Shown: positions 1 through 64,000 of the stretch, piece after piece
How positions within the stretch are numbered: the stretch's first letter is position 1
Layout of the letters: each line of letters begins with the position of its first letter
Origin: Terriglobia bacterium
Lineage (GTDB): Bacteria; Acidobacteriota; Terriglobia; JAIQFV01
Length of the DNA stretch: 64,000 nt
Assembly (NCBI GenBank): GCA_020073085.1
Contig: JAIQFV010000001.1
Span: forward strand, 62,001-126,000
Direction: 5' to 3'
Program-made: the position numbers and the translations under genes
The notes under the pieces: model-generated
What the model saw: only the letters and a program-made list of their open reading frames with translations
The model's database searches: none
Told to the model about the DNA's origin: nothing

Positions 1-121
1 CGACACCTGAAACCTTTTCGAAAACTTCTGCAAAGGTGAAACTGGACCGCGTCCGCGAAACTGAACCGCTCATGCATAATCGCCAAACTGCTCTCTACGT
101 TGTTTGACATCCGGGCCCACT

Positions 122-2326
122 ATGGCTGAACTCTATCCGGCTCCCTTTGCGAACCTTCTCAAGCGCATGTTCGTCGAGTACGAACGTGAAGGGAAGATCT
201 TCGACCTGCCCAAACGAAAATTCTACAAGGCGGACTCATCGCTGGACACCTCAGTCCGGATGCACGGCCATCCGGCCTCGTCCCCGCTGGGTCCCGCCGC
301 GGGGCCCCAGGACCAGATGGCGCAGAACATCGTCCTCGCCTGGCTCGCGGGTTCGCGCATCCTGGAATTGAAGACCATTCAAATCAACGACGAACTCAAG
401 ATTGCGCGGCCCTGTATCGACGCACACAATATTGGCTATAACATCGAGTGGTCGCAGGAACTGAAGCTTGAGCAGTCGCTCCGCGAGTATGTCGCCGGAT
501 CGATGCTCATTGACATTCTGAAATCGTCCGGGATGGGCGACGTCGAGCGATCCCCTGAAAAGACTCAAACCATCTTTGACATGTCGGTCGGTTACGATCT
601 GGCCGGCATTTCCACTCCCCGCGTCCGCGCCTGGATGGAATCGATGAAGGATGCGTCGGCCCTGGTGGAAGAGCTGCGGCAGCAGATCCCGGCGGAGTTC
701 AAGGACCTGCGCGGTCTCAATTTCAGTACGCGCCTCAGCGATACCCTGACCTTGTCCACGTTCCATGGCTGCCCCGCCCATGAAATCGAAAGGATCGTTG
801 ATTTTCTGCTCCGTGAAATGGGGCTCCACGTCATTATCAAGTTGAACCCCACGTTGCTGGGTAAACCGGCCGTAGACCACCTGCTGCACGACGTCATGGG
901 TTACCACGAGATTCGAACGGAGCAGGAGTTTTTCGACAAGGACCTGCAATTTGATCAGGCCATCGAGATCTGCTCGCGGCTGGAAAAGACTGCGAAATCC
1001 CTCGGCCGCAAACTGGGCGTCAAGTTTTCCAACACCCTTGTGGTGCTGAACAACAGCAAGTTTTTCCCCTCCAGCGAAAGGGTGATGTATCTGTCGGGCC
1101 AGCCGCTGCATGTCATCACCTTGAACCTGGTCAGGAAATGGCGCCAGGCGGTTGGAACCGCCTACCCGGTTTCGTTTTCGGCAGGGGTGGACGCACAAAA
1201 CTTCTGCAACGCCGTGGCCATGAATTTTACGCCCGTCACGACCTGCACCGACCTGCTCCGCCCCGGGGGTTACGGTCGGTTGCCGAATTACATGCACAAA
1301 CTCGAAAGCAAGATGAAGGAGATGGGTGTCCGCACTCTGGGGGATTTCATCCTCTACTATGAGGATCAAGCCGTGAAAGCATTCGATCGGGTGACCGCTC
1401 AGGACGAGTGGAAGATGGAAGCGCCGACCCCACTGCGATCGCGGCTGCTGGACGAGGTGTTGCCGGCCTTTCTTCATGAATTCAGGAGGTGCCTGGAACG
1501 ACGCGCTGCCACCCGGGATCTGATTTCGAAGCATGGGGAATCGTGGAAATCGCAATATGATCCTTCGCAGGTCACGGAAGAGCTGACCCGGTTCCAGGTG
1601 GAAACCATCGCCGTGGCAGGCCTGCTCAACATGGAAGTGGTCGTTGAGCGGACCACCCGTGATGAGCGGTATTATGCGAAGAATAACCGTTCAACCCCCC
1701 GCAAAATCGGGTCTCACCTTTACCTCTTTGACTGCATCAATTGTGACAAGTGCGTTCCGGTCTGCCCGAACGATGCAAATTTTGTCTACGAGACGGAGCC
1801 CTGCTCCCTTGATTATGTTAATTACCGGGTGACGCCCGGGGAGCTGCTGGTGGAACCGGGCGGACATTTCGAGGTCCGGGAGGCCCACCAGCTTGCCACC
1901 TTTCAGGATTTCTGCAACGAATGCGGCAACTGCGATGTCTTCTGCCCTGAAGACGGAGGTCCCTACGTCGAAAAGCCGCGCCTGTTTGGTTCATCGGCGG
2001 CGTTTGAAAAATGGGTATCCCATGATGGATTTCTGGTTGAACTGGGCCAGCACGTGGAGCGGATGCGGGCGCGCCTTCATGGCGAGGAGTTTTACCTCGA
2101 GGTCGATCCGCTCGGCGACCGGGCGCGGTTCCGCACGCCGTTGGGAGAAATCGAATTCGAGTATTCCACACGCAGACCCCTGGAACAACGACTCTTGGAA
2201 GGGGTCGACGAGGCGCGGATCGACGTGCGGAACTTCCTGACGATGAATTCCGTGTTGCGAGGAGTGCTGAATCCGAAGTATGTGAATTACGTAAACGTGG
2301 GCAGTGTCTCGGTCCTGAAGAGATGA
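122..2326 (+). CDS. ygfK: YgfK-like iron-sulfur oxidoreductase subunit, short form
   Basis: Homologous in the recalled sequence of E. coli YgfK (putative selenate reductase/purine catabolism flavoprotein): the N-terminal barrel keeps the stretches SPLGPAAGPQ and ELKTIQ, STFHGCPAHEIE, KLNPTLLG and LLRPGGYGRL. The C-terminal third carries two 4Fe-4S motifs, C538/C541/C544/C548 and C598/C601/C604/C608. E. coli YgfK is about 1030 residues and holds an FAD/NAD(P)H domain between these parts; here (734 aa) no GxGxxG Rossmann stretch is visible, so the protein may pass electrons from iron-sulfur clusters without its own pyridine-nucleotide site. ATG at 122 begins the family-like N-terminus; an in-frame TTG at 104 is an alternative. 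It is convergent with the molybdenum hydroxylase genes, and the same partners occur in E. coli, which supports a role as electron-transfer partner in purine oxidation. The exact reaction is unknown. Confidence 0.85.
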   Translation: MAELYPAPFANLLKRMFVEYEREGKIFDLPKRKFYKADSSLDTSVRMHGHPASSPLGPAAGPQDQMAQNIVLAWLAGSRILELKTIQINDELKIARPCIDAHNIGYNIEWSQELKLEQSLREYVAGSMLIDILKSSGMGDVERSPEKTQTIFDMSVGYDLAGISTPRVRAWMESMKDASALVEELRQQIPAEFKDLRGLNFSTRLSDTLTLSTFHGCPAHEIERIVDFLLREMGLHVIIKLNPTLLGKPAVDHLLHDVMGYHEIRTEQEFFDKDLQFDQAIEICSRLEKTAKSLGRKLGVKFSNTLVVLNNSKFFPSSERVMYLSGQPLHVITLNLVRKWRQAVGTAYPVSFSAGVDAQNFCNAVAMNFTPVTTCTDLLRPGGYGRLPNYMHKLESKMKEMGVRTLGDFILYYEDQAVKAFDRVTAQDEWKMEAPTPLRSRLLDEVLPAFLHEFRRCLERRAATRDLISKHGESWKSQYDPSQVTEELTRFQVETIAVAGLLNMEVVVERTTRDERYYAKNNRSTPRKIGSHLYLFDCINCDKCVPVCPNDANFVYETEPCSLDYVNYRVTPGELLVEPGGHFEVREAHQLATFQDFCNECGNCDVFCPEDGGPYVEKPRLFGSSAAFEKWVSHDGFLVELGQHVERMRARLHGEEFYLEVDPLGDRARFRTPLGEIEFEYSTRRPLEQRLLEGVDEARIDVRNFLTMNSVLRGVLNPKYVNYVNVGSVSVLKR

Positions 2327-2363
2327 TTCGCTTCCTTGCCATCCGTCATTGAGAGAAATAGCC

Positions 2364-4889
2364 TCACGCCGACGTGGCAAGGCGCAACGATCTAATGCCG
2401 TTCAGCACCTTTTCCGGAGTGATCGGGAGATCGCGAATCCGGACTCCAACGGCGTTATAGACGGCGTTGGCGATGGCAGGAGCAACTCCATTGATTGGAA
2501 TCTCGGCGATCGCTTTCGCCCCATAGGGCCCGGTCGGTTCGTAAGTCTCCACCAGAAACGATTTGAGTTCGGGCATATCCACAGCCGTATAAATGTTATA
2601 GTCCTTGAAGCTGAGATTCAGCGGCCTCCCCTTCTCATCAAACACCATTTGCTCGGTTAAGGCGTACCCCAGCGCCTGGGCCACAGCGCCTTCAATCTGT
2701 CCTTCCGCCATTTTCGGATTGATGGCCACGCCACAATCCACCGCGGTGACCAATCGAAGCACCTTCACAATGCCCGTCTCCACGTCCACCTCCACCTCGG
2801 CGAACTGGGCGCAGAAGGGCGGCGGAGAGTCATAAGACATGTGGGATGCATGCCCCTGGATCTGAAACTGATGCTCCTGGTAAAGGGAACGCAAGCAGAC
2901 TTGCTCAAAGGTCACAAAGCGCCCGTCTGGAGCACACACCTTGCCATTGTGAACAACGAGATCCTTCTTCTCGGGGCGGGCGGCGGTGATCGATTCCGCG
3001 GAGGCCGCATGGAGCGCTTTTCCTTTTACAGGATCCAACATCTCCTCGGCGACCTCCAGGATCTGCTCTCGCGCCTGCTCGCAGGCTTTCTTGACCGCGC
3101 TCCCGGAAATGTAGGTGGTCGAGGAGGCGTACGCGCCGGGATCGAACGGCGTCATATCCGTGTCGGAAGAGTAGACGATGATCTTGTCGGGTGAAGTTCC
3201 GAGGGCTTCTGCGGCTACCTGGGCAAACATGGTGTCTGCCCCGGTCCCGATATCGGTCGCGCCGACCTTCAAGTTGAACGAGCCGTCCTCGTTCATCTTG
3301 ATCCATGCCGCGCCCATGTCGACACCGGGAATTCCGGAGGCCTGCATGGTACACGACATCCCGACTCCACGGTAAAGTGGGTGCGACACCCCGGATTTCA
3401 GATCGGAAATTTCAGATTTCAAATTTGTCGGATTTGAACTTGAATCCGGGTCCCTATCTGAAATTTCAGATCTCAAATCTGAGATCCCGGTATTCGATGA
3501 GTCAGGGCTCCCGGAACCGAGGATCCTCGCCCGCGGATCCGGATTTCGATTGGTCTTCCACCTCACCTCCTCCGCTCCGCGGTCAATGCATTCATCCAGC
3601 CCACAGCTCTGGATCGTTTGCTTGTAGCCCTCGCGTCCTTCTCCCAGCACCTCCGCAATGGGCGTCGGCTCCCCTTCCCGCACATGGTTCTTTCTCCTGA
3701 ATTCCAGGGGATCAAGCCCCAGCTTCTCGGCCAACTCATCCATGTGCGAGTCCAGCGCGAAAAATCCCTGCGGGCTCCCATAACCCCTGAAGGCGCCGGC
3801 CACCGGGAGATTGGTATAGACCGCGTTGGCCTCGAAGTGGATATTCGGAAAGCGGTAGAGTGACAAAGCCCGGCTGCCACTCACGCATTGCACGGTGAGC
3901 GCATGGGTCCCGTAGGCGCCGGTGTTTTCCAGGATGTCCATCGAGATGGCCGTCAGGCGACCATCTTTCTTGACGCCGGTTTTCATTCGAACAATCTGCG
4001 GATGGCGCGTGCGGGCGGCATGGAGTTCCTCCGCCCGCGTGAACTCAAGCCGGCAGGGCCGTCCGGTCCGCACCGTGACCAGGGCACACAGGTCTTCAAT
4101 CAGGATTTCCTGCTTTCCGCCGAATCCCCCTCCAATCCGCGGCTTAATGACACGGATCTTCTGGACAGGGAGCCCGATCAAGGGCGCAATGATGCGGCGG
4201 ACATGAAAGGGCACCTGCGTGGAGGTCCGCACGATCAGCCTTTCATCTTCATCCAGCCACGTGATCGTGATGTGCGGCTCGATGGACGCCTGCTGAACGT
4301 AATGAACCGCATATTCTCCCTCGTGGACCAGTTCGGCTTCGGCATATCCCTTTTCGACGTCCCCCACCTCGGCCCGCACGTGGGCGGCAATGTTCCGCTG
4401 GGGAGAATGGATTCCCCGCTTGTCGGGGTCCAGATGAAGGCGCGGCGTTCCGGGATCAGACGCCCTTCGCGGATCAAAGTTCGCGGGCAAAGTCTCATAA
4501 TCCACCTCGATCAGCTCCAGCGCCCTTTCAGCCACCTCCTCAGACTCTGCAGCCACACAGGCCACCCGGTCACCCACAAAGCGAACCACCGAATCAAACA
4601 TCACGGTGTCGTAGGGGGACGGCTCCGGCCAGCCCTGACCGGCCGTGGTGTAAGGGACCCGGGGAACATTCAAATACGTGAGGACACAGCGAACTCCACG
4701 AAGCTCTTCCGCCCGCTGCACTTCAATCCTCTTAATTCGGGCATGCGCATGCGGAGAATGCAGGATCTTTGCATGGAGCATGCCTTCCATCTTGATGTCG
4801 TCAACAAATGTTCCCTTGCCGGAGGCCAGCTTGACGCTGTCTACGCGGCGAACACTTTGATTGACGCTTTTGAATTCACGTGTGGGCAT
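2364..4889 (-). CDS. Molybdenum hydroxylase large (Mo-cofactor) subunit, XdhD/xanthine dehydrogenase family
   Basis: Large molybdopterin-binding subunit of a xanthine dehydrogenase-type hydroxylase, acting on a purine or related heterocycle in the cytoplasm. The N-terminal aldehyde-oxidase/xanthine-dehydrogenase hammerhead domain (about 1-130, with SVRRVDSVKLASGKG and LHSPHAHARI) is followed by the Mo-binding domain with GGGFGGKQE and FRGYGSPQG, and a C-terminal stretch GPYGAKAIAEIPINGVAPA where the catalytic Glu is expected. Its 841 residues exceed the usual 750-780 partly because of an odd Ser/Asp-rich insert at about 457-498 encoded by a spacer-type repeat (see 3398-3520). It is the last gene of a minus-strand operon: deaminase, FAD subunit, 2Fe-2S subunit, Mo subunit. 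Substrate specificity cannot be read from sequence; xanthine or hypoxanthine is the contextual guess. Confidence 0.88.
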   Translation of the reverse strand: MPTREFKSVNQSVRRVDSVKLASGKGTFVDDIKMEGMLHAKILHSPHAHARIKRIEVQRAEELRGVRCVLTYLNVPRVPYTTAGQGWPEPSPYDTVMFDSVVRFVGDRVACVAAESEEVAERALELIEVDYETLPANFDPRRASDPGTPRLHLDPDKRGIHSPQRNIAAHVRAEVGDVEKGYAEAELVHEGEYAVHYVQQASIEPHITITWLDEDERLIVRTSTQVPFHVRRIIAPLIGLPVQKIRVIKPRIGGGFGGKQEILIEDLCALVTVRTGRPCRLEFTRAEELHAARTRHPQIVRMKTGVKKDGRLTAISMDILENTGAYGTHALTVQCVSGSRALSLYRFPNIHFEANAVYTNLPVAGAFRGYGSPQGFFALDSHMDELAEKLGLDPLEFRRKNHVREGEPTPIAEVLGEGREGYKQTIQSCGLDECIDRGAEEVRWKTNRNPDPRARILGSGSPDSSNTGISDLRSEISDRDPDSSSNPTNLKSEISDLKSGVSHPLYRGVGMSCTMQASGIPGVDMGAAWIKMNEDGSFNLKVGATDIGTGADTMFAQVAAEALGTSPDKIIVYSSDTDMTPFDPGAYASSTTYISGSAVKKACEQAREQILEVAEEMLDPVKGKALHAASAESITAARPEKKDLVVHNGKVCAPDGRFVTFEQVCLRSLYQEHQFQIQGHASHMSYDSPPPFCAQFAEVEVDVETGIVKVLRLVTAVDCGVAINPKMAEGQIEGAVAQALGYALTEQMVFDEKGRPLNLSFKDYNIYTAVDMPELKSFLVETYEPTGPYGAKAIAEIPINGVAPAIANAVYNAVGVRIRDLPITPEKVLNGIRSLRLATSA
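3398..3520 (-). repeat. Spacer-type repeat inserted in frame in the Mo-subunit gene
   Basis: Tandem and inverted versions of a motif such as ATTTCAGATCT alternate through this stretch, which is AT-rich compared with the surrounding gene. It translates in frame to repeated ISDLRSEISD / SEISDLKSG peptides lying between two conserved parts of the enzyme. A similar AT-rich motif family (AATCCGAAATCTGCAATC) fills the spacer at 49621-49717. The reading frame stays open, so it looks like a tolerated insertion rather than a disruption. Confidence 0.65.
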
Positions 4890-4956
4890 CGCTTCACTAT
4901 GACCTCAACAGGCCCCCCAACCGGGGATTCTCAAGCGGGGATGGGACGACGCCTGT

Positions 4957-5664
4957 TCACTTCTGCTCCAAAACCAGTTTCTCGGCAGCGCGAAGAACCG
5001 CCTCGACGGGTTTGAAATAGCCTGTACACCGGCACAGATTCCCAGCCAACGCCTCTCGGACCTCCTGTTCAGTGGGAGGCCGTCGCTTGATGCCGGGCTT
5101 TCTCTTTACGGGCGTGACCTTGGTCTTCCGTTTGATGGATGGAAGGTCGATCAAACCCTTTTCAACGAATAATGCCAGGCTCGACAGGATCATCCCGGGC
5201 GTGCAGTATCCGCATTGAATCGCATGGGCGTCGACAAAGGCCTGCTGAAGGGGATGCAACGATTCAAAAGCCGATGGATACTCCTCCCGGGAAAAGGCCG
5301 CAGGATTCTGAAATGAAGACCTCGAAGCAGCGGAGGAATCTGAAGGCTTGTGCCCGGCTTCCGGACCAGCCTCTTGGGCCTCAGAAGGCTCGTCGGGGCG
5401 GGATGTATCGTTCATGCTGGCCTTCACCCAGGGGACGCCCTCAAGGGTTATGACCTCGCGCTCGTCCACCTGGGCTGCCAAGAGGATGCAGGTATTTACG
5501 ACTTTTCCATCAACGATCACCGCGCAGGCGCCGCAGTCCCCCGTTTCGCATCCATGTTTCACACTGAAACAACCGGCTTCTTCCCTCAGCAACGACAAGA
5601 GGCTGGTGTTTGCAGGAACATCAAATTCCCTTTGCTCCCCGTTCAAGGCAACCGACAGTTTCAT
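4957..5664 (-). CDS. Molybdenum hydroxylase 2Fe-2S subunit
   Basis: Small iron-sulfur subunit that relays electrons from the Mo centre to FAD. The N-terminal plant-type 2Fe-2S domain has C39, C44, C47 and C59 (GCETGDCGACAV); the C-terminal [2Fe-2S]-binding helical domain has C151/C154 (QCGYCTPGM) and C211/C213 (NLCRCTGYF). All eight expected ligands are present. At 235 residues it is longer than the usual 155-170 because of two low-complexity inserts: about 82-135 (acidic, Ser/Ala-rich) between the domains and about 178-197 (Lys/Arg/Pro-rich). Only 7 bp separate it from the FAD-subunit gene upstream, so the two are surely co-transcribed. Confidence 0.92.
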   Translation of the reverse strand: MKLSVALNGEQREFDVPANTSLLSLLREEAGCFSVKHGCETGDCGACAVIVDGKVVNTCILLAAQVDEREVITLEGVPWVKASMNDTSRPDEPSEAQEAGPEAGHKPSDSSAASRSSFQNPAAFSREEYPSAFESLHPLQQAFVDAHAIQCGYCTPGMILSSLALFVEKGLIDLPSIKRKTKVTPVKRKPGIKRRPPTEQEVREALAGNLCRCTGYFKPVEAVLRAAEKLVLEQK

Positions 5665-5671
5665 ATACTGA

Positions 5672-6550
5672 TTATTTCTCCTTCGAACACCGGCGGAGTA
5701 AGCGTTGGATCAGCACCGCAGCGATCGTCTGTCGATAAGTTCCCGAGGCTCGAGCATCACTTATGGGGCGAAGTTCGCCCCAGCCGACTGAACCGGTGGA
5801 CTCAATCACTTCCGACGTCAGCACCTTTCCCTGCAAATACGATTCAAGCGGGGTGAGCCGGCAAGGCACTTCAGCAAAAGAGCCTAATGCCACCCGGGCT
5901 TCGGTGCATTGATGATTTTCGTCAAATGCCAGGACCGCCACCCCAGAAACGAGGCTGGGTTGGGATTCAATCTGCTCGATGTGCTCAAAAGCGGCAGAGC
6001 CGGAGGGAGCAGGCGTGGACACCACGATTTCCAGGAGCAATCCCGGAATCGCCTGGCCGATTCCTGTTTTCCCGCTCCGGAACGCCGGCATTGACCAGAA
6101 ATCCGAAATCGACATCTCCTTTTCTTCCAGCGACAGGGTCATGAGCTTGACGCGCGCCTTGAGGGCCAGCAGGACCGTGGCCAGATCGCTCCGCTTCCAG
6201 TTCGCGCAAATCTCTCCCCCCACGGTCCTCTGATTCCGGATCATTCGGGACACCGAGTTGCGGCGGCACGCCCCAATGAGGATTCCATTGGCGAATTTTG
6301 CCAGCCTCGGATTTTCGAGAATAGATTGGAGGGTCGCCATCGCGCCGATGTGGACCGCTCCCTCTTCCCGCTTCAACATTCTCAGCTTCAGCGAGGAGAT
6401 ATCAACCACCTCCTCGACATCCCGGCGGGAAGCAGCCAGCAGATGGGTCCCGCCCGCCAATACGACACATCGCCCCGGATTTGCGCTGAGGAGGCGGACG
6501 GCAGCTTCGATGGAGCGGGGACGATAGTACTTTCTTAGGTTAAGCAGCAT
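5672..6550 (-). CDS. Molybdenum hydroxylase FAD-binding subunit (YgfM/CoxM type)
   Basis: FAD-binding medium subunit of the xanthine dehydrogenase-type complex. The N-terminal half has the flavin-binding signature VLAGGTHLLA at about 30-39, and a second family motif RTVGGEICANWKRSDLATVL at about 108-127; the C-terminal CO-dehydrogenase flavoprotein-like domain covers about 180-290. Length 292 fits YgfM and CoxM homologues. It sits between the deaminase and the 2Fe-2S gene on the minus strand and is expected to hand electrons to NAD+ or another acceptor, possibly the YgfK-like protein. Confidence 0.9.
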   Translation of the reverse strand: MLLNLRKYYRPRSIEAAVRLLSANPGRCVVLAGGTHLLAASRRDVEEVVDISSLKLRMLKREEGAVHIGAMATLQSILENPRLAKFANGILIGACRRNSVSRMIRNQRTVGGEICANWKRSDLATVLLALKARVKLMTLSLEEKEMSISDFWSMPAFRSGKTGIGQAIPGLLLEIVVSTPAPSGSAAFEHIEQIESQPSLVSGVAVLAFDENHQCTEARVALGSFAEVPCRLTPLESYLQGKVLTSEVIESTGSVGWGELRPISDARASGTYRQTIAAVLIQRLLRRCSKEK

Positions 6551-6627
6551 GAATTCATTTCAAGCGAATCAGCACGGGCGTTCTCTTTTCATGATCTCCC
6601 AAAGACGTGCTGAAGCTGGAGGCTGAC

Positions 6628-8106
6628 TTAGCTTGCGGACTCTTTGTTTCTCTTCCGCGAACGGCTTAACATCTCTGTCGAGAGGCGGTTCTGGGATGCG
6701 ACGAGCGCATCCAGGTCCAGATCTAGAATCTTGCCGGCCTCGACCACAATTTTACCATTGACCATCGTGGTGTGCACAGCATTGGATGACTGCGAGAACA
6801 CCACGGCCGCCAGGGGGTCACTCATTGCTCCCGCAAAGCTGAGCTGGTTCATGTCGATAAGAACCAAATCAGCCGCCTTGCCCTCTTCAATTGAGCCGAT
6901 CTCATCGGCCCAACCCAAAACCCTGGCGCCTCCCCGCGTTGCCATCCATAAAACATCTTCCGCAGACATCCATGGGGTTGAAGCGGCGGGTTTGGTGCCC
7001 CGCGGAACGGCTCCTCCCCTTCCGGCTTCGGGCAGTCGGTGAAGCAACAGCGCCTGACGGATTTCCGCGAGGAAATTTGACGTGTCGTTGGAGGCAGAGC
7101 CATCCACTGCCAACCCCACAGGCGTCCCTCCTTCAACCAGACCGGGGACCGGGGCGATGCCGCTCCCGAGCCGCATATTCGACGTGGGACAGTGCGCGAC
7201 ACCGGTGCCTGTCTTCGCGAAAAGGTCCACCTCGGCATTGTTCAGATGAACACAGTGGGCAAACCAAACATCCGGCCCGAGCCAGCCCAGCTTCTGCATC
7301 AACTCGACCGGGCGGCACGAGTAAATCTTCTGACAGTATTCCTCCTCGTCACTGGTCTCGGCCAGGTGTGTGTGCACGCGCAACCCATGCTGGCGGGCAT
7401 ATCGAATGGTGCCCTTCATGAGCGCAGGAGTGACCGAGAACGGGGAGCAGGGAGCAAGGGCGATGCGACACATGGAAAACTTCGAGGCATCATGAAATCG
7501 CCCTACCACCCGCTCGCAATCCCGCATTACCTCCGCCTCACCCTGGACCACATCATCAGGTGGCAGGCCGCCCTGGGACCGGCCCCGGGACATCGACCCG
7601 CGGGTCGGATGGAACCGGATTCCCATCTCCCGAGCCGCACGAATTTCTTCATCATGAATCCCTTCGACTCCGCGGGGAACCAGGTAAAGATGATCTGTGG
7701 TGGTTGTGCAACCTGAAAGCAAGAGCTCCGCCAGGCCGACCTTGGTGCTCGTGTAGACCCCCTCGAGGGTCAATTCACGCCACACCTCATAGAGTGCCAC
7801 CAACCAGTCAAACAGGGGAACATTTTGGACTTCCGGGATGTTTCGGGTCAGGGTCTGATACAAATGATGGTGGCAATTCACAAACCCTGGGAGAAGGATC
7901 TTCCCGGCGGCATCAATCACGCGATCCGCCTGCCCTTCGAAAGGGCCAGAGCCTATCTTCTCAATGACATTTTCCCGAACCAGCACAAACCCGTCATGAA
8001 TTTTTTCACGGCGGTCGTTCATCGTAACAATTTGCAGGGCGTGCTGAAACAGGATGGTTCCCAACGAAGTCTTCCCCCCAACACATTCCTGAAACGCTCG
8101 TTTCAA
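6628..8106 (-). CDS. 8-oxoguanine deaminase / SsnA-type amidohydrolase
   Basis: Amidohydrolase-superfamily deaminase with a TIM barrel and mononuclear metal site. The metal-binding HxH is H79/H81 in NCHHHLYQ; further ligands fit HTHLAETSDEEEY, HCVHLN and VDGSASND. The stretch RGSMSRGRSQGGLPPDD is a hallmark recalled from characterised 8-oxoguanine deaminases (8-oxoguanine to uric acid plus ammonia) and hydroxyatrazine-hydrolase relatives. Length 492 is slightly longer than the usual 450-465, mostly from an N-terminal extension. In E. coli the paralogue ssnA sits with ygfK, ygfM and xdhD, the same set as here. It is the first gene of the minus-strand operon. The product urate links it logically to purine hydroxylation, but the substrate is inferred. 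Confidence 0.82.
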   Translation of the reverse strand: MKRAFQECVGGKTSLGTILFQHALQIVTMNDRREKIHDGFVLVRENVIEKIGSGPFEGQADRVIDAAGKILLPGFVNCHHHLYQTLTRNIPEVQNVPLFDWLVALYEVWRELTLEGVYTSTKVGLAELLLSGCTTTTDHLYLVPRGVEGIHDEEIRAAREMGIRFHPTRGSMSRGRSQGGLPPDDVVQGEAEVMRDCERVVGRFHDASKFSMCRIALAPCSPFSVTPALMKGTIRYARQHGLRVHTHLAETSDEEEYCQKIYSCRPVELMQKLGWLGPDVWFAHCVHLNNAEVDLFAKTGTGVAHCPTSNMRLGSGIAPVPGLVEGGTPVGLAVDGSASNDTSNFLAEIRQALLLHRLPEAGRGGAVPRGTKPAASTPWMSAEDVLWMATRGGARVLGWADEIGSIEEGKAADLVLIDMNQLSFAGAMSDPLAAVVFSQSSNAVHTTMVNGKIVVEAGKILDLDLDALVASQNRLSTEMLSRSRKRNKESAS

Positions 8107-8464
8107 GGAATAGCAACGATACTATAGCGCAACTGTCAAATAATGCACCCTTGCGGCCCATGTGGCTGATCCCCCCTGGGTCCGAACACATGGAACCCTT
8201 GAACGAATTTCTGGCGGGATCGAGGGGCGTTCGATAAAATAGTGATGCGCGCTCTTTCCCCGAGCGCCATGTGGGGGCAAGAAGAAGGCCTAATCATTTC
8301 ATCAACCCTTGTCGATAAGTCCCTATGAGGACTCAAATCCCCAGGGAAGTTACGAAGGATCAGGGCATTAGTGTCTATATCCATTTGATCAGATTCCTAA
8401 TACGCCCGGAGATCGACCCAACTTACAAGCGGATGCCTATTTCAACGAACAGTCGGAGGCAGGC
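8107..8464. other. Divergent intergenic region, no gene seen
   Basis: This 358-bp spacer separates the minus-strand purine operon from the plus-strand sensor kinase and must hold both promoters. I see no convincing open frame, tRNA or repeat. The kinase start at 8465 is supported by GGAGG about five bases upstream. Confidence 0.5.
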
Positions 8465-11400
8465 ATGAATAAGAAACCGGGGGGCGAGAAGAGCGCGAAA
8501 CCCACGAAGAGAAAACCTGCACGCCCGAGTGTTTCTCCACGGGTCGGTCGTACGGCAGTCCCGCCTCTACAAGACCGGATTCTTGTTCTTGACTCGCAAG
8601 GGAAGATCCTCGAATCCAGCCCGGCAAACCCTGCTCTGCCCGATCGAGGGGCTCAAAAAATCATCGGAAGGACGCTCCAGGAATTGTTTGCTCCGGCTCA
8701 GGCGGATCTCTTCCTCGGCCAGATCCGACGGGTCCTGAAAGAACGCAAGCCCATCCCGGCCGAATTCTCTCTCCAAACGGGCGGACAGGAAGCATGGTTT
8801 TCCGCCACCATTTCGCCGAAGTCGAAGGAGTCGGTGATCTGGGTAACTCGCGACATCTCCGAGCTCAAGAAGGCGCGGGAGGCCGCGCAGAAAGCTGAGC
8901 AGCGTTACCTCAGTTTGTTTGAAAATTCCCTGATCGGGGTGTACCAAAGCACGCCGGATGGAAGAATCCTGGGGGCAAATCCCCCGCTGGTCCGCATGCT
9001 GGGATACGAGTCCCTGGATGAACTCTTAAAGACCGACATCGAAAAGAATTTATACGTGGACGCATCAGTTCGCCGGAAGAATTTGGAAACGCTCAAGAAA
9101 AAAGGAAGGCTTGCCGGAGCCGAGTTTGAGTTGCGGAGAAAAGATGGCCGCCGGATCACCGTGTCGGAACATGCCCACACCGTCACCGACGGTGAAGGAA
9201 GAATTCTGGCCTATGAGGGAACCCTGATCGACATTACCGCGCGCAACCGGGCCCAGGAAGCGGTGGTTGAGAGCGAACGGCGCTTTCGTATCATGGCCGA
9301 CAGTGCCCCCGTTCTGATGTGGATCTCGGACGCCCGGGGAGGGTGTACCTTTTTCAACCAGGGGTGGTTGGATTTTACCGGCCGGACCCTGGATCAGGTC
9401 CTCGGCGACGGGTGGACGGCCGACGTCCACCCGGATGACCTGCCCCAATGCTGGCAGACTTATCAGGCCGCGCTCCAGGTCCACCAGCCCTTTCGGATGG
9501 AATACCGCCTTCGACGTGCGGATGGGGTGTATCGATGGATCCTCGACACCGGGCTCCCCCGTTTTGAATCGGACGGCAGTTTCCAAGGGTACATCGGCTC
9601 AGGGACCGACCTGACCGAGTTAAAGGTCGCTACCGAAGCCCTGAAGCACAGTGAAGAGAAACACCGGTACCTGTTTGAAAACTCGCCGGTCGGAATTTAC
9701 CGCAGCTCTCTTGCCGAAGGGACGATCCTGGACTGCAATCACGCCATACTGAAAATGTTTGGAGTTCCCGATCTCAAAGGAGGCCGAACCCTCGATACCT
9801 ACCTGAACCCCGGTGACCGGGAGCGGATGAAAAACCAAATCCTGAAGAAGGGCGTGGTCGAAAACTTTGAGACTCAACTGAAACGCGCCGACGGCTCACC
9901 CTTCTGGGCTTCCATCTCCGCCAAGCTGCGCGAAGGGGAGGAGGTCCTTGAAGGGGTTATCACCGACATCACGGAACACAAACAGGCGGAGCGAGCCCTG
10001 CGTGAAAGCGAGGACCGCTACCGGGACCTGGTGGAACACAGCCATGATCTGATTTGCACGCACGACCTCGAAGGCAAGATTCTCTCCGCCAACGAGGCCG
10101 CTCTTAAGCTTCTCGGCTATAGCCAGACGGAGATTGTCGGCAAGAACATCCGCGATTTCCTGCCCCCTGAGGTTCAGGAGGAATTCGAGGCGTTCTTGGC
10201 AGCCATCAAAAGCCGCGGTTCCGTCCACGGTTTCATGCAGGCGCAGACCCATAGCGGCGAGAGACGCATCTGGGAATATCAGAGCACGATCCGTACGGAA
10301 GGAGTGCAAACACCGGTCGTTCGGGGAATGGCCCACGACATCACCGCCCAAAAGCGCGGCGAGCGAAGACTCCGGAAGATCAACGAGTGCTTGTTGAAGT
10401 TTGGGGCCGACCCGCTCGAAAACATCAATCGTCTCACGGCCGTGTGCGGTGAATTGATGGGTGCCGCATCGGCTCTGTACAATCGTCTTCATCACGGGAT
10501 GCTGTGCTCCTGGGGCCAGTGGAGCACTCCTCCGGACTTCAAACCGGAAGACAACCCCGAGGGACATATCTGCTCCGACGTCATCAAACAGGGTCACGAC
10601 GAGGTCACCGTGGTCCGCCATCTGGATGAGTCCCCTTATGCCGCAACGGACCCGAATGTGAGGGCCTTCCACCTGAAAACCTATGTCGGCCGAACCGTTT
10701 TGGTGGCGGGCGAGCCTGTGGGATCGCTGTGCGTCGTCTACCAAAAGGATTATGTTCCCAGCGAGGATGAGAAGAGGATGATGAGCGTGATCGCTTCCGC
10801 CATTGGCGTGGAGGAGATGAGGAGGCAGGCGCGGCAGGAGCTCCACGATGCCAATGAAACGCTCCAAGCTTTGATTGAGGCTTCTCCTTTGGCCATCAAC
10901 AGTCTGGATCGCGAGGGAAGGGTGCTGCTTTGGAACCCGGCGGCTGAGAAACTTTTTGGGTGGACCGAGCAAGAGGTTCTGGGCAAGGTCAACCCCTGCA
11001 TCCCGCCGGGGGGAGAGGCGGAATTTCATCAAATGCTGAGGCGGGTCATCGACGGCTTTGCCTTTACCGGTCTGGAACTCCAGCGATTGAGAAAAGACGG
11101 GTCCCTGGTCGACGTCACCGCTTCTGCCGCCCCCCAGCGCGAGAGCGGGGGAAATGTGAAGGGGGGCCTCGGGATCTTTGCGGACAATACCGAACGCAAG
11201 CGCGCGGAACGGGAACGCCAGGTCATCTTTCAAATCATCGAAGGGGTCAACCAGACCGACAATCTGGATGAACTGCTCCGCTTGATTCATCAATCCCTGA
11301 GCCGCATTGTCCAAGCGGAAAACTGCTTCATTGCGTTGTATTCGAAGGAGGATGACATCCTGGAGTTCCCGTTTTTCATCGATCAATACGATTCCCCTCC

Positions 11401-14038
11401 CGCCCCGATGAAAGCCGGGAAAACGGCCAGCGCCTATGTGTTGCGGACCGGCAAGCCGCTGCTCCTCACGGAAGAGGGTTTCCGCCACCTCGAGGAACAG
11501 GGAGAAGTGGATCTGTTCGGAACCCCCTGCCCTGCCTGGCTGGGCGTTCCGTTGAACACTCCTGCAGGAACCATCGGGGTGCTCGTGGTTCAACACTACC
11601 AGGATCCCCATGCCTATAACCAGAGAGACCTTGAATTTCTCGCCTCCGTGGGGAATCAGATCGCCCTCGCGATTGAACGCAAGCGCACTGAAGAAGCGCT
11701 TCGACAAAGCGAAGAACGGTACAGGGCTTTCGTGCGGCAAAGTTCTGAGGGGATCTGGCGATTTGAGGCAGAACCTCCCATCCCTCTCCATCTCTCTCTC
11801 GACGAGCAGATCGAGCTTTTCTATCAAAATGCCTATCTGGCGGAGTGCAATGATGTCATGGCGCAAATGTACGGCTTTCCCACCGCGCAGGAGATAGTTG
11901 GCGCTCGACTCTGTGATTTGCTCCCGAGGTCTGAAGCGCGGAATGTCGAAACCCTTCGACACTTCATCCGATCCCGCTACCGGTTGAACGAGGCGGAGAC
12001 CCTGGAACTCACCAAGGAGGGGGAACCCCGGAATTTCCTCAATAATCTTGTGGGAATCATCGAGCAGGGATCCCTGGTGCGCGCCTGGGGAACCCAGCGC
12101 GACATTACGGCCCAAAAGCAGGCGGAAGAAGCCCTGCGAGAGAGTGAAGAACGATATCGGCGGCTTGTGGAGCTTTCCCCTGAAGCCATTGTGGTTCACT
12201 GCGAAGGAATATTCGTTTTTGTGAACTCCGCCGCCATGCAGCTCTTCGGAGCCGCCCAACCAGAGGATCTTATTGGCACGCCGATCCTCGACCGGGTGCA
12301 CCCGGAACATCGAGTTGTCGTCGCGACGAGGATCGGAAAGTTGGTGGGATCGAAGGAGCCGGTTCCATTGATTGAAGAAAAGTTTCTGCGGCTCGATGGG
12401 TCCGTCATCGATGTCGAGGTCACCGCCATCCCGTTCGTCTACCGGAATAAACCGGCCGCGCAGGTTGCCATCCGGGACATCACCGCACGGAAACGCGCCG
12501 AGGAATCGGAACGAAGGCTGCTCCGGGCCGTGGAACAGACCGATGAAGTGATTTTCATGACCGGGCTTGACGGCACGATCTCCTATGTGAATCCCGCCTT
12601 TGAGAAGATCTATGGCTTCTCCTCGGTGGAGGCGATTGGCAAAACGCCCCGTATCATCAAAAGCGGTTTCCTGAGCCAACAATACTACGAGCAATTCTGG
12701 AAGACCCTTCTCTCGGGCAAGAGTATTCGGGGGGAAGTGACCAACCGGACGAAGGACGGCGAATTGGTGACGGTCGAGACTTCAGTGAACCCGGTGGTCA
12801 ATCCCGAGGGAACGATGATCGGTTTCATCTCGGTCCAGGAAGACGTGACCGAGCGGAAGCTGCTGGAGAATCAGCTCCGGCAGGCCCAGAAGATGGAAGC
12901 CGTAGGAAGACTGGCGGGCGGCGTCGCCCACGATTTCAATAACCTGCTGACCGCCATCGCCGGATACTCCGACTTGATGCTTATGCGTCTTCCCCTGGGC
13001 GATTCCCTTCGGCGCCACGCCGAGGAGATCAAGAAGGCCTCAGACCGGGCGGCGTCGCTGACCCAACAACTCCTGGCGTTCAGCCGCAAGCAGGTGTTAC
13101 AGCCCAAACTGCTCGATTTGAATTCAGTGGTCTCGGACATGGACAAGATGCTCCGCCGGCTGATCGGGGAGGACATCGAACTGGTGACCCTGCGCTCTCA
13201 CGACCTGGGAAAAACCAAGGCGGATCCGGGCCAGGTGGCGCAGGTTCTCATGAATCTGGCGGTCAATGCCCGCGACGCCATGCCCAAAGGCGGGAAACTG
13301 ATCATCGAAACCGCGAACGAGGATATCGATGAAGCCTACGCCAGCCGGAATCCGGGAATGCATGCGGGATCCTATGTGATGTTAGGCGTCAGTGATACCG
13401 GCAGCGGCATGGATCCTGACACACAGAAGCATCTGTTTGAACCCTTTTTTACGACGAAGGAGCTGGGCAAGGGGACCGGGCTCGGACTGTCGACCGTCTA
13501 TGGAATCGTCAAACAGAGCGGCGGCTATATCTGGGTCCATAGTGAGGTGGGAAAAGGGAGCGCATTCAAGGTCTACCTGCCGCGGCATGAGGAAGGCGGA
13601 AAGGCCTCTCAGATGAAAGCGGAGCAAGCGGCCCTGCTCCAGGGGACAGAGACCATCCTGCTGGTTGAGGACGAAGACGGGGTCCGCGACCTCGTTCGGG
13701 ATATCCTCCAGATGAACGGCTACACCGTCTTGGAAGCCTCGGCGGGAGAAGAAGCCCTCCAGCGCTGCAAGCAACACAACGATGTCATCCACCTGGTGCT
13801 GACCGATGTCGTGATGCCGTTGATGAGCGGCCGCGAACTGGCCGAGCGGATTGTTCCCCTCAAGCCCGGGATCAAAGTCCTTTACATGTCGGGCTACACG
13901 GATGACACCATCCTGCATCATGGCCCCCTGGGAGCAGATATGGCGTTCCTCCAAAAACCCTTTACGCCGGAAATCCTGGCTCGCAAGGTGCGCGAGGTGT
14001 TGGATGGAGGCGGTCGAGACTCGAAACCTAATATCTAG
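8465..14038 (+). CDS. Soluble multi-PAS/GAF hybrid sensor histidine kinase with C-terminal receiver
   Basis: Cytoplasmic sensor with no transmembrane segment. Domain order by residue: PAS 36-135, PAS 145-255, PAS 274-385, PAS 399-505, PAS 517-630, GAF 640-795, PAS 800-910, GAF 920-1075, PAS 1084-1215, PAS 1229-1345, PAS 1352-1465, HisKA with phospho-acceptor H1489 (GGVAHDFNN), HATPase with N-box N1601 and G-boxes DTGSGM and GTGLGL, then a receiver with D1781 (LTDVVMP). The many repeats of RESEERYR-type linkers show recent PAS duplication. The HisKA sequence belongs to the group whose kinases pass phosphate to an attached receiver. No dedicated output regulator is adjacent; the next gene is a secreted TonB-C protein. 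The ligands of the PAS domains (haem, flavin or none) cannot be told. Confidence 0.93.
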   Translation: MNKKPGGEKSAKPTKRKPARPSVSPRVGRTAVPPLQDRILVLDSQGKILESSPANPALPDRGAQKIIGRTLQELFAPAQADLFLGQIRRVLKERKPIPAEFSLQTGGQEAWFSATISPKSKESVIWVTRDISELKKAREAAQKAEQRYLSLFENSLIGVYQSTPDGRILGANPPLVRMLGYESLDELLKTDIEKNLYVDASVRRKNLETLKKKGRLAGAEFELRRKDGRRITVSEHAHTVTDGEGRILAYEGTLIDITARNRAQEAVVESERRFRIMADSAPVLMWISDARGGCTFFNQGWLDFTGRTLDQVLGDGWTADVHPDDLPQCWQTYQAALQVHQPFRMEYRLRRADGVYRWILDTGLPRFESDGSFQGYIGSGTDLTELKVATEALKHSEEKHRYLFENSPVGIYRSSLAEGTILDCNHAILKMFGVPDLKGGRTLDTYLNPGDRERMKNQILKKGVVENFETQLKRADGSPFWASISAKLREGEEVLEGVITDITEHKQAERALRESEDRYRDLVEHSHDLICTHDLEGKILSANEAALKLLGYSQTEIVGKNIRDFLPPEVQEEFEAFLAAIKSRGSVHGFMQAQTHSGERRIWEYQSTIRTEGVQTPVVRGMAHDITAQKRGERRLRKINECLLKFGADPLENINRLTAVCGELMGAASALYNRLHHGMLCSWGQWSTPPDFKPEDNPEGHICSDVIKQGHDEVTVVRHLDESPYAATDPNVRAFHLKTYVGRTVLVAGEPVGSLCVVYQKDYVPSEDEKRMMSVIASAIGVEEMRRQARQELHDANETLQALIEASPLAINSLDREGRVLLWNPAAEKLFGWTEQEVLGKVNPCIPPGGEAEFHQMLRRVIDGFAFTGLELQRLRKDGSLVDVTASAAPQRESGGNVKGGLGIFADNTERKRAERERQVIFQIIEGVNQTDNLDELLRLIHQSLSRIVQAENCFIALYSKEDDILEFPFFIDQYDSPPAPMKAGKTASAYVLRTGKPLLLTEEGFRHLEEQGEVDLFGTPCPAWLGVPLNTPAGTIGVLVVQHYQDPHAYNQRDLEFLASVGNQIALAIERKRTEEALRQSEERYRAFVRQSSEGIWRFEAEPPIPLHLSLDEQIELFYQNAYLAECNDVMAQMYGFPTAQEIVGARLCDLLPRSEARNVETLRHFIRSRYRLNEAETLELTKEGEPRNFLNNLVGIIEQGSLVRAWGTQRDITAQKQAEEALRESEERYRRLVELSPEAIVVHCEGIFVFVNSAAMQLFGAAQPEDLIGTPILDRVHPEHRVVVATRIGKLVGSKEPVPLIEEKFLRLDGSVIDVEVTAIPFVYRNKPAAQVAIRDITARKRAEESERRLLRAVEQTDEVIFMTGLDGTISYVNPAFEKIYGFSSVEAIGKTPRIIKSGFLSQQYYEQFWKTLLSGKSIRGEVTNRTKDGELVTVETSVNPVVNPEGTMIGFISVQEDVTERKLLENQLRQAQKMEAVGRLAGGVAHDFNNLLTAIAGYSDLMLMRLPLGDSLRRHAEEIKKASDRAASLTQQLLAFSRKQVLQPKLLDLNSVVSDMDKMLRRLIGEDIELVTLRSHDLGKTKADPGQVAQVLMNLAVNARDAMPKGGKLIIETANEDIDEAYASRNPGMHAGSYVMLGVSDTGSGMDPDTQKHLFEPFFTTKELGKGTGLGLSTVYGIVKQSGGYIWVHSEVGKGSAFKVYLPRHEEGGKASQMKAEQAALLQGTETILLVEDEDGVRDLVRDILQMNGYTVLEASAGEEALQRCKQHNDVIHLVLTDVVMPLMSGRELAERIVPLKPGIKVLYMSGYTDDTILHHGPLGADMAFLQKPFTPEILARKVREVLDGGGRDSKPNI

Positions 14039-14379
14039 ACCTTCGCCGCCATCCCGCGCGGAGATTTCATTGTTCGGATGAAGCGATCAGGCTGCGAGAT
14101 TCGATTCTGCTGCGAAAGCCCCGAGGCTCAACCGGCGGAGAGGAAACCGCCATGAGATAACCTGCACTGCCTTTCCATGGTGTGGAGATCCGTTCTGGAT
14201 CTCCTGAACAATGCCGCTTTCAAGAATAGGGGATTTTTCAGGGAATTGAATGCAGAGATACGGCCGCAATCTTCTTCGATCTCAGTTGTTTTCTTAAGCG
14301 GACACTTCGAGAAGCACCTATTAAACGCGTGCGGGGCAGGCATCCGGAGAGCATTGCGGTTGGATTTGGGAGAGGTTTT
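14039..14379. other. Intergenic region with one hairpin
   Basis: No credible gene. A perfect inverted repeat GGAGATCC-gttct-GGATCTCC lies at 14184-14204, without a following T-run, so it is a weak terminator candidate for the kinase gene. The region must also contain the promoter of the following secreted protein. Confidence 0.4.
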
Positions 14380-16073
14380 ATGCGAAGGATGATGAGGCTG
14401 GCAGCAATGGCAATATGGTTGCCGGTTTTGTGTGCGATCCCCACACAGGCGAAGGATCTGAGCGGACAAGTAAAGAAAGCTGTGAAAAAAAGCACCCTCG
14501 ATCAACGGGGGACCAGACCCTTCCACCTGAAGGCGGAGTATGCTCCGACCCTGGAGCGCGACAAGGACTCGAACCGCGCTGGCAAATAGAGATCTGGTGG
14601 GAGTCGCCCACCAAGTGGCGACGCGAGGTGCAGTCGCCCGGGTTCCATCAGATCATGATTGTGGACGGCCCGCGCCAGTGGCAGAGAAATGAGGGGGATT
14701 ACTTTCCGGACTGGCTGCACCAGCTTGTGGCGGCAATCGTCCGGCCCGTGCCGCTGACGATGGATGTGCTGGCCGGGCGCGTGAAAACGGCTGAGGTGCG
14801 CCACCTGTCGGGCCAGACGAATATCACCTGGGACCCGGACGCCGGATGGGGAGACGCGCAAAGTAATGGCAATGGCCACCTAGCGCTGATGGACCAGACA
14901 GGACTGCTGCTCTACACAGGCGGGCTTGGATGGAACGGGCAGTATCACGACTTCAAGAACTTTCACGGACGGATGGTCGCCTTCACGGTGGCCTCAGGCT
15001 ATGTGGAAGTGACTGCTAAGGTGAGCGTTCTCGAAGACCTGGGAGCCATGCCGAGTGGGTTCTTTGACGCAAGTGCGCCGGGCGGAGACGCACAGCCGAT
15101 CCAGACCATCGTGTTGGATGAAGCCGAGTTGCGCAAGAACCTGCTGACGGAACCGCCCTTCGTGTGGCCGACGGTGACCGACGGTCCGTTCGAGGGCGTC
15201 GTGTGGACCGAGGTAGTGCTGGACCGGACGGGCAAGGTTCGGGAGATGATTCCCCCCATTGCCGACAATCCGGGTGTGAGGGAGGCAGCCGAGCAGGGCT
15301 TTCGAGCGATGCAATTCCAGCCTTTTTTGCGCAATGGGATTCCGGTGCAGGCGACAGGGCAGCTGAAGGTGCACTTCAAAACGGCGCGTCCGCCGAGTGT
15401 GGAGGCCTTCGACAGTGCACGAGACTACTTTGAGCACGGACGGAAGGCCAGTTGCCTGGGGGCGGCGGCTAAGGCCCCCTACGTATTGCGCGCGGAGTTC
15501 CAGGCGGGCCACACTCAAGGGACGATCGACACCGGACGCTACGAGGACACGTGGATCAGCGACACGGTGTGGAAGCGCGAGGCGTGGTTTGGCAAAAGTC
15601 ATCTGGTGCGCTCACAGCTCGGGGAAAAGCGCTACGTGCTGGCCGAGGGCCCGGAAGCGGGCCTGCTGCGACTGGTCATGATGATTGTGGAGCCGATTCC
15701 GGCGGCCGATACAATGACCGAGTCCGACTGGAGAATCCGGCGTGAGACTGTCGACGGCGTGAAGACAATTCGAGTTTCCCGGGGGTCAGAGGGTCTCAAC
15801 GGGGAGCTGGAGCCGGGGAATTCGCAAGGGTACTGGTTTGACGAGAGCGGCCAGTTGGTAAAGAGCTACACGGCAGGCCTTGAGATTCTCCCCTTGTCCA
15901 TGGAAACTTACGAGGGGACCCAGGTGGCGAGGCGTATCGACGCGTTGAAGGATGGCAAGCTGGGCATGCGGTTCCTTGTGAAGGAGATTGGCCCGGCGGA
16001 TCCGGCAGCGTCGAAAAGTTTCAAACTGAAAGGCCACGAGTGGCTGCGCGCCTTCACCTCCGAAGTGCGGTAA
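14380..16073 (+). pseudogene. Secreted TonB C-terminal-like protein, frameshifted near 14584
   Basis: The true start is probably ATG 14380: a signal peptide (MRRMMRLAAMAIWLPVLC..., cleavage near TQAKD) followed by FHLKAEYAPTLERD, which ends at a TAG at 14587. The continuation WWESPTKWRREVQSP lies in another frame that runs to 16073. Restoring one A in the AAA run at 14584-14586 would give GKIEIWW and one continuous protein of about 564 residues. The joined protein has a TonB-C-like beta domain at about DNA 15190-15390 (GVVWTEVVLDRTGKVREM, then FQPFLRNGIPV). Such secreted TonB-C proteins are common in Acidobacteriota; function unknown. Either a real inactivating one-base loss or a sequence error. 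Confidence 0.7.
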
Positions 16074-16181
16074 GGGCGCATTGAGTCCTCGTCTCGTGGG
16101 CCGAAGATGATGGCAATCATATCACCGGGGTGGAAAGATGAATCGATCCAATCTTAGCCATCATTCGGGGAGACACACAAC

Positions 16182-16598
16182 ATGAGAGCTGGCATCCTGC
16201 TCTTGTTGCTTCCTGGTATCTCGTTTCCGGCACTGGCCATTGCACAGACGACTCACCCCGCAAAGCCGCCTAAGGTCGATACCCAACACGTCACGCCGGC
16301 GAACAACGCGTCTATCGTCAGGTTTTATTCCACGGGCGAAGACGAGGGTTCCCAAGCCGGCAGATGGTCTGCTCCTGGACCGCTTCATGTCATTTACAGC
16401 ATTGGTACCCATGTCGAGATCCCAAAGGAGCGGGGGCAGTTCGCTCAATCGGAACAACCTCTAACACAAGACGACTTTTCGGATATCCAATTGGCCGATG
16501 ACCGGCGACAAAGGGCCCTCTTGAGGGTTTCCGCAATCTGCATTTCCCATTGTAAGGGGGACCCCTGGCACGGTTTGATCGCGTTAAAGGCCCATTGA
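16182..16598 (+). CDS. Small secreted protein of unknown function
   Basis: A 138-residue protein with a clear signal peptide (MRAGILLLLLPGISFPALAIA, cleavage after AIAQ). The middle (GPLHVIYSIGTHVEIPKERG, then DDFSDIQLADDRR) resembles small secreted acidobacterial proteins I recall only vaguely. The last 35 residues look unlike a folded extension and may result from an old frameshift. It lies about 100 bp after the TonB-C gene on the same strand. No function is assigned. Confidence 0.5.
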   Translation: MRAGILLLLLPGISFPALAIAQTTHPAKPPKVDTQHVTPANNASIVRFYSTGEDEGSQAGRWSAPGPLHVIYSIGTHVEIPKERGQFAQSEQPLTQDDFSDIQLADDRRQRALLRVSAICISHCKGDPWHGLIALKAH

Positions 16599-17206
16599 AC
16601 TACAGTTCTCAGTTCGGGTTGAGGTCTACGCGGAGGGGAGTTCTGCCGTTGAATTTGCAGACTGCGGAGACCCTCTCCATCCTTCTCCGAAATTTAGTCC
16701 CACCAATAATCCCCAGGTAAATGCACCAGCGTGCGGTCATGACCACGCGCCCATGTCCCATTCTGGACAGACAGACCATTTTCTTGAGATGTAGTCTGTT
16801 GTGAGTGGTTGTTACGACCGTGAGGATTACAGTGAGATTCTCATGGTCTGTTTCTCACAATCATTTCATAACTTTTAACGAGGATGAATAGGGACAGCAC
16901 CTTGTCTCTGAATACAAAATGGAACTCACACCATCTCTTCAGGTTTGGCTCATGTTTGGAAATAGGTGGTTGTCTCCACTTTTCGAGGGACAGCAGTTGA
17001 AGGGCGCTTTTCAGGGAGTAAAGGGTACCAAGGGTGTGGCCAAGGGCATCGCGGGAATCGTCTCCGTGCGGCCGTACAGACGATTCGTGGTGATCCCGTT
17101 CGATTCGAAGGCTGAGCGCTTTTCGTTGATTCAGACCTGGCTCCTATCTTGCGCACGCCTGCCATCCCGGTCGGGCTGTGGGGCAAAGCGAGCGGACGTT
17201 CATGCG
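16599..17206. other. Gene-poor region
   Basis: About 600 bp without a gene I can support. A 114-codon open frame from 16919 lacks a family-like sequence and a good ribosome site. The stretch may be decayed cassette or spacer DNA, since an attC-like site begins directly downstream. Confidence 0.4.
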
Positions 17207-17276
17207 GCCCAACCACTCATTCGAGCGGACAGCGTCGGCTCTTTTCTCCGTCGCGCCGCTTGACTGCTGGTCGGGG
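17207..17276 (+). other. Degenerate attC-like site
   Basis: Starts with GCCCAAC (R''-type core) followed by CACTCATTCGAGCGGAC; the partner arm CCGCTTGACTGCTGGTCGGG at 17256-17275 pairs imperfectly with it, and the R' core (GTCGGGG) departs from GTTRRRY. It bounds the AT-richer gene 17370-18128 upstream, as a preceding cassette's attC would. Weak by itself; the better-formed partner is at 18123-18214. Confidence 0.35.
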
Positions 17277-17369
17277 TGAGACAGACAAGCATCGCGCCTT
17301 CGGTCGTGGGCAGGCACTGCTGCTCAACTCCGGCATGAGGTGCGATCAGATTCCGTTCGGGGAGATACT

Positions 17370-18128
17370 ATGATAGAGATCCTGGGATTAATTCTGGCTA
17401 TTTTGGCATTAGCGATAGGGGTATTTCATGTGCGCGAAATAGAGAAGGCCGCAAAGGAAGTGAGACTCCAAGGAGAGAAGGCGCGAGACCACACCATTGC
17501 ATTAAAGGAGGTCAAGGAATCCATTTCGACACGGTATATAGGGATGTTTCCAGAGTACTATGCAGAGATTGTTTCTCTTCTCGAACGTGCAAAACAGGAA
17601 ATAATCATTTTTTGTGATTTCCCTAGCTATGGCAGTTTCTCAGATCCTCGCTATTGGCTCCTCTATCGCCAAGCCATCGAGCGAAAGTCTGTGAACGGGG
17701 TCAAAATTGAGCTAACGTGCTTGAATAAGAGTCTTCGATCTGTTTGTCTCGAGGAACAGTTTTTTGAAGGGTGTCATGACTGGAATATCTGGAAACAGAC
17801 GCCTATTAACAAGAATCGGCTCCAGTCACTACTTGATTCACATCGCGGATCGCCGGGTATTGTTGAGTTATCAAAGGAACAGTTCCTAAAAATGCTTGAA
17901 GCTGACGAGCAGCAGGCATTGAATGAAACATTTGCGAATGCAACAATCAGCGCCATTGATAGTAACGCTTCTTTGTACTTCTGGCTTATTGACAAAAATA
18001 GCGCAGTCTTTGCCATCCCAAGTGTAGCTGAAAGAGAATACGGATTTTCTACCATTGACCAAAAGCTCATATCAGCATTCATAGACATGCGCGACCGCTA
18101 TCATCGGGATGCCGCGACGAGCCCCTAA
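17370..18128 (+). CDS. Membrane-anchored cassette protein of unknown function
   Basis: A 252-residue protein with one N-terminal transmembrane helix (MIEILGLILAILALAIGVF), then a charged coiled-coil stretch (about 22-55) and a soluble domain with EIVSLLERAKQEIIIFCDFP. That part resembles the first strand-helix of phospholipase-D-like domains, but no HxK motif is present. Start ATG 17370 follows GGGGAG; an upstream in-frame ATG at 17340 has no ribosome site. Base composition is visibly more AT-rich than its neighbours, and its stop codon lies inside the R'' core of an attC-like site (18123-18214), as in integron gene cassettes. Transfer by an integron is inferred. Confidence 0.7.
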   Translation: MIEILGLILAILALAIGVFHVREIEKAAKEVRLQGEKARDHTIALKEVKESISTRYIGMFPEYYAEIVSLLERAKQEIIIFCDFPSYGSFSDPRYWLLYRQAIERKSVNGVKIELTCLNKSLRSVCLEEQFFEGCHDWNIWKQTPINKNRLQSLLDSHRGSPGIVELSKEQFLKMLEADEQQALNETFANATISAIDSNASLYFWLIDKNSAVFAIPSVAEREYGFSTIDQKLISAFIDMRDRYHRDAATSP

Positions 18129-18214
18129 CAAACCGTTCGACCGGAGGGGGCAAGGCGAGTTTCGTAGCTCCGGCCAGTGCTACGTTGCGCGCCCGGTCAA
18201 CCGGGGCGTTCGGC
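18123..18214 (+). other. attC-like recombination site
   Basis: CCCTAAC core overlapping the TAA stop of the gene before it, then AAACCGTTCGACCGG; the other arm CCGGTCAACCGG ends in GCGTTCGGC at 18214. The arms pair with one unpaired base (CCGGTC[G]AAC against CCGGTC-AAC), the extrahelical-base feature of attC sites. R' is GTTCGGC, one step from GTTRRRY. Length 92 bp. Confidence 0.6.
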
Positions 18215-18313
18215 TTTGAAGGAAAGAGGTGATGCTGCGGTCGGATGATTACGTACAAGGGTGGAGTTGATCAGCGAACACTGTAGTGGAAAACCTATGA
18301 AAGGAGATCGAAC

Positions 18314-19708
18314 ATGAAGATCAAAGAACTCAGGAAGATGTTGAAAGATGAGAATGCGCGGTGGACCCTGCCAACGGATATAGCCGATGAGACCGAGATG
18401 GAAGCGATTTCGCAGCCGTTCTCATTGGGCGGACTGCCCCCAGCGCCTGGTGCTCTGACGGCACGATTACCCCGAATGCGCAGAGCCGCTGAAGCCGCTT
18501 TCGCCCTGTGGCAGCCCAATACGCATCGTCTGACGCGGCCGACCGTCAAGGCCCTCCCGCAATCTTGGGATTGGCGAAATGTCCAGGGACATAACTGGGT
18601 CTCGTCCCCCAAGAATCAGGGCGGCTGTGGGTCCTGCGTCGCCTTCGGTGTGGCCGCCGCCCTGGAATCTCACCAGCGCATTGAGATGAGTCAAGCCAAC
18701 CTAGTTATAGACACCTCCGAGGCAAACTTATTTTTTGTCAACGAACGCCAGTGCCTCCCCGGCGAGCCAAGATACGGGTGGTCCATACCGCCGGCCCTCG
18801 ACTATTTGGTTGATCAAGGGTCCTGCCTTGAAGAGAACTACCCCTACCGGGACGTCGATCAGAACGCCGAATTAGTCTTGGGCACGGAGCGCACGTTGAA
18901 GATCACCGGATATGACTCCACGAGCCAGACCAGCCAGATGAAGCGGTGGCTGTGTGAGGATGGTCCGCTGGTCACGGGATTCACGGTCTATCAGGACTTC
19001 GATGTGTATTGGGGCGGAGGGGCGAACGGCGTGTACACTCATCACACTGGCAATGTGCGTGGCGGACACGTCGTCGGCGTGATCGGTTATGACGACACTC
19101 AGTCATGCTGGATCTGCAAGAATAGCTGGGGCCCGACGCGCGGAAATGATGGCTGTTTTCGAATCGGATACGGTCAATGCGGTATTGACGGCAGGATGTA
19201 CCTGATTCAGGACGTGTACGATGTCATTACCCGCGATGAGATCGCGTACAATCCGCGAACCCTGAGGATCGTTGATGAGGGGGCGAAAGGCTGGCTGCTC
19301 ACTGATGGTGTCAGCCGTATGAAGATGCTCGACAACAAGGAAGACGCCCGTAATGCCATGATGGTCGCTCGCAGATATACGCGACAAGGATTCGTGGGAC
19401 GCGACAACTCCAGACAGAATCGAATTGATTACATTACGGAGTACTGGGCTGGGAGCAGCGGATTACCGTACGAGCCACTTACCAAGGTCGATGCCATTCC
19501 ATACAATCCCACCAAAGTCGTCGCCGAGGATATTGATGCCGACGGCTGGCGGCTCAAGGAAGGGAACAACTGGATGCTGCTGGCTCACGATCTCAACGAT
19601 GCGCTGGCCGTCCTGCGAGTAGTGGAGCGCTACACAAAGATGTGTTTCATTGGAAGGAACAACCATCGCCCGAACAGGAAGTCCTACATCATGACCTATT
19701 GGGAGTGA
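18314..19708 (+). CDS. Papain-like (C1) cysteine protease with two C-terminal repeats
   Basis: C1A-type peptidase. Visible catalytic residues: oxyanion Q102, nucleophile C108 in QGGCGSCVAF, H252 in GGHVVGVIGYDD and N270 in KNSWG. A prodomain-like segment occupies about 1-80 and the mature domain starts near LPQSWDWR. No signal peptide is seen. After about residue 310 come two tandem repeats of some 75 residues, each starting YNP(R/T) and ending in (R/N)xDYITEYW or KSYIMTYW, with a shared GFVGRDNSRQNR/CFIGRNNHRPNR core; these may bind a partner or surface. Start ATG follows AAAGGAG. It lies 100 bp after an attC-like site, and GCCCAAC follows its stop by about 25 bp, so it could itself be a former cassette. 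It is upstream of a second protease system. Confidence 0.88.
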   Translation: MKIKELRKMLKDENARWTLPTDIADETEMEAISQPFSLGGLPPAPGALTARLPRMRRAAEAAFALWQPNTHRLTRPTVKALPQSWDWRNVQGHNWVSSPKNQGGCGSCVAFGVAAALESHQRIEMSQANLVIDTSEANLFFVNERQCLPGEPRYGWSIPPALDYLVDQGSCLEENYPYRDVDQNAELVLGTERTLKITGYDSTSQTSQMKRWLCEDGPLVTGFTVYQDFDVYWGGGANGVYTHHTGNVRGGHVVGVIGYDDTQSCWICKNSWGPTRGNDGCFRIGYGQCGIDGRMYLIQDVYDVITRDEIAYNPRTLRIVDEGAKGWLLTDGVSRMKMLDNKEDARNAMMVARRYTRQGFVGRDNSRQNRIDYITEYWAGSSGLPYEPLTKVDAIPYNPTKVVAEDIDADGWRLKEGNNWMLLAHDLNDALAVLRVVERYTKMCFIGRNNHRPNRKSYIMTYWE

Positions 19709-19862
19709 GCCGTTGTGCCTTCCCGCAATGACGCCCAACAAGCGCATACTAATGAAAACTGGCAGATCCTATGATGCTCAGGACGACTCGCGAGAGCGGG
19801 TCGTCCCGCCGCGGCGGGCTCCTTGGAACGACAGAAAATCGAGGGAAATCGAGGAAAATCGA

Positions 19863-19953
19863 GTGTCAGGTCTCTGCATATGGCAATTGGTCAAGAAAGT
19901 TTGCTGTCTTGACAATGAGGAAACACCATTTCACGATTGCAGAGACCTGACAC
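19863..19953. repeat. 91-bp inverted-repeat element (MITE/REP-like)
   Basis: GTGTCAGGTCTCTGCA at 19863-19878 is matched exactly in inverse at 19938-19953, enclosing about 60 bp. It is followed by the short direct repeat TGACACGAATCTTC twice and preceded by three copies of an AAATCGAGG-like 10-mer. It has no coding capacity. It sits between the papain gene and the GH13 gene. Confidence 0.6.
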
Positions 19954-20084
19954 GAATCTTCTGACACGAATCTTCAGCACGTGTGCTTTGCAGGGATGTA
20001 AGTTGTCCAGTCTTCCTTCAGCAAGTCGCACGCGAGTGTGGTTTCACGAGTGACAAGCCGCAAGAGCTGTAGAGGAGGTTGCAT

Positions 20085-21896
20085 ATGACTACCGCCAGTC
20101 TTCCCATGGGAGCGTTCCCTGCACAGCAGGGTGTGAGCTTTCGGACCTGGGCCCCCTTCGCGAGCCGGGTCTATGTGGAAGGCGATTTCAATAGCTGGTC
20201 GAAAACTGCCACTGCACTCAAAAGCGAGGGAAGTGGGTACTGGTCGATAACTGTGATCAACGCAAAGGTGGCTGATGAATACAAATTTGTGGTCGCGAAC
20301 CGAGATACCGGAGAGGTTCTCGAGAAAAACGACCCGTATGCCCGTGAGGTTACGAACTCTGTGGGAAATAGCGTCGTGGCGGATCCGAACTTCAACTGGA
20401 CCGCCACGGGCTACGTGACTCCGCCCTGGAATGAGATGGTTGTCTACGAAGTGCACGTGGGATCGTTCACGGTCGATCAAAGCACCCCGGTCAAAAGAGG
20501 AACATTTCGCAGTCTCGCGACCAAGCTGCCCTATCTGCGAGACCTGGGGGTCAATGCCATCGAAGTGATGCCCTCCGGCGAGTTCCCAATGGACGTATCG
20601 TTGGGCTATAACGTGGCGTACCCGTTCGCGATTGAAAGCTCCTACGGAGGCCCCAACGGCTTTCGCCAGTTCATCGATGCAGCTCATCAATACGGGATCG
20701 CGGTCATTCTGGATGTGGTGTACAACCACTTCGGCCCCTCCGATCTGGACGGAGGCCTGCGCCGCTTTGATGGTTGGTCAGAGGACAACGGCGACGGGAT
20801 TTATTTCTACAACGATTGGCGTCGCGTGACCGAATGGGGCCCGCGCCCGGATTACGGTCGTCCCGAGGTGAGACAATACATCAAAGAGAACGCCCAACGT
20901 TGGTGCGAGACGCGGTACGTGGATGGATTGCGTTGGGACGCCACGAACACCATTCGCAACGTCTACGCCGACAACAATGATCCCGATCATGACCTGGCCG
21001 ATGGCTGGAGACTGATGCAGGAGATCAACGATTCCCTGGCGGCGCAGCCCCTGTGGAACATGAAAATCAGCATCGCTGAGGATATGAAGGACAATGAGTG
21101 GCTCACGAAACACACTCGCGATGGAGGAGCCGGTTTCGACTCGCAGTGGGATGCGTCCTTCGTCCATTCGGTCCGGCAATCCGTCATCACCGCACGCGAC
21201 GAAGACCGCGACATGAACAGTGTCGGTAATGCACTGATGCATCGTTATAACGGGGACGTTTTCGAAAGGGTCGTCTATTCGGAGTCCCATGACGAGGTCA
21301 TGAGCGGGAAAGCTCGCGTCCCCGAAGACATTTGGCCGGGCAATGCCGGAAGTTGGTACTCACAGAAGCGCTCCACCTTGGCGGCAACGTTGGTGCTCAC
21401 CGCACCGGGTATTCCGATGATCTTTCAAGGCCAGGAGTTTATGGAAGACGGGTGGTTTCAAGACAGCAAGCCGCTCGACTGGAGCAAGCAGTGGAAGTAT
21501 GCGGGCATCCTGAACCTCTATCGCGACCTGATACATCTGCGCCGCAACTGGTTCGACAACACCCGGGGGTTGCGCAGCCAATCGATCAACGTTTTCCACA
21601 TAAACAATTCGGACAAGCTCATTGCGTTCCACCGCTGGGGGAATGGCGGTTCGCACGATGACGTGATCGTGGTCGCAAATTTCGCCAATCGCTCGTATGA
21701 CTGTTATAACCTGGGTTTGCCACGCGAGGGTCTGTGGAGGGTGCGGTTCAACAGCGACTGGGGTGGCTACAGTGCGGATTTCGGAAATCATCCTAGCTAT
21801 GACATCACGGCTCGCCCCGGCTCCATGGACGGACTTCCGTACAACGGTGGTGTCTCTATTGGACCGTACACGGCGGTGATTCTTTCGCAGGGTTGA
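20085..21896 (+). CDS. GH13 alpha-glucan-active enzyme with CBM48-like N-domain
   Basis: Alpha-amylase-superfamily enzyme acting on alpha-1,4/1,6 glucan. N-terminal CBM48/E-set domain (about 1-90, FRTWAPFASRVYVEGDFNSW); (beta/alpha)8 barrel with VVYNHFG, nucleophile D285 in DGLRWDA, acid/base E332 in IAEDM and D403 in SHDEVMSG; C-terminal beta domain from about 500. At 603 residues it is shorter than GlgB (about 730) and near TreZ length; branching enzyme or trehalohydrolase-type activity are both possible. ATG 20085 has AGAGGAGG upstream. It is isolated between protease genes, with a second glucan enzyme (GlgX-like) at the window end. Confidence 0.88.
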   Translation: MTTASLPMGAFPAQQGVSFRTWAPFASRVYVEGDFNSWSKTATALKSEGSGYWSITVINAKVADEYKFVVANRDTGEVLEKNDPYAREVTNSVGNSVVADPNFNWTATGYVTPPWNEMVVYEVHVGSFTVDQSTPVKRGTFRSLATKLPYLRDLGVNAIEVMPSGEFPMDVSLGYNVAYPFAIESSYGGPNGFRQFIDAAHQYGIAVILDVVYNHFGPSDLDGGLRRFDGWSEDNGDGIYFYNDWRRVTEWGPRPDYGRPEVRQYIKENAQRWCETRYVDGLRWDATNTIRNVYADNNDPDHDLADGWRLMQEINDSLAAQPLWNMKISIAEDMKDNEWLTKHTRDGGAGFDSQWDASFVHSVRQSVITARDEDRDMNSVGNALMHRYNGDVFERVVYSESHDEVMSGKARVPEDIWPGNAGSWYSQKRSTLAATLVLTAPGIPMIFQGQEFMEDGWFQDSKPLDWSKQWKYAGILNLYRDLIHLRRNWFDNTRGLRSQSINVFHINNSDKLIAFHRWGNGGSHDDVIVVANFANRSYDCYNLGLPREGLWRVRFNSDWGGYSADFGNHPSYDITARPGSMDGLPYNGGVSIGPYTAVILSQG

Positions 21897-22558
21897 GAAT
21901 CGACTGGAATGGCATTGGTCGAACATGAATGGGGTGCGGGAGGGATGCCCGTCGCCCGGCACACTCGCCAGTGCCCCTGTCTACGCTTGGGTTGAGTTGC
22001 TTCACGGCGGCCAAGGCAAGCGGCCACGTCTCCCTGGCGGGACTTGGACTGGGATGAAGGCAAGGGAACTTTGGATTCCTCGCTGGAACAATCCCAAAAC
22101 AATATTTATTTGTTCCATTGACCGGAACGACTCAATGTGACTACCGTAAGCCATGGATTGTGGGGAGGCGGCCAACCTAGTTCTCCTGGAGGCGGCAAGG
22201 GATTTTATCCTTGGACGCGTAGCTGTCGGGAGACTTTTTTGAAAGGTTTAGATAAGAACATTCACGCCCGATGACAAGGGCGGACCTTTGGATTTGCCCC
22301 TTGCCGGTGTTCTCTTCCAAAGGACAAACCTTTCCCCTTAGAAGCCGCTTCCTCCAACTTGAGTAGTTTGCCTGACTATCCTCCTATCATCGAAGGCAGG
22401 CAAAGGCACCTACCAGAAGGTTTCCTTTCCCTTGGGTGGAGACCATCATGTCGTTGCTGTTCCCCTCGAAGTCTTTCATTCATTCTCGCCAGTGGGGCGA
22501 AGCTCCGCTGAGTCCAAGCACATCTATAACGCGGTAAGTCCGGAAAGGAGTTCACTCT
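21897..22558. other. Intergenic region, no gene seen
   Basis: About 660 bp without a supported gene or RNA. It precedes the small propeptide gene and should include the promoter of the protease/radical SAM group. Confidence 0.4.
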
Positions 22559-22831
22559 GTGTATGTAACGCTTCGGGTGCTGCATAAAGTTGCGCGGGCA
22601 CTACATCATCGACAACCATCGACCGCCGAGTCTGAAGAACTCATAACGGCTACTGAAGAACTCGGTGTCAAACTGGCAGCACTCCATCCCCACGTCGAGG
22701 ATTTGGAGTTGATGCGTTATTTTGCTGTCGAGGTCCCAAACCTGTCCGTCGCTGAGAGGGTGATCAAACGACTCCAGCAATGCAAGGCGATTGATGCAGC
22801 TTATGTCAAACCGCCGGATGAATTACCTTGA
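22559..22831 (+). CDS. Stand-alone propeptide/inhibitor-like protein (I9-like)
   Basis: A 90-residue protein with a GTG start after GGAG. Its C-terminal half (VEVPNLSVAERVIKRLQQ, then DAAYVKPPDELP) matches the prodomain of the subtilase encoded 36 bp downstream (KLRKSKFVTAAYVKPPAEP), and the DNA for AAYVKPP is almost identical in both. The pattern of a beta-alpha-beta fold ending in a cleavage-proximal peptide is that of subtilase propeptides (inhibitor I9), which act as chaperone and inhibitor. It may fold or restrain the neighbouring protease in trans. No signal peptide is seen. Confidence 0.65.
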   Translation: MYVTLRVLHKVARALHHRQPSTAESEELITATEELGVKLAALHPHVEDLELMRYFAVEVPNLSVAERVIKRLQQCKAIDAAYVKPPDELP

Positions 22832-22866
22832 GGCAAGGTTTCCCGGCAAACTGAGGAGGTAGTGTT

Positions 22867-24756
22867 ATGCCAAAACGGAAAAGAAAATCAGCTAAGAAAC
22901 AAGTGGCAGCGATCAAGTTCGAAACCGCAGGGCGGGAGCTGGTCGTCATCGCTCGAGCGGAGGCTGGATTGCGCGCAAGCGCTGCGGGACTGGCCTCGGT
23001 GGCCGAACTGGATGTCAGTCCCCTGGCCCAGATCCTGGCCAGCGAGGGAGCAACCATGCGACCGCTGTTTGGCGTGAGTGAGGATCGGATTGCTCACGAG
23101 ATCATGGCGATGCCATCGGCGGCCTATGCGGAAATCCCCGACCTCTCGGTCTATTACCGGGTTGACGCACCCGAGTCAAAGCTGGATCGTCTAGCTGCGA
23201 AGCTTAGAAAGTCGAAGTTTGTTACCGCAGCTTATGTCAAGCCGCCGGCAGAGCCGGCCCAATTTCAACTGTCCATAGCGGCTGCACCGGAAGAGGCACC
23301 CCCCAGCAGTCCTGATTTCACCTCCCGCCAGCAGTATCTGGATGCGGCGCCAGTGGGCATTGACGCCCAGTATGCCTGGACTCAGCCGGGTGGCGGAGGG
23401 GCAGGGGTTAAAATCATTGATGTAGAGGGTGCCTGGAATTTCTCGCATGAGGACTTGTTGTTGAATCAGGGCGGAGTCGTCGGGGGCACCCCAACCACGG
23501 ACCCTCACTGGCGAAACCACGGCACTGCAGTGGCCGGGGAGTTTAGTGGAGACCGGAATACGTTTGGCATCACAGGGATTTGTCCGGACGCCAATTTGCG
23601 GGCGATATCCGTCTTTGGGGGCTCGGCATGGGGATCAGCCCCTGCCATCCGCCAGGCCGCTACCATGCTCGGTCCGGGCGACATCATCCTGATCGAACTC
23701 CATCGTGGCGGACCGCGTGCCACGGGGAGCGGGCAGTTCGGTTATATAGCAATCGAGTGGTGGCCCGACGATTTCGCGGCAATACAGTTTGCGACGAGCA
23801 AAGGTGTGATTGTCGTGGAAGCTGCCGGGAATGGTGAGCAGAACCTGGATGATCCGGTCTACAATAATCCAGCCGCTGGTTTTCCGTCCGATTGGACCAA
23901 CCCGTTTAACCGTGCCAACCGCGATTCCGGAGCGATTCTGGCCGGGGCCGGCAATCCTCCCGTTGGGACGCATGGCCGCAATACGGAACCAATTTACGGC
24001 CAGCCCTATGTTGACCGGGCACGCTGTTCTTTCTCGAATTACGGCACCGCCGTTGACGTCCAGGGCTGGGGCTGGGAAGTGACTTCCACCGGCTATGGCG
24101 ACCTGCAAGGCGGCTCGAACGAGAACCTTTACTACACAGACACCTTCAGCGGCACCTCCAGCGCGTCGCCGATCATCGTGGGCACGCTGGGTTGCGTTCA
24201 GGGCTGGCGCCGGGCAACCGGGGCGACCCCGTGGACCCCTGCCCAGGCTCGGAATTATCTCCGCACCACGGGTTCACCCCAACAGGCTGCCCCGAGCCGC
24301 CCCGTGAGCCAACGCGTCGGAAATCGACCGGACTTGCGACAGCTGATCAAGCCAGTGATCATCTGCGCACCTGCCCCGAAGCCCTGCGTTCCTGCTCCGA
24401 TCATCTGCAAGGTTGCCCCGAAGCCCTGCCCTCCTGCTCCGATCATCTGCAAGGTTGCCCCGAAGCCCTGCCCTCCTGCTCCGATCATCTGCAAGCTCGG
24501 TCCGAAGCCCTGCCCAGTCGCGCCGAAATTGTGCCCTCCGGCCCCGATAGTCTGCGCAGCTGGCCCGAAGTCATGTCCAACTGCACCGAAGCTTATCTGT
24601 CCACCTGCACCCAAGCTTGTGTGTCCTCCTGCACCATTGGCTTCCTGTCCGCCCGCCCCCAAGGGAGGCTGTATAGGAGGACCGATGATCGTGGACCCGA
24701 TTGACATCAAGGACGTTCGAGAGATCAAAAAAGGCCCCCGCAAGAGGAGGAAGTAG
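22867..24756 (+). CDS. Subtilisin-like (S8) protease with Cys/Pro repeat tail
   Basis: Serine protease with catalytic D185 (KIIDVEGAW), H218 (RNHGTAVAGEFSG) and S431 (SGTSSASP). The prodomain (about 1-145) has no signal peptide; the catalytic domain covers about 150-480. The last 130 residues form a Cys/Pro tail with about 15 cysteines in units such as IICKVAPKPCPPAP, coming from a 42-bp DNA repeat, then a basic end KKGPRKRRK. Subtilases usually lack such a tail. Start ATG has GAGGAGG upstream. The next gene is a radical SAM/SPASM enzyme and the preceding one a propeptide-like protein, so the tail may be a substrate for thioether or other radical modification; this is inference. Structural disulfides or metal binding are alternatives. 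Confidence 0.9.
   Translation: MPKRKRKSAKKQVAAIKFETAGRELVVIARAEAGLRASAAGLASVAELDVSPLAQILASEGATMRPLFGVSEDRIAHEIMAMPSAAYAEIPDLSVYYRVDAPESKLDRLAAKLRKSKFVTAAYVKPPAEPAQFQLSIAAAPEEAPPSSPDFTSRQQYLDAAPVGIDAQYAWTQPGGGGAGVKIIDVEGAWNFSHEDLLLNQGGVVGGTPTTDPHWRNHGTAVAGEFSGDRNTFGITGICPDANLRAISVFGGSAWGSAPAIRQAATMLGPGDIILIELHRGGPRATGSGQFGYIAIEWWPDDFAAIQFATSKGVIVVEAAGNGEQNLDDPVYNNPAAGFPSDWTNPFNRANRDSGAILAGAGNPPVGTHGRNTEPIYGQPYVDRARCSFSNYGTAVDVQGWGWEVTSTGYGDLQGGSNENLYYTDTFSGTSSASPIIVGTLGCVQGWRRATGATPWTPAQARNYLRTTGSPQQAAPSRPVSQRVGNRPDLRQLIKPVIICAPAPKPCVPAPIICKVAPKPCPPAPIICKVAPKPCPPAPIICKLGPKPCPVAPKLCPPAPIVCAAGPKSCPTAPKLICPPAPKLVCPPAPLASCPPAPKGGCIGGPMIVDPIDIKDVREIKKGPRKRRK
24361..24520 (+). repeat. 42-bp coding tandem repeat in the subtilase tail
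   Basis: Units start at 24361, 24403 and 24445 (the last two identical over 42 bp), followed by a partial diverged unit from 24487. Each codes for a 14-residue Cys-Pro unit. The absence of spacers and the intact frame show it is protein repeat expansion, not CRISPR. Confidence 0.9.
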
Positions 24757-24771
24757 GCAAAGTAGGACTCA

Positions 24772-24815
24772 GATTGCGGGACTCCATCACGATTCAGCAC
24801 CGGGGTCCCGCAATC
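24772..24815 (+). promoter_or_regulatory. Stable hairpin between subtilase and radical SAM genes
   Basis: GATTGCGGGACTCC (24772-24785) pairs with GGGGTCCCGCAATC (24802-24815), a 14-bp stem with one G-U pair and a 16-nt loop, in the 71-bp spacer. It ends 12 bases before ATG 24828. No T-run follows, so it may be an mRNA processing or attenuation element lowering maturase expression relative to the upstream gene. Confidence 0.6.
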
Positions 24816-24827
24816 GGCAGGCAAATT

Positions 24828-26132
24828 ATGACCACCCATTCGAACGCAGTTCTCTATTTTCCCCTGAAGTTAAGCGCTCAAGGACCGGATTGCACCTTTT
24901 ACAATCCGGCTACCGGTCGTGTGCACAAGGTCAGTCAGTCAGCCGGTCGAGTGTTGAACCTCTGCGATGGGGAACGGACCTGGGATGAGATGCTGGCAGA
25001 ACTCAGTCAGGCATCTGGAACTCTGCCCGCGACGGTGACCCGTCATGTGCAACCTTTCCTGAATCGATTAGCTGCCGAGGGCGCCATTTGGACACGGCCG
25101 CAACGGATGCTCTGGTCGTCGCTACCCCCACCGACGTCGGTGTTCTGGAACATCACCGGGAAGTGTAATTTGTGTTGCCGACATTGCGCCGTCAGTTCCG
25201 GAATGAAACGGCCTGATGAGCTGAGCCTGGCCGAGTGCCGTCGAGCGATCGATGACATGGCAGCTTTCGGGGTTCAGGACATCGCTTTGAGCGGCGGCGA
25301 ACCCCTTATTCGTCCGGACTGGTTCCAGATTGCGACCCATGCCCGATCCCGCGGCCTCTTGGTTTCGGTGTCCACGAACGGGACACTTGTCACTGAAGCA
25401 GTGGCCCGGAAGATCGCTGGACTCGGTTCGGACGTTCAAGTCAGTCTCGACGGTGCCACTCCCGAGGTCCACGACAGTCTCCGCCGGATCACCGGCGCCT
25501 GGCAACGGGCCGTGCGTGGCGTGCAGAATTTTGTCAACGCCGGCGTCCCAGTGACTATCGGCACGACGGTGACCACCGCCAACATCCACCAGATTCCCGC
25601 GCTCTGCGATCTGGCGCGAAATCTTGGGGCCGAGAGGTACCGGATTATTCCGTTTGTGCCATTTGGGCGCGGTGGCGCCTGGCGAAAGCTCGAGGTGAAA
25701 CCTCGAGCCATGCAACGCCTCACCGAGTACCTGCGCCAACGCCGGCTCCAGAATGACATCGACATCGTTGAAATGGAATTCGAATGCACATTCGATCCAC
25801 CGCCGCTCCAACCGGCAGATCCACAAAGCGGCCTCGGTTGTGGCGGGGCACAAACCTACATTACTATTACAGAAACGGGTGATGTCCTGCCTTGCCATTT
25901 TTTCAGTGGCGTCGAAGCCGATAATATCCTGAAGCATGACCTGGCCTGGATCTGGGAGCACTCCAGGTTTCTCAATTATTTCCGGAGCATGACCCTTGCC
26001 GATCTCACCGGTTCCTGTCAGCAATGTGACTGGTTGGCCGGGTGTCGAGGGAGTTGCCGGGCGGCCAATTTCGCCCACCTCAATCTCTTCCGTGGCAACT
26101 GTCACTGCTGGTTGAACACCAGGCCCACGTAA
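24828..26132 (+). CDS. Radical SAM/SPASM maturase with PqqD-like N-domain
   Basis: 434-residue radical S-adenosylmethionine enzyme. About 15-90 is a PqqD-like peptide-recognition domain (YNPATGRVHKVSQSAGRVLN, then GERTWDEM). The SAM-cluster cysteines are C113, C117 and C120 (CNLCCRHC, the CX3CX2C pattern), followed by the SAM-binding motif LSGGEP and STNGTLV. The C-terminal SPASM region has the cysteine series GCGG, LPCHFF, CQQC, GCRGSC and NCHC for auxiliary 4Fe-4S clusters. This architecture is that of peptide maturases (PqqE-, sactipeptide- and mycofactocin-type). It is directly downstream of the Cys/Pro-tailed subtilase. ATG 24828 is chosen over an in-frame TTG at 24774, which lies inside a hairpin. 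The substrate is unknown. Confidence 0.9.
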   Translation: MTTHSNAVLYFPLKLSAQGPDCTFYNPATGRVHKVSQSAGRVLNLCDGERTWDEMLAELSQASGTLPATVTRHVQPFLNRLAAEGAIWTRPQRMLWSSLPPPTSVFWNITGKCNLCCRHCAVSSGMKRPDELSLAECRRAIDDMAAFGVQDIALSGGEPLIRPDWFQIATHARSRGLLVSVSTNGTLVTEAVARKIAGLGSDVQVSLDGATPEVHDSLRRITGAWQRAVRGVQNFVNAGVPVTIGTTVTTANIHQIPALCDLARNLGAERYRIIPFVPFGRGGAWRKLEVKPRAMQRLTEYLRQRRLQNDIDIVEMEFECTFDPPPLQPADPQSGLGCGGAQTYITITETGDVLPCHFFSGVEADNILKHDLAWIWEHSRFLNYFRSMTLADLTGSCQQCDWLAGCRGSCRAANFAHLNLFRGNCHCWLNTRPT

Positions 26133-26464
26133 TGGGACAAGACCATTCAGGTCATGTTTCCACGGTCCTAAATCAGAGGCGATGCCACGAGAGGATCTGA
26201 TGGTACGGACGGCAGACCTGCACTCTTGGCAAAAATTTCTGATCCTTGGCACGGAGAAAGACGGGGTTCTCTGGTAGATAATTTCACCGACTAAAGAATA
26301 AGAGGCGAACAGATGGAGGACGAGGAACCCCCGGTTTCCTTACCCTCCCACGGAATTTGCCGCGATACTGGACGCCCCGACCAAGCAACTCTTGACCCGA
26401 CGACAAGCAGCACCCCCAAAGAGGCCCCTTCCGCATTTATGAACGACGCATGAAAGGAGAAACC
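26133..26464. other. Intergenic region, no gene seen
   Basis: About 330 bp without a supported gene. AAAGGAG just before 26465 is the ribosome site of the following membrane protein. Confidence 0.4.
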
Positions 26465-27568
26465 ATGTATCAATCCTTGAGTAATACCATCGATGTCGTA
26501 CTCGGGTTTGTGACGATCGTTTTGGTGCTCAGCCTGATCATCCAGTCTGTACAAAACCTCATCAAGACAGTGCTTCGCATGAAATCAAGGCAGGCTGAGC
26601 AATCATTGAAGATGCTTTTCGATTATGTTTTGACCCACGACGAGACGAAGTATGCAAAGCTCCGCCATGCTTCACCAATACTGAGTGCCGCAGCCAGCAT
26701 AGTTGGCCGCGAAGAAGGGACAAGCCCTGGCGATCAATTAATCAAGTTTGTAAAGGGCGAACTGCTGGAGATGGGCAGAAAGTCTTTCTGGGGGAACGCG
26801 ATGATGGATTCTTTTACGAAAGGGGACCTCATGCAGATCCTGAGTTCCCTCGAAACGGACGACGCCAAGCTCATGGGCATCGATGTTGAGGCTCTTAAGA
26901 AGGCATTGCCCGGTGCCCCCAGCTTCGAGGAAAGTTTGAAAAAAACGATCGATGAAAAGGTTAAAGAGTTGGAAGGCTGGTATGACACCGTGATGCCTGG
27001 AATCGCCGAGCGGCACGTGCGAGGCATGAGATGGATGGCGATGGGTCTCAGTGCGATCGTAGTTGTGATGCTAAATGCCAACGCGATTAGAATCTACGAT
27101 TACGTTAAGTCCGATCCCGGGGTGCAACAAACGCTCAGCAAGTATGCTGAAGACCAGCTCAGCCAGTTGGAGGCCAGCAAGGCCAAGCAAAATCCAGCGG
27201 AATTGACAGCGCCGCCAGATGTGTCAAGGACTCAATCCAACGCCACATTGACCCCCTCTGGGCCCGGTTCCCCAGCACCCCCTTCTGCAACACCATCCAG
27301 CGGCACTGTTACGACCAGGGATTTGAAGCCGGAGATTGACGCGATTCGGCAGAATTATGCGGCCTATCGAAGTTTCGGCTTGAGTCCCTTCAAGTGCGAA
27401 AAATGTTTCGATGACACGAAGAGCGCATCGAAGACCCTCGCCGGTTGGGTGATTATGACGTTGCTCCTGAGTCTAGGCGCACCGTTTTGGGAAGATGCTT
27501 TGGGGTCACTCTTTGGACTGAAGAATGCACTACGCAAGAAGGACACGACGAAATCAGACAATGGTTAA
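26465..27568 (+). CDS. Conserved-type membrane protein, function unknown
   Basis: 367 residues with three predicted transmembrane segments: about 7-32 (VVLGFVTIVLVLSLIIQS), about 188-206 (MAMGLSAIVVVMLNA) and about 327-348 (GWVIMTLLLSLGAPFWEDAL). Between the second and third lies a Pro/Ser/Thr-rich linker (about 255-285). The LGAPFW motif after a helix recurs in many unannotated bacterial membrane proteins, but I cannot name a family with function. Start ATG 26465 follows AAAGGAG; an ATG 15 bp upstream is less well placed. It is the last gene before the tRNA-bounded island. Confidence 0.7.
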   Translation: MYQSLSNTIDVVLGFVTIVLVLSLIIQSVQNLIKTVLRMKSRQAEQSLKMLFDYVLTHDETKYAKLRHASPILSAAASIVGREEGTSPGDQLIKFVKGELLEMGRKSFWGNAMMDSFTKGDLMQILSSLETDDAKLMGIDVEALKKALPGAPSFEESLKKTIDEKVKELEGWYDTVMPGIAERHVRGMRWMAMGLSAIVVVMLNANAIRIYDYVKSDPGVQQTLSKYAEDQLSQLEASKAKQNPAELTAPPDVSRTQSNATLTPSGPGSPAPPSATPSSGTVTTRDLKPEIDAIRQNYAAYRSFGLSPFKCEKCFDDTKSASKTLAGWVIMTLLLSLGAPFWEDALGSLFGLKNALRKKDTTKSDNG

Positions 27569-28206
27569 GAGATGTCCTCGGCCGGCGCGCAGCGGTGAAC
27601 ACGGAGGTTGATTGATCGGCCGTCAACCTCCAGTTTTGGACGCGGGATTTCCAATGTACCTTGAACGAGGCCGGACTACCTGCCGGCCAGTCGGAGAGAC
27701 CTCCCTCGTTGAGATCGGCCGCTAAGGTCCGCACTCAGATCCAACACTGCGGCATCAAGTCATCGGAAGTCTGTTCGGACTATTACCGACAAGGATTCTC
27801 TTATGTGTTCAGTCGCATGGACCGGCTCCTTGGGTTCGGCCATGTGCCCGATCCATAGGGATTGAGAGGGAGATATTCGGGTGAGCAACACCTTGTTCCG
27901 CTACTTTCGATCCGGAGGCTCAGAGAAGCGGATATGGTTGAGGTTGTTCAATGAGAAAAAAGAATCCAGTGGAAAGGGTTCGGACAGCAGCCTGGACTAC
28001 CGGGTTGGAGGCGGCGACCTGAGGGGCAAGGCCTTAGGATTGTTACGGCGGCTGTGGCTTTTCGGATTGGCAACGGATTAACTGGAGTGAATGAAGTGCG
28101 GATTGCGGGGATGTATCCATGGGAAGTCCCCAGGAAAATGCCGCCTGGCGAAATTTCGTAGTAAACTGCCACGTTAGAGGCTCCTCGCCGGTAGCTCAGA
28201 TCCCGC
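27569..28206. other. Gene-poor region ending in an original tRNA promoter region
   Basis: No supported gene. The last 60 bp (28147-28206) are similar but not identical to 34518-34576, the sequence upstream of the intact tRNA, including TAAACT and CTCCTCGCCGG and CCCGC. This appears to be the former upstream region of the tRNA before the island entered. Confidence 0.45.
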
Positions 28207-28248
28207 GGGCCCATAGCTCAGTTGGTCAGAGCGGCGGACTCATAATCC
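28207..28248 (+). pseudogene. Truncated tRNA(CAU), 5' half
   Basis: Identical to positions 1-42 of the tRNA at 34577-34650 (acceptor 5' strand, D arm and anticodon arm up to AATCC), then diverges into TTTCAAACACTCC. It cannot form the T arm or 3' acceptor strand, so it is nonfunctional and marks the left island junction. Confidence 0.9.
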
Positions 28249-28261
28249 TTTCAAACACTCC

Positions 28262-28347
28262 TGCACTAGACTGCACGAAAATGTAAGCAACTGAAAAATT
28301 CGCAGATAGGACAGATTGCAGCGTGCACCAGAATGCAAGAAACTGCA
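28262..28347 (+). repeat. Two imperfect 24-bp direct repeats beside the junction
   Basis: Copies at 28262-28285 and 28324-28347 share the pattern TGCACyAGAmTGCAmGAAA and differ at about five of 24 positions; spacing start to start is 62 bp. Their place 14 bp inside the left tRNA junction is where integrase arm-type sites would lie. This reading is an inference. Confidence 0.45.
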
Positions 28348-28439
28348 CCAAAACTGACACCAAACTAGCACCGACAATCCGGGAGAGTGAGGCGAGAATT
28401 CAAGGAACCCCGCGTATCAAAATCATCCACCTTCCATCC

Positions 28440-28511
28440 ACCTAGCGGGAGCGTTGACCAGCGGGGTATGCGCGCGGCGACCAGTCGTCCCCGTTCACCG
28501 CAATGTTAAAC
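28440..28511 (-). other. attC-like site after the channel cassette
   Basis: On the minus strand: GTTTAAC (28505-28511), then ATTGCGGTGAAC, and at the far end GGTCAACGC followed by GCTAGGT (28440-28446). The arms pair with several mismatches. The length of 72 bp and the position about 28 bp after the stop of the channel gene match the other four sites. This is the most degenerate of the array, as is usual for a terminal site. Confidence 0.45.
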
Positions 28512-28539
28512 GGCGCGAGGGCCGACCACGAGTATTCGG

Positions 28540-29250
28540 TCATCCGTCCAACACAAGATTCAGAACGACCACCAAAAACGTATATCCAATCAGAACTTGC
28601 GCAACGACCAACATGCGAATCGCCGTCGCATTCGGCAGGATGTCACCATAGCCTACGGTCGTCTGCGTGATCGCACTGAAGTACAAGAAGTCCAGCAGGC
28701 CCCACGCTTGGCTTGGGTCATCGCCGACCAGTTTGGCCCGTTGATTCCAATAGTCGCGTCTTGCAGTCCAAATAGCCAGCATCTGATCGAGCCAGTTAGT
28801 GAAGTATGACTGCGACAACTCATCGTCCTGAGGTCCTTCGACGTCACAGAGAATGCAGCCGTCTGGGTCTGTAACCGTGAGAGAAAGACGGTCTTGAGAT
28901 TCACCCGACCCGCTGGAGATTGTGTGTGTGTGCGTCTTGACCTGATGGCCGCTTGCAAGGGTTCCAAACCTAGTTGCAAGCGCCCCGGACGTGACGGCGT
29001 CGCGGACGATCTTCATGGCGTCGATCTCGCGATTGTGTACTTTCACAGCGATGTCAGCCCTGTCCAGCACGTTCTTAAGCTGGGCCGCAGCGATGTTAGC
29101 AGCGAACTGAAACCGGTCCTGCCGGGCACGATAAAGCCAGTAGTACCAAAACCCGAAAGCGATGATGACCGCAAGGTACAGCCCGAATGTGGCAACCAAC
29201 AGTTGCCACCTCGGTGAGTCGGCCCAAACGCTGCGAATAAGTTCTATCAT
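28540..29250 (-). CDS. Two-transmembrane potassium-channel-like protein (cassette gene)
   Basis: 236 residues: TM1 about 17-40, a soluble extracytoplasmic-loop insert (about 45-185), pore helix, selectivity filter T197-TVGYGD-203 and TM2 about 213-234. The TVGYGD filter is the K+ channel signature (Ion_trans_2 family). The large loop between TM1 and the pore is unusual for a bacterial two-TM channel and may be a sensor domain. There is no cytoplasmic RCK/TrkA domain. It is the last cassette in the array, followed by an attC-like site at 28440-28511. ATG 29250 lies 27 bp after the preceding attC core. Confidence 0.85.
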   Translation of the reverse strand: MIELIRSVWADSPRWQLLVATFGLYLAVIIAFGFWYYWLYRARQDRFQFAANIAAAQLKNVLDRADIAVKVHNREIDAMKIVRDAVTSGALATRFGTLASGHQVKTHTHTISSGSGESQDRLSLTVTDPDGCILCDVEGPQDDELSQSYFTNWLDQMLAIWTARRDYWNQRAKLVGDDPSQAWGLLDFLYFSAITQTTVGYGDILPNATAIRMLVVAQVLIGYTFLVVVLNLVLDG

Positions 29251-29276
29251 CCGATTTGGCGATAGCCTTCAGCGCC

Positions 29277-29343
29277 ATCTAAAGGTCGCGTTCAGCTGCC
29301 CGCGAGCGCAGCGAAGCGGGTCAGCAACAACGCGTTGTTAGCT
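29277..29343 (-). other. attC-like site after the DUF4062 cassette
   Basis: Minus strand: AGCTAAC (29337-29343, overlapping the TAA stop of the gene before it), AACGCGTTGTTGCTGACCCGC, a GCGCTCGC-type loop, GCGGGCAGCTGAACGCG, then TTTAGAT (29277-29283). The arms pair (CCCGC/GCGGG, CGCG) in the usual attC layout, and R' matches xTTRRRY. Length 67 bp. Confidence 0.7.
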
Positions 29344-30603
29344 GGCTCCCCGCTTATCGATTGACTCCACCATCTGTGCGGCAGTGAATTCGATTCTCTC
29401 CACGACCAGATTGACTTCAAGCTTATGTCGAAGGGGCTCAGAGAGAGTATCCGCGTAGACGGTGGCATGCAGGACCGCCTTGCAGCTGTCCGGCGCACCA
29501 AATAGCACTTCGGGCACGGGGCTCAGTTCCCGCTGAGGCTGCAATGCAGGGATCTCAATGTGAGTGCGGGCGGTCTTGCCAACGAGAGCTAGGAGGTCGC
29601 TGGGTGACGACATTGGGGGGGCCCCATATCCGTAGAGAGCCGGAGAGATTATCATCGCTGGGAATGCAGTTCCGACGCGATCCTTAGGGACCAGAATAAT
29701 GTCCATGTCTGACATCAGGGCAACATCGATATAGACGTCACGGGCGCCAATGCTCCCAGCGTTCTTGAGCCAAAACCTGAGCGGGCTAAGGAGAAAGTGC
29801 TGAGCGTAGTAAGTTGTTACTTGGCGGTAGTAGTCCTTGTTGACAATGTCCGTGAAGAGGGACACGCTGAAAGGGGAAGTGGTGCCCGCGGACGGCGGCG
29901 CGATGCCTTCGGCGGCTGCCTTCTTCCCGGTGTAGTCGGGCAAATTCTCGAAGTCCTTCACGACCATTAGCTTAGTCTGGAGATTTAGAATCGATTCACA
30001 GGGCTCGCCCGTCTTTGGGTCTGCAAATAGCAGCTGGATGTCGGCCCCCAACTTGGTTGGCGCGCCCCGTGTCTCCGGTGATTCGCCCTCTTGGGCGAGG
30101 AGCATCCGCAATTGGATCTCGATCTGACGGGCAAGCTTGTCGCGGAACTCTACCTGTGATTTGAATGATTCGATGAGAGCCTTCGGATAGGTCCTCTTCT
30201 TGAACTCGCGCAGCTTGGTGATCTGGTCCAAGTCGATCTGTTCTGGATCTTGCTTTACCTGGGAAAAGTAGAGCATGATCGGCTTGCCCTGGGAGGCGAC
30301 CCGGTCGATCTCCTCCAGCGTGCCGCTATCCGCCATCCCTGTGGGGCTTCCGACGCGCGTCCAGAAGATCCCAATCAAAAGGTCGCATGAGTCCACAATT
30401 TGTCGGTTCAGCGCGTCCTGTGGCCGGGTGCCGAACTCGGGCGCCGAGTGAGTTTCCCAACGCAGCGGGAGCAAAACAATCTCCCTCTCGGCGGATTGGA
30501 GGTCGTTCCATTCCTGGATTACGCGCACGGCAACTTCGCGCTCTTCGACTACATCGCTTGGCGACGCTATGAGAATCCTGAAGACCCGGGCCGCGTAGGA
30601 CAT
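29338..30603 (-). CDS. DUF4062 domain protein (cassette gene)
   Basis: 421-residue protein with an N-terminal DUF4062 domain (about 4-90): FRILIASPSDVVEEREVAVR, EFGTRPQDALNRQIVDSCD and LLIGIFWTRVGSPTG are its typical blocks. The domain resembles TIR-like alpha/beta folds and is widespread in accessory and cassette genes, often beside defence functions. The C-terminal 250 residues are unassigned. ATG 30603 follows TTGAGGT; an upstream in-frame start at 30660 would extend over the attC core. The stop codon lies in the next attC. A defence role is only a guess. Confidence 0.82.
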   Translation of the reverse strand: MSYAARVFRILIASPSDVVEEREVAVRVIQEWNDLQSAEREIVLLPLRWETHSAPEFGTRPQDALNRQIVDSCDLLIGIFWTRVGSPTGMADSGTLEEIDRVASQGKPIMLYFSQVKQDPEQIDLDQITKLREFKKRTYPKALIESFKSQVEFRDKLARQIEIQLRMLLAQEGESPETRGAPTKLGADIQLLFADPKTGEPCESILNLQTKLMVVKDFENLPDYTGKKAAAEGIAPPSAGTTSPFSVSLFTDIVNKDYYRQVTTYYAQHFLLSPLRFWLKNAGSIGARDVYIDVALMSDMDIILVPKDRVGTAFPAMIISPALYGYGAPPMSSPSDLLALVGKTARTHIEIPALQPQRELSPVPEVLFGAPDSCKAVLHATVYADTLSEPLRHKLEVNLVVERIEFTAAQMVESIDKRGAS

Positions 30604-30618
30604 GTTTACCTCAAGTTC

Positions 30619-30692
30619 AGCTAACGCGTGCGCTTCAGCCGCGGCGCTTCGCGAATGCACTAAGCGCCGCCGGCTGCAAGCGCTGGTTAAAC
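30619..30692 (-). other. attC-like site
   Basis: Minus strand: GTTTAAC (30686-30692, containing the stop of gene 30687-31421), CAGCGCTTGCAGCC, a Cys-less GC-rich loop, GGCTGAAGCGC, then GTTAGCT (30619-30625). GGCTG[C]AAGCGC against GGCTG-AAGCGC gives one unpaired base, the extrahelical-base hallmark. Length 74 bp. Confidence 0.78.
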
Positions 30693-31421
30693 AGCCGACC
30701 CACCGATGACTAGTAGCGCGGCCACAAGTTGTGGCCCCACCTCTCGAACAAAACTAACTTTAGCTTGGCTGACATCTTCCGCGTGGATAGCCGCGGACGA
30801 CACCGCATACACCTCCCGCATTGCGTGGTCGAGGGCCGGCTCAATGACCTCGGCTTGAGTCAGGAGCCTAGACAGCTGAATGCCCCCCATACGGCGTGGT
30901 GGGACCTCAAGCTGACGCTCGCGCGCAAGCCGGCGCAGTTCACGTTCGATGGCGTACCGAACCCCGAACAAGAATGCCACATCGTCGGAGACCTGGAGAT
31001 CTGTTGGGATTGGTGGCGGCTGACGAACTCCGTGAGCGGCCAGCGCTTCCGCGACGGCGGACTTTATCCGAGTCTCAAGTCCCGGCAGCTGAGAATCCGG
31101 GGGAGGAGCTGGAATACTGATTTGAGAACTGAACGTCGTTCTAATATCGACGGCGTTGCGAATTTCCGCGCGAACCGACTGGATATCCGACCTGACATCT
31201 TCCCTGAGTTTTTGAACTTGCTGCTTGAACTTAAAGCCAAGGAACTCCACCTCTTGAAAAACGGGCGCCAGCAGAAGACCCACCCAGACAAGGAACACCA
31301 CGACGTCCGCTGGCCCGGCGTGCCCTGCCGATAGATCCTGGTACCTGGCAACCAAGTAAACAGTGATCGTCGCAGTCACGGCCAGCCACCACACTACCTT
31401 GAACCAGTTTGGCAGTTTCAT
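30687..31421 (-). CDS. Membrane protein with coiled coil and C-terminal helical domain (cassette gene)
   Basis: 244 residues. Two N-terminal transmembrane helices (about 8-27 and 38-58), a coiled coil (FKQQVQKLREDVRSDIQSVR, about 66-90), a Pro-rich linker, and a C-terminal helical domain (about 140-244) whose AAIHAEDVSQAKVSFV resembles the HEPN-like/DUF4145-type AIHG motif. ATG follows AAAGGAAC. The gene is flanked on both sides by attC-like sites and ends inside one. Unknown function; a membrane-tethered sensor or RNase-like HEPN role is speculative. Confidence 0.75.
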   Translation of the reverse strand: MKLPNWFKVVWWLAVTATITVYLVARYQDLSAGHAGPADVVVFLVWVGLLLAPVFQEVEFLGFKFKQQVQKLREDVRSDIQSVRAEIRNAVDIRTTFSSQISIPAPPPDSQLPGLETRIKSAVAEALAAHGVRQPPPIPTDLQVSDDVAFLFGVRYAIERELRRLARERQLEVPPRRMGGIQLSRLLTQAEVIEPALDHAMREVYAVSSAAIHAEDVSQAKVSFVREVGPQLVAALLVIGGSAV

Positions 31422-31444
31422 CTCAGCTAGGTGTTCCTTTGGTT

Positions 31445-31507
31445 GTCTAACGGTCGTGTCGAGCCGCGCCCCGCTTCGAGCTCGCCTTCTCCAACTCTCT
31501 GTTAGAC
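31445..31507 (-). other. attC site with perfect core pair
   Basis: Minus strand: GTCTAAC at 31501-31507 and GTTAGAC at 31445-31451 are exact complements and both fit the R''/R' consensus. Inner arms GAGAAGGCGAGCTCGAAG and CGCGGCTCGACACGACC are less regular. Length 63 bp, between two cassette genes. This is the clearest core pair of the array. Confidence 0.75.
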
Positions 31508-31514
31508 CGCCTGT

Positions 31515-31976
31515 TCACTTCACAAAGATCTGGACGACGATGCCAATTACGGTCGACACCACGACGCCAGCTCCGAAGAGGAGGTAGTCCCGCATCGCGC
31601 TTCGCCTCTCCCCAGGCGCCACGAGCTTGGCAAAATGCTCGGCGACCGCCAACGGGGTCTTCTCAAGAGTCTCTATCCGCTGCTTCAGCTCCCTTTCGCG
31701 ACCTTCCATAGCATTCAGGTCGGTTTCCAGCATCATGACGGCCTCGGCCCTGTCCTTGGACACCTGCGCCATTTCGGCCAAGACACCATCGACTTCACGC
31801 GATGCCTCGGTGAGATTTGCCGTGAGTTGCGCGAGGCGCTCTGAAAAGGTGGCCTGTTGAGTTGGGCGCTTGAGAAGCGCGGGAATGATCTTCCGGAATA
31901 GCTCCGTCGATGCCACGCCACCCGCCGCGAGGCTCGCGGCCGCGGTCAAGATGGAGATCATGACTTCCATGCTCAT
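31515..31976 (-). CDS. Coiled-coil protein with N- and C-terminal membrane segments (cassette gene)
   Basis: 153 residues from ATG 31976 (an upstream GTG at 31985 is an alternative). A hydrophobic N-terminal stretch (VMISILTAAASLAAGGVA), a long heptad-rich coiled coil (about 40-115, with LTANLTEASREVDGVLAEMA) and a C-terminal transmembrane helix (YLLFGAGVVVSTVIGIVVQIF). It resembles small membrane coiled-coil proteins often found in integron arrays; no function known. It starts about 26 bp after the preceding attC core and ends 8 bp before the next. Confidence 0.72.
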   Translation of the reverse strand: MSMEVMISILTAAASLAAGGVASTELFRKIIPALLKRPTQQATFSERLAQLTANLTEASREVDGVLAEMAQVSKDRAEAVMMLETDLNAMEGRERELKQRIETLEKTPLAVAEHFAKLVAPGERRSAMRDYLLFGAGVVVSTVIGIVVQIFVK

Positions 31977-32001
31977 GGTGCACACTCCCGCGGTGTTGTC
32001 G

Positions 32002-32060
32002 GCCTAACACTGCGGATCACGCGCGGCTGTAAGTCGTCGCGTGCATCGGGCTTGCTAGGC
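32002..32060 (-). other. attC-like site after the broken first cassette
   Basis: Minus strand: GCCTAGC (32054-32060, containing the TAG stop of the gene before it), CCCGATGCACGCGACG, short loop, CCGCGCGTGATCCGCAGT, GTTAGGC (32002-32008). Arms pair as CGCGTG[C]ATC against CGCGTG-ATC, again with one unpaired base. R' is the canonical GTTAGGC. Length 59 bp. Confidence 0.8.
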
Positions 32061-32889
32061 CTTCTTCTCTGTCCCAAAATCTTCAAGATACCGCTCGAGT
32101 TCCCTTGGCAACTGCCGTCGGTGCGCGGCAAATGCCATCCACCAATAGGGTACGAGAGCAAGGAGGATGGCAAACCGCGACGCGCCGCGTGGTGTTCCCC
32201 CTATTGTGGTGAGAAATCCGGGGGAAGAGACGACTAAGACCGTCACAATAGTGAAGATGGCGATGGCCGCAGTGAAAATCCACTTGAACTGCTTTCTGGA
32301 CATCTCACCGAGTCCTTCGAAGAACAATAGGCGACTTATGCGATTTGCAAATCCTTCGGTAATCTCCTTGGGTGTGCCGACACCCATCAAGGTGCCTCTC
32401 AGGTCCACCTGTCTTCTTGAGGTTGCTGTATGCAACTACACGGACGGCTCCCCCATGTTGTGAATCAAGAAATCAAAAGGAGAGAGCGACGGACGAGTCA
32501 GACGGCTCACTTACGACAATCATATTCCCCTTATGCGTCTCGCAAAGTAGCTCTGCATCGAGAATCTCGCCTTCCCCAATGAGGATGCGCAACGCGTCGT
32601 TCTCAACAAAATCAATGTTGCGGATCGTCTCATTGCCGCTGTTCCAGAATGCAAGGTGAGTCAAAGTCAAGGTCTTGGTTGCCTTGCCTTCGTAAGTCAC
32701 CTGCAGTTTAGAAATCAATGGCGTGTTGTTTCTGAAAATGGAAACTGATCGATGGGCAAAAGACAGGGTCTTCGTGCGTCTGGTGCGTCGGTAGAAAACC
32801 ACCGCAAGGACAATGCCCAACGCGCCGATTGTGAAACTCGCCACGGAGAACCAACCGCTCTTGGCGACCTCACTGATGAAATGTTCCAC
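32055..32889 (-). pseudogene. Disrupted membrane protein gene (first cassette)
   Basis: Two open frames (32473-32889 and 32055-32435) look like one broken gene. The first codes MEHFISEVAKSGWFSVASFT with one transmembrane helix (about 13-33), then an Ig-like region ending VSEPSDSSVALSF and a TGA at 32473. Reading through gives FLDSQHGGAVRVV, and removing one G near 32434 continues as HTATSRRQVDLRGTLMGVGT into the second frame. That frame ends with two transmembrane helices (about DNA 32280-32120). So one in-frame stop and one frameshift disrupt a protein of about 278 residues. GTTAGGC lies at 32903-32909, 13 bp upstream of ATG 32889, marking the cassette's 5' edge. Confidence 0.68.
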
Positions 32890-33770
32890 TGCTATCCTTT
32901 GGGCCTAACTATTAGGTAACCCCTATTAGACTTGCGAGGGTCAAAAGCAAAATCCGCGATCCGCGCATCCTATTCCGGTTGCAGGTTGTAGTCGCCCGGT
33001 CAAATGACCTAATTGATTTCAATGCATTACAGAAGAAACGGAACAAAACAAAGGTCCTATGAACCCCGTCCACTTGGTGGCCTAATCCGGGGCGGGTCAA
33101 AATGTCCACGCCGGAAAAACGTCCTGCCGCCTCCGTTCCCACACCGGTCCCATTAGCTTCCGCTCCCGGGGTTCCACCTGATCCGACACTGATCCGTGAG
33201 ACTGCAAGAGATTCTTGGGGTGAGGGAAGTTGCCGCATGGGGAATCACTCTCGTTCATAAAGCCAGCCGAACCGGGGGGAAGGGACCGTTCAAACACAAA
33301 GCCAAAACTCAAGGGGATTATACCCCTCGGAGGAGCGACAGACAAGGAGATCAATTGCGCATGCAATAACGCAATCTCAGGGCGCTTCTCTCGCAGGGTG
33401 GAAAATCAGAGCACCTCACCCGGAACACAAAGAGGGTCAGGCCGCGACAATCGCCAAACCCGGCCAGAGACGAACGGGTGGGATTGCTCTCTGCGCCATA
33501 GGTCCAGGATATGTCGATTGTCGCGGCTTGACCCCTCTATTATCTTCTTCTGCCTGTCCTCATTGTCAGATGTTTGTCATCCATGGTTGAGCTCCCGGCA
33601 TAGCAGCCGGATGAACTCCGCGCTGAATTTTTCCCTTGAGTTGGCATGGGCCAGGGTTTAGTGTCTCCTGTGGATACCGGCCCCTCGTCGGCCCCAGCAC
33701 AATGACGGCCGCCTGGCATTTAAGGCTTTCGATTAAACAACCCCCGTTCCCCTGAGGTACAAGAATTATC
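32890..33770. other. Gene-poor interior of the island
   Basis: Nearly 900 bp without a supported gene; open frames such as 33230-33661 show no family-like sequence or ribosome site. GTTAGGC (minus strand, 32903-32909) closes the cassette array, but no matching attC arm or attI-like region is recognisable, and no integron integrase is encoded here. A decayed integrase would most likely have been in this stretch. Confidence 0.45.
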
Positions 33771-34442
33771 ATGACTGCCAGTGAACCGCTGATCCCGAAG
33801 CACGGTGGCTACCGAAAGTTGAAGAGTTTTCAGGTGGCCCAGCTGATTTATGATGTGACGGTCCGTTTTTGCGATCGTTACATCGACAAGCGCAGCCGTA
33901 CCCGCGACCAGATGGTGCAGGCGGCGCGGTCGGGCGTGCAGAACATCGCCGAAGGGAGTCAGGCATCGGGGACCTCGAAGAAGACTGAACTCAAGCTCAC
34001 CAATGTGGCGAGGGCCAGTCTGGAAGAGTTGCGGCTCGACTACGAGGATTTCCTGCGCCAGCGCGGTCTGCCCATCTGGGAGCGCAACGACCCCCGCAGA
34101 CAGGACCTGATCGACCGCCGGTGCGCTACCGCCGACAATATGGCGCAATGGGTGCGGGAAAAGCGCGACAGTGGACCACGTGGACATGGTGGACAAGAAC
34201 ATTCGTCCACTTCGTCCATCAAGTCCACCCCGTCCACTTTCCCCGAACTGGCAGCCAACGCCGCGCTCGTGCTGCTGGCGGTTGCCTGCAGCCTGCTTGA
34301 CCGACAGCTTGCCTCACAAGCGAAAGCGTTCGAAACTGAGGGCGGCTTCACCGAGCGCCTCTATCGCGTCCGCTCGCAAAGGCGCCCCTCGCGACCTTCG
34401 TCCACCCGGTCCACCAAGTCCACGCCGTCCACCGAGGATTGA
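33771..34442 (+). CDS. Four-helix-bundle domain protein with repeat-derived linker
   Basis: 223 residues. The N-terminal part (about 15-130; FQVAQLIYDVTVRFCDRYI, QAARSGVQNIAEGSQA, RASLEELRLDYEDFLRQR) matches the four-helix-bundle suffix proteins related to those encoded in 23S rRNA intervening sequences and often found at mobile or variable loci. Two Ser/Thr/Lys-rich stretches (about 138-160 and 210-223) derive from 9-bp repeats of GTCCACnnn. A second helical segment lies between them. ATG 33771 is 13 bp after TGAGGT. Function of the family is unknown. It lies next to the intact tRNA at the right end of the island. Confidence 0.78.
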   Translation: MTASEPLIPKHGGYRKLKSFQVAQLIYDVTVRFCDRYIDKRSRTRDQMVQAARSGVQNIAEGSQASGTSKKTELKLTNVARASLEELRLDYEDFLRQRGLPIWERNDPRRQDLIDRRCATADNMAQWVREKRDSGPRGHGGQEHSSTSSIKSTPSTFPELAANAALVLLAVACSLLDRQLASQAKAFETEGGFTERLYRVRSQRRPSRPSSTRSTKSTPSTED

Positions 34443-34509
34443 GCAGCCCGAGCGTCACCGGATGGAGGCAATCGAAGATCGAAACACATTGCCTGCTCGC
34501 GTGGAGCGA

Positions 34510-34537
34510 TTCACAACCAGAATTTTCGTGGTAAACT
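34510..34537 (+). promoter_or_regulatory. Likely promoter of the tRNA gene
   Basis: TTCACA (34510-34515) and TAAACT (34532-34537) are separated by 16 bp and lie about 40 bp before the tRNA. TAAACT is also conserved in the diverged copy upstream of the truncated tRNA at 28207. Confidence 0.45.
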
Positions 34538-34576
34538 GTTGCGTCAGCGGCTCCTCGCCGGAAGCCTAAGTCCCGC

Positions 34577-34650
34577 GGGCCCATAGCTCAGTTGGTCAGA
34601 GCGGCGGACTCATAATCCGTTGGTCGTAGGTTCAAGTCCTACTGGGCCCA
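34577..34650 (+). tRNA. tRNA with CAU anticodon, probably tRNA-Ile2
   Basis: A complete 74-nt cloverleaf: acceptor GGGCCCA/TGGGCCC, D arm GCTC/GAGC, anticodon stem GCGGA/TCCGT with loop CTCATAA, T arm GTAGG-TTCAAGT-CCTAC, discriminator A; CCA is not encoded. The ACTCATAATC loop and TTGGTC variable region resemble E. coli tRNA-Ile2 (lysidine-modified, reading AUA); elongator tRNA-Met is the alternative. It serves as the right boundary of the island, with its 5' half duplicated at 28207. Confidence 0.92.
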
Positions 34651-34790
34651 CTACACCCTCATCCGTAATTCGGATCGTGAAAGACCCCGGGTCGCCGAAT
34701 GTCTGCCCGGGGAATGCTGATCCCCGAATCGTCCACCCGATAGCATAACCTTGCCTCGTGCGGTTTCCGATGTCAGGGGCCAGCTTCCCC

Positions 34791-34819
34791 TTGACAGCTT
34801 AGGAGAGATGGTTTATTCT
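34791..34819 (+). promoter_or_regulatory. Promoter and probable PadR operator
   Basis: TTGACA (34791-34796) and TATTCT (34814-34819) with 17-bp spacing precede the PadR gene. The repeated motif CTTAGGAGA at 34798 and GTTAGGAGA at 34835, with an inverse CCCTAA between, overlaps the promoter and could be the autoregulatory operator. Confidence 0.6.
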
Positions 34820-34845
34820 TCCCCTAAACAGGTTAGGAGAATTTC

Positions 34846-35187
34846 ATGACCGATCAGGCCAATCTGCTGCCGGGAACCCTCGATCTCCTCATTCTGAAGG
34901 CCGTTTCGCTCGAGTCGATGCATGGCTATGGGGTACTGCTTCGCATCGGCCAGATTTCCGGCGGCGCCCTCTTGATTGAGCAGGGCGCGCTTTACCCTGC
35001 CTTGTACCGTCTGGAACACCAGGGGTTGCTGAAATCCGAATGGGGCACGTCAGAAAACAATCGAAGAGCAAAATTCTACCGGCTGACGGCGGCAGGACGA
35101 AGGAGACTCCGCGAGGAGACCGAAAGTTGGAACCGGTTGGTGTCCGCCATCGGGAGCGCCCTGAAAGCCGTCCCTGAGGAGAGTTGA
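34846..35187 (+). CDS. PadR family transcriptional regulator
   Basis: 113-residue winged-helix repressor. LLPGTLDLLILKAVSLE, MHGYGVLLRI and EQGALYPALYRLEHQGLLKSEWG are the standard PadR blocks; the C-terminal part (TAAGRRRLREETESWNR) is the dimerisation helix. In Acidobacteriota a PadR gene directly before an ADOP permease is the usual arrangement; here its TGA lies 2 bp before the permease ATG. It likely represses this operon through the repeats near 34791-34845. Confidence 0.93.
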   Translation: MTDQANLLPGTLDLLILKAVSLESMHGYGVLLRIGQISGGALLIEQGALYPALYRLEHQGLLKSEWGTSENNRRAKFYRLTAAGRRRLREETESWNRLVSAIGSALKAVPEES

Positions 35188-35189
35188 GC

Positions 35190-37841
35190 ATGCTTTCGCG
35201 TTTGCGTTCGTTCTGGCAGGGGCTATGGAAACGCTCGGCCTTCGAGCGGGAGATGGATGATGAAGTCCGGTTTCACCTGGAAGCGCGCATGGACGACCTG
35301 GTGCGGTCGGGCCTTCCCCGGGAAGAAGCGGCTCGGCGGGCGCGCATCGAGTTTGGCGGCGTGGAAGCCTATCAGGACCAGTGCCGGCAAGCACGAGGCC
35401 TCCATCTGGTGGATGATCTGGGCAACGATTTCCGCCACGGCCTCCGGATGCTGGCGAAGTCACCGGGGTTTACAGCGGTCACCGTGTTGACCCTCGCCCT
35501 CGGCATCGGCGCCAACACGGCCATCTTCAGCGTGGTGAATGCCGTGCTGCTGCGGCCGTTGCCCTTTATCCATCCGGAACAGCTCGTGCAGATTTTCCAA
35601 ACGCTGCCGGAGCAGGGGGTCATCGACGCCGGGGTCTCCTACCCGAACTTCACCGATTGGGGTCAGCAAAACAAGGGATTTGAGCAGATCGCCGCCATGC
35701 GACCCAAGACCTTCGCGTTGACCGGCGACCGTGAGCCATCCTACGTTGACGGTGCGACGGTGACGCCCAGCTTGTTCCCCCTTCTGGGCGTGCAACCGAT
35801 CCTGGGCAGAGCCTTTCTGCCGACGGATGACAAGGCGGAGGCCGCGCCTGTCGTTGTGCTCAGCGAAGGCCTCTGGCGCCGGCAGTTCGGAGCTGACCCC
35901 GCGCTGGTGGGAAAAACAATCCTGCTCGACAAGCATCCGTGCGAGGTGGTGGGCATCCTCCCTTCGGACTTCCGGTTCCCGTTCCAGAATCCACCGGCGC
36001 AAATATGGATCCCGCTCCTCGAGGACCTCGACTTCAAGGATCTCTTCCAAAAGCGAGGGGGCCATTATTTGACCACGGTGGTGGGTCGACTTCAGCCGGG
36101 AGTTTCAATTAAACGCGGAACGGCAGAACTGGCGACGGTTGCCAATCGGCTGGCCCAAGCCTACCCGGAAGCCGATCGGGGCTGGGGCGTTCGGCTCGTC
36201 CCGCTCCAGCGACAGCTCGTCGGCGATGTGCGCATCGCCTTATGGGCACTGCTGGGTGCAGTGGCGCTGGTGCTGCTGATCGCTTGCGCCAATGTCGCCA
36301 GTGTGCTGCTGGCCCGGACCGTGGTGCGTGCCAGGGAGATGTCTATTCGCACGGCGCTCGGGGCCAGTCGGGGTCGACTCGTCCGCCAGTTGCTCACAGA
36401 GAGCGTCTTGTTGGGCGGGGCCGGAGGGGCGGCCGGTCTCCTGGTGGCTTACTGGGGCGTCAGCAGTCTGGCCGTCCTTATCCCTAACGATATTCCGCGA
36501 ATCCATGAATTCCAGGTGGATGGGTGGGTCCTGGGATTCACGCTCCTGGTTTCGCTCTTCGCCAGCCTGATGTTTGGATTGACCCCCGCGCTGCACTCCG
36601 CCGCCCCAAATTTGCATGAAGCGCTTAAGGAAGGGAGTCGGGGCGCGGGAGAGGGCAGGAAGAGCAAGAACGCGCGACGCGTGCTCGTGGCAGGGGAAGT
36701 GGCGCTGGCGGTCGTGCTTCTGATTGGTGCAGGGCTCCTGCTGCGCAGCTTCTCCCGCTTGCAGCAGGTGAACCCGGGATTTGAGCCGGAACACATCCTG
36801 ACCGCCGCCCTCTCCCTGCCGCAATCCCAGTACTCGAAGCCGGAACACTGGCCGGTCTTTTATGCCCACCTCCTCGACCGCTTGAAGGCACAACCGGGAG
36901 TGCTGAGTGCGGCGGCCGCGCTGCCGCTGCCTCCGACCGGGTCGGGATTCAGTTTCGCCTTCCAGATTGAAGGGCAGCCGGCAAACCGGGCTGCAGAGCA
37001 GTATTCCGCGGATTATTGCGCCATCAGTCCGGAATACTTTCAGGCGATGCAGATTCCCGTGTTGCGAGGACGCTTTTTTAACGTGCGAGACGCGGCGACT
37101 ACCCCCAAGGTGTGCGCCATCTCGGAAGCGTTCGCGCGCCGTTATTTCCCGAACCACGACCCGCTCGGCAAACAACTGATTTTCGGGTACCGCGAGCAAG
37201 TGCCCCGTCAGATTGTCGCGGTAGTGGGCGACGTCAGGCAAGAAAGTCTGACGGCACCGGGTGGGCCTGTCATGTATGTGCCCTACACCCAGGATGCCTG
37301 GTGGGCTATGGGGCTGGTGGTTCGCACGACCGGCGATCCTGCCGCATTCAGTCCCGTCCTCCGCGAAGTGGTGGGAGCGATCGATAAGGATCTTCCCGTC
37401 GCAGACGTTCAACCGCTGAGGGATGTGATCCACGAATCCATGGCGCCGCCGCGCTTCCGCACGTTGCTGCTGGCGATCTTCGGCGCCACAGCGCTGCTAC
37501 TGGCGGCGGTTGGTATCTACGGCGTGATCTCCTATGATGTCGGCCAACGCACGCATGAATTCGGTATTCGCATGGCCCTCGGGGCGCAGCACAGCGACGT
37601 GCTGAGACTCGGGTTGGCCGAAGGGATACTGCCGGCGGCCGCAGGCCTGGGCGTGGGTCTTGCAGCCGCCTGGTTCGCCACCCGGGTGCTTCTGAGTTTA
37701 TTGTTCGAGGTGAAAGCTCAGGACTTGATGACCTTCGGCGCAGCAGCCGTGGTGCTTGCGGCGGTGGCCTTCCTTGCCTGTTACATCCCGGCGCGGCGCG
37801 CCGTTCGCGTCGATCCCAGGGTCGCGCTCCGGTATGAGTGA
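35190..37841 (+). CDS. ADOP-type duplicated ABC permease
   Basis: 883-residue permease of the acidobacterial duplicated orphan permease family. About 1-85 is the soluble ADOP-specific N-domain (FEREMDDEVRFHLEARMDDL, then RARIEFGG). It is followed by two MacB-PCD/FtsX units: TM near 95-115, periplasmic domain 120-345, helices near 350-380, 400-425 and 450-475, and a second unit starting near 505 with its three C-terminal helices at about 760-880. There is no ATPase in the operon, as the name orphan implies; a MacB-like ATPase would have to act in trans. ATG 35190 with GAGGAGAG upstream is chosen. Likely role: export or envelope function; substrate unknown. Confidence 0.93.
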   Translation: MLSRLRSFWQGLWKRSAFEREMDDEVRFHLEARMDDLVRSGLPREEAARRARIEFGGVEAYQDQCRQARGLHLVDDLGNDFRHGLRMLAKSPGFTAVTVLTLALGIGANTAIFSVVNAVLLRPLPFIHPEQLVQIFQTLPEQGVIDAGVSYPNFTDWGQQNKGFEQIAAMRPKTFALTGDREPSYVDGATVTPSLFPLLGVQPILGRAFLPTDDKAEAAPVVVLSEGLWRRQFGADPALVGKTILLDKHPCEVVGILPSDFRFPFQNPPAQIWIPLLEDLDFKDLFQKRGGHYLTTVVGRLQPGVSIKRGTAELATVANRLAQAYPEADRGWGVRLVPLQRQLVGDVRIALWALLGAVALVLLIACANVASVLLARTVVRAREMSIRTALGASRGRLVRQLLTESVLLGGAGGAAGLLVAYWGVSSLAVLIPNDIPRIHEFQVDGWVLGFTLLVSLFASLMFGLTPALHSAAPNLHEALKEGSRGAGEGRKSKNARRVLVAGEVALAVVLLIGAGLLLRSFSRLQQVNPGFEPEHILTAALSLPQSQYSKPEHWPVFYAHLLDRLKAQPGVLSAAAALPLPPTGSGFSFAFQIEGQPANRAAEQYSADYCAISPEYFQAMQIPVLRGRFFNVRDAATTPKVCAISEAFARRYFPNHDPLGKQLIFGYREQVPRQIVAVVGDVRQESLTAPGGPVMYVPYTQDAWWAMGLVVRTTGDPAAFSPVLREVVGAIDKDLPVADVQPLRDVIHESMAPPRFRTLLLAIFGATALLLAAVGIYGVISYDVGQRTHEFGIRMALGAQHSDVLRLGLAEGILPAAAGLGVGLAAAWFATRVLLSLLFEVKAQDLMTFGAAAVVLAAVAFLACYIPARRAVRVDPRVALRYE

Positions 37842-37875
37842 AGCGGCGGGGCGCGGTCAGAATGGGAATGCCCGA

Positions 37876-37989
37876 TTTGGAGTGCGGGGGTTTGCTCCCG
37901 CTTTCAGCGGCGAAACTTGCTGTGACCCCATTCCCCCGGTGCGGGAGGCGGCCCTGGACCAAAGCGCAAGCAAGCTTGCACACTCCAAA
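37876..37989. repeat. 114-bp spacer repeat with inverted ends
   Basis: Begins TTTGGAGTG and ends CACTCCAAA (exact inverse), with an internal stem GCGGGGGTTTGCTCCCGC and a GCAAGCAAGCTTGC palindrome. It fills the spacer after the permease gene. It looks like one of the small interspersed palindromic elements common in such genomes. Confidence 0.6.
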
Positions 37990-38004
37990 CGACGAGCCGT
38001 CAGG

Positions 38005-38349
38005 TTACTTGGACTCTCCAATGATGTCGAACTCAGTTTCCTTGCCGGTGTCGCGGGAGAGAAACATGTGGCCGAGGACGCCATGCTTTCCATTCGCGCT
38101 CTTTATGCGGAAGTGAATTTCCACCCCTGCCTCCATCTTCACGCGGCCCTTGTCGTGACGGGGAGTGATTTTGTAGGTTACCGCGTCCCCTTGAACGTAG
38201 TAGACGACACGGTTGCGGGTCACATGGTCATTCTTCGAATAGGTTTCAGTTTCCCACTTGATGATCTTTCCTGTCTGAACGGACTCAGCAGCCAGAAGAG
38301 GAGAGCCAAGAATCAAGAATGCAAAGAGCGCTATCAGACTCTTCTTCAT
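38005..38349 (-). CDS. Small secreted protein of unknown function
   Basis: 114 residues from ATG 38349, preceded by GGGGAAC. A signal peptide (MKKSLIALFAFLILGSPLLAA) is followed by a beta-rich domain (VQTGKIIKWETETYSKND, VVYYVQGDAVTYKI, GVEIHFRIK, then KETEFDIIGESK) resembling small periplasmic beta-barrel-like proteins of Acidobacteriota. No catalytic motif is visible. Flanked by spacers with palindromic repeats on both sides; a monocistronic gene. Confidence 0.75.
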   Translation of the reverse strand: MKKSLIALFAFLILGSPLLAAESVQTGKIIKWETETYSKNDHVTRNRVVYYVQGDAVTYKITPRHDKGRVKMEAGVEIHFRIKSANGKHGVLGHMFLSRDTGKETEFDIIGESK

Positions 38350-38570
38350 AGGAGTTCCCCTTTTATGCCCTGTCAGATGGCAGGTCGAGTTCATGAGAAT
38401 CAGACTGACATTATAGCTCAAGCGTCTCACCTCATTCTTTTCGACTATTGACGATGATCGAATATTACGACACCCGTCGTCCCGTTAATGCTGAGTCGCA
38501 CGCGCCCGCCGAGGCGGGCCGTGATCCCGTTCTTGGGGATGGCGATTTCTTCCCGCCGGTCGCAACAGCC

Positions 38571-38600
38571 CGTGATCCGCGGGAAAGCGAGCGGATCACG
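38571..38600. repeat. Hairpin in the spacer before the aminotransferase
   Basis: CGTGATCCGC (38571-38580) and its inverse GCGGATCACG (38591-38600) flank 10 bases. The rest of the 38350-38701 spacer holds no gene. It may act as a bidirectional terminator or be a remnant repeat; no T-run is present. Confidence 0.45.
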
Positions 38601-38701
38601 GCTACCAAAGCATACTCCTTCGTGAGATGGTGTCATCCGTCACTATCTTCCATCGTACTCAGCAGGCCTGCCTGATCCACACAAGGGGAAGTCCAGGGAG
38701 A

Positions 38702-39838
38702 TCACCCCCTTGCGCCAAACTCATCCAATGCCCCGCCCAGCCGTTCGAGGCCCGCGGCCAGGGTCTCCGTCTCCATGCCAATCCCCAGGCGGAAGTGATC
38801 GGGCATTTCGAAAAATCGTCCTGGCACAATAGTCGTTTCGTATCGATCCCGCAGCAACGTGCAGAGATCTTCCGACGCGCCTTGCCGGAGCCTTGGAAAG
38901 ATGACCGTCCCAAACGGCGGTCGAATCGCTTCGAGATCGCTTCGGGAATCAAGAAACCGGAAAAGGAGGTCACGATTGGTCTCCAACAGCGTCCGGGCAC
39001 GTTCCGCAATCTGGTCCAGGTGCTCGAGGGCGACAACACTCAACCGCTCGGCCGGGTGTGCCGGGATGTTATGGAAGAGGTCGGTCAGCCGCCACATTCG
39101 CTTTGCCAGGTCTGGTTCAGCGAGAATCCAGCCGCACCGAAGCCCACTCAGTCCATACACCTTGGTCAAGCTACTCGTCACGATGAATTCACTCCCGAGA
39201 TGGAAAGACGCGCGTGGCGCGATCCTTGAGCCTGAAGCCCTGTCATGCGACAGGGATTTCTCAGGGAAGATCGCTTCGAGGTAGACCTCATCGACGAGCA
39301 CATGGGCGCCGGCTGATCGCGCGATCTCGCCCAATTGCCTGAGCGAGGCCTCTTCGATCAACACACTGCTTGGATTATGAAGATTCGTGATGACGATCAA
39401 CCGGGTGCGCGGGGTCACCTGCCGTCGCACCTCTTCATAGTCAATCCCAAATCCGTCTTCAAAGCGCCGTCTGAAGCGCTTAATCTCCGCTCCCAGAAAC
39501 CGGGCAAGGGCGAGGAGCGGCTCGTATGCCGGGTGTTCAATGAGGACTTCGTCGCCCGGCTCAAGGGTCGCGGCCATGGCCAGATGATTGGCCAGCGAAG
39601 TGCCGACCGACGCGACCACGCACTCCGGAGGGACGTTGCACTTCTCCGCCAGGGCCTGCTGCAGGGGCTCGTATCCGTACCCGCTCGGCCCGCTCAATTC
39701 AATGTCCTCAAGGGTGACACCGAGGTCACGGAACGGAAAATGCCTCACACCACTTGTGGCCAGGTTATACCGCGACTGGGAGCGCGTCTTGGCCCACTCC
39801 ATGTATTCCGATGTGATTTGATTCCGGGAGACACGCAT
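38702..39838 (-). CDS. PLP-dependent aminotransferase, class I/II
   Basis: Fold-type I aminotransferase-like enzyme of 378 residues (383 if the ATG at 39853 is used). Visible motifs: PSGYGYEPLQQAL, the N-P region NLHNPSSVLI, the D-E-Y block HVLVDEVYLE, and the PLP lysine K226 in SSLTKVYGLSGLRCGW (K231 in the longer form); a C-terminal FRLGIGME holds the substrate-carboxylate Arg. ATG 39838 is preferred for its GGAG spacing. It is downstream of an APC amino acid permease on the same strand, so a role in amino acid use is plausible; the substrate is unknown. Confidence 0.87.
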   Translation of the reverse strand: MRVSRNQITSEYMEWAKTRSQSRYNLATSGVRHFPFRDLGVTLEDIELSGPSGYGYEPLQQALAEKCNVPPECVVASVGTSLANHLAMAATLEPGDEVLIEHPAYEPLLALARFLGAEIKRFRRRFEDGFGIDYEEVRRQVTPRTRLIVITNLHNPSSVLIEEASLRQLGEIARSAGAHVLVDEVYLEAIFPEKSLSHDRASGSRIAPRASFHLGSEFIVTSSLTKVYGLSGLRCGWILAEPDLAKRMWRLTDLFHNIPAHPAERLSVVALEHLDQIAERARTLLETNRDLLFRFLDSRSDLEAIRPPFGTVIFPRLRQGASEDLCTLLRDRYETTIVPGRFFEMPDHFRLGIGMETETLAAGLERLGGALDEFGARG

Positions 39839-39893
39839 TCCCTGCTTCTCCATCCTCGTAGAGACATTTCCGCAGAACGTCTCTACGCCATCG

Positions 39894-41279
39894 TCATCGC
39901 TGGTTCGTCCGTCGATTCATTCGCCCTCTCCAGAAGAAGTAAACCGGGAGCCCAGCCATCATGATGCCCAGCGCTACGACACTGTTCCCCGGGTACTTGT
40001 ATACCGTGTTGATTACGATGAATGCACACACCGCGACAAACAAGGCGGTGGTGACCGGATGCCCGGGAATGTTGTATTCCGAGGTCCGGGAGAACTGGGT
40101 CTCTCCATCCCGGCGCCGCAGGACAAAAACACAACTGGCGGACAAACCGAAAAACACCCAGTCGGCCGAAACAACATAGTTCAGAATCTGCTCGTATCGT
40201 CCGGACAGGGCGATGATGATCGCACACACGCCCTGCAAACCGATCGCAACGACGGGGACGCGTGTCCGCGGCTGCAACCAAGCCACACTCTTGAAAAACA
40301 ACCCGTCCTCCGCCATGGCGTAATAGACTCGGGGAGCGGTCAGGATGCCCTGACTTAAGAATCCGAGCGTCGAGATCGCAATGCCGGCGGCAATGAGGCG
40401 CCCTCCCAGATCTCCCAGGGCGATCCGCATCACAGCACTGGCGGGGGCGGTTGTCGTCGCAAGGCCGGAGGTGCCCAGAACGCGAACACAAACGAAATTC
40501 ACCGCAAGATAGAGTACGATGACGCCCAACACCCCAATGAACAAGCCACGGGGCAGATTCTTACGGGGTTCGCGGACTTCACCGGCAATGAAGCAGGCGG
40601 TCTGCCAACCGCCGTAGGCGAACAGAACCGGGACCATCGCAGCGCCAACGGCAGTCAACAGATCCAAGGAAACGGGGCGATCGAACAAAGGGCCCGCATA
40701 GCCCGGGTCGGCACCCGGATGAGGATTCTTCGCCCAAAGGAGGCCACACGCCACAAGCGCTGCAATCGCGCCTATCTTCAGGACCATAAGAACATTTTGC
40801 GCCGTGCTGCCGGCTTTGACCCCGAGACAGTTAATCAGCGTCAATCCGGCGAGTGCCATCGTCGCAATGGCCCATTCGGCGATCGGAACCCGCGTCAACT
40901 CCACGAAATAGCGCGCGAACGTCACCGCTACCGCCGCCATGCCGCCCGTCTGTGTTACCAGCAGCAGTCCCCAACCATAGATGAACGCCACTACGGGATG
41001 GTATGACTCACGGATGTAGGCGTACTGTCCGCCGACCTTGGGTCGTCGCGCCGCCAATTCGGCATAGACGAAGGCCCCCAGGAGAGCGATCAAGCCACCC
41101 ATCACCCAAACCGCCAGAATCATGAAAGGGGTGTGCACCTGGCGCGCCACGACGTACGGGTTCATAAAAATGCCGGAGCCGACAATGCCGCCCATCACAA
41201 TCATCGTGGCATCAAACAGACCCAGGCGGCGCGCCAGGCCGGAGGCCAATTCTCCATGAGGTGCATCGCGCTGTGCCAT
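39894..41279 (-). CDS. APC superfamily amino acid permease
   Basis: 461-residue integral membrane transporter with about 12 helices. The first helix carries the substrate-binding GGIVGSGIFMNP motif; TM6 region is VPVLFAYGGWQTACFIAGEVREPRKNLPRG with the conserved GEVRxPxKN loop. It belongs to the APC family (LAT/YfnA-like) and should move amino acids by proton symport or exchange. ATG 41279 follows AGGA; the longer frame to 41375 would overlap the upstream gene's end. It is followed by the aminotransferase 55 bp downstream. Confidence 0.9.
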   Translation of the reverse strand: MAQRDAPHGELASGLARRLGLFDATMIVMGGIVGSGIFMNPYVVARQVHTPFMILAVWVMGGLIALLGAFVYAELAARRPKVGGQYAYIRESYHPVVAFIYGWGLLLVTQTGGMAAVAVTFARYFVELTRVPIAEWAIATMALAGLTLINCLGVKAGSTAQNVLMVLKIGAIAALVACGLLWAKNPHPGADPGYAGPLFDRPVSLDLLTAVGAAMVPVLFAYGGWQTACFIAGEVREPRKNLPRGLFIGVLGVIVLYLAVNFVCVRVLGTSGLATTTAPASAVMRIALGDLGGRLIAAGIAISTLGFLSQGILTAPRVYYAMAEDGLFFKSVAWLQPRTRVPVVAIGLQGVCAIIIALSGRYEQILNYVVSADWVFFGLSASCVFVLRRRDGETQFSRTSEYNIPGHPVTTALFVAVCAFIVINTVYKYPGNSVVALGIMMAGLPVYFFWRGRMNRRTNQR

Positions 41280-41322
41280 GTAGCGATCCTGGACTTCATC
41301 CTTCGCGTTATGCGCCGTCAAT

Positions 41323-42705
41323 TTACCAGAATTTACGGACCGGATGTGCTTCGGTGTTGAAGATGACCTGGTCAAAATTCATCGCGCCGGGAGGAGAAAA
41401 AAGGAGGTAGAAGTACTTGAATGTTTCCGCAAAAAGGAAACTCTCCATGCGGTCCGATTTCTCTTTTTTGACAACGTCGCGCAGGGCCGCATAAGCGACC
41501 GGCGTCCGGCAGTATTTCACAAAGCTTTCAAAGAACTCCTGACCCATCCGGAGATAATTCCGATCCGAAGTAAAGTGGTACAGGTAGTACGTGGATTCAA
41601 TAATCTCAGGCCGCAGCGGATATCCGGGGTCTTCCGCCCGTTGGGTCTGATAGTTGAACACTTCGGGTTCGATTCCGAATTTCATCCACATCCGGTACGA
41701 AGAAGCCTGCAATCGTTGGGCCCGGTCAAGATCGCCGGAGAGGGCCAATACCCCGGGGAAAAAGGCATCCAAGGCCCCGAACGTCTTCGCCGTCCGCTTG
41801 CCGCTCGACATATCAGCATGACCATACCAGAGCCCCTGATCGGATTCGTCCGCCAAGTACTGATTGATGGCATGAATGCTGTCAAGCCACATCTGTTTGA
41901 TGTCCGGATCGCCAAACAATAACCAGCTCTTCAAGAGATATTCATAATAGGAATCGATCTCCGCACTGAGATGGCTGTCCTTGAGGGTCCACTCGCCGGT
42001 TTCGACATTGATTCGCTGCCCGACGAGCCCCAGGGGTGAGCGGCGACGATAAATCTCAACGGCCGCGCGTTTCGCTTTATCGTAAAAAGCAGGCCTATTG
42101 GTCAACCGGCTGAGCGTTCCAAACTCGATCAGCAGCGTGCCCGCCTCCGCCGGGTTCGATTCAGAGCCCCGGACCTTGCCGGTTTTCAGATTGACGAACC
42201 GGTAAGGGATGCCCGTAGGCGAATCGAAAACCGGGAGAAGTCGTGTTCCCAGATCTTCCGCCAGGGCCAGGAGGCGACGGTCACCGGTCAGTTGATAACT
42301 TGAAAGAAGCCCTCCTAAAAGGCGGATCGTGACTTCGAAGTTCTTAACATAGATGTCTTTGTCGAAGGAGAGATTCCTAACGATCAGTTCCCTCGTCTTT
42401 TCAGCTTCCTCTTTCAACCCCATCAGGATCAATGTATCGAGGGCGTCGACTGGAGTCATCAAAAGGGATTGTTGATACCAGTCATGCCCAGTCCTGGATA
42501 GGGGTCGCAGCTCGTCATGCCCCCAGGCATACCGTTCATACCCGTGCCAGGCATGAAGGAACTCTGCCCGGACGCGACGGGCCATCTCTTCCGTGTCGAT
42601 TGGCGTTTGAATGGGCCGGGGGGAGAGATCACTTGCGACCGCGTTTGCAGTGAAGAGCCATAGAGAGACGAGGATTTGAAGGAGAGAGGTGATTTGGGAG
42701 TTCAT
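41323..42705 (-). CDS. GH47 family alpha-1,2-mannosidase-like protein, secreted
   Basis: 460 residues with a signal peptide (MNSQITSLLQILVSLWLFTANAVA). The (alpha/alpha)7 barrel shows GH47 blocks: AWHGYERYAWGHDELRPLS, LLMTPVDALDTLILMGL, DKDIYVKNFEVTIRLLGGLL, HLSAEIDSYYEYLLKSW, SFLFAETFKYFYLLF and the calcium-site FNTEAHP near the C-terminus. Glutamates of the AEIDSYYEY and AETFKY blocks and Thr of the last one match the catalytic and Ca2+ residues known in the eukaryotic enzymes. The family is mainly eukaryotic (N-glycan trimming) and uncommon in bacteria, where it may degrade host or fungal mannans. ATG 42705 is chosen for the signal peptide. Confidence 0.85.
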   Translation of the reverse strand: MNSQITSLLQILVSLWLFTANAVASDLSPRPIQTPIDTEEMARRVRAEFLHAWHGYERYAWGHDELRPLSRTGHDWYQQSLLMTPVDALDTLILMGLKEEAEKTRELIVRNLSFDKDIYVKNFEVTIRLLGGLLSSYQLTGDRRLLALAEDLGTRLLPVFDSPTGIPYRFVNLKTGKVRGSESNPAEAGTLLIEFGTLSRLTNRPAFYDKAKRAAVEIYRRRSPLGLVGQRINVETGEWTLKDSHLSAEIDSYYEYLLKSWLLFGDPDIKQMWLDSIHAINQYLADESDQGLWYGHADMSSGKRTAKTFGALDAFFPGVLALSGDLDRAQRLQASSYRMWMKFGIEPEVFNYQTQRAEDPGYPLRPEIIESTYYLYHFTSDRNYLRMGQEFFESFVKYCRTPVAYAALRDVVKKEKSDRMESFLFAETFKYFYLLFSPPGAMNFDQVIFNTEAHPVRKFW

Positions 42706-42927
42706 GACAATAGGGCCGTACCATGCGACCGGTTCACTGATCGGTCTTTCTGAAACCAGAAGGAAGCGAACCGGCTCCTCTTCAGTCGAAACAGCCACCT
42801 GCCTCTTCTGCTCTTGCTGGATCGAAGGGATCTTGCCATGTCATCTCGCAAACGCCTTCCGGTGAGGAAAACGCTCAACCGTGCGTCCAAGCCACATGTC
42901 CTGCGACGGATCAGGCGCAGGGAAGCG

Positions 42928-43437
42928 TCAGGCGCCTTGTTCTTTTGTCACCGGCTTCCAGGATACGTCGTAGCCTCTTCCCTTTCTCATCTTCGTGATG
43001 TAAGCGATCTGGCCTGCGTGCAATTCAAGGTGAGTCATGGTCTGATAAATGGCGCTCAGCGCGGACTCATCAAAACCCTGGATCCTTTTTCTCTCCAACA
43101 GATGCAGCGGATCCAACCGGGAGAAAGTCTTGTCGACCTGATCCAGAACATTGTTAAACTGGTTTCGAAGTTCGGCCTTCGGAGTCTTCACCTCGACGCG
43201 AAATTCCCGGGGACGATCTCGAACATCCGCCTCGCCACCCACTCCCGAAAGAATCCATTGCCGCAAGTTGCCCATCAAGTGCTGGATGATGACGCCAAGG
43301 CTGTTGGATCCTTCTCCGGGGGTCCACCAGATGTCCTCATCTTCCAGTTGTCCAAGACAATGGTTGATCCGCTCGCGAGCTTTGATGGCACGGTTTTTGG
43401 ACTCCTCGAGAAACGCCACTCCGATTTCAGGATTCAT
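42928..43437 (-). CDS. DinB/DUF1572-like four-helix protein
   Basis: 169 residues, DinB-superfamily helical bundle. Metal-binding histidines are plausible at IIQHLMGNLRQW and at THLELHAGQIAYI, the usual pattern with one His in helix 2 and two in helix 3. Family members include thiol transferases and metal-dependent hydrolases; the specific activity is unknown. The start follows GGGAGGGG. Divergent from the response-regulator gene. A separate DinB domain occurs in EgtB nearby. Confidence 0.82.
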   Translation of the reverse strand: MNPEIGVAFLEESKNRAIKARERINHCLGQLEDEDIWWTPGEGSNSLGVIIQHLMGNLRQWILSGVGGEADVRDRPREFRVEVKTPKAELRNQFNNVLDQVDKTFSRLDPLHLLERKRIQGFDESALSAIYQTMTHLELHAGQIAYITKMRKGRGYDVSWKPVTKEQGA

Positions 43438-43770
43438 ACCCGTCCCCTCCCGATGAATTGTTCGCCCGGCTCAATGACGGTTCCGGCTTGTTTCTTGTGA
43501 TTCCACCTTAGTTTGCACGTGAGGCCCTTTCGCTGCAACTGGTTTCTGGGGACGGAGTCCCTGGGACCAATCCTTCCGCGGGAGGCCGCCGGGCTCAATG
43601 ATTGAAACCGAAACAGTGGAAATGAATCCATTAACCCGCGTGCACTCGAAGGGAAGGAATATATTTTCCAGTTGCAAAGTAACATTTTTGGAAAGATTTA
43701 CCTTCAAGATGCGTGTGACGAACGAGAGCGGTTGCTCGGCTCTTGTTCAAAACGCTCGCTGGAGTGATCG
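43438..43770. other. Divergent intergenic region
   Basis: No gene seen in 333 bp. It must hold promoters for the DinB gene (minus) and the response regulator (plus). The AT-rich block around 43655-43705 is a plausible promoter region, but no clear boxes are called. Confidence 0.4.
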
Positions 43771-44463
43771 ATGCTGACCAAGAGAAAGTTACTGGTAGTG
43801 GACGAGGAGATTGAGAGCGGCAGGTTGCTCTCCGAGGCGCTTCCCTCACAATACGAAATCCTGACGGCACAGTCCGGGGAGGAAGCGATCAAGAAGGCTG
43901 TCCTTGACCGGCCGAACTGTATCCTTTTGGAAATGATGATGCCCCAGATGGGTGGTTTCATGTTGTGTGAGGTTTTGAAGTCACTCAAGCAAACCAAAGC
44001 GACACCGATTATTCTGATGAGCGCGAAGCCCCGAGAAACCCTGTGGCCCACAGTGCAAAAGATCGGCTTCTCTGAATATATCGAGAAGCCGTTTAGATTG
44101 GAGCAAATCACCGAATCGCTCCGCCATGCCCTGGATGTCTCTCCCGGTGAACGCCGCCGGGCGCCCCGGATTCCCTTGCGAATCCCCTTGATGGTGCGTG
44201 GCACCGACGGGTTTGGGAACAGGTTTGAGGTTTGCACTGAAACCGAAAATGTCAGCCGTTTCGGCGCTTTGATCCAGCTTCCGGTCCGGGTGCCCGTCAG
44301 TGAGTATGTCGAGATTCACCGATCGTCCATGCCCGTTGCTAACGGTTTTGCAATCCTTGCCCAGGCGCGTGTGGCCCGGAATGAAGAGGTCATGAGTGAC
44401 GGCCCCTATTGGCATGGATTGGAGTTCTCGAATCCTTCTTCAGAATGGGTTGTCATCCAATAA
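43771..44463 (+). CDS. Response regulator with Glu at the phospho-site, fused to PilZ
   Basis: 230 residues: an N-terminal receiver (about 5-120) and a C-terminal PilZ domain (about 128-225). The receiver keeps D11/E12, S84 and K106 (EKPF), but the phosphorylated Asp is E54 (CILLEMMMPQMGG). Glu often mimics a permanently phosphorylated receiver, or makes it a pseudo-receiver. The PilZ part has RRRAPRIPLR and ENVSRFGA, matching RxxxR and (D/N)xSxxG, so c-di-GMP binding is plausible. A histidine-kinase partner is absent locally. Likely role: c-di-GMP-dependent control of motility, surface or secretion, independent of phosphorylation. Confidence 0.88.
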   Translation: MLTKRKLLVVDEEIESGRLLSEALPSQYEILTAQSGEEAIKKAVLDRPNCILLEMMMPQMGGFMLCEVLKSLKQTKATPIILMSAKPRETLWPTVQKIGFSEYIEKPFRLEQITESLRHALDVSPGERRRAPRIPLRIPLMVRGTDGFGNRFEVCTETENVSRFGALIQLPVRVPVSEYVEIHRSSMPVANGFAILAQARVARNEEVMSDGPYWHGLEFSNPSSEWVVIQ

Positions 44464-44670
44464 GCTCTCAGCTTGTCGCTTGATGATCCTCCCCGCAAAA
44501 TCATCGCTGGAGAGCGCAAACTCTCCAGTCGCCCCACCGGACCGACCTACTTTCCTTTCTCTTCCTTGATCGAACAAAATGAATTAGAATGGGGCTAGTC
44601 ACAGACTTTTATCGATCTCAAGGAAGAGAATCGGGTTGCTCCGGCGCTAAGCGGCCTGTTGGATACCCAT

Positions 44671-45117
44671 ATGCCCTCCCATCCCATGCCCCGCTGTGAA
44701 TTCGAGGCCCTTAACCTCGTCATGCGGCTGGAGACCGTCATTCCCGCTGAAATCGATGAAGTTTCACCTGTTGTGGATCGGGTGATGGATCTCGCTCGAC
44801 AGATGAAATGTGCAACGGGAAAGGAAATGGAAGTCGAAACTGCGTTGCGCGAAGCCCTGGCTAACGCCATCGTTCACGGCTGCAAGAATGATCCCAACAA
44901 GAAGGTGCAATTCTGTGTCGCCTGTGATGAATCCCGCGGTATGCTCATTATCGTTCGCAGCCCCGGGGAGGGATTCGATCCGGCCTCGATCCCCAACCCG
45001 ACCATCGGCCAGAACGTGTATTCCACGCACGGGCGAGGGATCTTCCTGATCAATCAGCTGATGGATGAGGTCAAGTTCAAAGATGGCGGAACCGAGATTT
45101 TCATGCGAAAAAAGTGA
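44671..45117 (+). CDS. RsbW-like anti-sigma/histidine-kinase-type ATPase
   Basis: About 148 residues of a GHKL ATPase. N-box EALREALANAIVHGCKND, G1-like SPGEGFDPASIP and G2-like GRGIFLINQLMD match the RsbW/SpoIIAB serine kinase group, which bind sigma factors or anti-sigma antagonists. No STAS-domain antagonist or sigma factor gene is adjacent, so its partner is elsewhere. The start is uncertain (ATG 44671 or 44686, TTG 44659; none has a strong ribosome site). It could be part of a stress regulatory partner switch. Confidence 0.82.
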   Translation: MPSHPMPRCEFEALNLVMRLETVIPAEIDEVSPVVDRVMDLARQMKCATGKEMEVETALREALANAIVHGCKNDPNKKVQFCVACDESRGMLIIVRSPGEGFDPASIPNPTIGQNVYSTHGRGIFLINQLMDEVKFKDGGTEIFMRKK

Positions 45118-45303
45118 GTGTCGGCTGCCTCTAAGCTCGTCCTTCCTGTCTGTAAACCTCCCGCCTTGGTCCATTCCAGAACTGGGTAACCGATCAACAG
45201 AAATTGGGCCGGCCAATGAAAGAATGGATGACTAGGAAGCCAGGAACAGCGGAGGTAAAACACTTTCACTCTGAGAAAAAATGACTTTAGGAAAGGTGTT
45301 GTG

Positions 45304-45325
45304 CCCGGGGCCGATCCCCGGGTTT
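45304..45325. terminator. Possible bidirectional terminator
   Basis: CCCGGGG-ccgat-CCCCGGG (45304-45322) followed by TTT lies between the convergent RsbW-like and EgtD genes (ends 45117 and 45444). A 7-bp all-GC stem with a short T-run; moderate support. Confidence 0.5.
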
Positions 45326-45443
45326 CCTGGCCGCTTCATGAAATTCATTCTTCGTGCTGATTTATGCAGTCCCCGCGTGCCCGGCTAGAACCCCATTGGA
45401 GGTTAGCTCCATCGGCGCCGGTCGCGTTGGCGCCTGGTCTCCC

Positions 45444-46412
45444 CTACCGGGCGACAAACAGGCTCTCCGCAAAGGGCCATTCGGTATCCACCCACTGGCC
45501 TTCGCATTGAAATCCGCATCGTTCGGCCATGGAAACCACTGCGTCGGTTGTGTACTTATGGCAACTCTCCGTCCAGATGGTCTCGTCCGCTTCAAATGTT
45601 GTCTCGAAATTCGCCCTTGGAATCGTGACGGTTTGCGGCACTCGCGATCGAAGATGCATTTCGATGCGCTGATGCGCGGCGTTGTAGCGGGCCTCGTGTT
45701 GAAACCGGGCCAGGATAAAATTTGCATCCAGTTCCCGGTTGATCCGGGCCAACAAATTCAAATTGAAGGCAGCCGTGACCCCAAGCGGATCGTCATACGC
45801 CAGAATCAATTGAGGGATCGGTTTTTCGAGATCCGTTCCCATCAGAAGCCCGTCCCCCGGCTTTAGAATTCCACGGATCTGCTTAAGAAATTGTTCCCCC
45901 GGCACTCGATCGAAATTTCCGATCGTGCTCCCCAGAAAAAGCACTAGCAGGTGTTCTGCGGGCCCCCGGCGTGCAGCAACCTCGAGCAGGCCATCGAGGT
46001 AAGGGCGTTCGACGCCCACAATGCTGACGGCGTTAATCTGGCTCAGCTCCTGCCGGCATCGCGCCAGCGCCGATTGTGAGATTTCGATCGGGTAGTAGGC
46101 CGTCGCCTGCCTTCGGGTAAGCGCCTCCAGGATCCACCGCGTCTTCTTGCCGCTGCCGCTCCCCAGCTCCGTGACGAGGGCGGGCAAGGACAGCCGTTCC
46201 ACCATGGAGTCCGCATGCCGCTGCAACAGCCGCTCGTCGGCGCGGGTCAGCCCGTACTCTGGCAGCACTGAAATGACTTCAAAGAGCGCGGAGCCGACGT
46301 CATCGTACAAATACTTAGAAGGCAGTTCCTTCTGGCCCGGCTTGTTCAAGCCGGCACGAACGTCCGCCGCAAAATCGATTCGCGAATCGGCTGGAATTGT
46401 CTGGGTGTACAT
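45444..46412 (-). CDS. egtD: L-histidine N-alpha-methyltransferase, ergothioneine synthesis
   Basis: 322 residues from ATG 46412. The methyltransferase core shows KYLYDDVGSALFEVISVLPE, LVTELGSGSGKKTRWILEAL (SAM-binding), YYPIEISQSALARC, LVLFLGSTIGNF and DEYNAA-like HEARYNAAHQRIEMHL, all EgtD blocks. It makes hercynine (N-alpha-trimethylhistidine) from histidine and SAM. It lies 19 bp after the EgtB gene on the same strand, a two-gene ergothioneine cluster; EgtA, EgtC and EgtE are not seen here. Confidence 0.95.
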   Translation of the reverse strand: MYTQTIPADSRIDFAADVRAGLNKPGQKELPSKYLYDDVGSALFEVISVLPEYGLTRADERLLQRHADSMVERLSLPALVTELGSGSGKKTRWILEALTRRQATAYYPIEISQSALARCRQELSQINAVSIVGVERPYLDGLLEVAARRGPAEHLLVLFLGSTIGNFDRVPGEQFLKQIRGILKPGDGLLMGTDLEKPIPQLILAYDDPLGVTAAFNLNLLARINRELDANFILARFQHEARYNAAHQRIEMHLRSRVPQTVTIPRANFETTFEADETIWTESCHKYTTDAVVSMAERCGFQCEGQWVDTEWPFAESLFVAR

Positions 46413-46431
46413 CCATCCTCCTCGGAGAAGA

Positions 46432-47763
46432 TCATTCCTCCACACAACGGAAACTCGCATAGGCATACGGATAATGCCCCTGAAACCAGTTCCGAAATGA
46501 ACGCCGCAGCAGGCACCTCGCCGTACGCGGGGATGCCCCCTTCAAAACAAAATGCTTCCCATCAAAGAAGTCTGTTGAATAACCGGGGTAGAACGAAAAC
46601 CGCTCAAATCCCGGCAGAGGCTCAAATAAAGAGCGCGTCCATTCCCAACCGTTTCCCAGAAGATCTGCCACTCCAAAGGCGCTGTCGCCTTTTGGGAACG
46701 ATCCTACGGGAGCTGGATCCCAGCTCCGGAAATTGAAATTTCCGTGCTGCAGTGCGGGGGGATCGTCCCCCCAAGGATAGGATCGCTCGTCTCCTCCGGG
46801 GGTTCCCAGGGCAGCCCGGTGCCACTGCGCCTCGGTGGGTAGCGACTTCCCTTTCCAGCGTGCATAGGCAGACGCCTCGGCCTGACTTACATACACCGGC
46901 CATTCGAGCGGGAGGGGGACATCCGCAAACATGGTTCGGTACATCCAGCCGTCCTCCGTCTCTTTCCAGAAGAGGGGATGGTGGATCCCCGACGAGGTTT
47001 TCCATTCCCAATCCGCCGAGTCCCAAAATGCGCAATCGTCGTAAGCCCCGCACCGAATAAACTCCAGGAAATCACCATTGGTCACGTTATAAACATCCAT
47101 TTGAAACGGCGGAACATGGACCGTATGCAGATGGAACTCATTGTCCCAACCGAAAGGCTGCTCCTTGCCCCGGCGCATCCCCAGGGTGGCCGTGCCCCCG
47201 GGAATTTCGACCATCCTGGGCGGAACGAACGGAGTCGAAGCAATCCTCCTCGAAGAGTGGGCTCGCTTTTGATGTTGGGACACCTGTTGCAGCATATAGG
47301 CCAACGTCTCGGCGTGCATGAGCCGGTGCTCAATGGCAACATGGAGAAGGTATCCATCCGAAAGAAGTGGGAATTTCGAATCCGCAAATGAGACCTTTTG
47401 AAGGGCTGAATCGACCTGTCGCCGGGCGCAATCGCCGTATCTTCGGACTTCTTCCTCCGGTGGCCAGTCGGAGGGCTGATCTGAAGGCAATTTCCCATCA
47501 ACGGGATCGATCCCAAATGCAAAAAGTTGATCAAAGCCCTTGGGCGCCTCACCCAATCCCAGGCCATGTCGGCCAATCAAATTCCAGTCGAAGGCTTCAA
47601 GGTGGCCTATATAAAAGATGATTCGATGCCGTTCCGGAATGGGGCGCTCATAGAGGGCAGCGGGGTGAACCAATCGAAAGATCTCATCGGTAGCGGCCCG
47701 GGCTTCTGCAAGCCGCCCCAGCAGCGTTTGGCGCACATTCAAACTGCGTTCTGCAGCGCTCAT
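46432..47763 (-). CDS. egtB: Hercynine oxygenase (EgtB-type), ergothioneine synthesis
   Basis: 443 residues. N-terminal DinB domain (about 1-170) with iron-binding EHRLMHAETL (HxxxHxE), then an FGE/sulfatase-modifying-factor-like C-domain (about 195-443) with GGTATLGMRR, FLEFIRCGAYDD, PTEAQWHRAAL and the ending FRNWFQGHYPYAYASFRC. EgtB uses iron and O2 to join hercynine to a cysteine-containing thiol. Without other egt genes nearby the thiol donor (gamma-Glu-Cys or cysteine) cannot be told. ATG 47763 is chosen over TTG 47775. Confidence 0.93.
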   Translation of the reverse strand: MSAAERSLNVRQTLLGRLAEARAATDEIFRLVHPAALYERPIPERHRIIFYIGHLEAFDWNLIGRHGLGLGEAPKGFDQLFAFGIDPVDGKLPSDQPSDWPPEEEVRRYGDCARRQVDSALQKVSFADSKFPLLSDGYLLHVAIEHRLMHAETLAYMLQQVSQHQKRAHSSRRIASTPFVPPRMVEIPGGTATLGMRRGKEQPFGWDNEFHLHTVHVPPFQMDVYNVTNGDFLEFIRCGAYDDCAFWDSADWEWKTSSGIHHPLFWKETEDGWMYRTMFADVPLPLEWPVYVSQAEASAYARWKGKSLPTEAQWHRAALGTPGGDERSYPWGDDPPALQHGNFNFRSWDPAPVGSFPKGDSAFGVADLLGNGWEWTRSLFEPLPGFERFSFYPGYSTDFFDGKHFVLKGASPRTARCLLRRSFRNWFQGHYPYAYASFRCVEE

Positions 47764-47852
47764 CGGATTGTCCAACGTCGGAAATCACAAATTCCTTGTT
47801 TTTTGTAAGTGCTCATCATGCCGAGACGTCGGCGCGAAAGCAAGGAGAAAAA

Positions 47853-48052
47853 CAGTTGTCAGTTGTCTGTTCTCAGTTGTCAGTTGTCCTCGATCAACTC
47901 ATTCGCAGTGACTCCTGCTCTTTAGGAACCGAAGACACATCTGTCTTCAACCGATTTGAAGGATTGCAGATCGTGCCCGCGTCTTTCGCTTTTGCTGACG
48001 GCTGATAGCTGACGGCAGAAAGCTAAAACGGGCAACTGAGAACTGACAACTG
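47853..48052. repeat. CAGTTGTC spacer repeats
   Basis: CAGTTGTCAGTTGTC occurs at 47853-47867 and 47874-47888, and the inverse-like CAACTGAGAACTGACAACTG at 48033-48052. This fills most of the spacer before the ABC permease gene and looks like a small simple palindromic element. Confidence 0.55.
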
Positions 48053-48057
48053 CTTTT

Positions 48058-49599
48058 TCATTTCCCTTCCAGAAACTCGTTTACCACCTGTTTGACGTCC
48101 CGATGCTCGCTATCCACCCGGTAGTTAAGACGTCGCATTTGCTGATCGGACACCGTGCCGCCCAAGGCGTTCAGGGCATCCGCGACCTGCGGATACCGTT
48201 CCACAACCGCCTTCCGGACGACGGGGGCCGCCTGGTAGGGAGGAAAATAATGCCGATCATCCTGGAGTGCCACCAGGCCCAACTGCTCGATCGCCCCATC
48301 TGTCGAATTCCCGGCGATGAGATCCACCTGGCCGTTCGCGAGCGCCCGATAGGTGAGAGCAAGATCCATCTCACGGGGTGGCTCAACAAAGTTCAGGATG
48401 TAGGCCTGGGAAAAGCCCGGATACCCATCCGCCCTCGACATGAAGTCCTGCCCGAACCCGGCTCGCCAGTGCGGCGCATAACGCGAGACGTCGGAGATTT
48501 TTTGAAGGTTCAGCCGTCGCGCCTCATCGCCTCGCACCAGGATCGCGAAGGTATTGTTGAACCCAAGCGGGGCCAGCCACACCAGGCCAAACTTTTCCGC
48601 ATATTCTCGCCTGACCTGATCGTACACAGCGCCCGGATCGGCCCTGGGCTGATGCTTCAGGATGGCCGCAAAAGCCGTGCCCGTGTACTCGACATAAACG
48701 TCAATCTCCCCCGCCAGCAGGGCGCGATGGCAAAGGTCTCCTCCGAGCTCAAACCTCCGCTCCACGTCGAGCCCTGTCTTCCGTTCGATTTGCCGGGCGA
48801 TCAATTCGCCGAGAATCACCTGCTCTGTAAAATCCTTCGACCCCACCACAATGCGATGCATCGACGAGATTCGGGTCATGCGGCTCAGGGTCAAAAATCC
48901 AATCAGGATAATTCCCACCAACGCCAGGGCGGGCACCCATCTCCGCCCGTGATTCTTGCCTGAGGCCCGGCGGAACTTCAGAATGCTTTCAATCCTGCTG
49001 AGCAGGAAATCGGCCGCCAGCGCCATGAGCGCCGCGGGGACGGCCCCGGCCAGGATCAATTGATTGTCATTCATGCGCAGGCCGCGGAAGATGTATGTCC
49101 CCAGTCCGCCGGCCCCAATCGCGGCCGCGATCGTGGCCGTTCCTACCGAAATCACCGTGGCCACACGAACGCCCGCGAGAATCACGCTGAGCGAAAGCGG
49201 CAGTTCCACCTGCGTCAGGATCTGCCAGTCGGTCATTCCCATGCCAAGCGCCGCTTCCCGGACCGCCGGCTCAACCCCCCGGATGCCAGTAAACGTGTTT
49301 TGGATAATCGGAAGCAATGAGTAAATAAACAATGCGATGATGGCGGGAACCTGTCCGATTCCATGAGTTCCCAGCAGGGGGATCAAAAAGCCGAAGAGCG
49401 CCAGACTGGGAATCGTTTGCAGGACGTTGGCCGCAGCCAGGACCGGTTTGCTCAAAGCCGGCTTCCTCGTCAGCAGAACGCCCACAGGAATACCTGCCAG
49501 GATGCCTGCACCCGTTCCCGCCGCGACCAGAAAAACATGTTGGAGCGCGAAGGTGAGAACCTCGGCTCGGTTACGGATAAGAAAATCAATCAGGCCCAT
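48058..49599 (-). CDS. Glycine betaine/choline ABC transporter, permease fused to binding protein (OpuB/ProWX type)
   Basis: 513 residues. The N-terminal half (about 1-230) is an ABC permease with five to six helices and the inner-membrane EAA loop (VREAALGMGMTDWQIL); the C-terminal half (about 250-513) is an OpuAC-like substrate-binding domain (VVGSKDFTEQVILGELIA, VYVEYTGTAFAAIL, FAILVRGDEA, DLIAGNSTDGAIEQ). Such fusions place the binding domain permanently on the membrane, common in osmolyte uptake systems. The ATPase gene lies 125 bp upstream on the same strand. Role: uptake of betaine-, choline- or carnitine-like osmoprotectants. Confidence 0.93.
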   Translation of the reverse strand: MGLIDFLIRNRAEVLTFALQHVFLVAAGTGAGILAGIPVGVLLTRKPALSKPVLAAANVLQTIPSLALFGFLIPLLGTHGIGQVPAIIALFIYSLLPIIQNTFTGIRGVEPAVREAALGMGMTDWQILTQVELPLSLSVILAGVRVATVISVGTATIAAAIGAGGLGTYIFRGLRMNDNQLILAGAVPAALMALAADFLLSRIESILKFRRASGKNHGRRWVPALALVGIILIGFLTLSRMTRISSMHRIVVGSKDFTEQVILGELIARQIERKTGLDVERRFELGGDLCHRALLAGEIDVYVEYTGTAFAAILKHQPRADPGAVYDQVRREYAEKFGLVWLAPLGFNNTFAILVRGDEARRLNLQKISDVSRYAPHWRAGFGQDFMSRADGYPGFSQAYILNFVEPPREMDLALTYRALANGQVDLIAGNSTDGAIEQLGLVALQDDRHYFPPYQAAPVVRKAVVERYPQVADALNALGGTVSDQQMRRLNYRVDSEHRDVKQVVNEFLEGK

Positions 49600-49620
49600 G
49601 GAAGATCCTAAGTCAGATCG

Positions 49621-49717
49621 CGAATTTCGGAATTCGGAATTCGACCCTGCGCTTCTGAATCAACAGATTCTGGTATCAGGTTTGAATTCGGCAATCCGAA
49701 ATCTGCAATCCGAAATT
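49621..49717. repeat. AT-rich spacer repeat between ABC genes
   Basis: GAATTTCGGAATTCGGAATTCG near the start and AATCCGAAATCTGCAATCC near the end are variants of one motif, partly inverted. It resembles the repeat inserted inside the Mo-hydroxylase gene at 3398-3520, supporting a dispersed element family. Confidence 0.5.
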
Positions 49718-49724
49718 GATTTCT

Positions 49725-50501
49725 TTACCTCTGTCCTAGCGAGTCCATAAAGGCTCGGGCTTCAGGCACCGGGGAGTGAGCAAACTCAGCGGCGGTGATC
49801 AATTCAACCAGGCGACCGCCTTTGAACAACCCGATCCTCGAGCCCAGCAGCAGCGCCTCGCGGACGTCATGCGTCACAAAAACGATGGTCTTGTGAAGTC
49901 CCGCGGCTAAACCAGCGAACTCCCGCTGCAATTCCGTTCGGGTGATGGGATCCAGAGCGCCAAAGGGCTCATCCATCAGCAGAAGGGGAGGATTCGCCGC
50001 CAGGGCGCGCGCTACTCCGACACGTTGGCGTTGCCCGCCCGAAAGCTCCGCTGGAAAACGCTGTGCGAATTGTCCCGGATCCAGCCCGACCAATTTCAGG
50101 AGCTCATGCACCCGGGCGCGCACACGTTCTTCCGGCCAACCTTCAAGCCGTGGGACAAGCGCAATGTTACGTTCGACCGAGTAATGGGGGAAAAGGCCGA
50201 TTTCCTGGATGACATATCCGATGGAGCGGCGAAGGCGAATCGGGTCCCATTCTGTCGTGGTGGCGCCTTCGACACGGACCTCCCCGGTCGTGGGCTCCAG
50301 GAGGCGGTTGATCAATTTCAAGGTGGTGGTTTTTCCGGATCCGCTGCGGCCCAGCAAAACCAGTGTCTCGCCGCGTCTTACTTCAAGGCTCAAGTCAGAA
50401 ATTACCGCATCGCCTCTGGGAGACTGCAGCGAGACACGACGGAATTCGACGGCGACCGGGTGGGCGCCGGATTCCATCACTCCATGAACGGATTCAGGCA
50501 T
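49725..50501 (-). CDS. ABC transporter ATPase for osmolyte uptake (OpuBA/ProV type)
   Basis: 258 residues. Walker A GRSGSGKTT (about 51-59), Q-loop VIQEIGLFPHY, signature LSGGQRQRVG, Walker B LLLMDEPFGALD and switch His VTHDVREALLL. ProV/OpuBA proteins usually carry C-terminal CBS domains (about 380-400 residues in total); these are absent, so the osmosensing by CBS is lost or handled otherwise. It precedes the permease/binding-protein fusion in an operon. Confidence 0.92.
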   Translation of the reverse strand: MPESVHGVMESGAHPVAVEFRRVSLQSPRGDAVISDLSLEVRRGETLVLLGRSGSGKTTTLKLINRLLEPTTGEVRVEGATTTEWDPIRLRRSIGYVIQEIGLFPHYSVERNIALVPRLEGWPEERVRARVHELLKLVGLDPGQFAQRFPAELSGGQRQRVGVARALAANPPLLLMDEPFGALDPITRTELQREFAGLAAGLHKTIVFVTHDVREALLLGSRIGLFKGGRLVELITAAEFAHSPVPEARAFMDSLGQR

Positions 50502-50601
50502 GCATTGGGCAAACAGTCTGTCAATCAGCTGCGAAGGATCTTGTCCGTTATCTCAAGTCCTCATCCTGAAGATTCCAATCCCCAGTTCCCCGTGGACACC
50601 C

Positions 50602-51669
50602 TCATTTCACGGGACTCGGAGGACTCAGGTACCGGGCCAAAAATCGGTACACCTCTGCTCGTGATTCCTTGGCCGGCCGCGTGTCGATGCGGTTAAAAAA
50701 GTGGCCGCCGGGAGCGTTCTCATAGATCTTGTACTCAAATTTTTTGTTGGCGGCTTTCAAGGCCTGGATCAGATGTTCGACCTCGAGCACGTTGACGTCC
50801 TCATCGCTGGTGTTGGTATGGATGAGCAAGGGAGTCTGCAATTTCTCTGCATTCCAGGCGGGAGAGCGGCGGCGGTATTCGTTGACATTATCTTCGGCCG
50901 TTTTCCCCAGGTGATACGGCGCGGAATACTGATCCCGGTAGCCCTGGCCTTTGTATCCCATGCGGGCCACGAGGTCGCTGACCGGCACCCCCGCGTAAGC
51001 GACCTTGAAATCCTGGGGGTGATCGAAAATCGTCATCAAGGTGATCATCCCGCCGTGACTCCATCCGAGAATCCCCACCCGCTGCGGATCGATATTGGCG
51101 TAGTTCTCCAGCATCCATTGCTTTCCCGCGAAGACGTCTTCATTTTCCAGGCCTCCGTAATCGATGAGCCTCCAGAACTCGCGCCCGTATCCTGTGCTGC
51201 CCCGATAATCGGGGGCAATGACCGCATAGCCTTGCTGGACCAGTTCGCGCACAATGTGTGCCGCTCCGGAACCGAAATCAGCGTGCACCCCGCCATGAAC
51301 AAGAACCAGCAACGGGAGCTTCCCCGTGGATGCATATTTCTTCGGAATGAAGGTGTACGCGGTGATCACCACCGGGTTCCCGGCGCCCTGAGCAGTCGGA
51401 TTGGGAATCACGCGCGGCGGAGGCCCGGTATACCGCACCATATCGACCTCGGCGATGTCCTCCAGCCGGTGGAACCACATGAGATTGTCGATCTGCTTGG
51501 CCAGGGACTGGGCCAAAAAGTCGAGCGTTTCCTCGGCTGAACGGGCACGCGGCTGCACGGGGTCGGGGGACGGCAGGGGTGTGCGGTCCTGGGAAAAGGT
51601 CACCCAGGTGAGTCCCAAAAATCCAATTGCCAGCACTGCAAGACACTTCATGGAAAACCGGAATTTCAT
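50602..51669 (-). CDS. Secreted S9 family (prolyl oligopeptidase-like) peptidase/esterase
   Basis: 355 residues with signal peptide MKFRFSMKCLAVLAIGFLGL after AGAGGT at ATG 51669. Alpha/beta hydrolase core: HGGVHADFGSGA, APDYRGSTGYGREFW, nucleophile Ser in GWSHGGMI, acid Asp in NTSDEDVN and His in PGGHFF. This is the peptidase half of S9 enzymes without the beta-propeller, as seen in many dipeptidyl- and acyl-peptidase relatives. Monocistronic between spacers; downstream (toward 50501) lies the osmolyte ABC operon. Substrate not predictable. Confidence 0.85.
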   Translation of the reverse strand: MKFRFSMKCLAVLAIGFLGLTWVTFSQDRTPLPSPDPVQPRARSAEETLDFLAQSLAKQIDNLMWFHRLEDIAEVDMVRYTGPPPRVIPNPTAQGAGNPVVITAYTFIPKKYASTGKLPLLVLVHGGVHADFGSGAAHIVRELVQQGYAVIAPDYRGSTGYGREFWRLIDYGGLENEDVFAGKQWMLENYANIDPQRVGILGWSHGGMITLMTIFDHPQDFKVAYAGVPVSDLVARMGYKGQGYRDQYSAPYHLGKTAEDNVNEYRRRSPAWNAEKLQTPLLIHTNTSDEDVNVLEVEHLIQALKAANKKFEYKIYENAPGGHFFNRIDTRPAKESRAEVYRFLARYLSPPSPVK

Positions 51670-51772
51670 AGAAACCTCTTTGAAAAGTGTTGGATCACCA
51701 AGGAATCGAAGCTCTACCCGCTGCAAAAGCTCAAACGAAGCGAAAACATTGTGGCGCTCTTGGATCAATGTC

Positions 51773-51841
51773 GTAGTAACGACTTCAGTCGTTATGTCGA
51801 ATTTGGACCTTTGGGTGCGAAACGACTGAAGTCGTTACTAC
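51773..51841. repeat. REP-like inverted repeat
   Basis: GTAGTAACGACTTCAGTCGTT (51773-51793) and its exact inverse AACGACTGAAGTCGTTACTAC (51821-51841) surround 27 bases; each half contains the near-palindrome AACGACTTCAGTCGTT. Typical of REP elements mobilised by RAYT-type transposases. The rest of the spacer 51670-52063 holds no gene. Confidence 0.75.
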
Positions 51842-52063
51842 GAGTGCGAACTTTGAGCGGCCGCAGGAATAAACTTCACACTCGAACTCTTACAGATCCC
51901 GTTCCCGCGGCCGTTTCAAGCAGGGAATTGGCTGGCCGTCAAGCCGTCGCAATAATACACGCGTTACGCGCTTCGTCTCAACCCCAGCCTTACCGAAGAC
52001 CGGAGGAAAGCGGGATCAATCGGGATTCTCAATTGATGACTCCCGGCATGATAGGCAGCAAAC

Positions 52064-52873
52064 TCACTCCGCGGACGGGCTGAGCTCCTGACGGCGGAAA
52101 ATCATCCATGCCAACAGCAACATAATGGCACAGTAGTCGAGCAAACTGAGAAATGCCCAGTGGACCGGAGTCGAGTTGAGGCGCGACTTAAGGAGAGAAT
52201 CAAAAAGGACATCCAGACTGTTGGTTGATGGAAACAGGAAGAGTGCTGTCCCTTGGACCCATGCGGGAAGCTCGATATGAATTTGTCTCAAAAGGGGAGG
52301 AAAAATACTATACAGGGAGTCCGCGTTATAGACTCCCACGCTGAGAACCACGGCGGTCCAGGCATTGAATCGCTGCGCCAGGAAAAAGGCCACACTCATC
52401 ATCACCACCGAGTACACCCATCGGGCCAGCAGGATCAGGCCCAGCAGTTTTCCCATGGACTGGCCCGTGAGAATGACGAGTCCAACATAGACCAGGCTGA
52501 AGATAATCCAGACGAAGGACAGGTACATCAAGCTCCCGAGATAGTTCCCCAACAGGTATTCCGCCCGGCTGATCGGTTTTGACAAGACACTGAAAATGGT
52601 TCCATCCCGTATGTCCCGGCGGATGACCGTCACGCCGTTCGCCAAGCCCACCAGACAGGCGAAGAAGCCCATCAAGCCAAGCGCCGCCAGGATTACGGTG
52701 GCAGACATTTGGCTGGCGACCTCCGCATCCCCGGCGCTTCGGGCCATCCGAAGCATCAGCAACGAGCTGCTCATCAAGGCAGTGATCAGTATGGCGACAA
52801 TCAGGGTAATCCCCAGCAACTTGCTTCGCAGTAACCGCCGCAAGGCAATGCCCGCAACCAACCAGACCATCAT
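52064..52873 (-). CDS. ABC-2 type transporter permease
   Basis: 269 residues with about six transmembrane helices (LLGITLIVAILITAL..., LAALGLMGFFACLVGLANGV..., YLSFVWIIFSLVYVGLVIL, ARWVYSVVMMSVAFFLA, and a C-terminal LDYCAIMLLLAWMIF). RRDIRDGTIFSVLSKPISRA is the ABC-2 export motif. Its start overlaps the end of the ATPase gene by 4 bp (ATGA). It forms an exporter with the next gene; the substrate is unknown. Confidence 0.88.
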   Translation of the reverse strand: MMVWLVAGIALRRLLRSKLLGITLIVAILITALMSSSLLMLRMARSAGDAEVASQMSATVILAALGLMGFFACLVGLANGVTVIRRDIRDGTIFSVLSKPISRAEYLLGNYLGSLMYLSFVWIIFSLVYVGLVILTGQSMGKLLGLILLARWVYSVVMMSVAFFLAQRFNAWTAVVLSVGVYNADSLYSIFPPLLRQIHIELPAWVQGTALFLFPSTNSLDVLFDSLLKSRLNSTPVHWAFLSLLDYCAIMLLLAWMIFRRQELSPSAE

Positions 52874-53841
52874 TTCTCTTCCCTCCCTGCCATGTTAAAG
52901 AGGCGAGACCGCTCCTGTTCACCTACCAGCTCAATGAATACTTCTTCCAAAGTCCGGGCCTTGGGGACAAAGGCACGCAACGTGCCGCCTCCCAACCGAA
53001 TCGCATCCACAACCGTTTGCCCCAAGACCTCATCCCCCGCGAAGGTCATGAAATTCTCCACACCCGCTGTAATCTTCAGGTCCAATTCCTGTAGTTGGGA
53101 CCGGACAGAACCGCTGGGATCAGTGAAGGTGATCTCAATCCCTTCATGAGAGCCAATCACCTCTTTCAGACTGCCCTGGCGCACCATTCTTCCCCGGTTG
53201 ACGATGGCGACACGGTCGCAGATGGCCTCCACTTCCGAGAGGATGTGTGAAGACAGAAAAATACTCGCGCCGCGTTGTCGCAACTGCAAAAGGATCTCGC
53301 GCACCATGCGTCGCCCCAAGGGATCAAATCCGGAAGTCGGCTCATCGAGGATCAACAGTTCGGGCTCGTTCAGGAGCGCCTGGGCAAGCCCCAGACGCTG
53401 TCGCATCCCCCGGGAATACCTTCCAATTCTCAGGTTGCGGGCCTCCCAAAGACCGAATTGTCCCAGCAACTGTTCGATGCGGGACCGCCTGAGGCGCTCG
53501 GGAATGTGAAGGAGTCGGCCAAAAAGGTCTAACAGCTTGGGGCCGTTCAGAAATGAATAAAACGCATAGTTCTCCGGCAGGTATCCGGTTCGGGAGCGCA
53601 CATGCCGCGCCTCCGGGGACGAACTGAAAATCCTGACGCTTCCCCGCGTCGGTTTCAGAAACCCCATCAGCAGGTTGATGGTCGTTGTCTTCCCTGCTCC
53701 ATTCGGCCCCAAGAAAGCAAAGATTTCTCCCCGGGCCATGGCAAGATCCAAGCCACCCACGGCCTCAACCCGCTTCTTGCCTCTCCACCCGGCCGAGAAA
53801 ATCTTCGTGAGTTCCCTTGCCTCGATGACATTCTCGCTCAC
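52870..53841 (-). CDS. ABC transporter ATPase (ABC-2 export type)
   Basis: 323 residues. Walker A GPNGAGKTT (about 48-56), Q-loop YLPENYAFYSF, signature YSRGMRQRLG, Walker B LLILDEPTSGFD and H-loop LSSHILSEVEAICDR; a C-terminal domain (about 215-323) is typical of NatA/CcmA-like exporters. It overlaps the permease gene by 4 bp and the thioredoxin-like gene by 4 bp, so the three are translationally coupled. Confidence 0.92.
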   Translation of the reverse strand: MSENVIEARELTKIFSAGWRGKKRVEAVGGLDLAMARGEIFAFLGPNGAGKTTTINLLMGFLKPTRGSVRIFSSSPEARHVRSRTGYLPENYAFYSFLNGPKLLDLFGRLLHIPERLRRSRIEQLLGQFGLWEARNLRIGRYSRGMRQRLGLAQALLNEPELLILDEPTSGFDPLGRRMVREILLQLRQRGASIFLSSHILSEVEAICDRVAIVNRGRMVRQGSLKEVIGSHEGIEITFTDPSGSVRSQLQELDLKITAGVENFMTFAGDEVLGQTVVDAIRLGGGTLRAFVPKARTLEEVFIELVGEQERSRLFNMAGREEK

Positions 53842-54428
53842 GAGTGCTTCTCCTTCTTGATCTGGGTAATAAACCCATCCAGTACAAACTTGATGCCGGG
53901 GGAATAGCCTTCCTGAAAATGTCTGACCCTTCCGCTCGAATCAATCAAAAACAAACTGGGGAGAGCTTCTACCTTGTACTGTTTTCCCACCGTGCCGCCA
54001 TTGTCCAGCAAGATGAGGAAGGGGAGGTTATTCTTCTGAACGAACGCAGCGACTGTTTCCGGTTCTTCGTTGAGGTCGACGGCGATCAACTCCAGATTGT
54101 TCCACCCACCTTGAGCCTTCTTCTCCTGCGCCCAGGCCTTCAGTTCATTGAATTCAGACCGGCAGGGCCTACACCAGGTTGCCCAAAAACTAAGGATGAC
54201 TACCTTACCCCGGTAGTCTTCAAGCGAAACGGTATTCCCGGCCAAATCCTGCAAATTAAAATCCGGGGCTATGGACATATTTTCGAGCCCCGACCCCCGG
54301 AGGCTGCCCGATCGCGGGAAGCGAATCTTGTACTGGAGTCCAATGGAAAGGACCAGAAAAAGAACAAGCAGCGCGATCGAGAGATAGCGCTTCGCGTTGG
54401 CGCTGCTCTCGCCAGAAACTTGGCTCAT
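53838..54428 (-). CDS. TlpA-like membrane-anchored thioredoxin-fold protein
   Basis: 196 residues. One N-terminal transmembrane anchor (about 14-34), then a periplasmic thioredoxin fold with redox-active C86/C89 (WATWCRPCRSEF) and a cis-Pro loop ALPSLFL. TlpA/ResA-like proteins reduce or isomerise disulfides in the cell envelope. It is the first gene of the operon with the ABC-2 exporter, suggesting a linked role in an envelope process (cytochrome or copper-site assembly is possible, not shown). Confidence 0.9.
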   Translation of the reverse strand: MSQVSGESSANAKRYLSIALLVLFLVLSIGLQYKIRFPRSGSLRGSGLENMSIAPDFNLQDLAGNTVSLEDYRGKVVILSFWATWCRPCRSEFNELKAWAQEKKAQGGWNNLELIAVDLNEEPETVAAFVQKNNLPFLILLDNGGTVGKQYKVEALPSLFLIDSSGRVRHFQEGYSPGIKFVLDGFITQIKKEKHS

Positions 54429-54673
54429 GGGATTTGTCTCCTTAAGATACCAAGAGGTGGGGGCCTACACTCCGTTAAACTAGCACAGGTTTTCACAAAC
54501 TCAAACAAATTCATTGGTGCCCCCTCCTCCCAAATTCCCGCATTTGCTGAGGCGCCATCAATAGTTCCGGGATGGGATGGCATTGAGCGCGGTCCTGGCG
54601 AGGCCATATACTGCTCCCCTTCCATTGACGCCTGGGTTGAGCCTCACGTATAAATGAACTCATGGAGGAACGT

Positions 54674-55441
54674 ATGCGATGCTTTTCCAGGATTTTCGCG
54701 CTTGTTGTCTTCGGAATCACTATTTTCAACTGCAGGATGTCGGGGCAACTGCTCGAGGAATTTCATCCCCGCAAGACGCAGTGCTGTTCCGCCGTCTACG
54801 CCCAGCGCCTGGCGGATGACCTGCAGGACTGGGCGATGCTGGGACGGTACTTTGAAGACGACCAGCGGCTCGCCGCGCTCGCTCGCCAGCCGGGACGTGT
54901 CGTTTTTCTGGGCGATTCCATCACCGATTTCTGGGACCTGGGGAGATCCTTCCCCGCAAAACCTTATATCAACCGGGGGATCAGCGGGCAAACGACCGCA
55001 CAAATGCTGTTGCGGATGTTTCCCGACGTGATCCGGCTCCAGCCGGACGCTGTGGTCATCCTTGCCGGCACCAATGACATTGCCGGCAATACCGGGACCG
55101 TGACGTTGGCGATGATTCAAGACAATTTTCGGGCCCTCACGGAACTGGCGGAGAAGAACGGCATCAAGGTGGTCCTGGGTACACTGACCCCGGTGAGCGA
55201 CTACACGGCGAATGCCCAGACCGTTCGCCGCCCGCCTGCCGACATTCAAAAATTGAATGAATGGATTCGAGGTTATGCCAAACAAGTGGGTGCCGAGTTG
55301 GCCGATTATTATTCGGCAGTGGTGGATGAGCACGGATTCCTGCGGAAAGGACTATCCAATGATGGACTGCATCCGAATGAGAGTGGTTATGCGCTGCTGG
55401 TGCCCGTGGCTGCGGGAGCGATTGAAAAGGCCCTGAGGTAG
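54674..55441 (+). CDS. Secreted SGNH/GDSL-type esterase
   Basis: 255 residues from ATG 54674, with GGAGG five bases upstream and a signal peptide (MRCFSRIFALVVFGITIFNC). SGNH blocks: GDSITDFW (nucleophile Ser), GISGQTTAQM (Gly), GTNDIAG (Asn), and DGLHPNESGY (Asp/His). Likely a lipase, acetyl-esterase or thioesterase acting outside the cytoplasm. Possibly lipidated at the Cys following the signal, since FNC could serve as a lipobox. Divergent from the TlpA operon. Confidence 0.88.
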   Translation: MRCFSRIFALVVFGITIFNCRMSGQLLEEFHPRKTQCCSAVYAQRLADDLQDWAMLGRYFEDDQRLAALARQPGRVVFLGDSITDFWDLGRSFPAKPYINRGISGQTTAQMLLRMFPDVIRLQPDAVVILAGTNDIAGNTGTVTLAMIQDNFRALTELAEKNGIKVVLGTLTPVSDYTANAQTVRRPPADIQKLNEWIRGYAKQVGAELADYYSAVVDEHGFLRKGLSNDGLHPNESGYALLVPVAAGAIEKALR

Positions 55442-55532
55442 CCACGCCCAGAACGCGAGGGGTTGGACAGAAGAACTGGTTCTATCCGCCCCTCATCCCG
55501 TTTTCTCTACAACCCGTGCGGGCTGCCTGTCC

Positions 55533-58500
55533 TTACGCGAAAGCCTCCGCGACGATCTTCTGTTGCTCCATCTGGTGAACGGTGTGTGACCCTGTGGCCG
55601 TACTGGCGCTGGTCGCTCGTCCGACATAACGCAATCGTTGTTCCGGTTTGAGCAGAGATTGCAGGTACTTCTCCACAAAGCCCCAGCCTCCCATGTTCTG
55701 CGGTTCCTCCTGCACCCAGCGAATCTCTGAAGCGCGGGGATAGGTATTCAGATGGCCCGCCAATTGAATCCGGGGAAATGGATAAAACTGTTCCAGACGG
55801 AGAATCGCGGTCTTCTGATCTCCGGTCTTTCCGCGCTCAGTATTCAGTTCGAAGTAAATTTTTCCGCTACAGATCAAAACCCTCTCCACCTTAGCAGGGG
55901 GAGGACCTGTCCCATCACCCAGAATCGGTTGAAAGATGCCATGCGTGAATTCTTCTATGGGAGAGGATGCCTCGGGAAATCGCAGCAAGCTCTTCGGGGT
56001 AAAGACGACGAGTGGTTTGCTCAACTTCTGCCGGGCCTGCCGTCGCAGGAGATGAAAGTACTGAGCCGCCGTGCTACAGCAGGCGACTTGCAGGTTTCCC
56101 TGGGCACAAAGCTGAAGAAATCGTTCCAGACGGGCGCTCGAATGTTCGGGGCCCTGGCCTTCATATCCGTGCGGAAGAAGCAACACTATGCGGCTGGTTT
56201 GATTCCACTTGTCTTCGCCGGCGGCAACGAATTGGTCGACAATCACCTGCGCCGCATTGACAAAGTCCCCGAATTGGGCTTCCCACAGAACCAGCGCCTG
56301 CGGGGCGGCAACGCTGTATCCATACTCAAAACCGAGCGCGCTGGCCTCGGAGAGCGGGCTGTCGTACACGCGGAACCGGGCGGGGTCAGTTGAAGCCCCT
56401 TCCAGTGGCGTCCAGGGAGTGCCGGTTTGGGTGTCGTACAGGGTCGCGTGGCGCTGGCTGAACGTTCCCCGTACCGTGTCCTGTCCGGCCAAACGGACGG
56501 CAGTTCCCTCGAGGAGCAGGGACCCGAAGGCCAGGGTTTCGGCCATTCCCCAATCCACGGCGCGCGCTCCATCGACCATCTTGGCGCGTCGTGCCAGCAA
56601 TCCGACAATCTTTGGATTCACATTAAATCCAGTCGGTACCGTGGTAGCGACCCGGGCAATTTCATAGAGTGTCGCGTGATCCACGCCGGTCGGAGGTCCC
56701 TCCTCCGGTCCAGTTTCCTCTGACCTCTCACTTAAATGGGGAGCGCTGAACTGTCGCGCCACGATTTCTTTAGCGCCGAGCAGCGCGTTCTCATACCGGC
56801 GCATGCGCTCTTCAATCAGGTTTGCGACCGTCGGCCCCTCATAAATTCCCTCACGGACCAATTTGTCGGCATAGAGTTGCCGCACCCCGGGATGGGCACG
56901 GATCAACCTGTACATGACGGGTTGCGTGTAGGTTGGTTCATCGCCTTCGTTGTGACCCTCACGGCGGAATCCCACCACATCAATCACCACATCTTTGTGA
57001 AATTCCTGCCGGTACTCCAGTGCGATTTGGAGAACCTGGTAGGCGGTCTCCGGATCATCCCCATTGACATGAAAGATGGGGGCCTGAACCATTCTTGCCA
57101 CATCAGAGCTGTAAGTGGAAGACCGTCCCTCCTCGGGGGGCGTCGTGAAGCCCAGCTGGTTATTTACAATAAAATGAATTGTGCCTTGCGTGGTGTAGCC
57201 GGGCAGCTGTGAGAGGTTCAACGTTTCGGCCACAATCCCCTCCCCCACAAAAGCGGCATCTCCGTGAACCAGGACCGCCAGGACCTGATTCCGTGCCGGA
57301 TCATGCATTCCCCGGGGGGTGGACGCTGAGCCTGTTCTTAAATCCTGCTTGGCCCTGACAATCCCTTCCACCACGGGATCAACGAATTCGAGGTGGCTCG
57401 GATTGGGCAACACCGTCAGAGACACCGGGTGTCCGCTGGCGGTTTCCCGCACCCCGCTGGCGCCGCGGTGGTACTTCACATCATGTTGATCGTGGGGAAA
57501 CCTCGGATGGACAGAGCCCTCAAAATCCGTAAAGATCCTCTCACAGAACCGGCCAATGACGTTGGCTATCACATTGAGCCGGCCGCGGTGCGACATCCCG
57601 ATTGTCAGGTCCTGGACTTGATACCGCGCGGCGCTTTCAATCAACTGATCCAACAACGCGACAATGACTTCAGCCCCCTGGATCGAATACCGTTTCTGAC
57701 CGGGATACTTTGTGGCAAGGAACCTTTCAAACTGCTCCGCCGAAATCAGTTTCCACAGGATCTGCTGTTTCACCTCTTTGGGAACCGGCGGCAGATCATC
57801 TTCGACGCGGGCCCGAATCCATTCCTTTTCCTGGGGACTCTGAATGTGACGGTACTCAATCCCTACCTTTCCACAATAGAACCGGCGCAACCGAGTCACG
57901 ACTTCACGCAGAGGAGCTGTCTCCGCCCCTCCCAGACCGGTCGTAATAAACTGCCGGTCCAGGTCCCAAATCGTGAGCCCGTAGGTTTCGATATCCAGTT
58001 CCGGGTGATAGCGCACTTCCCGCCAACCCAGGGGATCGATGTCGGCGATGAGGTGGCCTCGCACCCGGTAGGCATTGATGAGTTCCAGGACTCGCGCCTG
58101 CTTCCGCACTTCATCGCGATGGTGCTGCTCGCCGAGGATGGCTGGATTGAGGTCCACCGCCCAGTGATAGGGCCGGTAAGGGATGCGCAGTTCGGAAAAA
58201 ACTTCATCATAGAAACTGTGCTGGCCTCGAAGCAATTCATCAACGAACGCCAGAAATGCCCCGGATTCCGCCCCCTGGATGATGCGGTGATCGTACGTGC
58301 TGGTGAGCGTGATCACCTTGCTGATGCCCAGCCATGAAATCGCCTCGGGCGCCATGGCGAGATACTCCGGCGGGAACTCGATGGCCCCCGTCGCCACGAT
58401 GAGCCCCTGGCCGGCCATCAGCCGCGGGTTCGACACCGTCGTGCCCAGGGTCCCCGGATTTGTCAGCGAGACCGTGGTGCCCTGAAAATCTGCGACCTCC

Positions 58501-59261
58501 AGCTTCCCCTCCCGGGCGCGCCTGATGACGTCGTCGTAGGCCCGGATCAATTCAGGAAAGGAGAGTTGTTGAGCGGACTTCATGTTCGGAACAACGAGGG
58601 TGTGTGTGCCATCCTGGCTCATTACATTGACCGCGATCCCGAGGTGGATGTCCGGATGATGAACGCGATAGGACGTGCCATCGATTTCCTCGTGAGAATC
58701 GTTGAGCTGCGGGAAGTGTTCCAGCGCCTTCAGCAGGGCACGAATAATCAGATGGGTGTAAGAGACCTTTCTACCCGTTGGCTCCAGATACTGATTGACC
58801 AGGCGGCGATTTTCATCAAGAAGCTTGATCGGAATCTGTCGTTGGGAGGTTGCCGTCGGAACACCGAGGCTGGCTTCCATGTTCTCGACAATACGCAAAG
58901 CCCCGCCCCGCAAAGCCGTCCGCTCGGCGAGGGGCGTGGCCGAAACACCGCTCATCCCGGGTGCGGAGACAGCCTCCGGCAAAGAAGTCCCAATTTGGAC
59001 GGCCGGGAGGGGTCCTTTCATGCCAGGGCCCGGGGCTGCACCTCCCGAGGTATCAATGCCGGCAACCGCTCCCCGGTCAGGAGCATCACCCTCGTCTCGC
59101 CTGAGAAGCCCCGCAAAGAAGGCCTGCCAATCCTCATCAACCGAGGACGGGTCGTGCTGAAATCTCTGAAAGAGATCGACGACATACCTGGCGTTGACGC
59201 CAAATTCTTCAAATAGGACTTCGTCGATCTCCGGTGCAGTCATAGAATCCTGGGGGTCCAT
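55533..59261 (-). CDS. 2-oxoglutarate dehydrogenase E1 fused to an E2 catalytic domain (Kgd/OdhA type)
   Basis: 1242 residues. N-terminal E1-specific segment (about 5-45, VLFEEFGVNARYVVDLFQRF), a linker, a 2-oxoacid dehydrogenase acyltransferase (E2) catalytic domain (about 130-365) with D324-H325 in STYDHRIIQG, then the ThDP-dependent E1 domain (about 400-1240) with GMSHRGRLNVIANVIGRF, VHGDAAFVGEGIVAETL (ThDP/Mg2+) and NNQLGFTT. The arrangement is that of actinobacterial Kgd/OdhA; a lipoyl domain is absent, so lipoate must come from a partner E2. It feeds the TCA cycle. ATG 59261 has AAAGG five bases upstream; a longer frame to 59381 is less likely. Confidence 0.93.
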   Translation of the reverse strand: MDPQDSMTAPEIDEVLFEEFGVNARYVVDLFQRFQHDPSSVDEDWQAFFAGLLRRDEGDAPDRGAVAGIDTSGGAAPGPGMKGPLPAVQIGTSLPEAVSAPGMSGVSATPLAERTALRGGALRIVENMEASLGVPTATSQRQIPIKLLDENRRLVNQYLEPTGRKVSYTHLIIRALLKALEHFPQLNDSHEEIDGTSYRVHHPDIHLGIAVNVMSQDGTHTLVVPNMKSAQQLSFPELIRAYDDVIRRAREGKLEVADFQGTTVSLTNPGTLGTTVSNPRLMAGQGLIVATGAIEFPPEYLAMAPEAISWLGISKVITLTSTYDHRIIQGAESGAFLAFVDELLRGQHSFYDEVFSELRIPYRPYHWAVDLNPAILGEQHHRDEVRKQARVLELINAYRVRGHLIADIDPLGWREVRYHPELDIETYGLTIWDLDRQFITTGLGGAETAPLREVVTRLRRFYCGKVGIEYRHIQSPQEKEWIRARVEDDLPPVPKEVKQQILWKLISAEQFERFLATKYPGQKRYSIQGAEVIVALLDQLIESAARYQVQDLTIGMSHRGRLNVIANVIGRFCERIFTDFEGSVHPRFPHDQHDVKYHRGASGVRETASGHPVSLTVLPNPSHLEFVDPVVEGIVRAKQDLRTGSASTPRGMHDPARNQVLAVLVHGDAAFVGEGIVAETLNLSQLPGYTTQGTIHFIVNNQLGFTTPPEEGRSSTYSSDVARMVQAPIFHVNGDDPETAYQVLQIALEYRQEFHKDVVIDVVGFRREGHNEGDEPTYTQPVMYRLIRAHPGVRQLYADKLVREGIYEGPTVANLIEERMRRYENALLGAKEIVARQFSAPHLSERSEETGPEEGPPTGVDHATLYEIARVATTVPTGFNVNPKIVGLLARRAKMVDGARAVDWGMAETLAFGSLLLEGTAVRLAGQDTVRGTFSQRHATLYDTQTGTPWTPLEGASTDPARFRVYDSPLSEASALGFEYGYSVAAPQALVLWEAQFGDFVNAAQVIVDQFVAAGEDKWNQTSRIVLLLPHGYEGQGPEHSSARLERFLQLCAQGNLQVACCSTAAQYFHLLRRQARQKLSKPLVVFTPKSLLRFPEASSPIEEFTHGIFQPILGDGTGPPPAKVERVLICSGKIYFELNTERGKTGDQKTAILRLEQFYPFPRIQLAGHLNTYPRASEIRWVQEEPQNMGGWGFVEKYLQSLLKPEQRLRYVGRATSASTATGSHTVHQMEQQKIVAEAFA

Positions 59262-59584
59262 AAGAGCCTTTCTTCCGGCAAGCGGAAGCCCGTCTCCTAG
59301 CAGCACCCTCACAGCAGATCCCACTGAGGAGACTTTCGCAGGCGCGGGTCCATTGGCAGTCCGGTACCCGGGACTGTCCATTTTATGAGCTCGTCGTCGT
59401 TCGCAATAAGTCAGAATTATAGCTCAGGAAAGGAGTCCGATCGAAACGGGAAAGCGAAGATCCGTCGGGATTCGTTCAACCAGCGGCGGAAACGACCTGG
59501 TCGCGGCCATTAACTTAAAAGAGGGGAATTCACTTGTGACTCCGCGATTGCGGCGGCCGAGGGGAATCCGAGCGCTCATCCCTC

Positions 59585-60052
59585 TCAGTCGGAGGGTGTC
59601 GGAGCAGCGGCCCCCGAACGCACCTCCGTGTGGCGAATCTGACCTCCAAGATTGGCCGTCCAAGCCATCATCCCTGTGACAATTAGGGCAAGCGCCAGCA
59701 AAAGTATCGTGAACCATTGCGGGACAGGTCTCGACTTCCACATGAGGATGAACCCAACCATCGATACCACGCCTAAGATCGAGAGGGCGATCAATGAGGC
59801 ACTTGCCGCATCATCATGCGCCTCGATGATTGACTTCGAAACACCGGGAAGATTTTTCACAACTCGTTCGGCAGGGTCGCCCGTCAAATAAGCCGGGATT
59901 GCCAGCAGGGCCACTACAACAAAAGTCCCATGGCATGCCTTTCTGAGTTCCTCACTCTTTCTCAAGAGCGCGACGATGAACAATATCAGTCCAAAACCTG
60001 TCCCCAGCACGGGGATATGATTAAGCAGGAGATGCACATGCGCGAGATTCAT
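59585..60052 (-). CDS. DUF2231-like membrane protein
   Basis: 155 residues from ATG 60052 preceded by AGAGGCG. Four transmembrane helices (about 6-27, 38-58, 80-105, 112-132). The first His-rich helix HVHLLLNHIPVLGTGFG is typical of DUF2231 proteins, which may bind haem or metal. It is a single gene between the Kgd start and a spacer; function unknown. Confidence 0.83.
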   Translation of the reverse strand: MNLAHVHLLLNHIPVLGTGFGLILFIVALLRKSEELRKACHGTFVVVALLAIPAYLTGDPAERVVKNLPGVSKSIIEAHDDAASASLIALSILGVVSMVGFILMWKSRPVPQWFTILLLALALIVTGMMAWTANLGGQIRHTEVRSGAAAPTPSD

Positions 60053-60411
60053 CAGATTCGCCTCTTTTCTCTTGTGATGCCGGCACTCTCGTTTGAAAAC
60101 ATTATACAGAATCGCTGGAGCATCGCACGTCAAATGTGCAGCTCTTTCCTGGGCAGCCGGCCTACTGTATTCCTCCCCCTGTATTCATGGCCTATTCCCT
60201 GAGGTCATCCGGAAAATCTTTGTATCTCTTGTGATTTTTTCGTAAACCTTGTTAGCGAATATATGTCTGAAATTATTAGGGGATCGGATCCTCGGGCCCA
60301 TCAAGAGGCAAGGCAGGCGGACAGCAACAGAGATCGGACGCCATTCCTCATGAGACTTCCGAGGGTCCCGCGTAACTGAGCTACGACTGAGGGCAGGCAA
60401 AGGAGGTTATT

Positions 60412-60597
60412 ATGGAAGCCGAGATCGGAATCATACCTATCGGGGTAATCTGGGTCATGTTAGCTTCGTACATCGGGGTTTTTGCTCACAAAAGGGGTGT
60501 CAATTTCTGGCTGGGATTCGGGGTCTCTTTTTTGTTCACTCCAGTCATCGGGGCGATTACGGTCGTTGCCAACATGCCCAAGGGTCGAAGCCGTTAG
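60412..60597 (+). CDS. Small two-helix membrane protein
   Basis: 61 residues with two hydrophobic helices (IIPIGVIWVMLASYIGVFA and WLGFGVSFLFTPVIGAITVV). The start follows AAAGGAGG. Similar small membrane proteins are widespread but not assigned. Isolated. Confidence 0.72.
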   Translation: MEAEIGIIPIGVIWVMLASYIGVFAHKRGVNFWLGFGVSFLFTPVIGAITVVANMPKGRSR

Positions 60598-61276
60598 CCT
60601 CGTGCGCACAGAACCAACACGCGGGTCAAGAAGAACTCTCAAGGAGGCCCCCTCATCAAAACCATTCATGAACCAGGTCCATCCCTGGCCGTTGTGACCA
60701 TGTCCCCCCGGGCGCGAATTCAAGGATGACGGGTTCACCGCGCAGGGAGGCACCGAACGGCCTTTTTCCCAGGCCTTACTCCCACCCTCACCGCGACCCA
60801 GTGTCACCAAACCTCCTAAATCCTTCCCAACGGCAGGCAAAATAACCTTCATCCGAGATTCTCTGGCGGCATTCGTGTCCCGAACAGCCCTACGTCGACA
60901 AGCCAGGTCGAGCAACAGTGTTCCCTCCGGGCGCCAAGTGGAGTCGCCCGTGTGAGGGCAGCAAATACGCCCTTAGGGGAGAGCTTCTCGCCCACCGCAA
61001 GAAGACAGGCGAGCAGCGCGGGGTTGGTCTAAATAGCCCTTGCGTCCAAACATGTGACGGTCTAGCATTAATCCAGCATTAATAAAGATGACACGTTTGT
61101 TCCTGAGAATTGTGGTTCAAGCGGCCCTCAGATCCAGGCTCTTGTTATTTGAGAGTACAGCGATTTCCTCTATCGGACCGCTCATAGAAAGTGTCCGCCA
61201 CTCATCATCCTGAAGTGACACGGAGTAAGGATGAATAAAGAGACCAACCCGTACGAGTAAAGAAGGAGATGAGGAA
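60598..61276. other. Gene-poor region
   Basis: About 680 bp without a supported gene. Codon-free stretches and short matching direct repeats (AGCATTAAT at 61064 and 61075) are visible. It may contain a decayed insertion or only regulatory DNA for the small gene at 61277. Confidence 0.4.
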
Positions 61277-61465
61277 ATGATTCACATATCCCTGACCGAG
61301 GAGGAAAAGGAAGTTCTGATTCAAATTCTCGAAGAGTACCTTTCTGACTTGCGAATTGAAATCGCGCATACGGATGACACAAGCTTCAGGGAACCCTTGA
61401 AAGGCAAGAAGGAAGCTGTAGGAAGAATCATCGACGCATTGCAGATTTCAAGCAAAGCGGCATAA
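61277..61465 (+). CDS. Small conserved-type protein
   Basis: 62 residues, start after AAGGAGATGAGGAA. A helical hairpin: ISLTEEEKEVLIQILEEYLS, then DTSFREPLKGKKEAVGRIID. The sequence resembles a family of short acidobacterial/proteobacterial helical proteins without assigned role. No membrane segment. It precedes a HEAT-repeat gene. Confidence 0.72.
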   Translation: MIHISLTEEEKEVLIQILEEYLSDLRIEIAHTDDTSFREPLKGKKEAVGRIIDALQISSKAA

Positions 61466-61611
61466 GGCGGAGACTGGTTTTAATTTTCCCCGATCCCGGA
61501 GACAAACCGCGGGCGGGCGAAGCAGGTATTGCTCCTTGAGGGCCAAGCGGAGCCGGGGGGTCACCTCTCGATGCGCGTGGCCGTCCGATTTGTTCACATG
61601 GCAGAGAAACA

Positions 61612-62208
61612 ATGAAGACCCTCCTGTCCGACCAAGGAATCCCCAGGGTGACACTCTGGATGAAAGTGAAGCTATGGCAGGCCCTGCGGCTTTTGAAGTC
61701 GGAATTTCCGGAACAGAGAATGCGCGCAGTCAGCGACCTTGCAGATCTGGGGGGGCCCGCGGCGGTCACCCCTCTTGTGGGGGCTCTCTTGGACCCTAAC
61801 CTCTCGGTTCGGGAGATGGTGGAGGAGGTCTTGAGCCAAATCGATCCTCACTGGGCCGAGCTGGAGATCACCAAGAAAGCCATTCCCAAACTCCTGGCGG
61901 CACTCAAAGACGACCATTGGGAAGTCCGACAGGCAGCGGCACAGACGCTTGGGGAAATCCGGGATGAGCGCGCCGTGAAACCCCTGGTGCTGGCAACGCT
62001 GCGGGTGGATAACTGGATGGTGCGCTCGGCTGCCGCGGAAGCCCTCTCAAAAATCGGCGATTCCCGGGCCAATCGGGCACTGGCGGCGGCTCTCAAGCAC
62101 CGCAATGCGGCGGTTCGCAAGAGGGCCGCGGAAGCCTTGAGGAGGATTGATCCAACCTGGGAAGCCTCAGGGAGCGTCGACAAGGCCTCGCAAGAAGGTG
62201 CAGGATAG
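61612..62208 (+). CDS. HEAT/PBS lyase-type repeat protein
   Basis: 198 residues of helical repeats: about five HEAT-like units, e.g. RAVSDLADLGGPAAVTPLVG, AAAQTLGEIRDERAVKPLVL, AAAEALSKIGDSRANRALAA. PBS-lyase HEAT repeats mediate protein-protein contacts; no enzymatic residues are visible. Cytoplasmic. The ATG at 61612 lacks a strong ribosome site, and TTG/GTG starts are possible. Neighbour of a small helical gene at 61277. Confidence 0.8.
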   Translation: MKTLLSDQGIPRVTLWMKVKLWQALRLLKSEFPEQRMRAVSDLADLGGPAAVTPLVGALLDPNLSVREMVEEVLSQIDPHWAELEITKKAIPKLLAALKDDHWEVRQAAAQTLGEIRDERAVKPLVLATLRVDNWMVRSAAAEALSKIGDSRANRALAAALKHRNAAVRKRAAEALRRIDPTWEASGSVDKASQEGAG

Positions 62209-62305
62209 CAGGAAGCGCATTATCTCGGTCCTTCCCCCAGACGTGGAGTTTCATGAACAGACTGGATAACGCGCCTTGTTTTCCACCGTGCTTCGCTGAG
62301 CCCGA

Positions 62306-64000
62306 TCATCCCCTCTTTCTCATCAGGACCACGATCGACCGTGCTCCGACAAGATAGGTCCCGGACTGGAGGGGCACTTCCTGGCCGGGATCGCAAAAGT
62401 CTCCAGGACTGTCCAGCCCCGTGTCGATCACCCGTTTCCATTCCCCGAACCCTCCCTCCTGAAGGATGAAAGGGAGATCCTCCCAATAGGCGTTGACCAT
62501 GACGTAGAGATCGTCGTCTTGCTGTGACGCCCCATGGAGGCTGAATGCCACGCTGTGGGAGTCGTAGGACATGTCGACGGTCGGGCCTACCCCGTACCAT
62601 CGGATATCATCGCGCCAGAAACGGCTGCGGCACAGCGACGGATGGGCTTTGCGGAACGCGATCATCCGCTTAAAAAATCGAAAAATGTCCTGGTTCGCTT
62701 GAAGTCGATCCCAATCCAACCAGGTCGTCGGATTGTCCTGGTTGTACGGATTATTGTTGCCACCCTGCCTCCGGAGGAACTCATCTCCCATCCGGAACAT
62801 CGGGGTCCCGTTGGATAGAAAGAGCAGGCAGCTGAAGTTCTTGACCTGGCGCTTGCGCAGCTTCATGACCTCAGGGGGGACTCCTTCATCCCCTTCCCAA
62901 CCGCAGTTCCAACTGTAGTTGTCATTCGTCCCATCGGTATTGTTCTGACCATTCTCCCAGTTGCGCTTCTGGTTGTAGGAAACCAGGTCATAAAGCGTAA
63001 AACCATCATGGGAGGCGATGTAATTCACGCTCTGGTAGGGATGGTAGGCGTCCATCCGGTCATCCGGGAAAAGGTCATCACTGCCGTAAAGACGCTGCAT
63101 CAGGGCAGTCACTGTTCCAGCATCGCCCTTCACGAATCGCCTCACGTCGTCGCGGAACCTGCCGTTCCACTGAGACCACCTCACCGCGGGAAAGGACCGA
63201 CCCAGTTGATATGCCCCGGCCGCATCCCAGGGCTCGGCAATGAGCCGGGTGGTCGCCAGGGTGGGATCGGTGACGATTTCCCCGTAGATGGCCGGGTCAT
63301 CGATGTTGATCGACCCGTCGTCTTTCCGGGAAAAGACTGATGCGAGGTCGAACCGGAATCCATCGACGTGCATGTCCCTTGCCCAGTGTCGAAGGCTGTC
63401 GACGATCATTCTCCGCACATGCCGGTTGGCACAGTGAAGCGAGTTTCCGGTACCGGAAAAATTGGCGTAAGGGTCCGAAGGGGGGTTGGAGATGAAGTAG
63501 TAGGTGCTGTTATCGATGCCTTTGTAACTGTACACGGGGCCGTTCTGGTTCCCTTCGCCGGTGTGATTGTATACAACATCCAAGAGAACCTCGATGCCGG
63601 CCTCATGCAGAGCCTGAACCATGGAACTGAATTCTATGTTCGCATCACCGGGCCGTTTTGAACTGGCGTAGCCATGGTGGGGGGCAAAGAAACCCAGGGG
63701 CATATAACCCCAGTATTCCGCTGCCTGGGGGTCATACTGGAAGATGGGCATGAGTTCCACCACCGTGACCCCAAGATCCTTGAGATAAGGGATCTTTTCG
63801 ATGAGTCCGCTAAACGTGCCCCGCTTCTCGGGAGCAACGCCGGAATTGGGATTATTCGTGAATCCCCTCACGTGCAGCTCGTAGATGATGGCGTCCGATT
63901 CATGGCGAATAGCACGTCGGTTCCCCCCGGCGAAGGGGTCGACCCACTTTTCAATCACACCCAGCGGCGCCTTGCCGTCATTGGGTCCGGGTTGAACGGC
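62306..64000 (-). CDS. GlgX-like glycogen debranching enzyme (partial, cut by the window edge)
   Basis: The frame is open to the window end; 565 codons are visible, probably three quarters of a 700-residue protein. GH13 blocks: LLDVVYNHTGEG, HVDGFRFDLASVF (nucleophile Asp), RLIAEPWDAAG (acid Glu) and NYIASHDGFTLYD (third Asp); the C-terminal part shows TPMFRMGDEFLRRQGGNNNPY and a beta domain. These match isoamylase/GlgX enzymes that cut alpha-1,6 branches of glycogen. The start lies beyond 64000. With the GH13 enzyme at 20085 it suggests alpha-glucan metabolism, though the two are not linked. Confidence 0.92.
   Translation of the reverse strand, partial: AVQPGPNDGKAPLGVIEKWVDPFAGGNRRAIRHESDAIIYELHVRGFTNNPNSGVAPEKRGTFSGLIEKIPYLKDLGVTVVELMPIFQYDPQAAEYWGYMPLGFFAPHHGYASSKRPGDANIEFSSMVQALHEAGIEVLLDVVYNHTGEGNQNGPVYSYKGIDNSTYYFISNPPSDPYANFSGTGNSLHCANRHVRRMIVDSLRHWARDMHVDGFRFDLASVFSRKDDGSINIDDPAIYGEIVTDPTLATTRLIAEPWDAAGAYQLGRSFPAVRWSQWNGRFRDDVRRFVKGDAGTVTALMQRLYGSDDLFPDDRMDAYHPYQSVNYIASHDGFTLYDLVSYNQKRNWENGQNNTDGTNDNYSWNCGWEGDEGVPPEVMKLRKRQVKNFSCLLFLSNGTPMFRMGDEFLRRQGGNNNPYNQDNPTTWLDWDRLQANQDIFRFFKRMIAFRKAHPSLCRSRFWRDDIRWYGVGPTVDMSYDSHSVAFSLHGASQQDDDLYVMVNAYWEDLPFILQEGGFGEWKRVIDTGLDSPGDFCDPGQEVPLQSGTYLVGARSIVVLMRKRG

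Follow-up and report, generated by a model that had tools for sequence, protein, structure and literature searches.

A Cys/Pro-rich subtilase tail as the probable substrate of a neighboring PqqD/radical SAM/SPASM enzyme in a Terriglobia bacterium

In a 64,000-nucleotide stretch of DNA from a Terriglobia bacterium (contig JAIQFV010000001.1, positions 62,001 to 126,000; hereafter the window), a gene for a subtilase ending in a Cys/Pro-rich tail is followed by a gene for a PqqD/radical SAM/SPASM enzyme. Judging from sequence comparisons alone, the best overall explanation of this arrangement is that the tail is the substrate of the neighboring enzyme, to which we assign a probability of roughly 0.7. 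The original prediction had proposed this link, which is now supported by the association of the two genes at a second, distant locus; actual modification of the tail was not shown. The genomic evidence for the tail as the enzyme substrate is strong. That the enzyme modifies the tail is an inference that we regard as likely, with no modification having been observed. The features of the locus are given in Table 1.

Table 1. Features of the tailed subtilase locus, in window coordinates
Feature	Position	Strand	Remarks
Small gene, 90 aa	22559..22831	+	GTG start; AAGGAG shortly upstream; ends AAYVKPPDELP
Subtilase, 629 aa	22867..24756	+	N-terminal propeptide-like region, catalytic domain, Cys/Pro tail; no evident signal peptide
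Subtilase catalytic region	23299..24351	+	D185, H218, N322, S431
Tail of subtilase, 134 aa	24352..24756	+	15 Cys, 38 Pro
Array of 15 C-x-x-[AG]-P units	24364..24684	+	spacing of 7 in the first 11 units and of 8 thereafter
Intergenic hairpin, subtilase/enzyme gap	24770..24817	+	no T-run
PqqD/radical SAM/SPASM enzyme, 434 aa from ATG	24828..26132	+	
PqqD (peptide-recognition) domain	24903..25088	+	
Radical SAM core domain	25149..25610	+	
SPASM auxiliary-cluster domain	25839..26030	+	

The window subtilase has the features expected of an S8 protease. Its Peptidase_S8 domain scored 63.5 bits against a Pfam cut-off of 21.8, and the four catalytic residues lie in the expected motifs, fulfilling the requirement of MEROPS family S8 for an Asp/His/Ser triad. 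The original prediction had described a tail with about 15 repeat cysteines, which was borne out at the predicted position with exactly 15 cysteines in the last 134 residues versus 3 in the 495-residue body. All 15 tail cysteines occur in C-x-x-[AG]-P units, and IICKVAPKPCPPAP is present twice in exact form. The last unit, GCIGGP, is followed by a PID-containing segment that is shared in outline with the tail of a planctomycetotal subtilase described below, so that the array at both loci ends in GC[IL][AG]GP with PID shortly after. At the DNA level, a two-unit tail pattern had 10 matches in the window against an expectation of 0.02, and a count this high arose in none of 100 shuffles. Across the genome of the same bacterium, this pattern had 10 matches in the tail and 3 elsewhere (1 for the control). 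Among 52 distinct S8 open reading frames (ORFs), only the two tailed subtilases had three or more C-x-x-[AGT]-P units in any stretch of 80 residues, and the tail peptide had no match in plasmids or phages.

All 26 cysteines of the two tails (15 in the window and 11 at the second locus) fit C-x-x-[AGT]-P. Comparing units with one another within each tail, we observed synonymous to nonsynonymous differences at the Cys, +3, and +4 positions in ratios of 141:36 (window tail) and 91:26 (second tail). At the -1, +1, and +2 positions, the corresponding ratios were 36:234 and 44:109. Because differences are mostly synonymous at the former positions and mostly amino acid changing elsewhere, the Cys, +3, and +4 positions are those kept by selection and are under purifying selection in both tails.

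The original prediction that the next gene encodes a radical SAM/SPASM enzyme with a PqqD-like domain held, with all three domains above their cut-offs (PqqD, 33.5 bits against a cut-off of 23.4; Radical_SAM, 96.6 bits; SPASM, 32.8 bits). Fusion of a PqqD domain to radical SAM and SPASM domains is a mark of peptide-modifying enzymes. The enzyme contains the radical SAM motif C113xxxC117xxC120, GGEP at residue 156, and SPASM cysteines at residues 338, 356, 397, 400, 406, 410, and 427. Each of these residues is conserved in the planctomycetotal orthologue, and the CX3CX2C motif and SPASM cysteines expected of this enzyme class are thus present. The peptide-recognition (PqqD/RRE) domain also occurs in the orthologue (27.6 bits), and the best PDB match that covers the PqqD region of the window enzyme is the sactisynthase SkfB. 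Translation most likely starts at the ATG at 24828 rather than at the TTG at 24774, since the N terminus then aligns with that of the orthologue and the TTG sits within the stem of the intergenic hairpin. None of the NCBIfam maturase models listed assigns the enzyme to a known type: it scored well below the cut-off of every one (StsB, 161 bits; MftC, 184 bits; NirJ2, 192 bits; AhbD, 199 bits), including those for streptosactin-type StsB (NF045574; cut-off, 625) and haem b synthase AhbD (TIGR04545; cut-off, 500), and the nearest models include haem enzymes. These low scores, together with the failure to identify an exporter directly beside the window genes, count against the tail as substrate. 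Other paralogous enzymes in the same genome (loci L011 and L013 to L016) are distant, and a single-sequence structure model of the enzyme was too poor for use (pLDDT, 40).

The hairpin noted in the original prediction was also confirmed, between the two genes. It has 14 Watson-Crick pairs, more than any comparable stem elsewhere in the window, and a fold z score of -2.46, with 1 of 200 shuffles folding equally well. A role for this hairpin as an intrinsic terminator is unsupported, as a T-run is absent.

We searched 294 Planctomycetota genomes with a single query composed of the window subtilase, minus its tail, and the enzyme. One full-length enzyme orthologue was found, in genome G1117 (E value, 1.1e-109; 41% identity). 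Directly upstream of it (locus L256) is a subtilase with the tail ...TCPRAPTIICPRAPTICKRAPIVCARAPFCLRAPIDACVRAPIDVCARAPYVCARTPIITCTRAPIDGCLAGP..., in which all 11 cysteines are in C-x-x-[AGT]-P with an irregular spacing of 6 to 8. Because the query contained no tail, this second tailed subtilase is an independent find. It also answers the proposal in the original prediction that homologues of the enzyme be checked for co-occurrence with Cys/Pro-tailed subtilases, since the only full-length orthologue found has one, belonging to a different subtilase lineage. The gap between subtilase and enzyme genes is 67 to 71 nucleotides across both loci, and the same gap at the second locus holds a hairpin of unrelated sequence (L256:8680-8714; 13 pairs; z score, -3.1). 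An insertion sequence with a transposase gene splits the second subtilase gene, whose two pieces we searched separately without mending them. The enzyme is thus encoded beside the tail sequence in two of two loci; that only these two instances are known and that one of the subtilase genes is interrupted count against our main reading.

All of the negative searches were partial, drawing on genome samples with few candidates scored per genome. Within that limit, no enzyme orthologue was found in 396 genomes of the phylum and 250 genomes of the class of the window bacterium, and nothing was detected at the thresholds used in 292 Cyanobacteria and 261 Myxococcota genomes, so these are soft absences. 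The class of the second genome had the orthologue in 1 of 75 genomes. Plasmids contained only distant relatives of the enzyme and no orthologue, and peptide patterns revealed no close relatives in the genome_contigs or viral_contigs collections. A heptad C-x-x-x-P DNA pattern matched mostly simple-sequence DNA in viral_contigs and, among the matches listed, in genome_contigs. Among the matches listed, one heptad-pattern locus (L123) had a distant radical SAM match but no subtilase tail of this kind, and none of these loci contained a subtilase. We found no description of a radical SAM-linked subtilase tail in the open-access literature, which is weak evidence of novelty with subscription papers mostly uncovered.

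Phylogenetic comparisons indicate that the tail and enzyme are combined with two different protease lineages in two phyla. The two enzymes are sisters (SH-aLRT, 99) on a tree of 32 rows. On a 52-row tree, the two tailed subtilases fall in separate clades, each with its own untailed relatives, and the two sequences have almost no BLASTP similarity. The relatives of the window subtilase on a Nostoc commune plasmid (73%), on a Haloferax plasmid (61%), and in a Planctomycetota genome (58%) have no tail, and no radical SAM gene lies in the stretches of DNA examined around them. Overall, the enzyme was beside untailed relatives of either subtilase in 0 of 12 loci, counting only those that extended over more than 8 kb. 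A working relation between tail and enzyme would explain a shared enzyme and a shared tail motif on unrelated subtilases.

These data bear on several other explanations for the gene pair. The adjacency of the genes and their similar gaps in both loci might be expected if a single transfer had moved both protease and enzyme together, after which the protease diverged and the linkage was merely inherited rather than functional. One inherited block fails as an explanation because the subtilases fall in different clades, each with closer untailed relatives (the Nostoc plasmid relative for the window subtilase and a Calothrix relative, at 42%, for the second), and a tree forcing the two tailed subtilases together was rejected (p-AU, 3e-42), which leaves this scenario with hardly any credence. 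Almost as remote is the idea that the enzyme is an AhbD- or NirJ-like haem-type or other small-molecule radical SAM enzyme that lies beside the protease by chance. AhbD and NirJ2 are indeed its top NCBIfam scores, but both are far under their cut-offs (500), an N-terminal PqqD domain is fused in both orthologues, and at the second locus the enzyme gene is paired with a different protease. We also consider it improbable that the enzyme acts on something else and that the tail serves in metal, disulfide, or surface binding. Modification has not been demonstrated, and Cys/Pro-rich ORFs do exist without a nearby radical SAM gene, such as a Rhodopirellula Cys-rich ORF (L079). However, the tail motif and an orthologous enzyme occur together on two subtilase lineages from two phyla, both are absent from the other relatives examined, and no other candidate peptide precursor was recognized between or beside the genes.

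An alternative that is less easily set aside, even if we think it unlikely, concerns the chemistry rather than the substrate: the tail may be modified by beta- or gamma-carbon thioether formation as in ranthipeptides, by linkage to Lys, Pro, or the residue preceding Cys, by epimerization, or by Cys oxidation. Related SPASM enzymes catalyze many reactions, and the model scores given above single out no sactisynthase. On the other hand, Gly, which lacks a beta carbon, is at +3 in 3 of 15 window units and 2 of 11 units of the second tail, so that not all units could have a beta link at +3. The +1 and +2 positions are likewise too variable in the window tail for a single acceptor type.

If the tail is the substrate of the enzyme, the two genes suggest the following working model. 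Since neither protein has an evident export signal, the tailed protease and the enzyme would both be made in the cytoplasm, where the hairpin 3' of the protease gene would ensure that more tailed protein than enzyme is present. The PqqD domain would bind the protease with its tail, possibly through the C-terminal segment common to both tails, GC[IL][AG]GP...PID, and the SPASM enzyme would work along the array, joining each Cys sulfur by a thioether to the alpha-carbon of the small residue at +3 (Ala, Gly, or Thr). The product would be a chain of four-residue rings with a Pro after each, up to 15 in the window and 11 at the second locus. We propose four-residue thioether rings because the closest chemical precedent is streptosactin, in which S-Calpha bonds link Cys to +3 (Cys31-Gly34) and which is reported to have four-residue rings (PMC8172795, PMC13361665). 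Our inference of i to i+3 S-Calpha rings is nonetheless held with less than even confidence. The irregular 6-8 spacing in the second tail counts against this model, as do Lys and Arg in the units, which would be unusual for a compact ring peptide. The finished tail might stay in place as a rigid, protease-resistant appendage or might be cut off by its own protease; release in cis is an inference that we consider rather unlikely.

Each known system that we compared resembles this one only in part. Streptosactin and its synthase GggB (StsB) share with it a SPASM radical SAM enzyme, consecutive un-nested rings such as those proposed here, and a Cys-to-+3 bond that matches C-x-x-[AGT]. In contrast, streptosactin is a 14-residue peptide with two rings from a short precursor, whereas the candidate substrate here is a 15-unit tail on a 629-residue protease, and the window enzyme falls well short of the cut-off for the StsB model. 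The enzymes RumMC (ruminococcin C), AlbA (subtilosin), and SkfB (SKF) likewise combine a peptide-recognition domain with radical SAM and SPASM/twitch domains, but they act on short antibiotic precursors with mostly hairpin ring topology and no protease fusion. More generally, the short leader and core precursor of radical SAM-modified RiPPs is lacking here, and a 629-residue protease carries the candidate core at its C terminus, as a tail. Borosins offer a different likeness, in that an enzyme carries the peptide for modification as its own C-terminal tail. The carrier of a borosin is the modifying methyltransferase, whereas the carrier here is a protease that a separate enzyme would modify.

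A radical SAM enzyme is also encoded with a subtilisin-like protease in quinohemoprotein amine dehydrogenase biogenesis, where QhpD forms Cys thioethers within a protein and the protease QhpE acts once, "in a suicidal manner" (PMC7876137). The window has a radical SAM enzyme and a subtilase as in QhpCDE, but no QhpC-like gene was recognized nearby, without a QhpC model having been run. In the Qhp system the modification falls on a third protein, QhpC, in which the acceptors are Asp or Glu, whereas the Cys array here is on the protease itself and conserved Asp or Glu acceptors are absent.

We tentatively suggest that the tail and enzyme form a transferable module that adds a polythioether chain of 10 to 15 consecutive four-residue rings to otherwise ordinary proteases, the protease being at once substrate and carrier and perhaps also the enzyme that releases the tail. 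To our knowledge, nearly all reactions known for radical SAM/SPASM enzymes with recognition domains are modifications of short peptides. If the module exists, it would represent a class of radical SAM-modified enzymes rather than peptides, and an active protease carrying a substrate as its own tail would remove the boundary between enzyme and RiPP precursor. With as many as 15 consecutive rings, the array would be far longer than in any sactipeptide covered by the reviews consulted (1 to 4 links), and the tail with its enzyme could be a modular tag attachable to other proteins. The two-gene unit is small enough for direct testing, and the tail motif gives a clear residue-level prediction.

The small gene that precedes the subtilase had been noted as propeptide-like in the original prediction, and its product does resemble the N-terminal region of the downstream subtilase (37% over 49 residues; E value, 5e-7). 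A part for this gene in the system of the enzyme was ruled out, as a propeptide-like gene also lies upstream of an untailed relative of the subtilase (L236; E value, 1e-8). Thus, the gene belongs to the protease lineage and is not specific to the tail and enzyme.

Among the genes in the window that neighbor the tailed subtilase and its radical SAM enzyme or lie further from them, we observed a cluster that is possibly a defence locus. Its DUF4062-like protein matched the PADLOC candidate PDC-S60 at 100 bits. The protein encoded after the enzyme gene had no family match.

Other genes of the window
Feature	Window position	Strand and place	Characteristics
Sensor kinase, 1857 aa	8465-14038		Very large; many PAS domains, GAF, histidine kinase, receiver domains
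Papain-family protease	18314-19708	Strand of tailed subtilase, just upstream	No obvious signal peptide
GlgB-like branching enzyme	20079-21896	Strand of tailed subtilase, just upstream	No obvious signal peptide
372-aa protein	26450-27568	Strand of enzyme gene, after it	Apparent membrane segments
Gene cluster	28540-31985	Minus	Ion-channel-like protein, DUF4062-like protein, two membrane proteins

Just behind the second system, in a Planctomycetota genome, we observed a secreted-metalloprotease-like gene (L256:10500-11645), and other proteases likewise occur near the first system. Untailed relatives of the second subtilase on plasmids of Rhizobium leguminosarum (L263) and Mesorhizobium (L265) lie amid purine/deazapurine-like biosynthesis genes (purB, folE, queC/queE; beta-RFA-P synthase, purH), surroundings that resemble a protease-containing cluster for a nucleoside natural product. 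In a relative on a Paenibacillus plasmid (L044, 7591-9089), the propeptide-like region forms its own gene immediately upstream of the subtilase.

The genome containing the window also encodes other subtilases with repeats. In three neighboring subtilases on contig C20 (about 50997-63178), inserted repeat runs (DQSTVAFL / NQSTVALL) separate the Asp and His motifs of the catalytic site, and another on contig C1 (530604-531533) has a C-terminal Trp/Asn-rich repeat run (GNVLWSSGNMLWDSGNVLWSNG...).

Follow-up and report, generated by a model that had tools for sequence, protein, structure and literature searches.

CALINs, which in the terminology of IntegronFinder are clusters of attC sites without an integron integrase, are degraded integrons according to one proposal (PMC9024848). 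Three routes towards them have been put forward: insertion at off-target sites, intI loss, and rearrangement (PMC8618304). The attC sites alone cannot discriminate between these three routes. A sub-clade of soil and freshwater integron integrases (IntIs) is encoded by so-called 'inverted' intI genes (PMC8352920). For the Acidobacteria, an attC model is found in PMC8352920, and the phylum is listed in PMC8618304.

The window analysed here, a stretch of 64,000 nucleotides (C1:62001-126000) from a genome of 5.79 Mb in 68 contigs, holds a genuine integron gene-cassette array (Table 1). As in a CALIN, consecutive attC sites, called by two covariance models, each follow a single gene (cassette 1 has two ORFs), and there is no integrase nearby. 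Unlike a CALIN, the array keeps a putative attI site and probably the start of intI, and a complete integron with a related attI region lies on another contig, C8. Like a sedentary chromosomal 'inverted' integron, it has its intI remnant, attI and cassettes in the same order and on the same strand as the complete integron of C8. In contrast to such an integron, the window has no integrase body, and its attC sites are heterogeneous, with a mean identity of 57% among themselves compared to 88% among the 12 compared sites of C8. The C8 IntI is called 'inverted' here from the orientation of its gene. There is no categorical difference from the integrons of Acidobacteria, the presumed phylum of the host. 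Integrons occur widely in this phylum: an IntI that exceeds the curated cut-off is encoded in 73 of its 247 sampled genomes, and in none of the listed same-class genomes. Integrons and CALINs are already known, and the attI-bearing scar is what is added. We consider it likely that the array is a degraded chromosomal 'inverted' integron that has kept attI and lost intI.

Table 1 Features of the cassette array, its surroundings and a second attC group in the window. Scores are in bits for the class 1 model and the extended model
Feature	Coordinates	Strand	Description	Class 1 model	Extended model
attC, second group	17207..17341	+	Degenerate R'	23.2, E 0.0014	22.3, E 0.0024
attC, second group	18123..18214	+	After gene 17340-18128, stop inside R''	21.6, E 0.0036	28.7, E 6.2e-5
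Left repeat copy	28150..28251	+	102-nt direct repeat, tRNA-Met(CAT) 5' half		
Claimed fifth site	about 28429..28511	-		No match	9.0, E 5.4
Gene 5	28540..29250	-	Ion_trans_2 potassium-channel-like; Pfam PF07885 E 1.4e-14		
attC4	29277..29343	-		25.5, E 3.8e-4	30.8, E 1.8e-5
Cassette 4	29283..30624	-	ORF 30603-29338, DUF4062-like N-terminus, PADLOC candidate PDC-S60		
attC3	30619..30692	-	Top-scoring site	30.6, E 2e-5	41.7, E 3.5e-8
Cassette 3	30625..31450	-	ORF 31421-30687, 244 aa, no Pfam match		
attC2	31445..31507	-		22.1, E 0.0027	22.2, E 0.0027
Cassette 2	31451..32007	-	ORF 31985 (or 31976)-31515, coiled-coil protein, C-terminal hydrophobic stretch		
attC1	32002..32060	-		27.2, E 1.5e-4	28.6, E 6.7e-5
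Cassette 1	32008..32908	-	Two ORFs that differ in frame, 32889-32473 and 32435-32055; bounds inferred from GTTAGGC crossover points		
Putative attI region	32904..33107	-	Homologous to the C8 post-intI region; ends at GTTAGGC crossover core 32909-32903		
Putative intI promoter and first-codons remnant	33152..33352	-	Integrase body missing; from nhmmer and local alignment		
Right repeat copy	34520..34621	+	102-nt direct repeat, reaching into complete tRNA-Met 34577-34651		

The attC sites were searched with two covariance models. The class 1 model was made from 13 attC sites of class 1 integrons on plasmids, contained nothing from the host genome and was run with filters off on the whole window, both strands included. 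The extended model combined class 1 sites with attC sites from other loci of the host and from a second genome (G133), and the window was excluded from it. With the class 1 model, six matches in the 64 kb scored above 21 bits and the remainder at or below 10 bits, the runner-up outside the six sites (10 bits, E 2.9) being the 31445 site on the opposite strand. In 20-kb control loci of the host genome outside the arrays, the class 1 model gave no matches. The extended model recovered the same six sites with a top score of 41.7 bits. A reading made from the sequence alone had claimed five gene/site units in a row and had proposed a comparison with attC models. Four of the five sites lie far above the background in this comparison (22-31 bits versus 10 with the class 1 model). 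The claim was not confirmed for the fifth, which scored close to the background and is at most a decayed attC.

Several other search methods were tried. At the gathering threshold, Rfam yielded the tRNA alone in the window and nothing at the start of the C8 integron. A home-made attC scanner based on a topology score could not tell true sites from shuffles and was discarded. The same happened to an alignment that combined attC sites of class 1 integrons with those of C8, because their 3' arms did not line up. Another home-made Python scanner detected the C8 array and attC3; the attC calls given here come from the covariance models.

attC1 to attC4 are 59-74 nt long. The R''/R' cores GTTTAAC/GTTAGCT, GCCTAGC/GTTAGGC and GTCTAAC/GTTAGAC, which the sequence-only reading had quoted correctly, belong to three of them, and the remaining one has AGCTAAC/TTTAGAT. 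In all four, the extrahelical-base position, 8-9 nt past R'', is occupied by a G; in attC3, the extrahelical G is in the 5' arm. The R' of attC4 is CTTTAGAT with a C in place of the core G, and this G to C change probably impairs the site. The genes of the array are all on one strand with an attC after each, and the stop codons lie in or near R''. In detail, the stop codon ends 6 nt into R'' at attC1, attC3, attC4 and the 18123 site, and 7 nt ahead of R'' at attC2. This layout is typical of integron cassettes. Pairing of R'' with R' and of L'' with L', along with an extrahelical base on one arm, is clear in attC1 and attC3 and partial in attC4, while the inner stem of attC2 is weak and unconvincing. 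Single-strand folding compared to shuffled sequences gave z values of -2.0 for attC1 and -3.74 for attC3. As attC2, attC4 and the fifth site did not fold clearly better than the shuffles, the claim of an array rests on the covariance-model matches and not on the fold energy.

The two ORFs of cassette 1 are possibly one frameshifted membrane-protein gene. Cassette 4 matches the PADLOC candidate-defence family PDC-S60 with its N-terminal part only (E 2e-29). The sequence-only reading had proposed a search for the cassettes in new orders in other genomes, and one gene was found in this way: the DUF4062-like gene of cassette 4 has a homologue in G133 (37% along some 170 aa), which lies within an attC array among different neighbours, namely a GNAT gene and others. 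This array (G133:C1, L064 13272-17598) comes from another species and has five attC matches, and the integrase of G133 is encoded on a different contig (C9:374660). The homologue of cassette 2 in the genome G238 is 45% identical and has no adjoining attC match, and the one homologue of cassette 3 (39%) is from a Verrucomicrobiota MAG and lacks an attC. For cassettes 2 and 3 and gene 5, attC-linked homologues were not found in the sampled genomes.

The complete integron of the host is located on C8. Positions 268980-269924 of this contig encode a full-length, uninterrupted integron integrase (TIGR02249, 462.8 bits at a curated cut-off of 265), and the gene lies upstream of its own array and shares its strand with the cassettes, which is the 'inverted' type. 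The compared attC sites of C8 are 73-76 nt long. The window attC sites are 62% identical to them on average, and the window array contains no attC of the C8 type. From C8:268878 onwards (L017, L018), we noticed cassettes resembling toxin-antitoxin pairs within this integron, and an IS91-like unit with a tyrosine recombinase and a transposase-like gene is located inside the array (L017 16145-18230).

Next to the first cassette, the window resembles the C8 integron. The stretch from the C8 intI stop to the first C8 cassette can be aligned with the window array start over about 200 nt, and the alignment ends at the GTTAGG crossover core. Its score of 102 compares to a mean of 27 and a maximum of 59 for 500 shuffles, and nowhere else in the window, whichever strand is taken, is the score as high. 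With an nhmmer profile from C8 and C3, from which the window had been left out, 33107-32904 was found with an E value of 1.5e-13 in 629.6 kb, and with C8 as single query with 9.6e-8. The region has conserved GGATTAGGC-like repeats and a simple-site-like core, GTCTAAT...GTTAGGC. A BLAST search with the C8 stretch against the whole genome led to C3:199150-199220 (E 4.8e-5), which is upstream of the attC array on C3. The attI-like regions of C8, the window and C3 are alignable but strongly diverged from each other. From these alignments, we infer that 33107-32904 is an attI site, now or formerly working; the attI-like copies could also be duplicated upstream DNA with another role.

Upstream of the putative attI, a weaker similarity to the beginning of intI was detected. 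The promoter and 5' end of the C8 intI (L017:8786-8985), searched with nhmmer against the 629.6 kb, matched 33333-33156 on the minus strand with an E value of 0.0036, the runner-up being 5.1. The local alignment scored 70 and was equalled by none of 500 shuffles (maximum 56), but in a 400-nt scan of the window, an unrelated stretch reached 67. A translated search for an intI peptide remnant adjoining the array gave chance-level matches only, the gap available for the remaining intI is about 44 nt, and the attI-like copy on C3 lacks the 5' remnant. Position 33152-33352 is probably a remnant of the intI promoter and start. Promoter, start, attI-like region and cassettes have the same order and strand as in the complete C8 integron. 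The sequence-only reading had described a CALIN-type array without an encoded integrase. The window indeed has no match to a tyrosine recombinase or an IntI, so this part can be kept. Because the attI-like region and the weaker promoter/start match precede the array, 'integron remnant' describes it better than 'bare CALIN'.

The array is assignable to the loss of intI because a complete integron with a related attI-like sequence is present in the same genome. The ancestral state would have been promoter, intI, attI and cassettes in this order. The integrase would have recombined attI with the folded bottom strand of attC sites, so that cassettes entered at attI one by one. The body of intI would then have disappeared, with a deletion as the most likely cause, while the promoter and start, attI and four recognisable attC sites remained. 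Later decay may have changed the core G of attC4 to C, made the fifth attC unrecognisable and split the first cassette gene between two frames. We infer that intI was once present here and was lost by deletion rather than never having been present, with the promoter part as the weakest link. The cassettes would be largely immobile today.

Further attC groups or single attC sites were found on C1 (6 kb), C2, C3, C5, C11, C16, C20, C38, C46, C50 and C58, the weakest of them near noise. The array starts on C1 (about 7.6 kb) and C46 have remnants resembling the C-terminus of IntI (41 aa with 51% and 40 aa with 47% identity). Hence, loss of intI beside an array seems, from these remnants, to have happened more than once in the host genome. 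After the intI remnant, C1 at 7.6 kb and C46 share a second upstream sequence, and the two are mutually alignable over about 390 nt. The array that starts there on C1 (3.7-7.6 kb; L019 3700-7640, minus strand) contains TIR, Mrr-like and HNH-like genes (candidate defence). On C46 (L073 9150-10750), the intI tail and the upstream sequence, which closely resemble those at 7.6 kb on C1, are followed by a short attC-like match of 16.8 bits. The comparison made for the window array could be extended to the host's remaining attC groups and to other genomes that have both a complete integron and CALINs. The origin of CALINs would thereby become testable by sequence.

How the array came to its present place is a separate matter, and it is possible, if tentative, that it arrived as cargo of an integrative element at tRNA-Met which later lost its own integrase. 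This concerns the arrival and is compatible with the loss of intI, which would have taken place before or after it. Direct repeats of 102 nt with the 5' half of tRNA-Met lie on both sides of the array, in agreement with the tRNA-bounded island of the sequence-only reading, and short repeated motifs are found beside the left copy. Against a cargo element, the repeats are only 87% identical, it would be unusual for an element to restore the 5' half of a tRNA, and no recombinase or other element gene was seen between the repeats (28251 to 34520). Apart from the array itself, a four-helix-bundle protein at 33771-34442 gave the sole family match in this interval. The right-hand tRNA-Met(CAT) is the complete one.

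Two observations concern the sequence between the repeats. At 28252-28430, recurring TGCACCA/TGCACTA-like motifs adjoin the left tRNA fragment and resemble integrase arm sites; there is no integrase gene near them. At 33434-33534, there is an imperfect palindrome of 100 bp, parts of which recur on C9, C10, C12 and C13, and it is possibly a small repeat element.

With an intact integrase elsewhere in the genome, the window array might still be in use. The C8 IntI would then keep exchanging cassettes in trans at the attI and attC sites of the window, which we regard as unlikely. The enzyme is full-length and uninterrupted, homologous attI-like regions occur at C8, the window and C3, and a functional IntI is described as able to mobilise CALINs in trans (PMC12444791). 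However, cassettes with a C8-type attC are missing from the window array, the core of attC4 is mutated, the fifth site and the first gene are decayed, and the attI-like regions have diverged far from each other. Just as doubtful is a distributed integron, in which one active C8 IntI would serve the attI-bearing, integrase-less arrays of the window and C3 in trans.

Still less probable is a CALIN in the strict sense, for which the integrase encoded on C8 would have missed its target and put the cassettes into a secondary site of the chromosome that is not an att site. An intact IntI is indeed encoded in the genome, many of its contigs carry attC groups, and off-target insertion is one of the proposed CALIN routes (PMC8618304). 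However, homology of about 200 nt to the post-intI region of C8, reaching up to the crossover core, is not expected from off-target insertion, and the window attC sites are unlike the C8 set (62% identity to C8 versus 88% within C8). Because of the attI homology, we rank off-target insertion behind the loss of intI.

That the locus is no integron but a usual series of genes followed by terminator-like hairpins, to which the shuffle-like folding of attC2, attC4 and the fifth site might point, is highly improbable and is refuted for four sites by the scores of both models, since the sites reach 22-42 bits while other window positions have at most 10 bits, and the strong matches are on the gene strand with the stop codon in R''.

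Besides the cassette array, the window contains a second group of attC sites, a pair at 17207-18214 on the plus strand, which flank one gene (17340-18128) and are absent from the sequence-only reading. Single attC matches were also noticed near tRNA genes, at L077 9187-9531 (about 200 bp from a tRNA-Gly gene) and L078 9346-10496 (about 1 kb from a tRNA-Asn gene).
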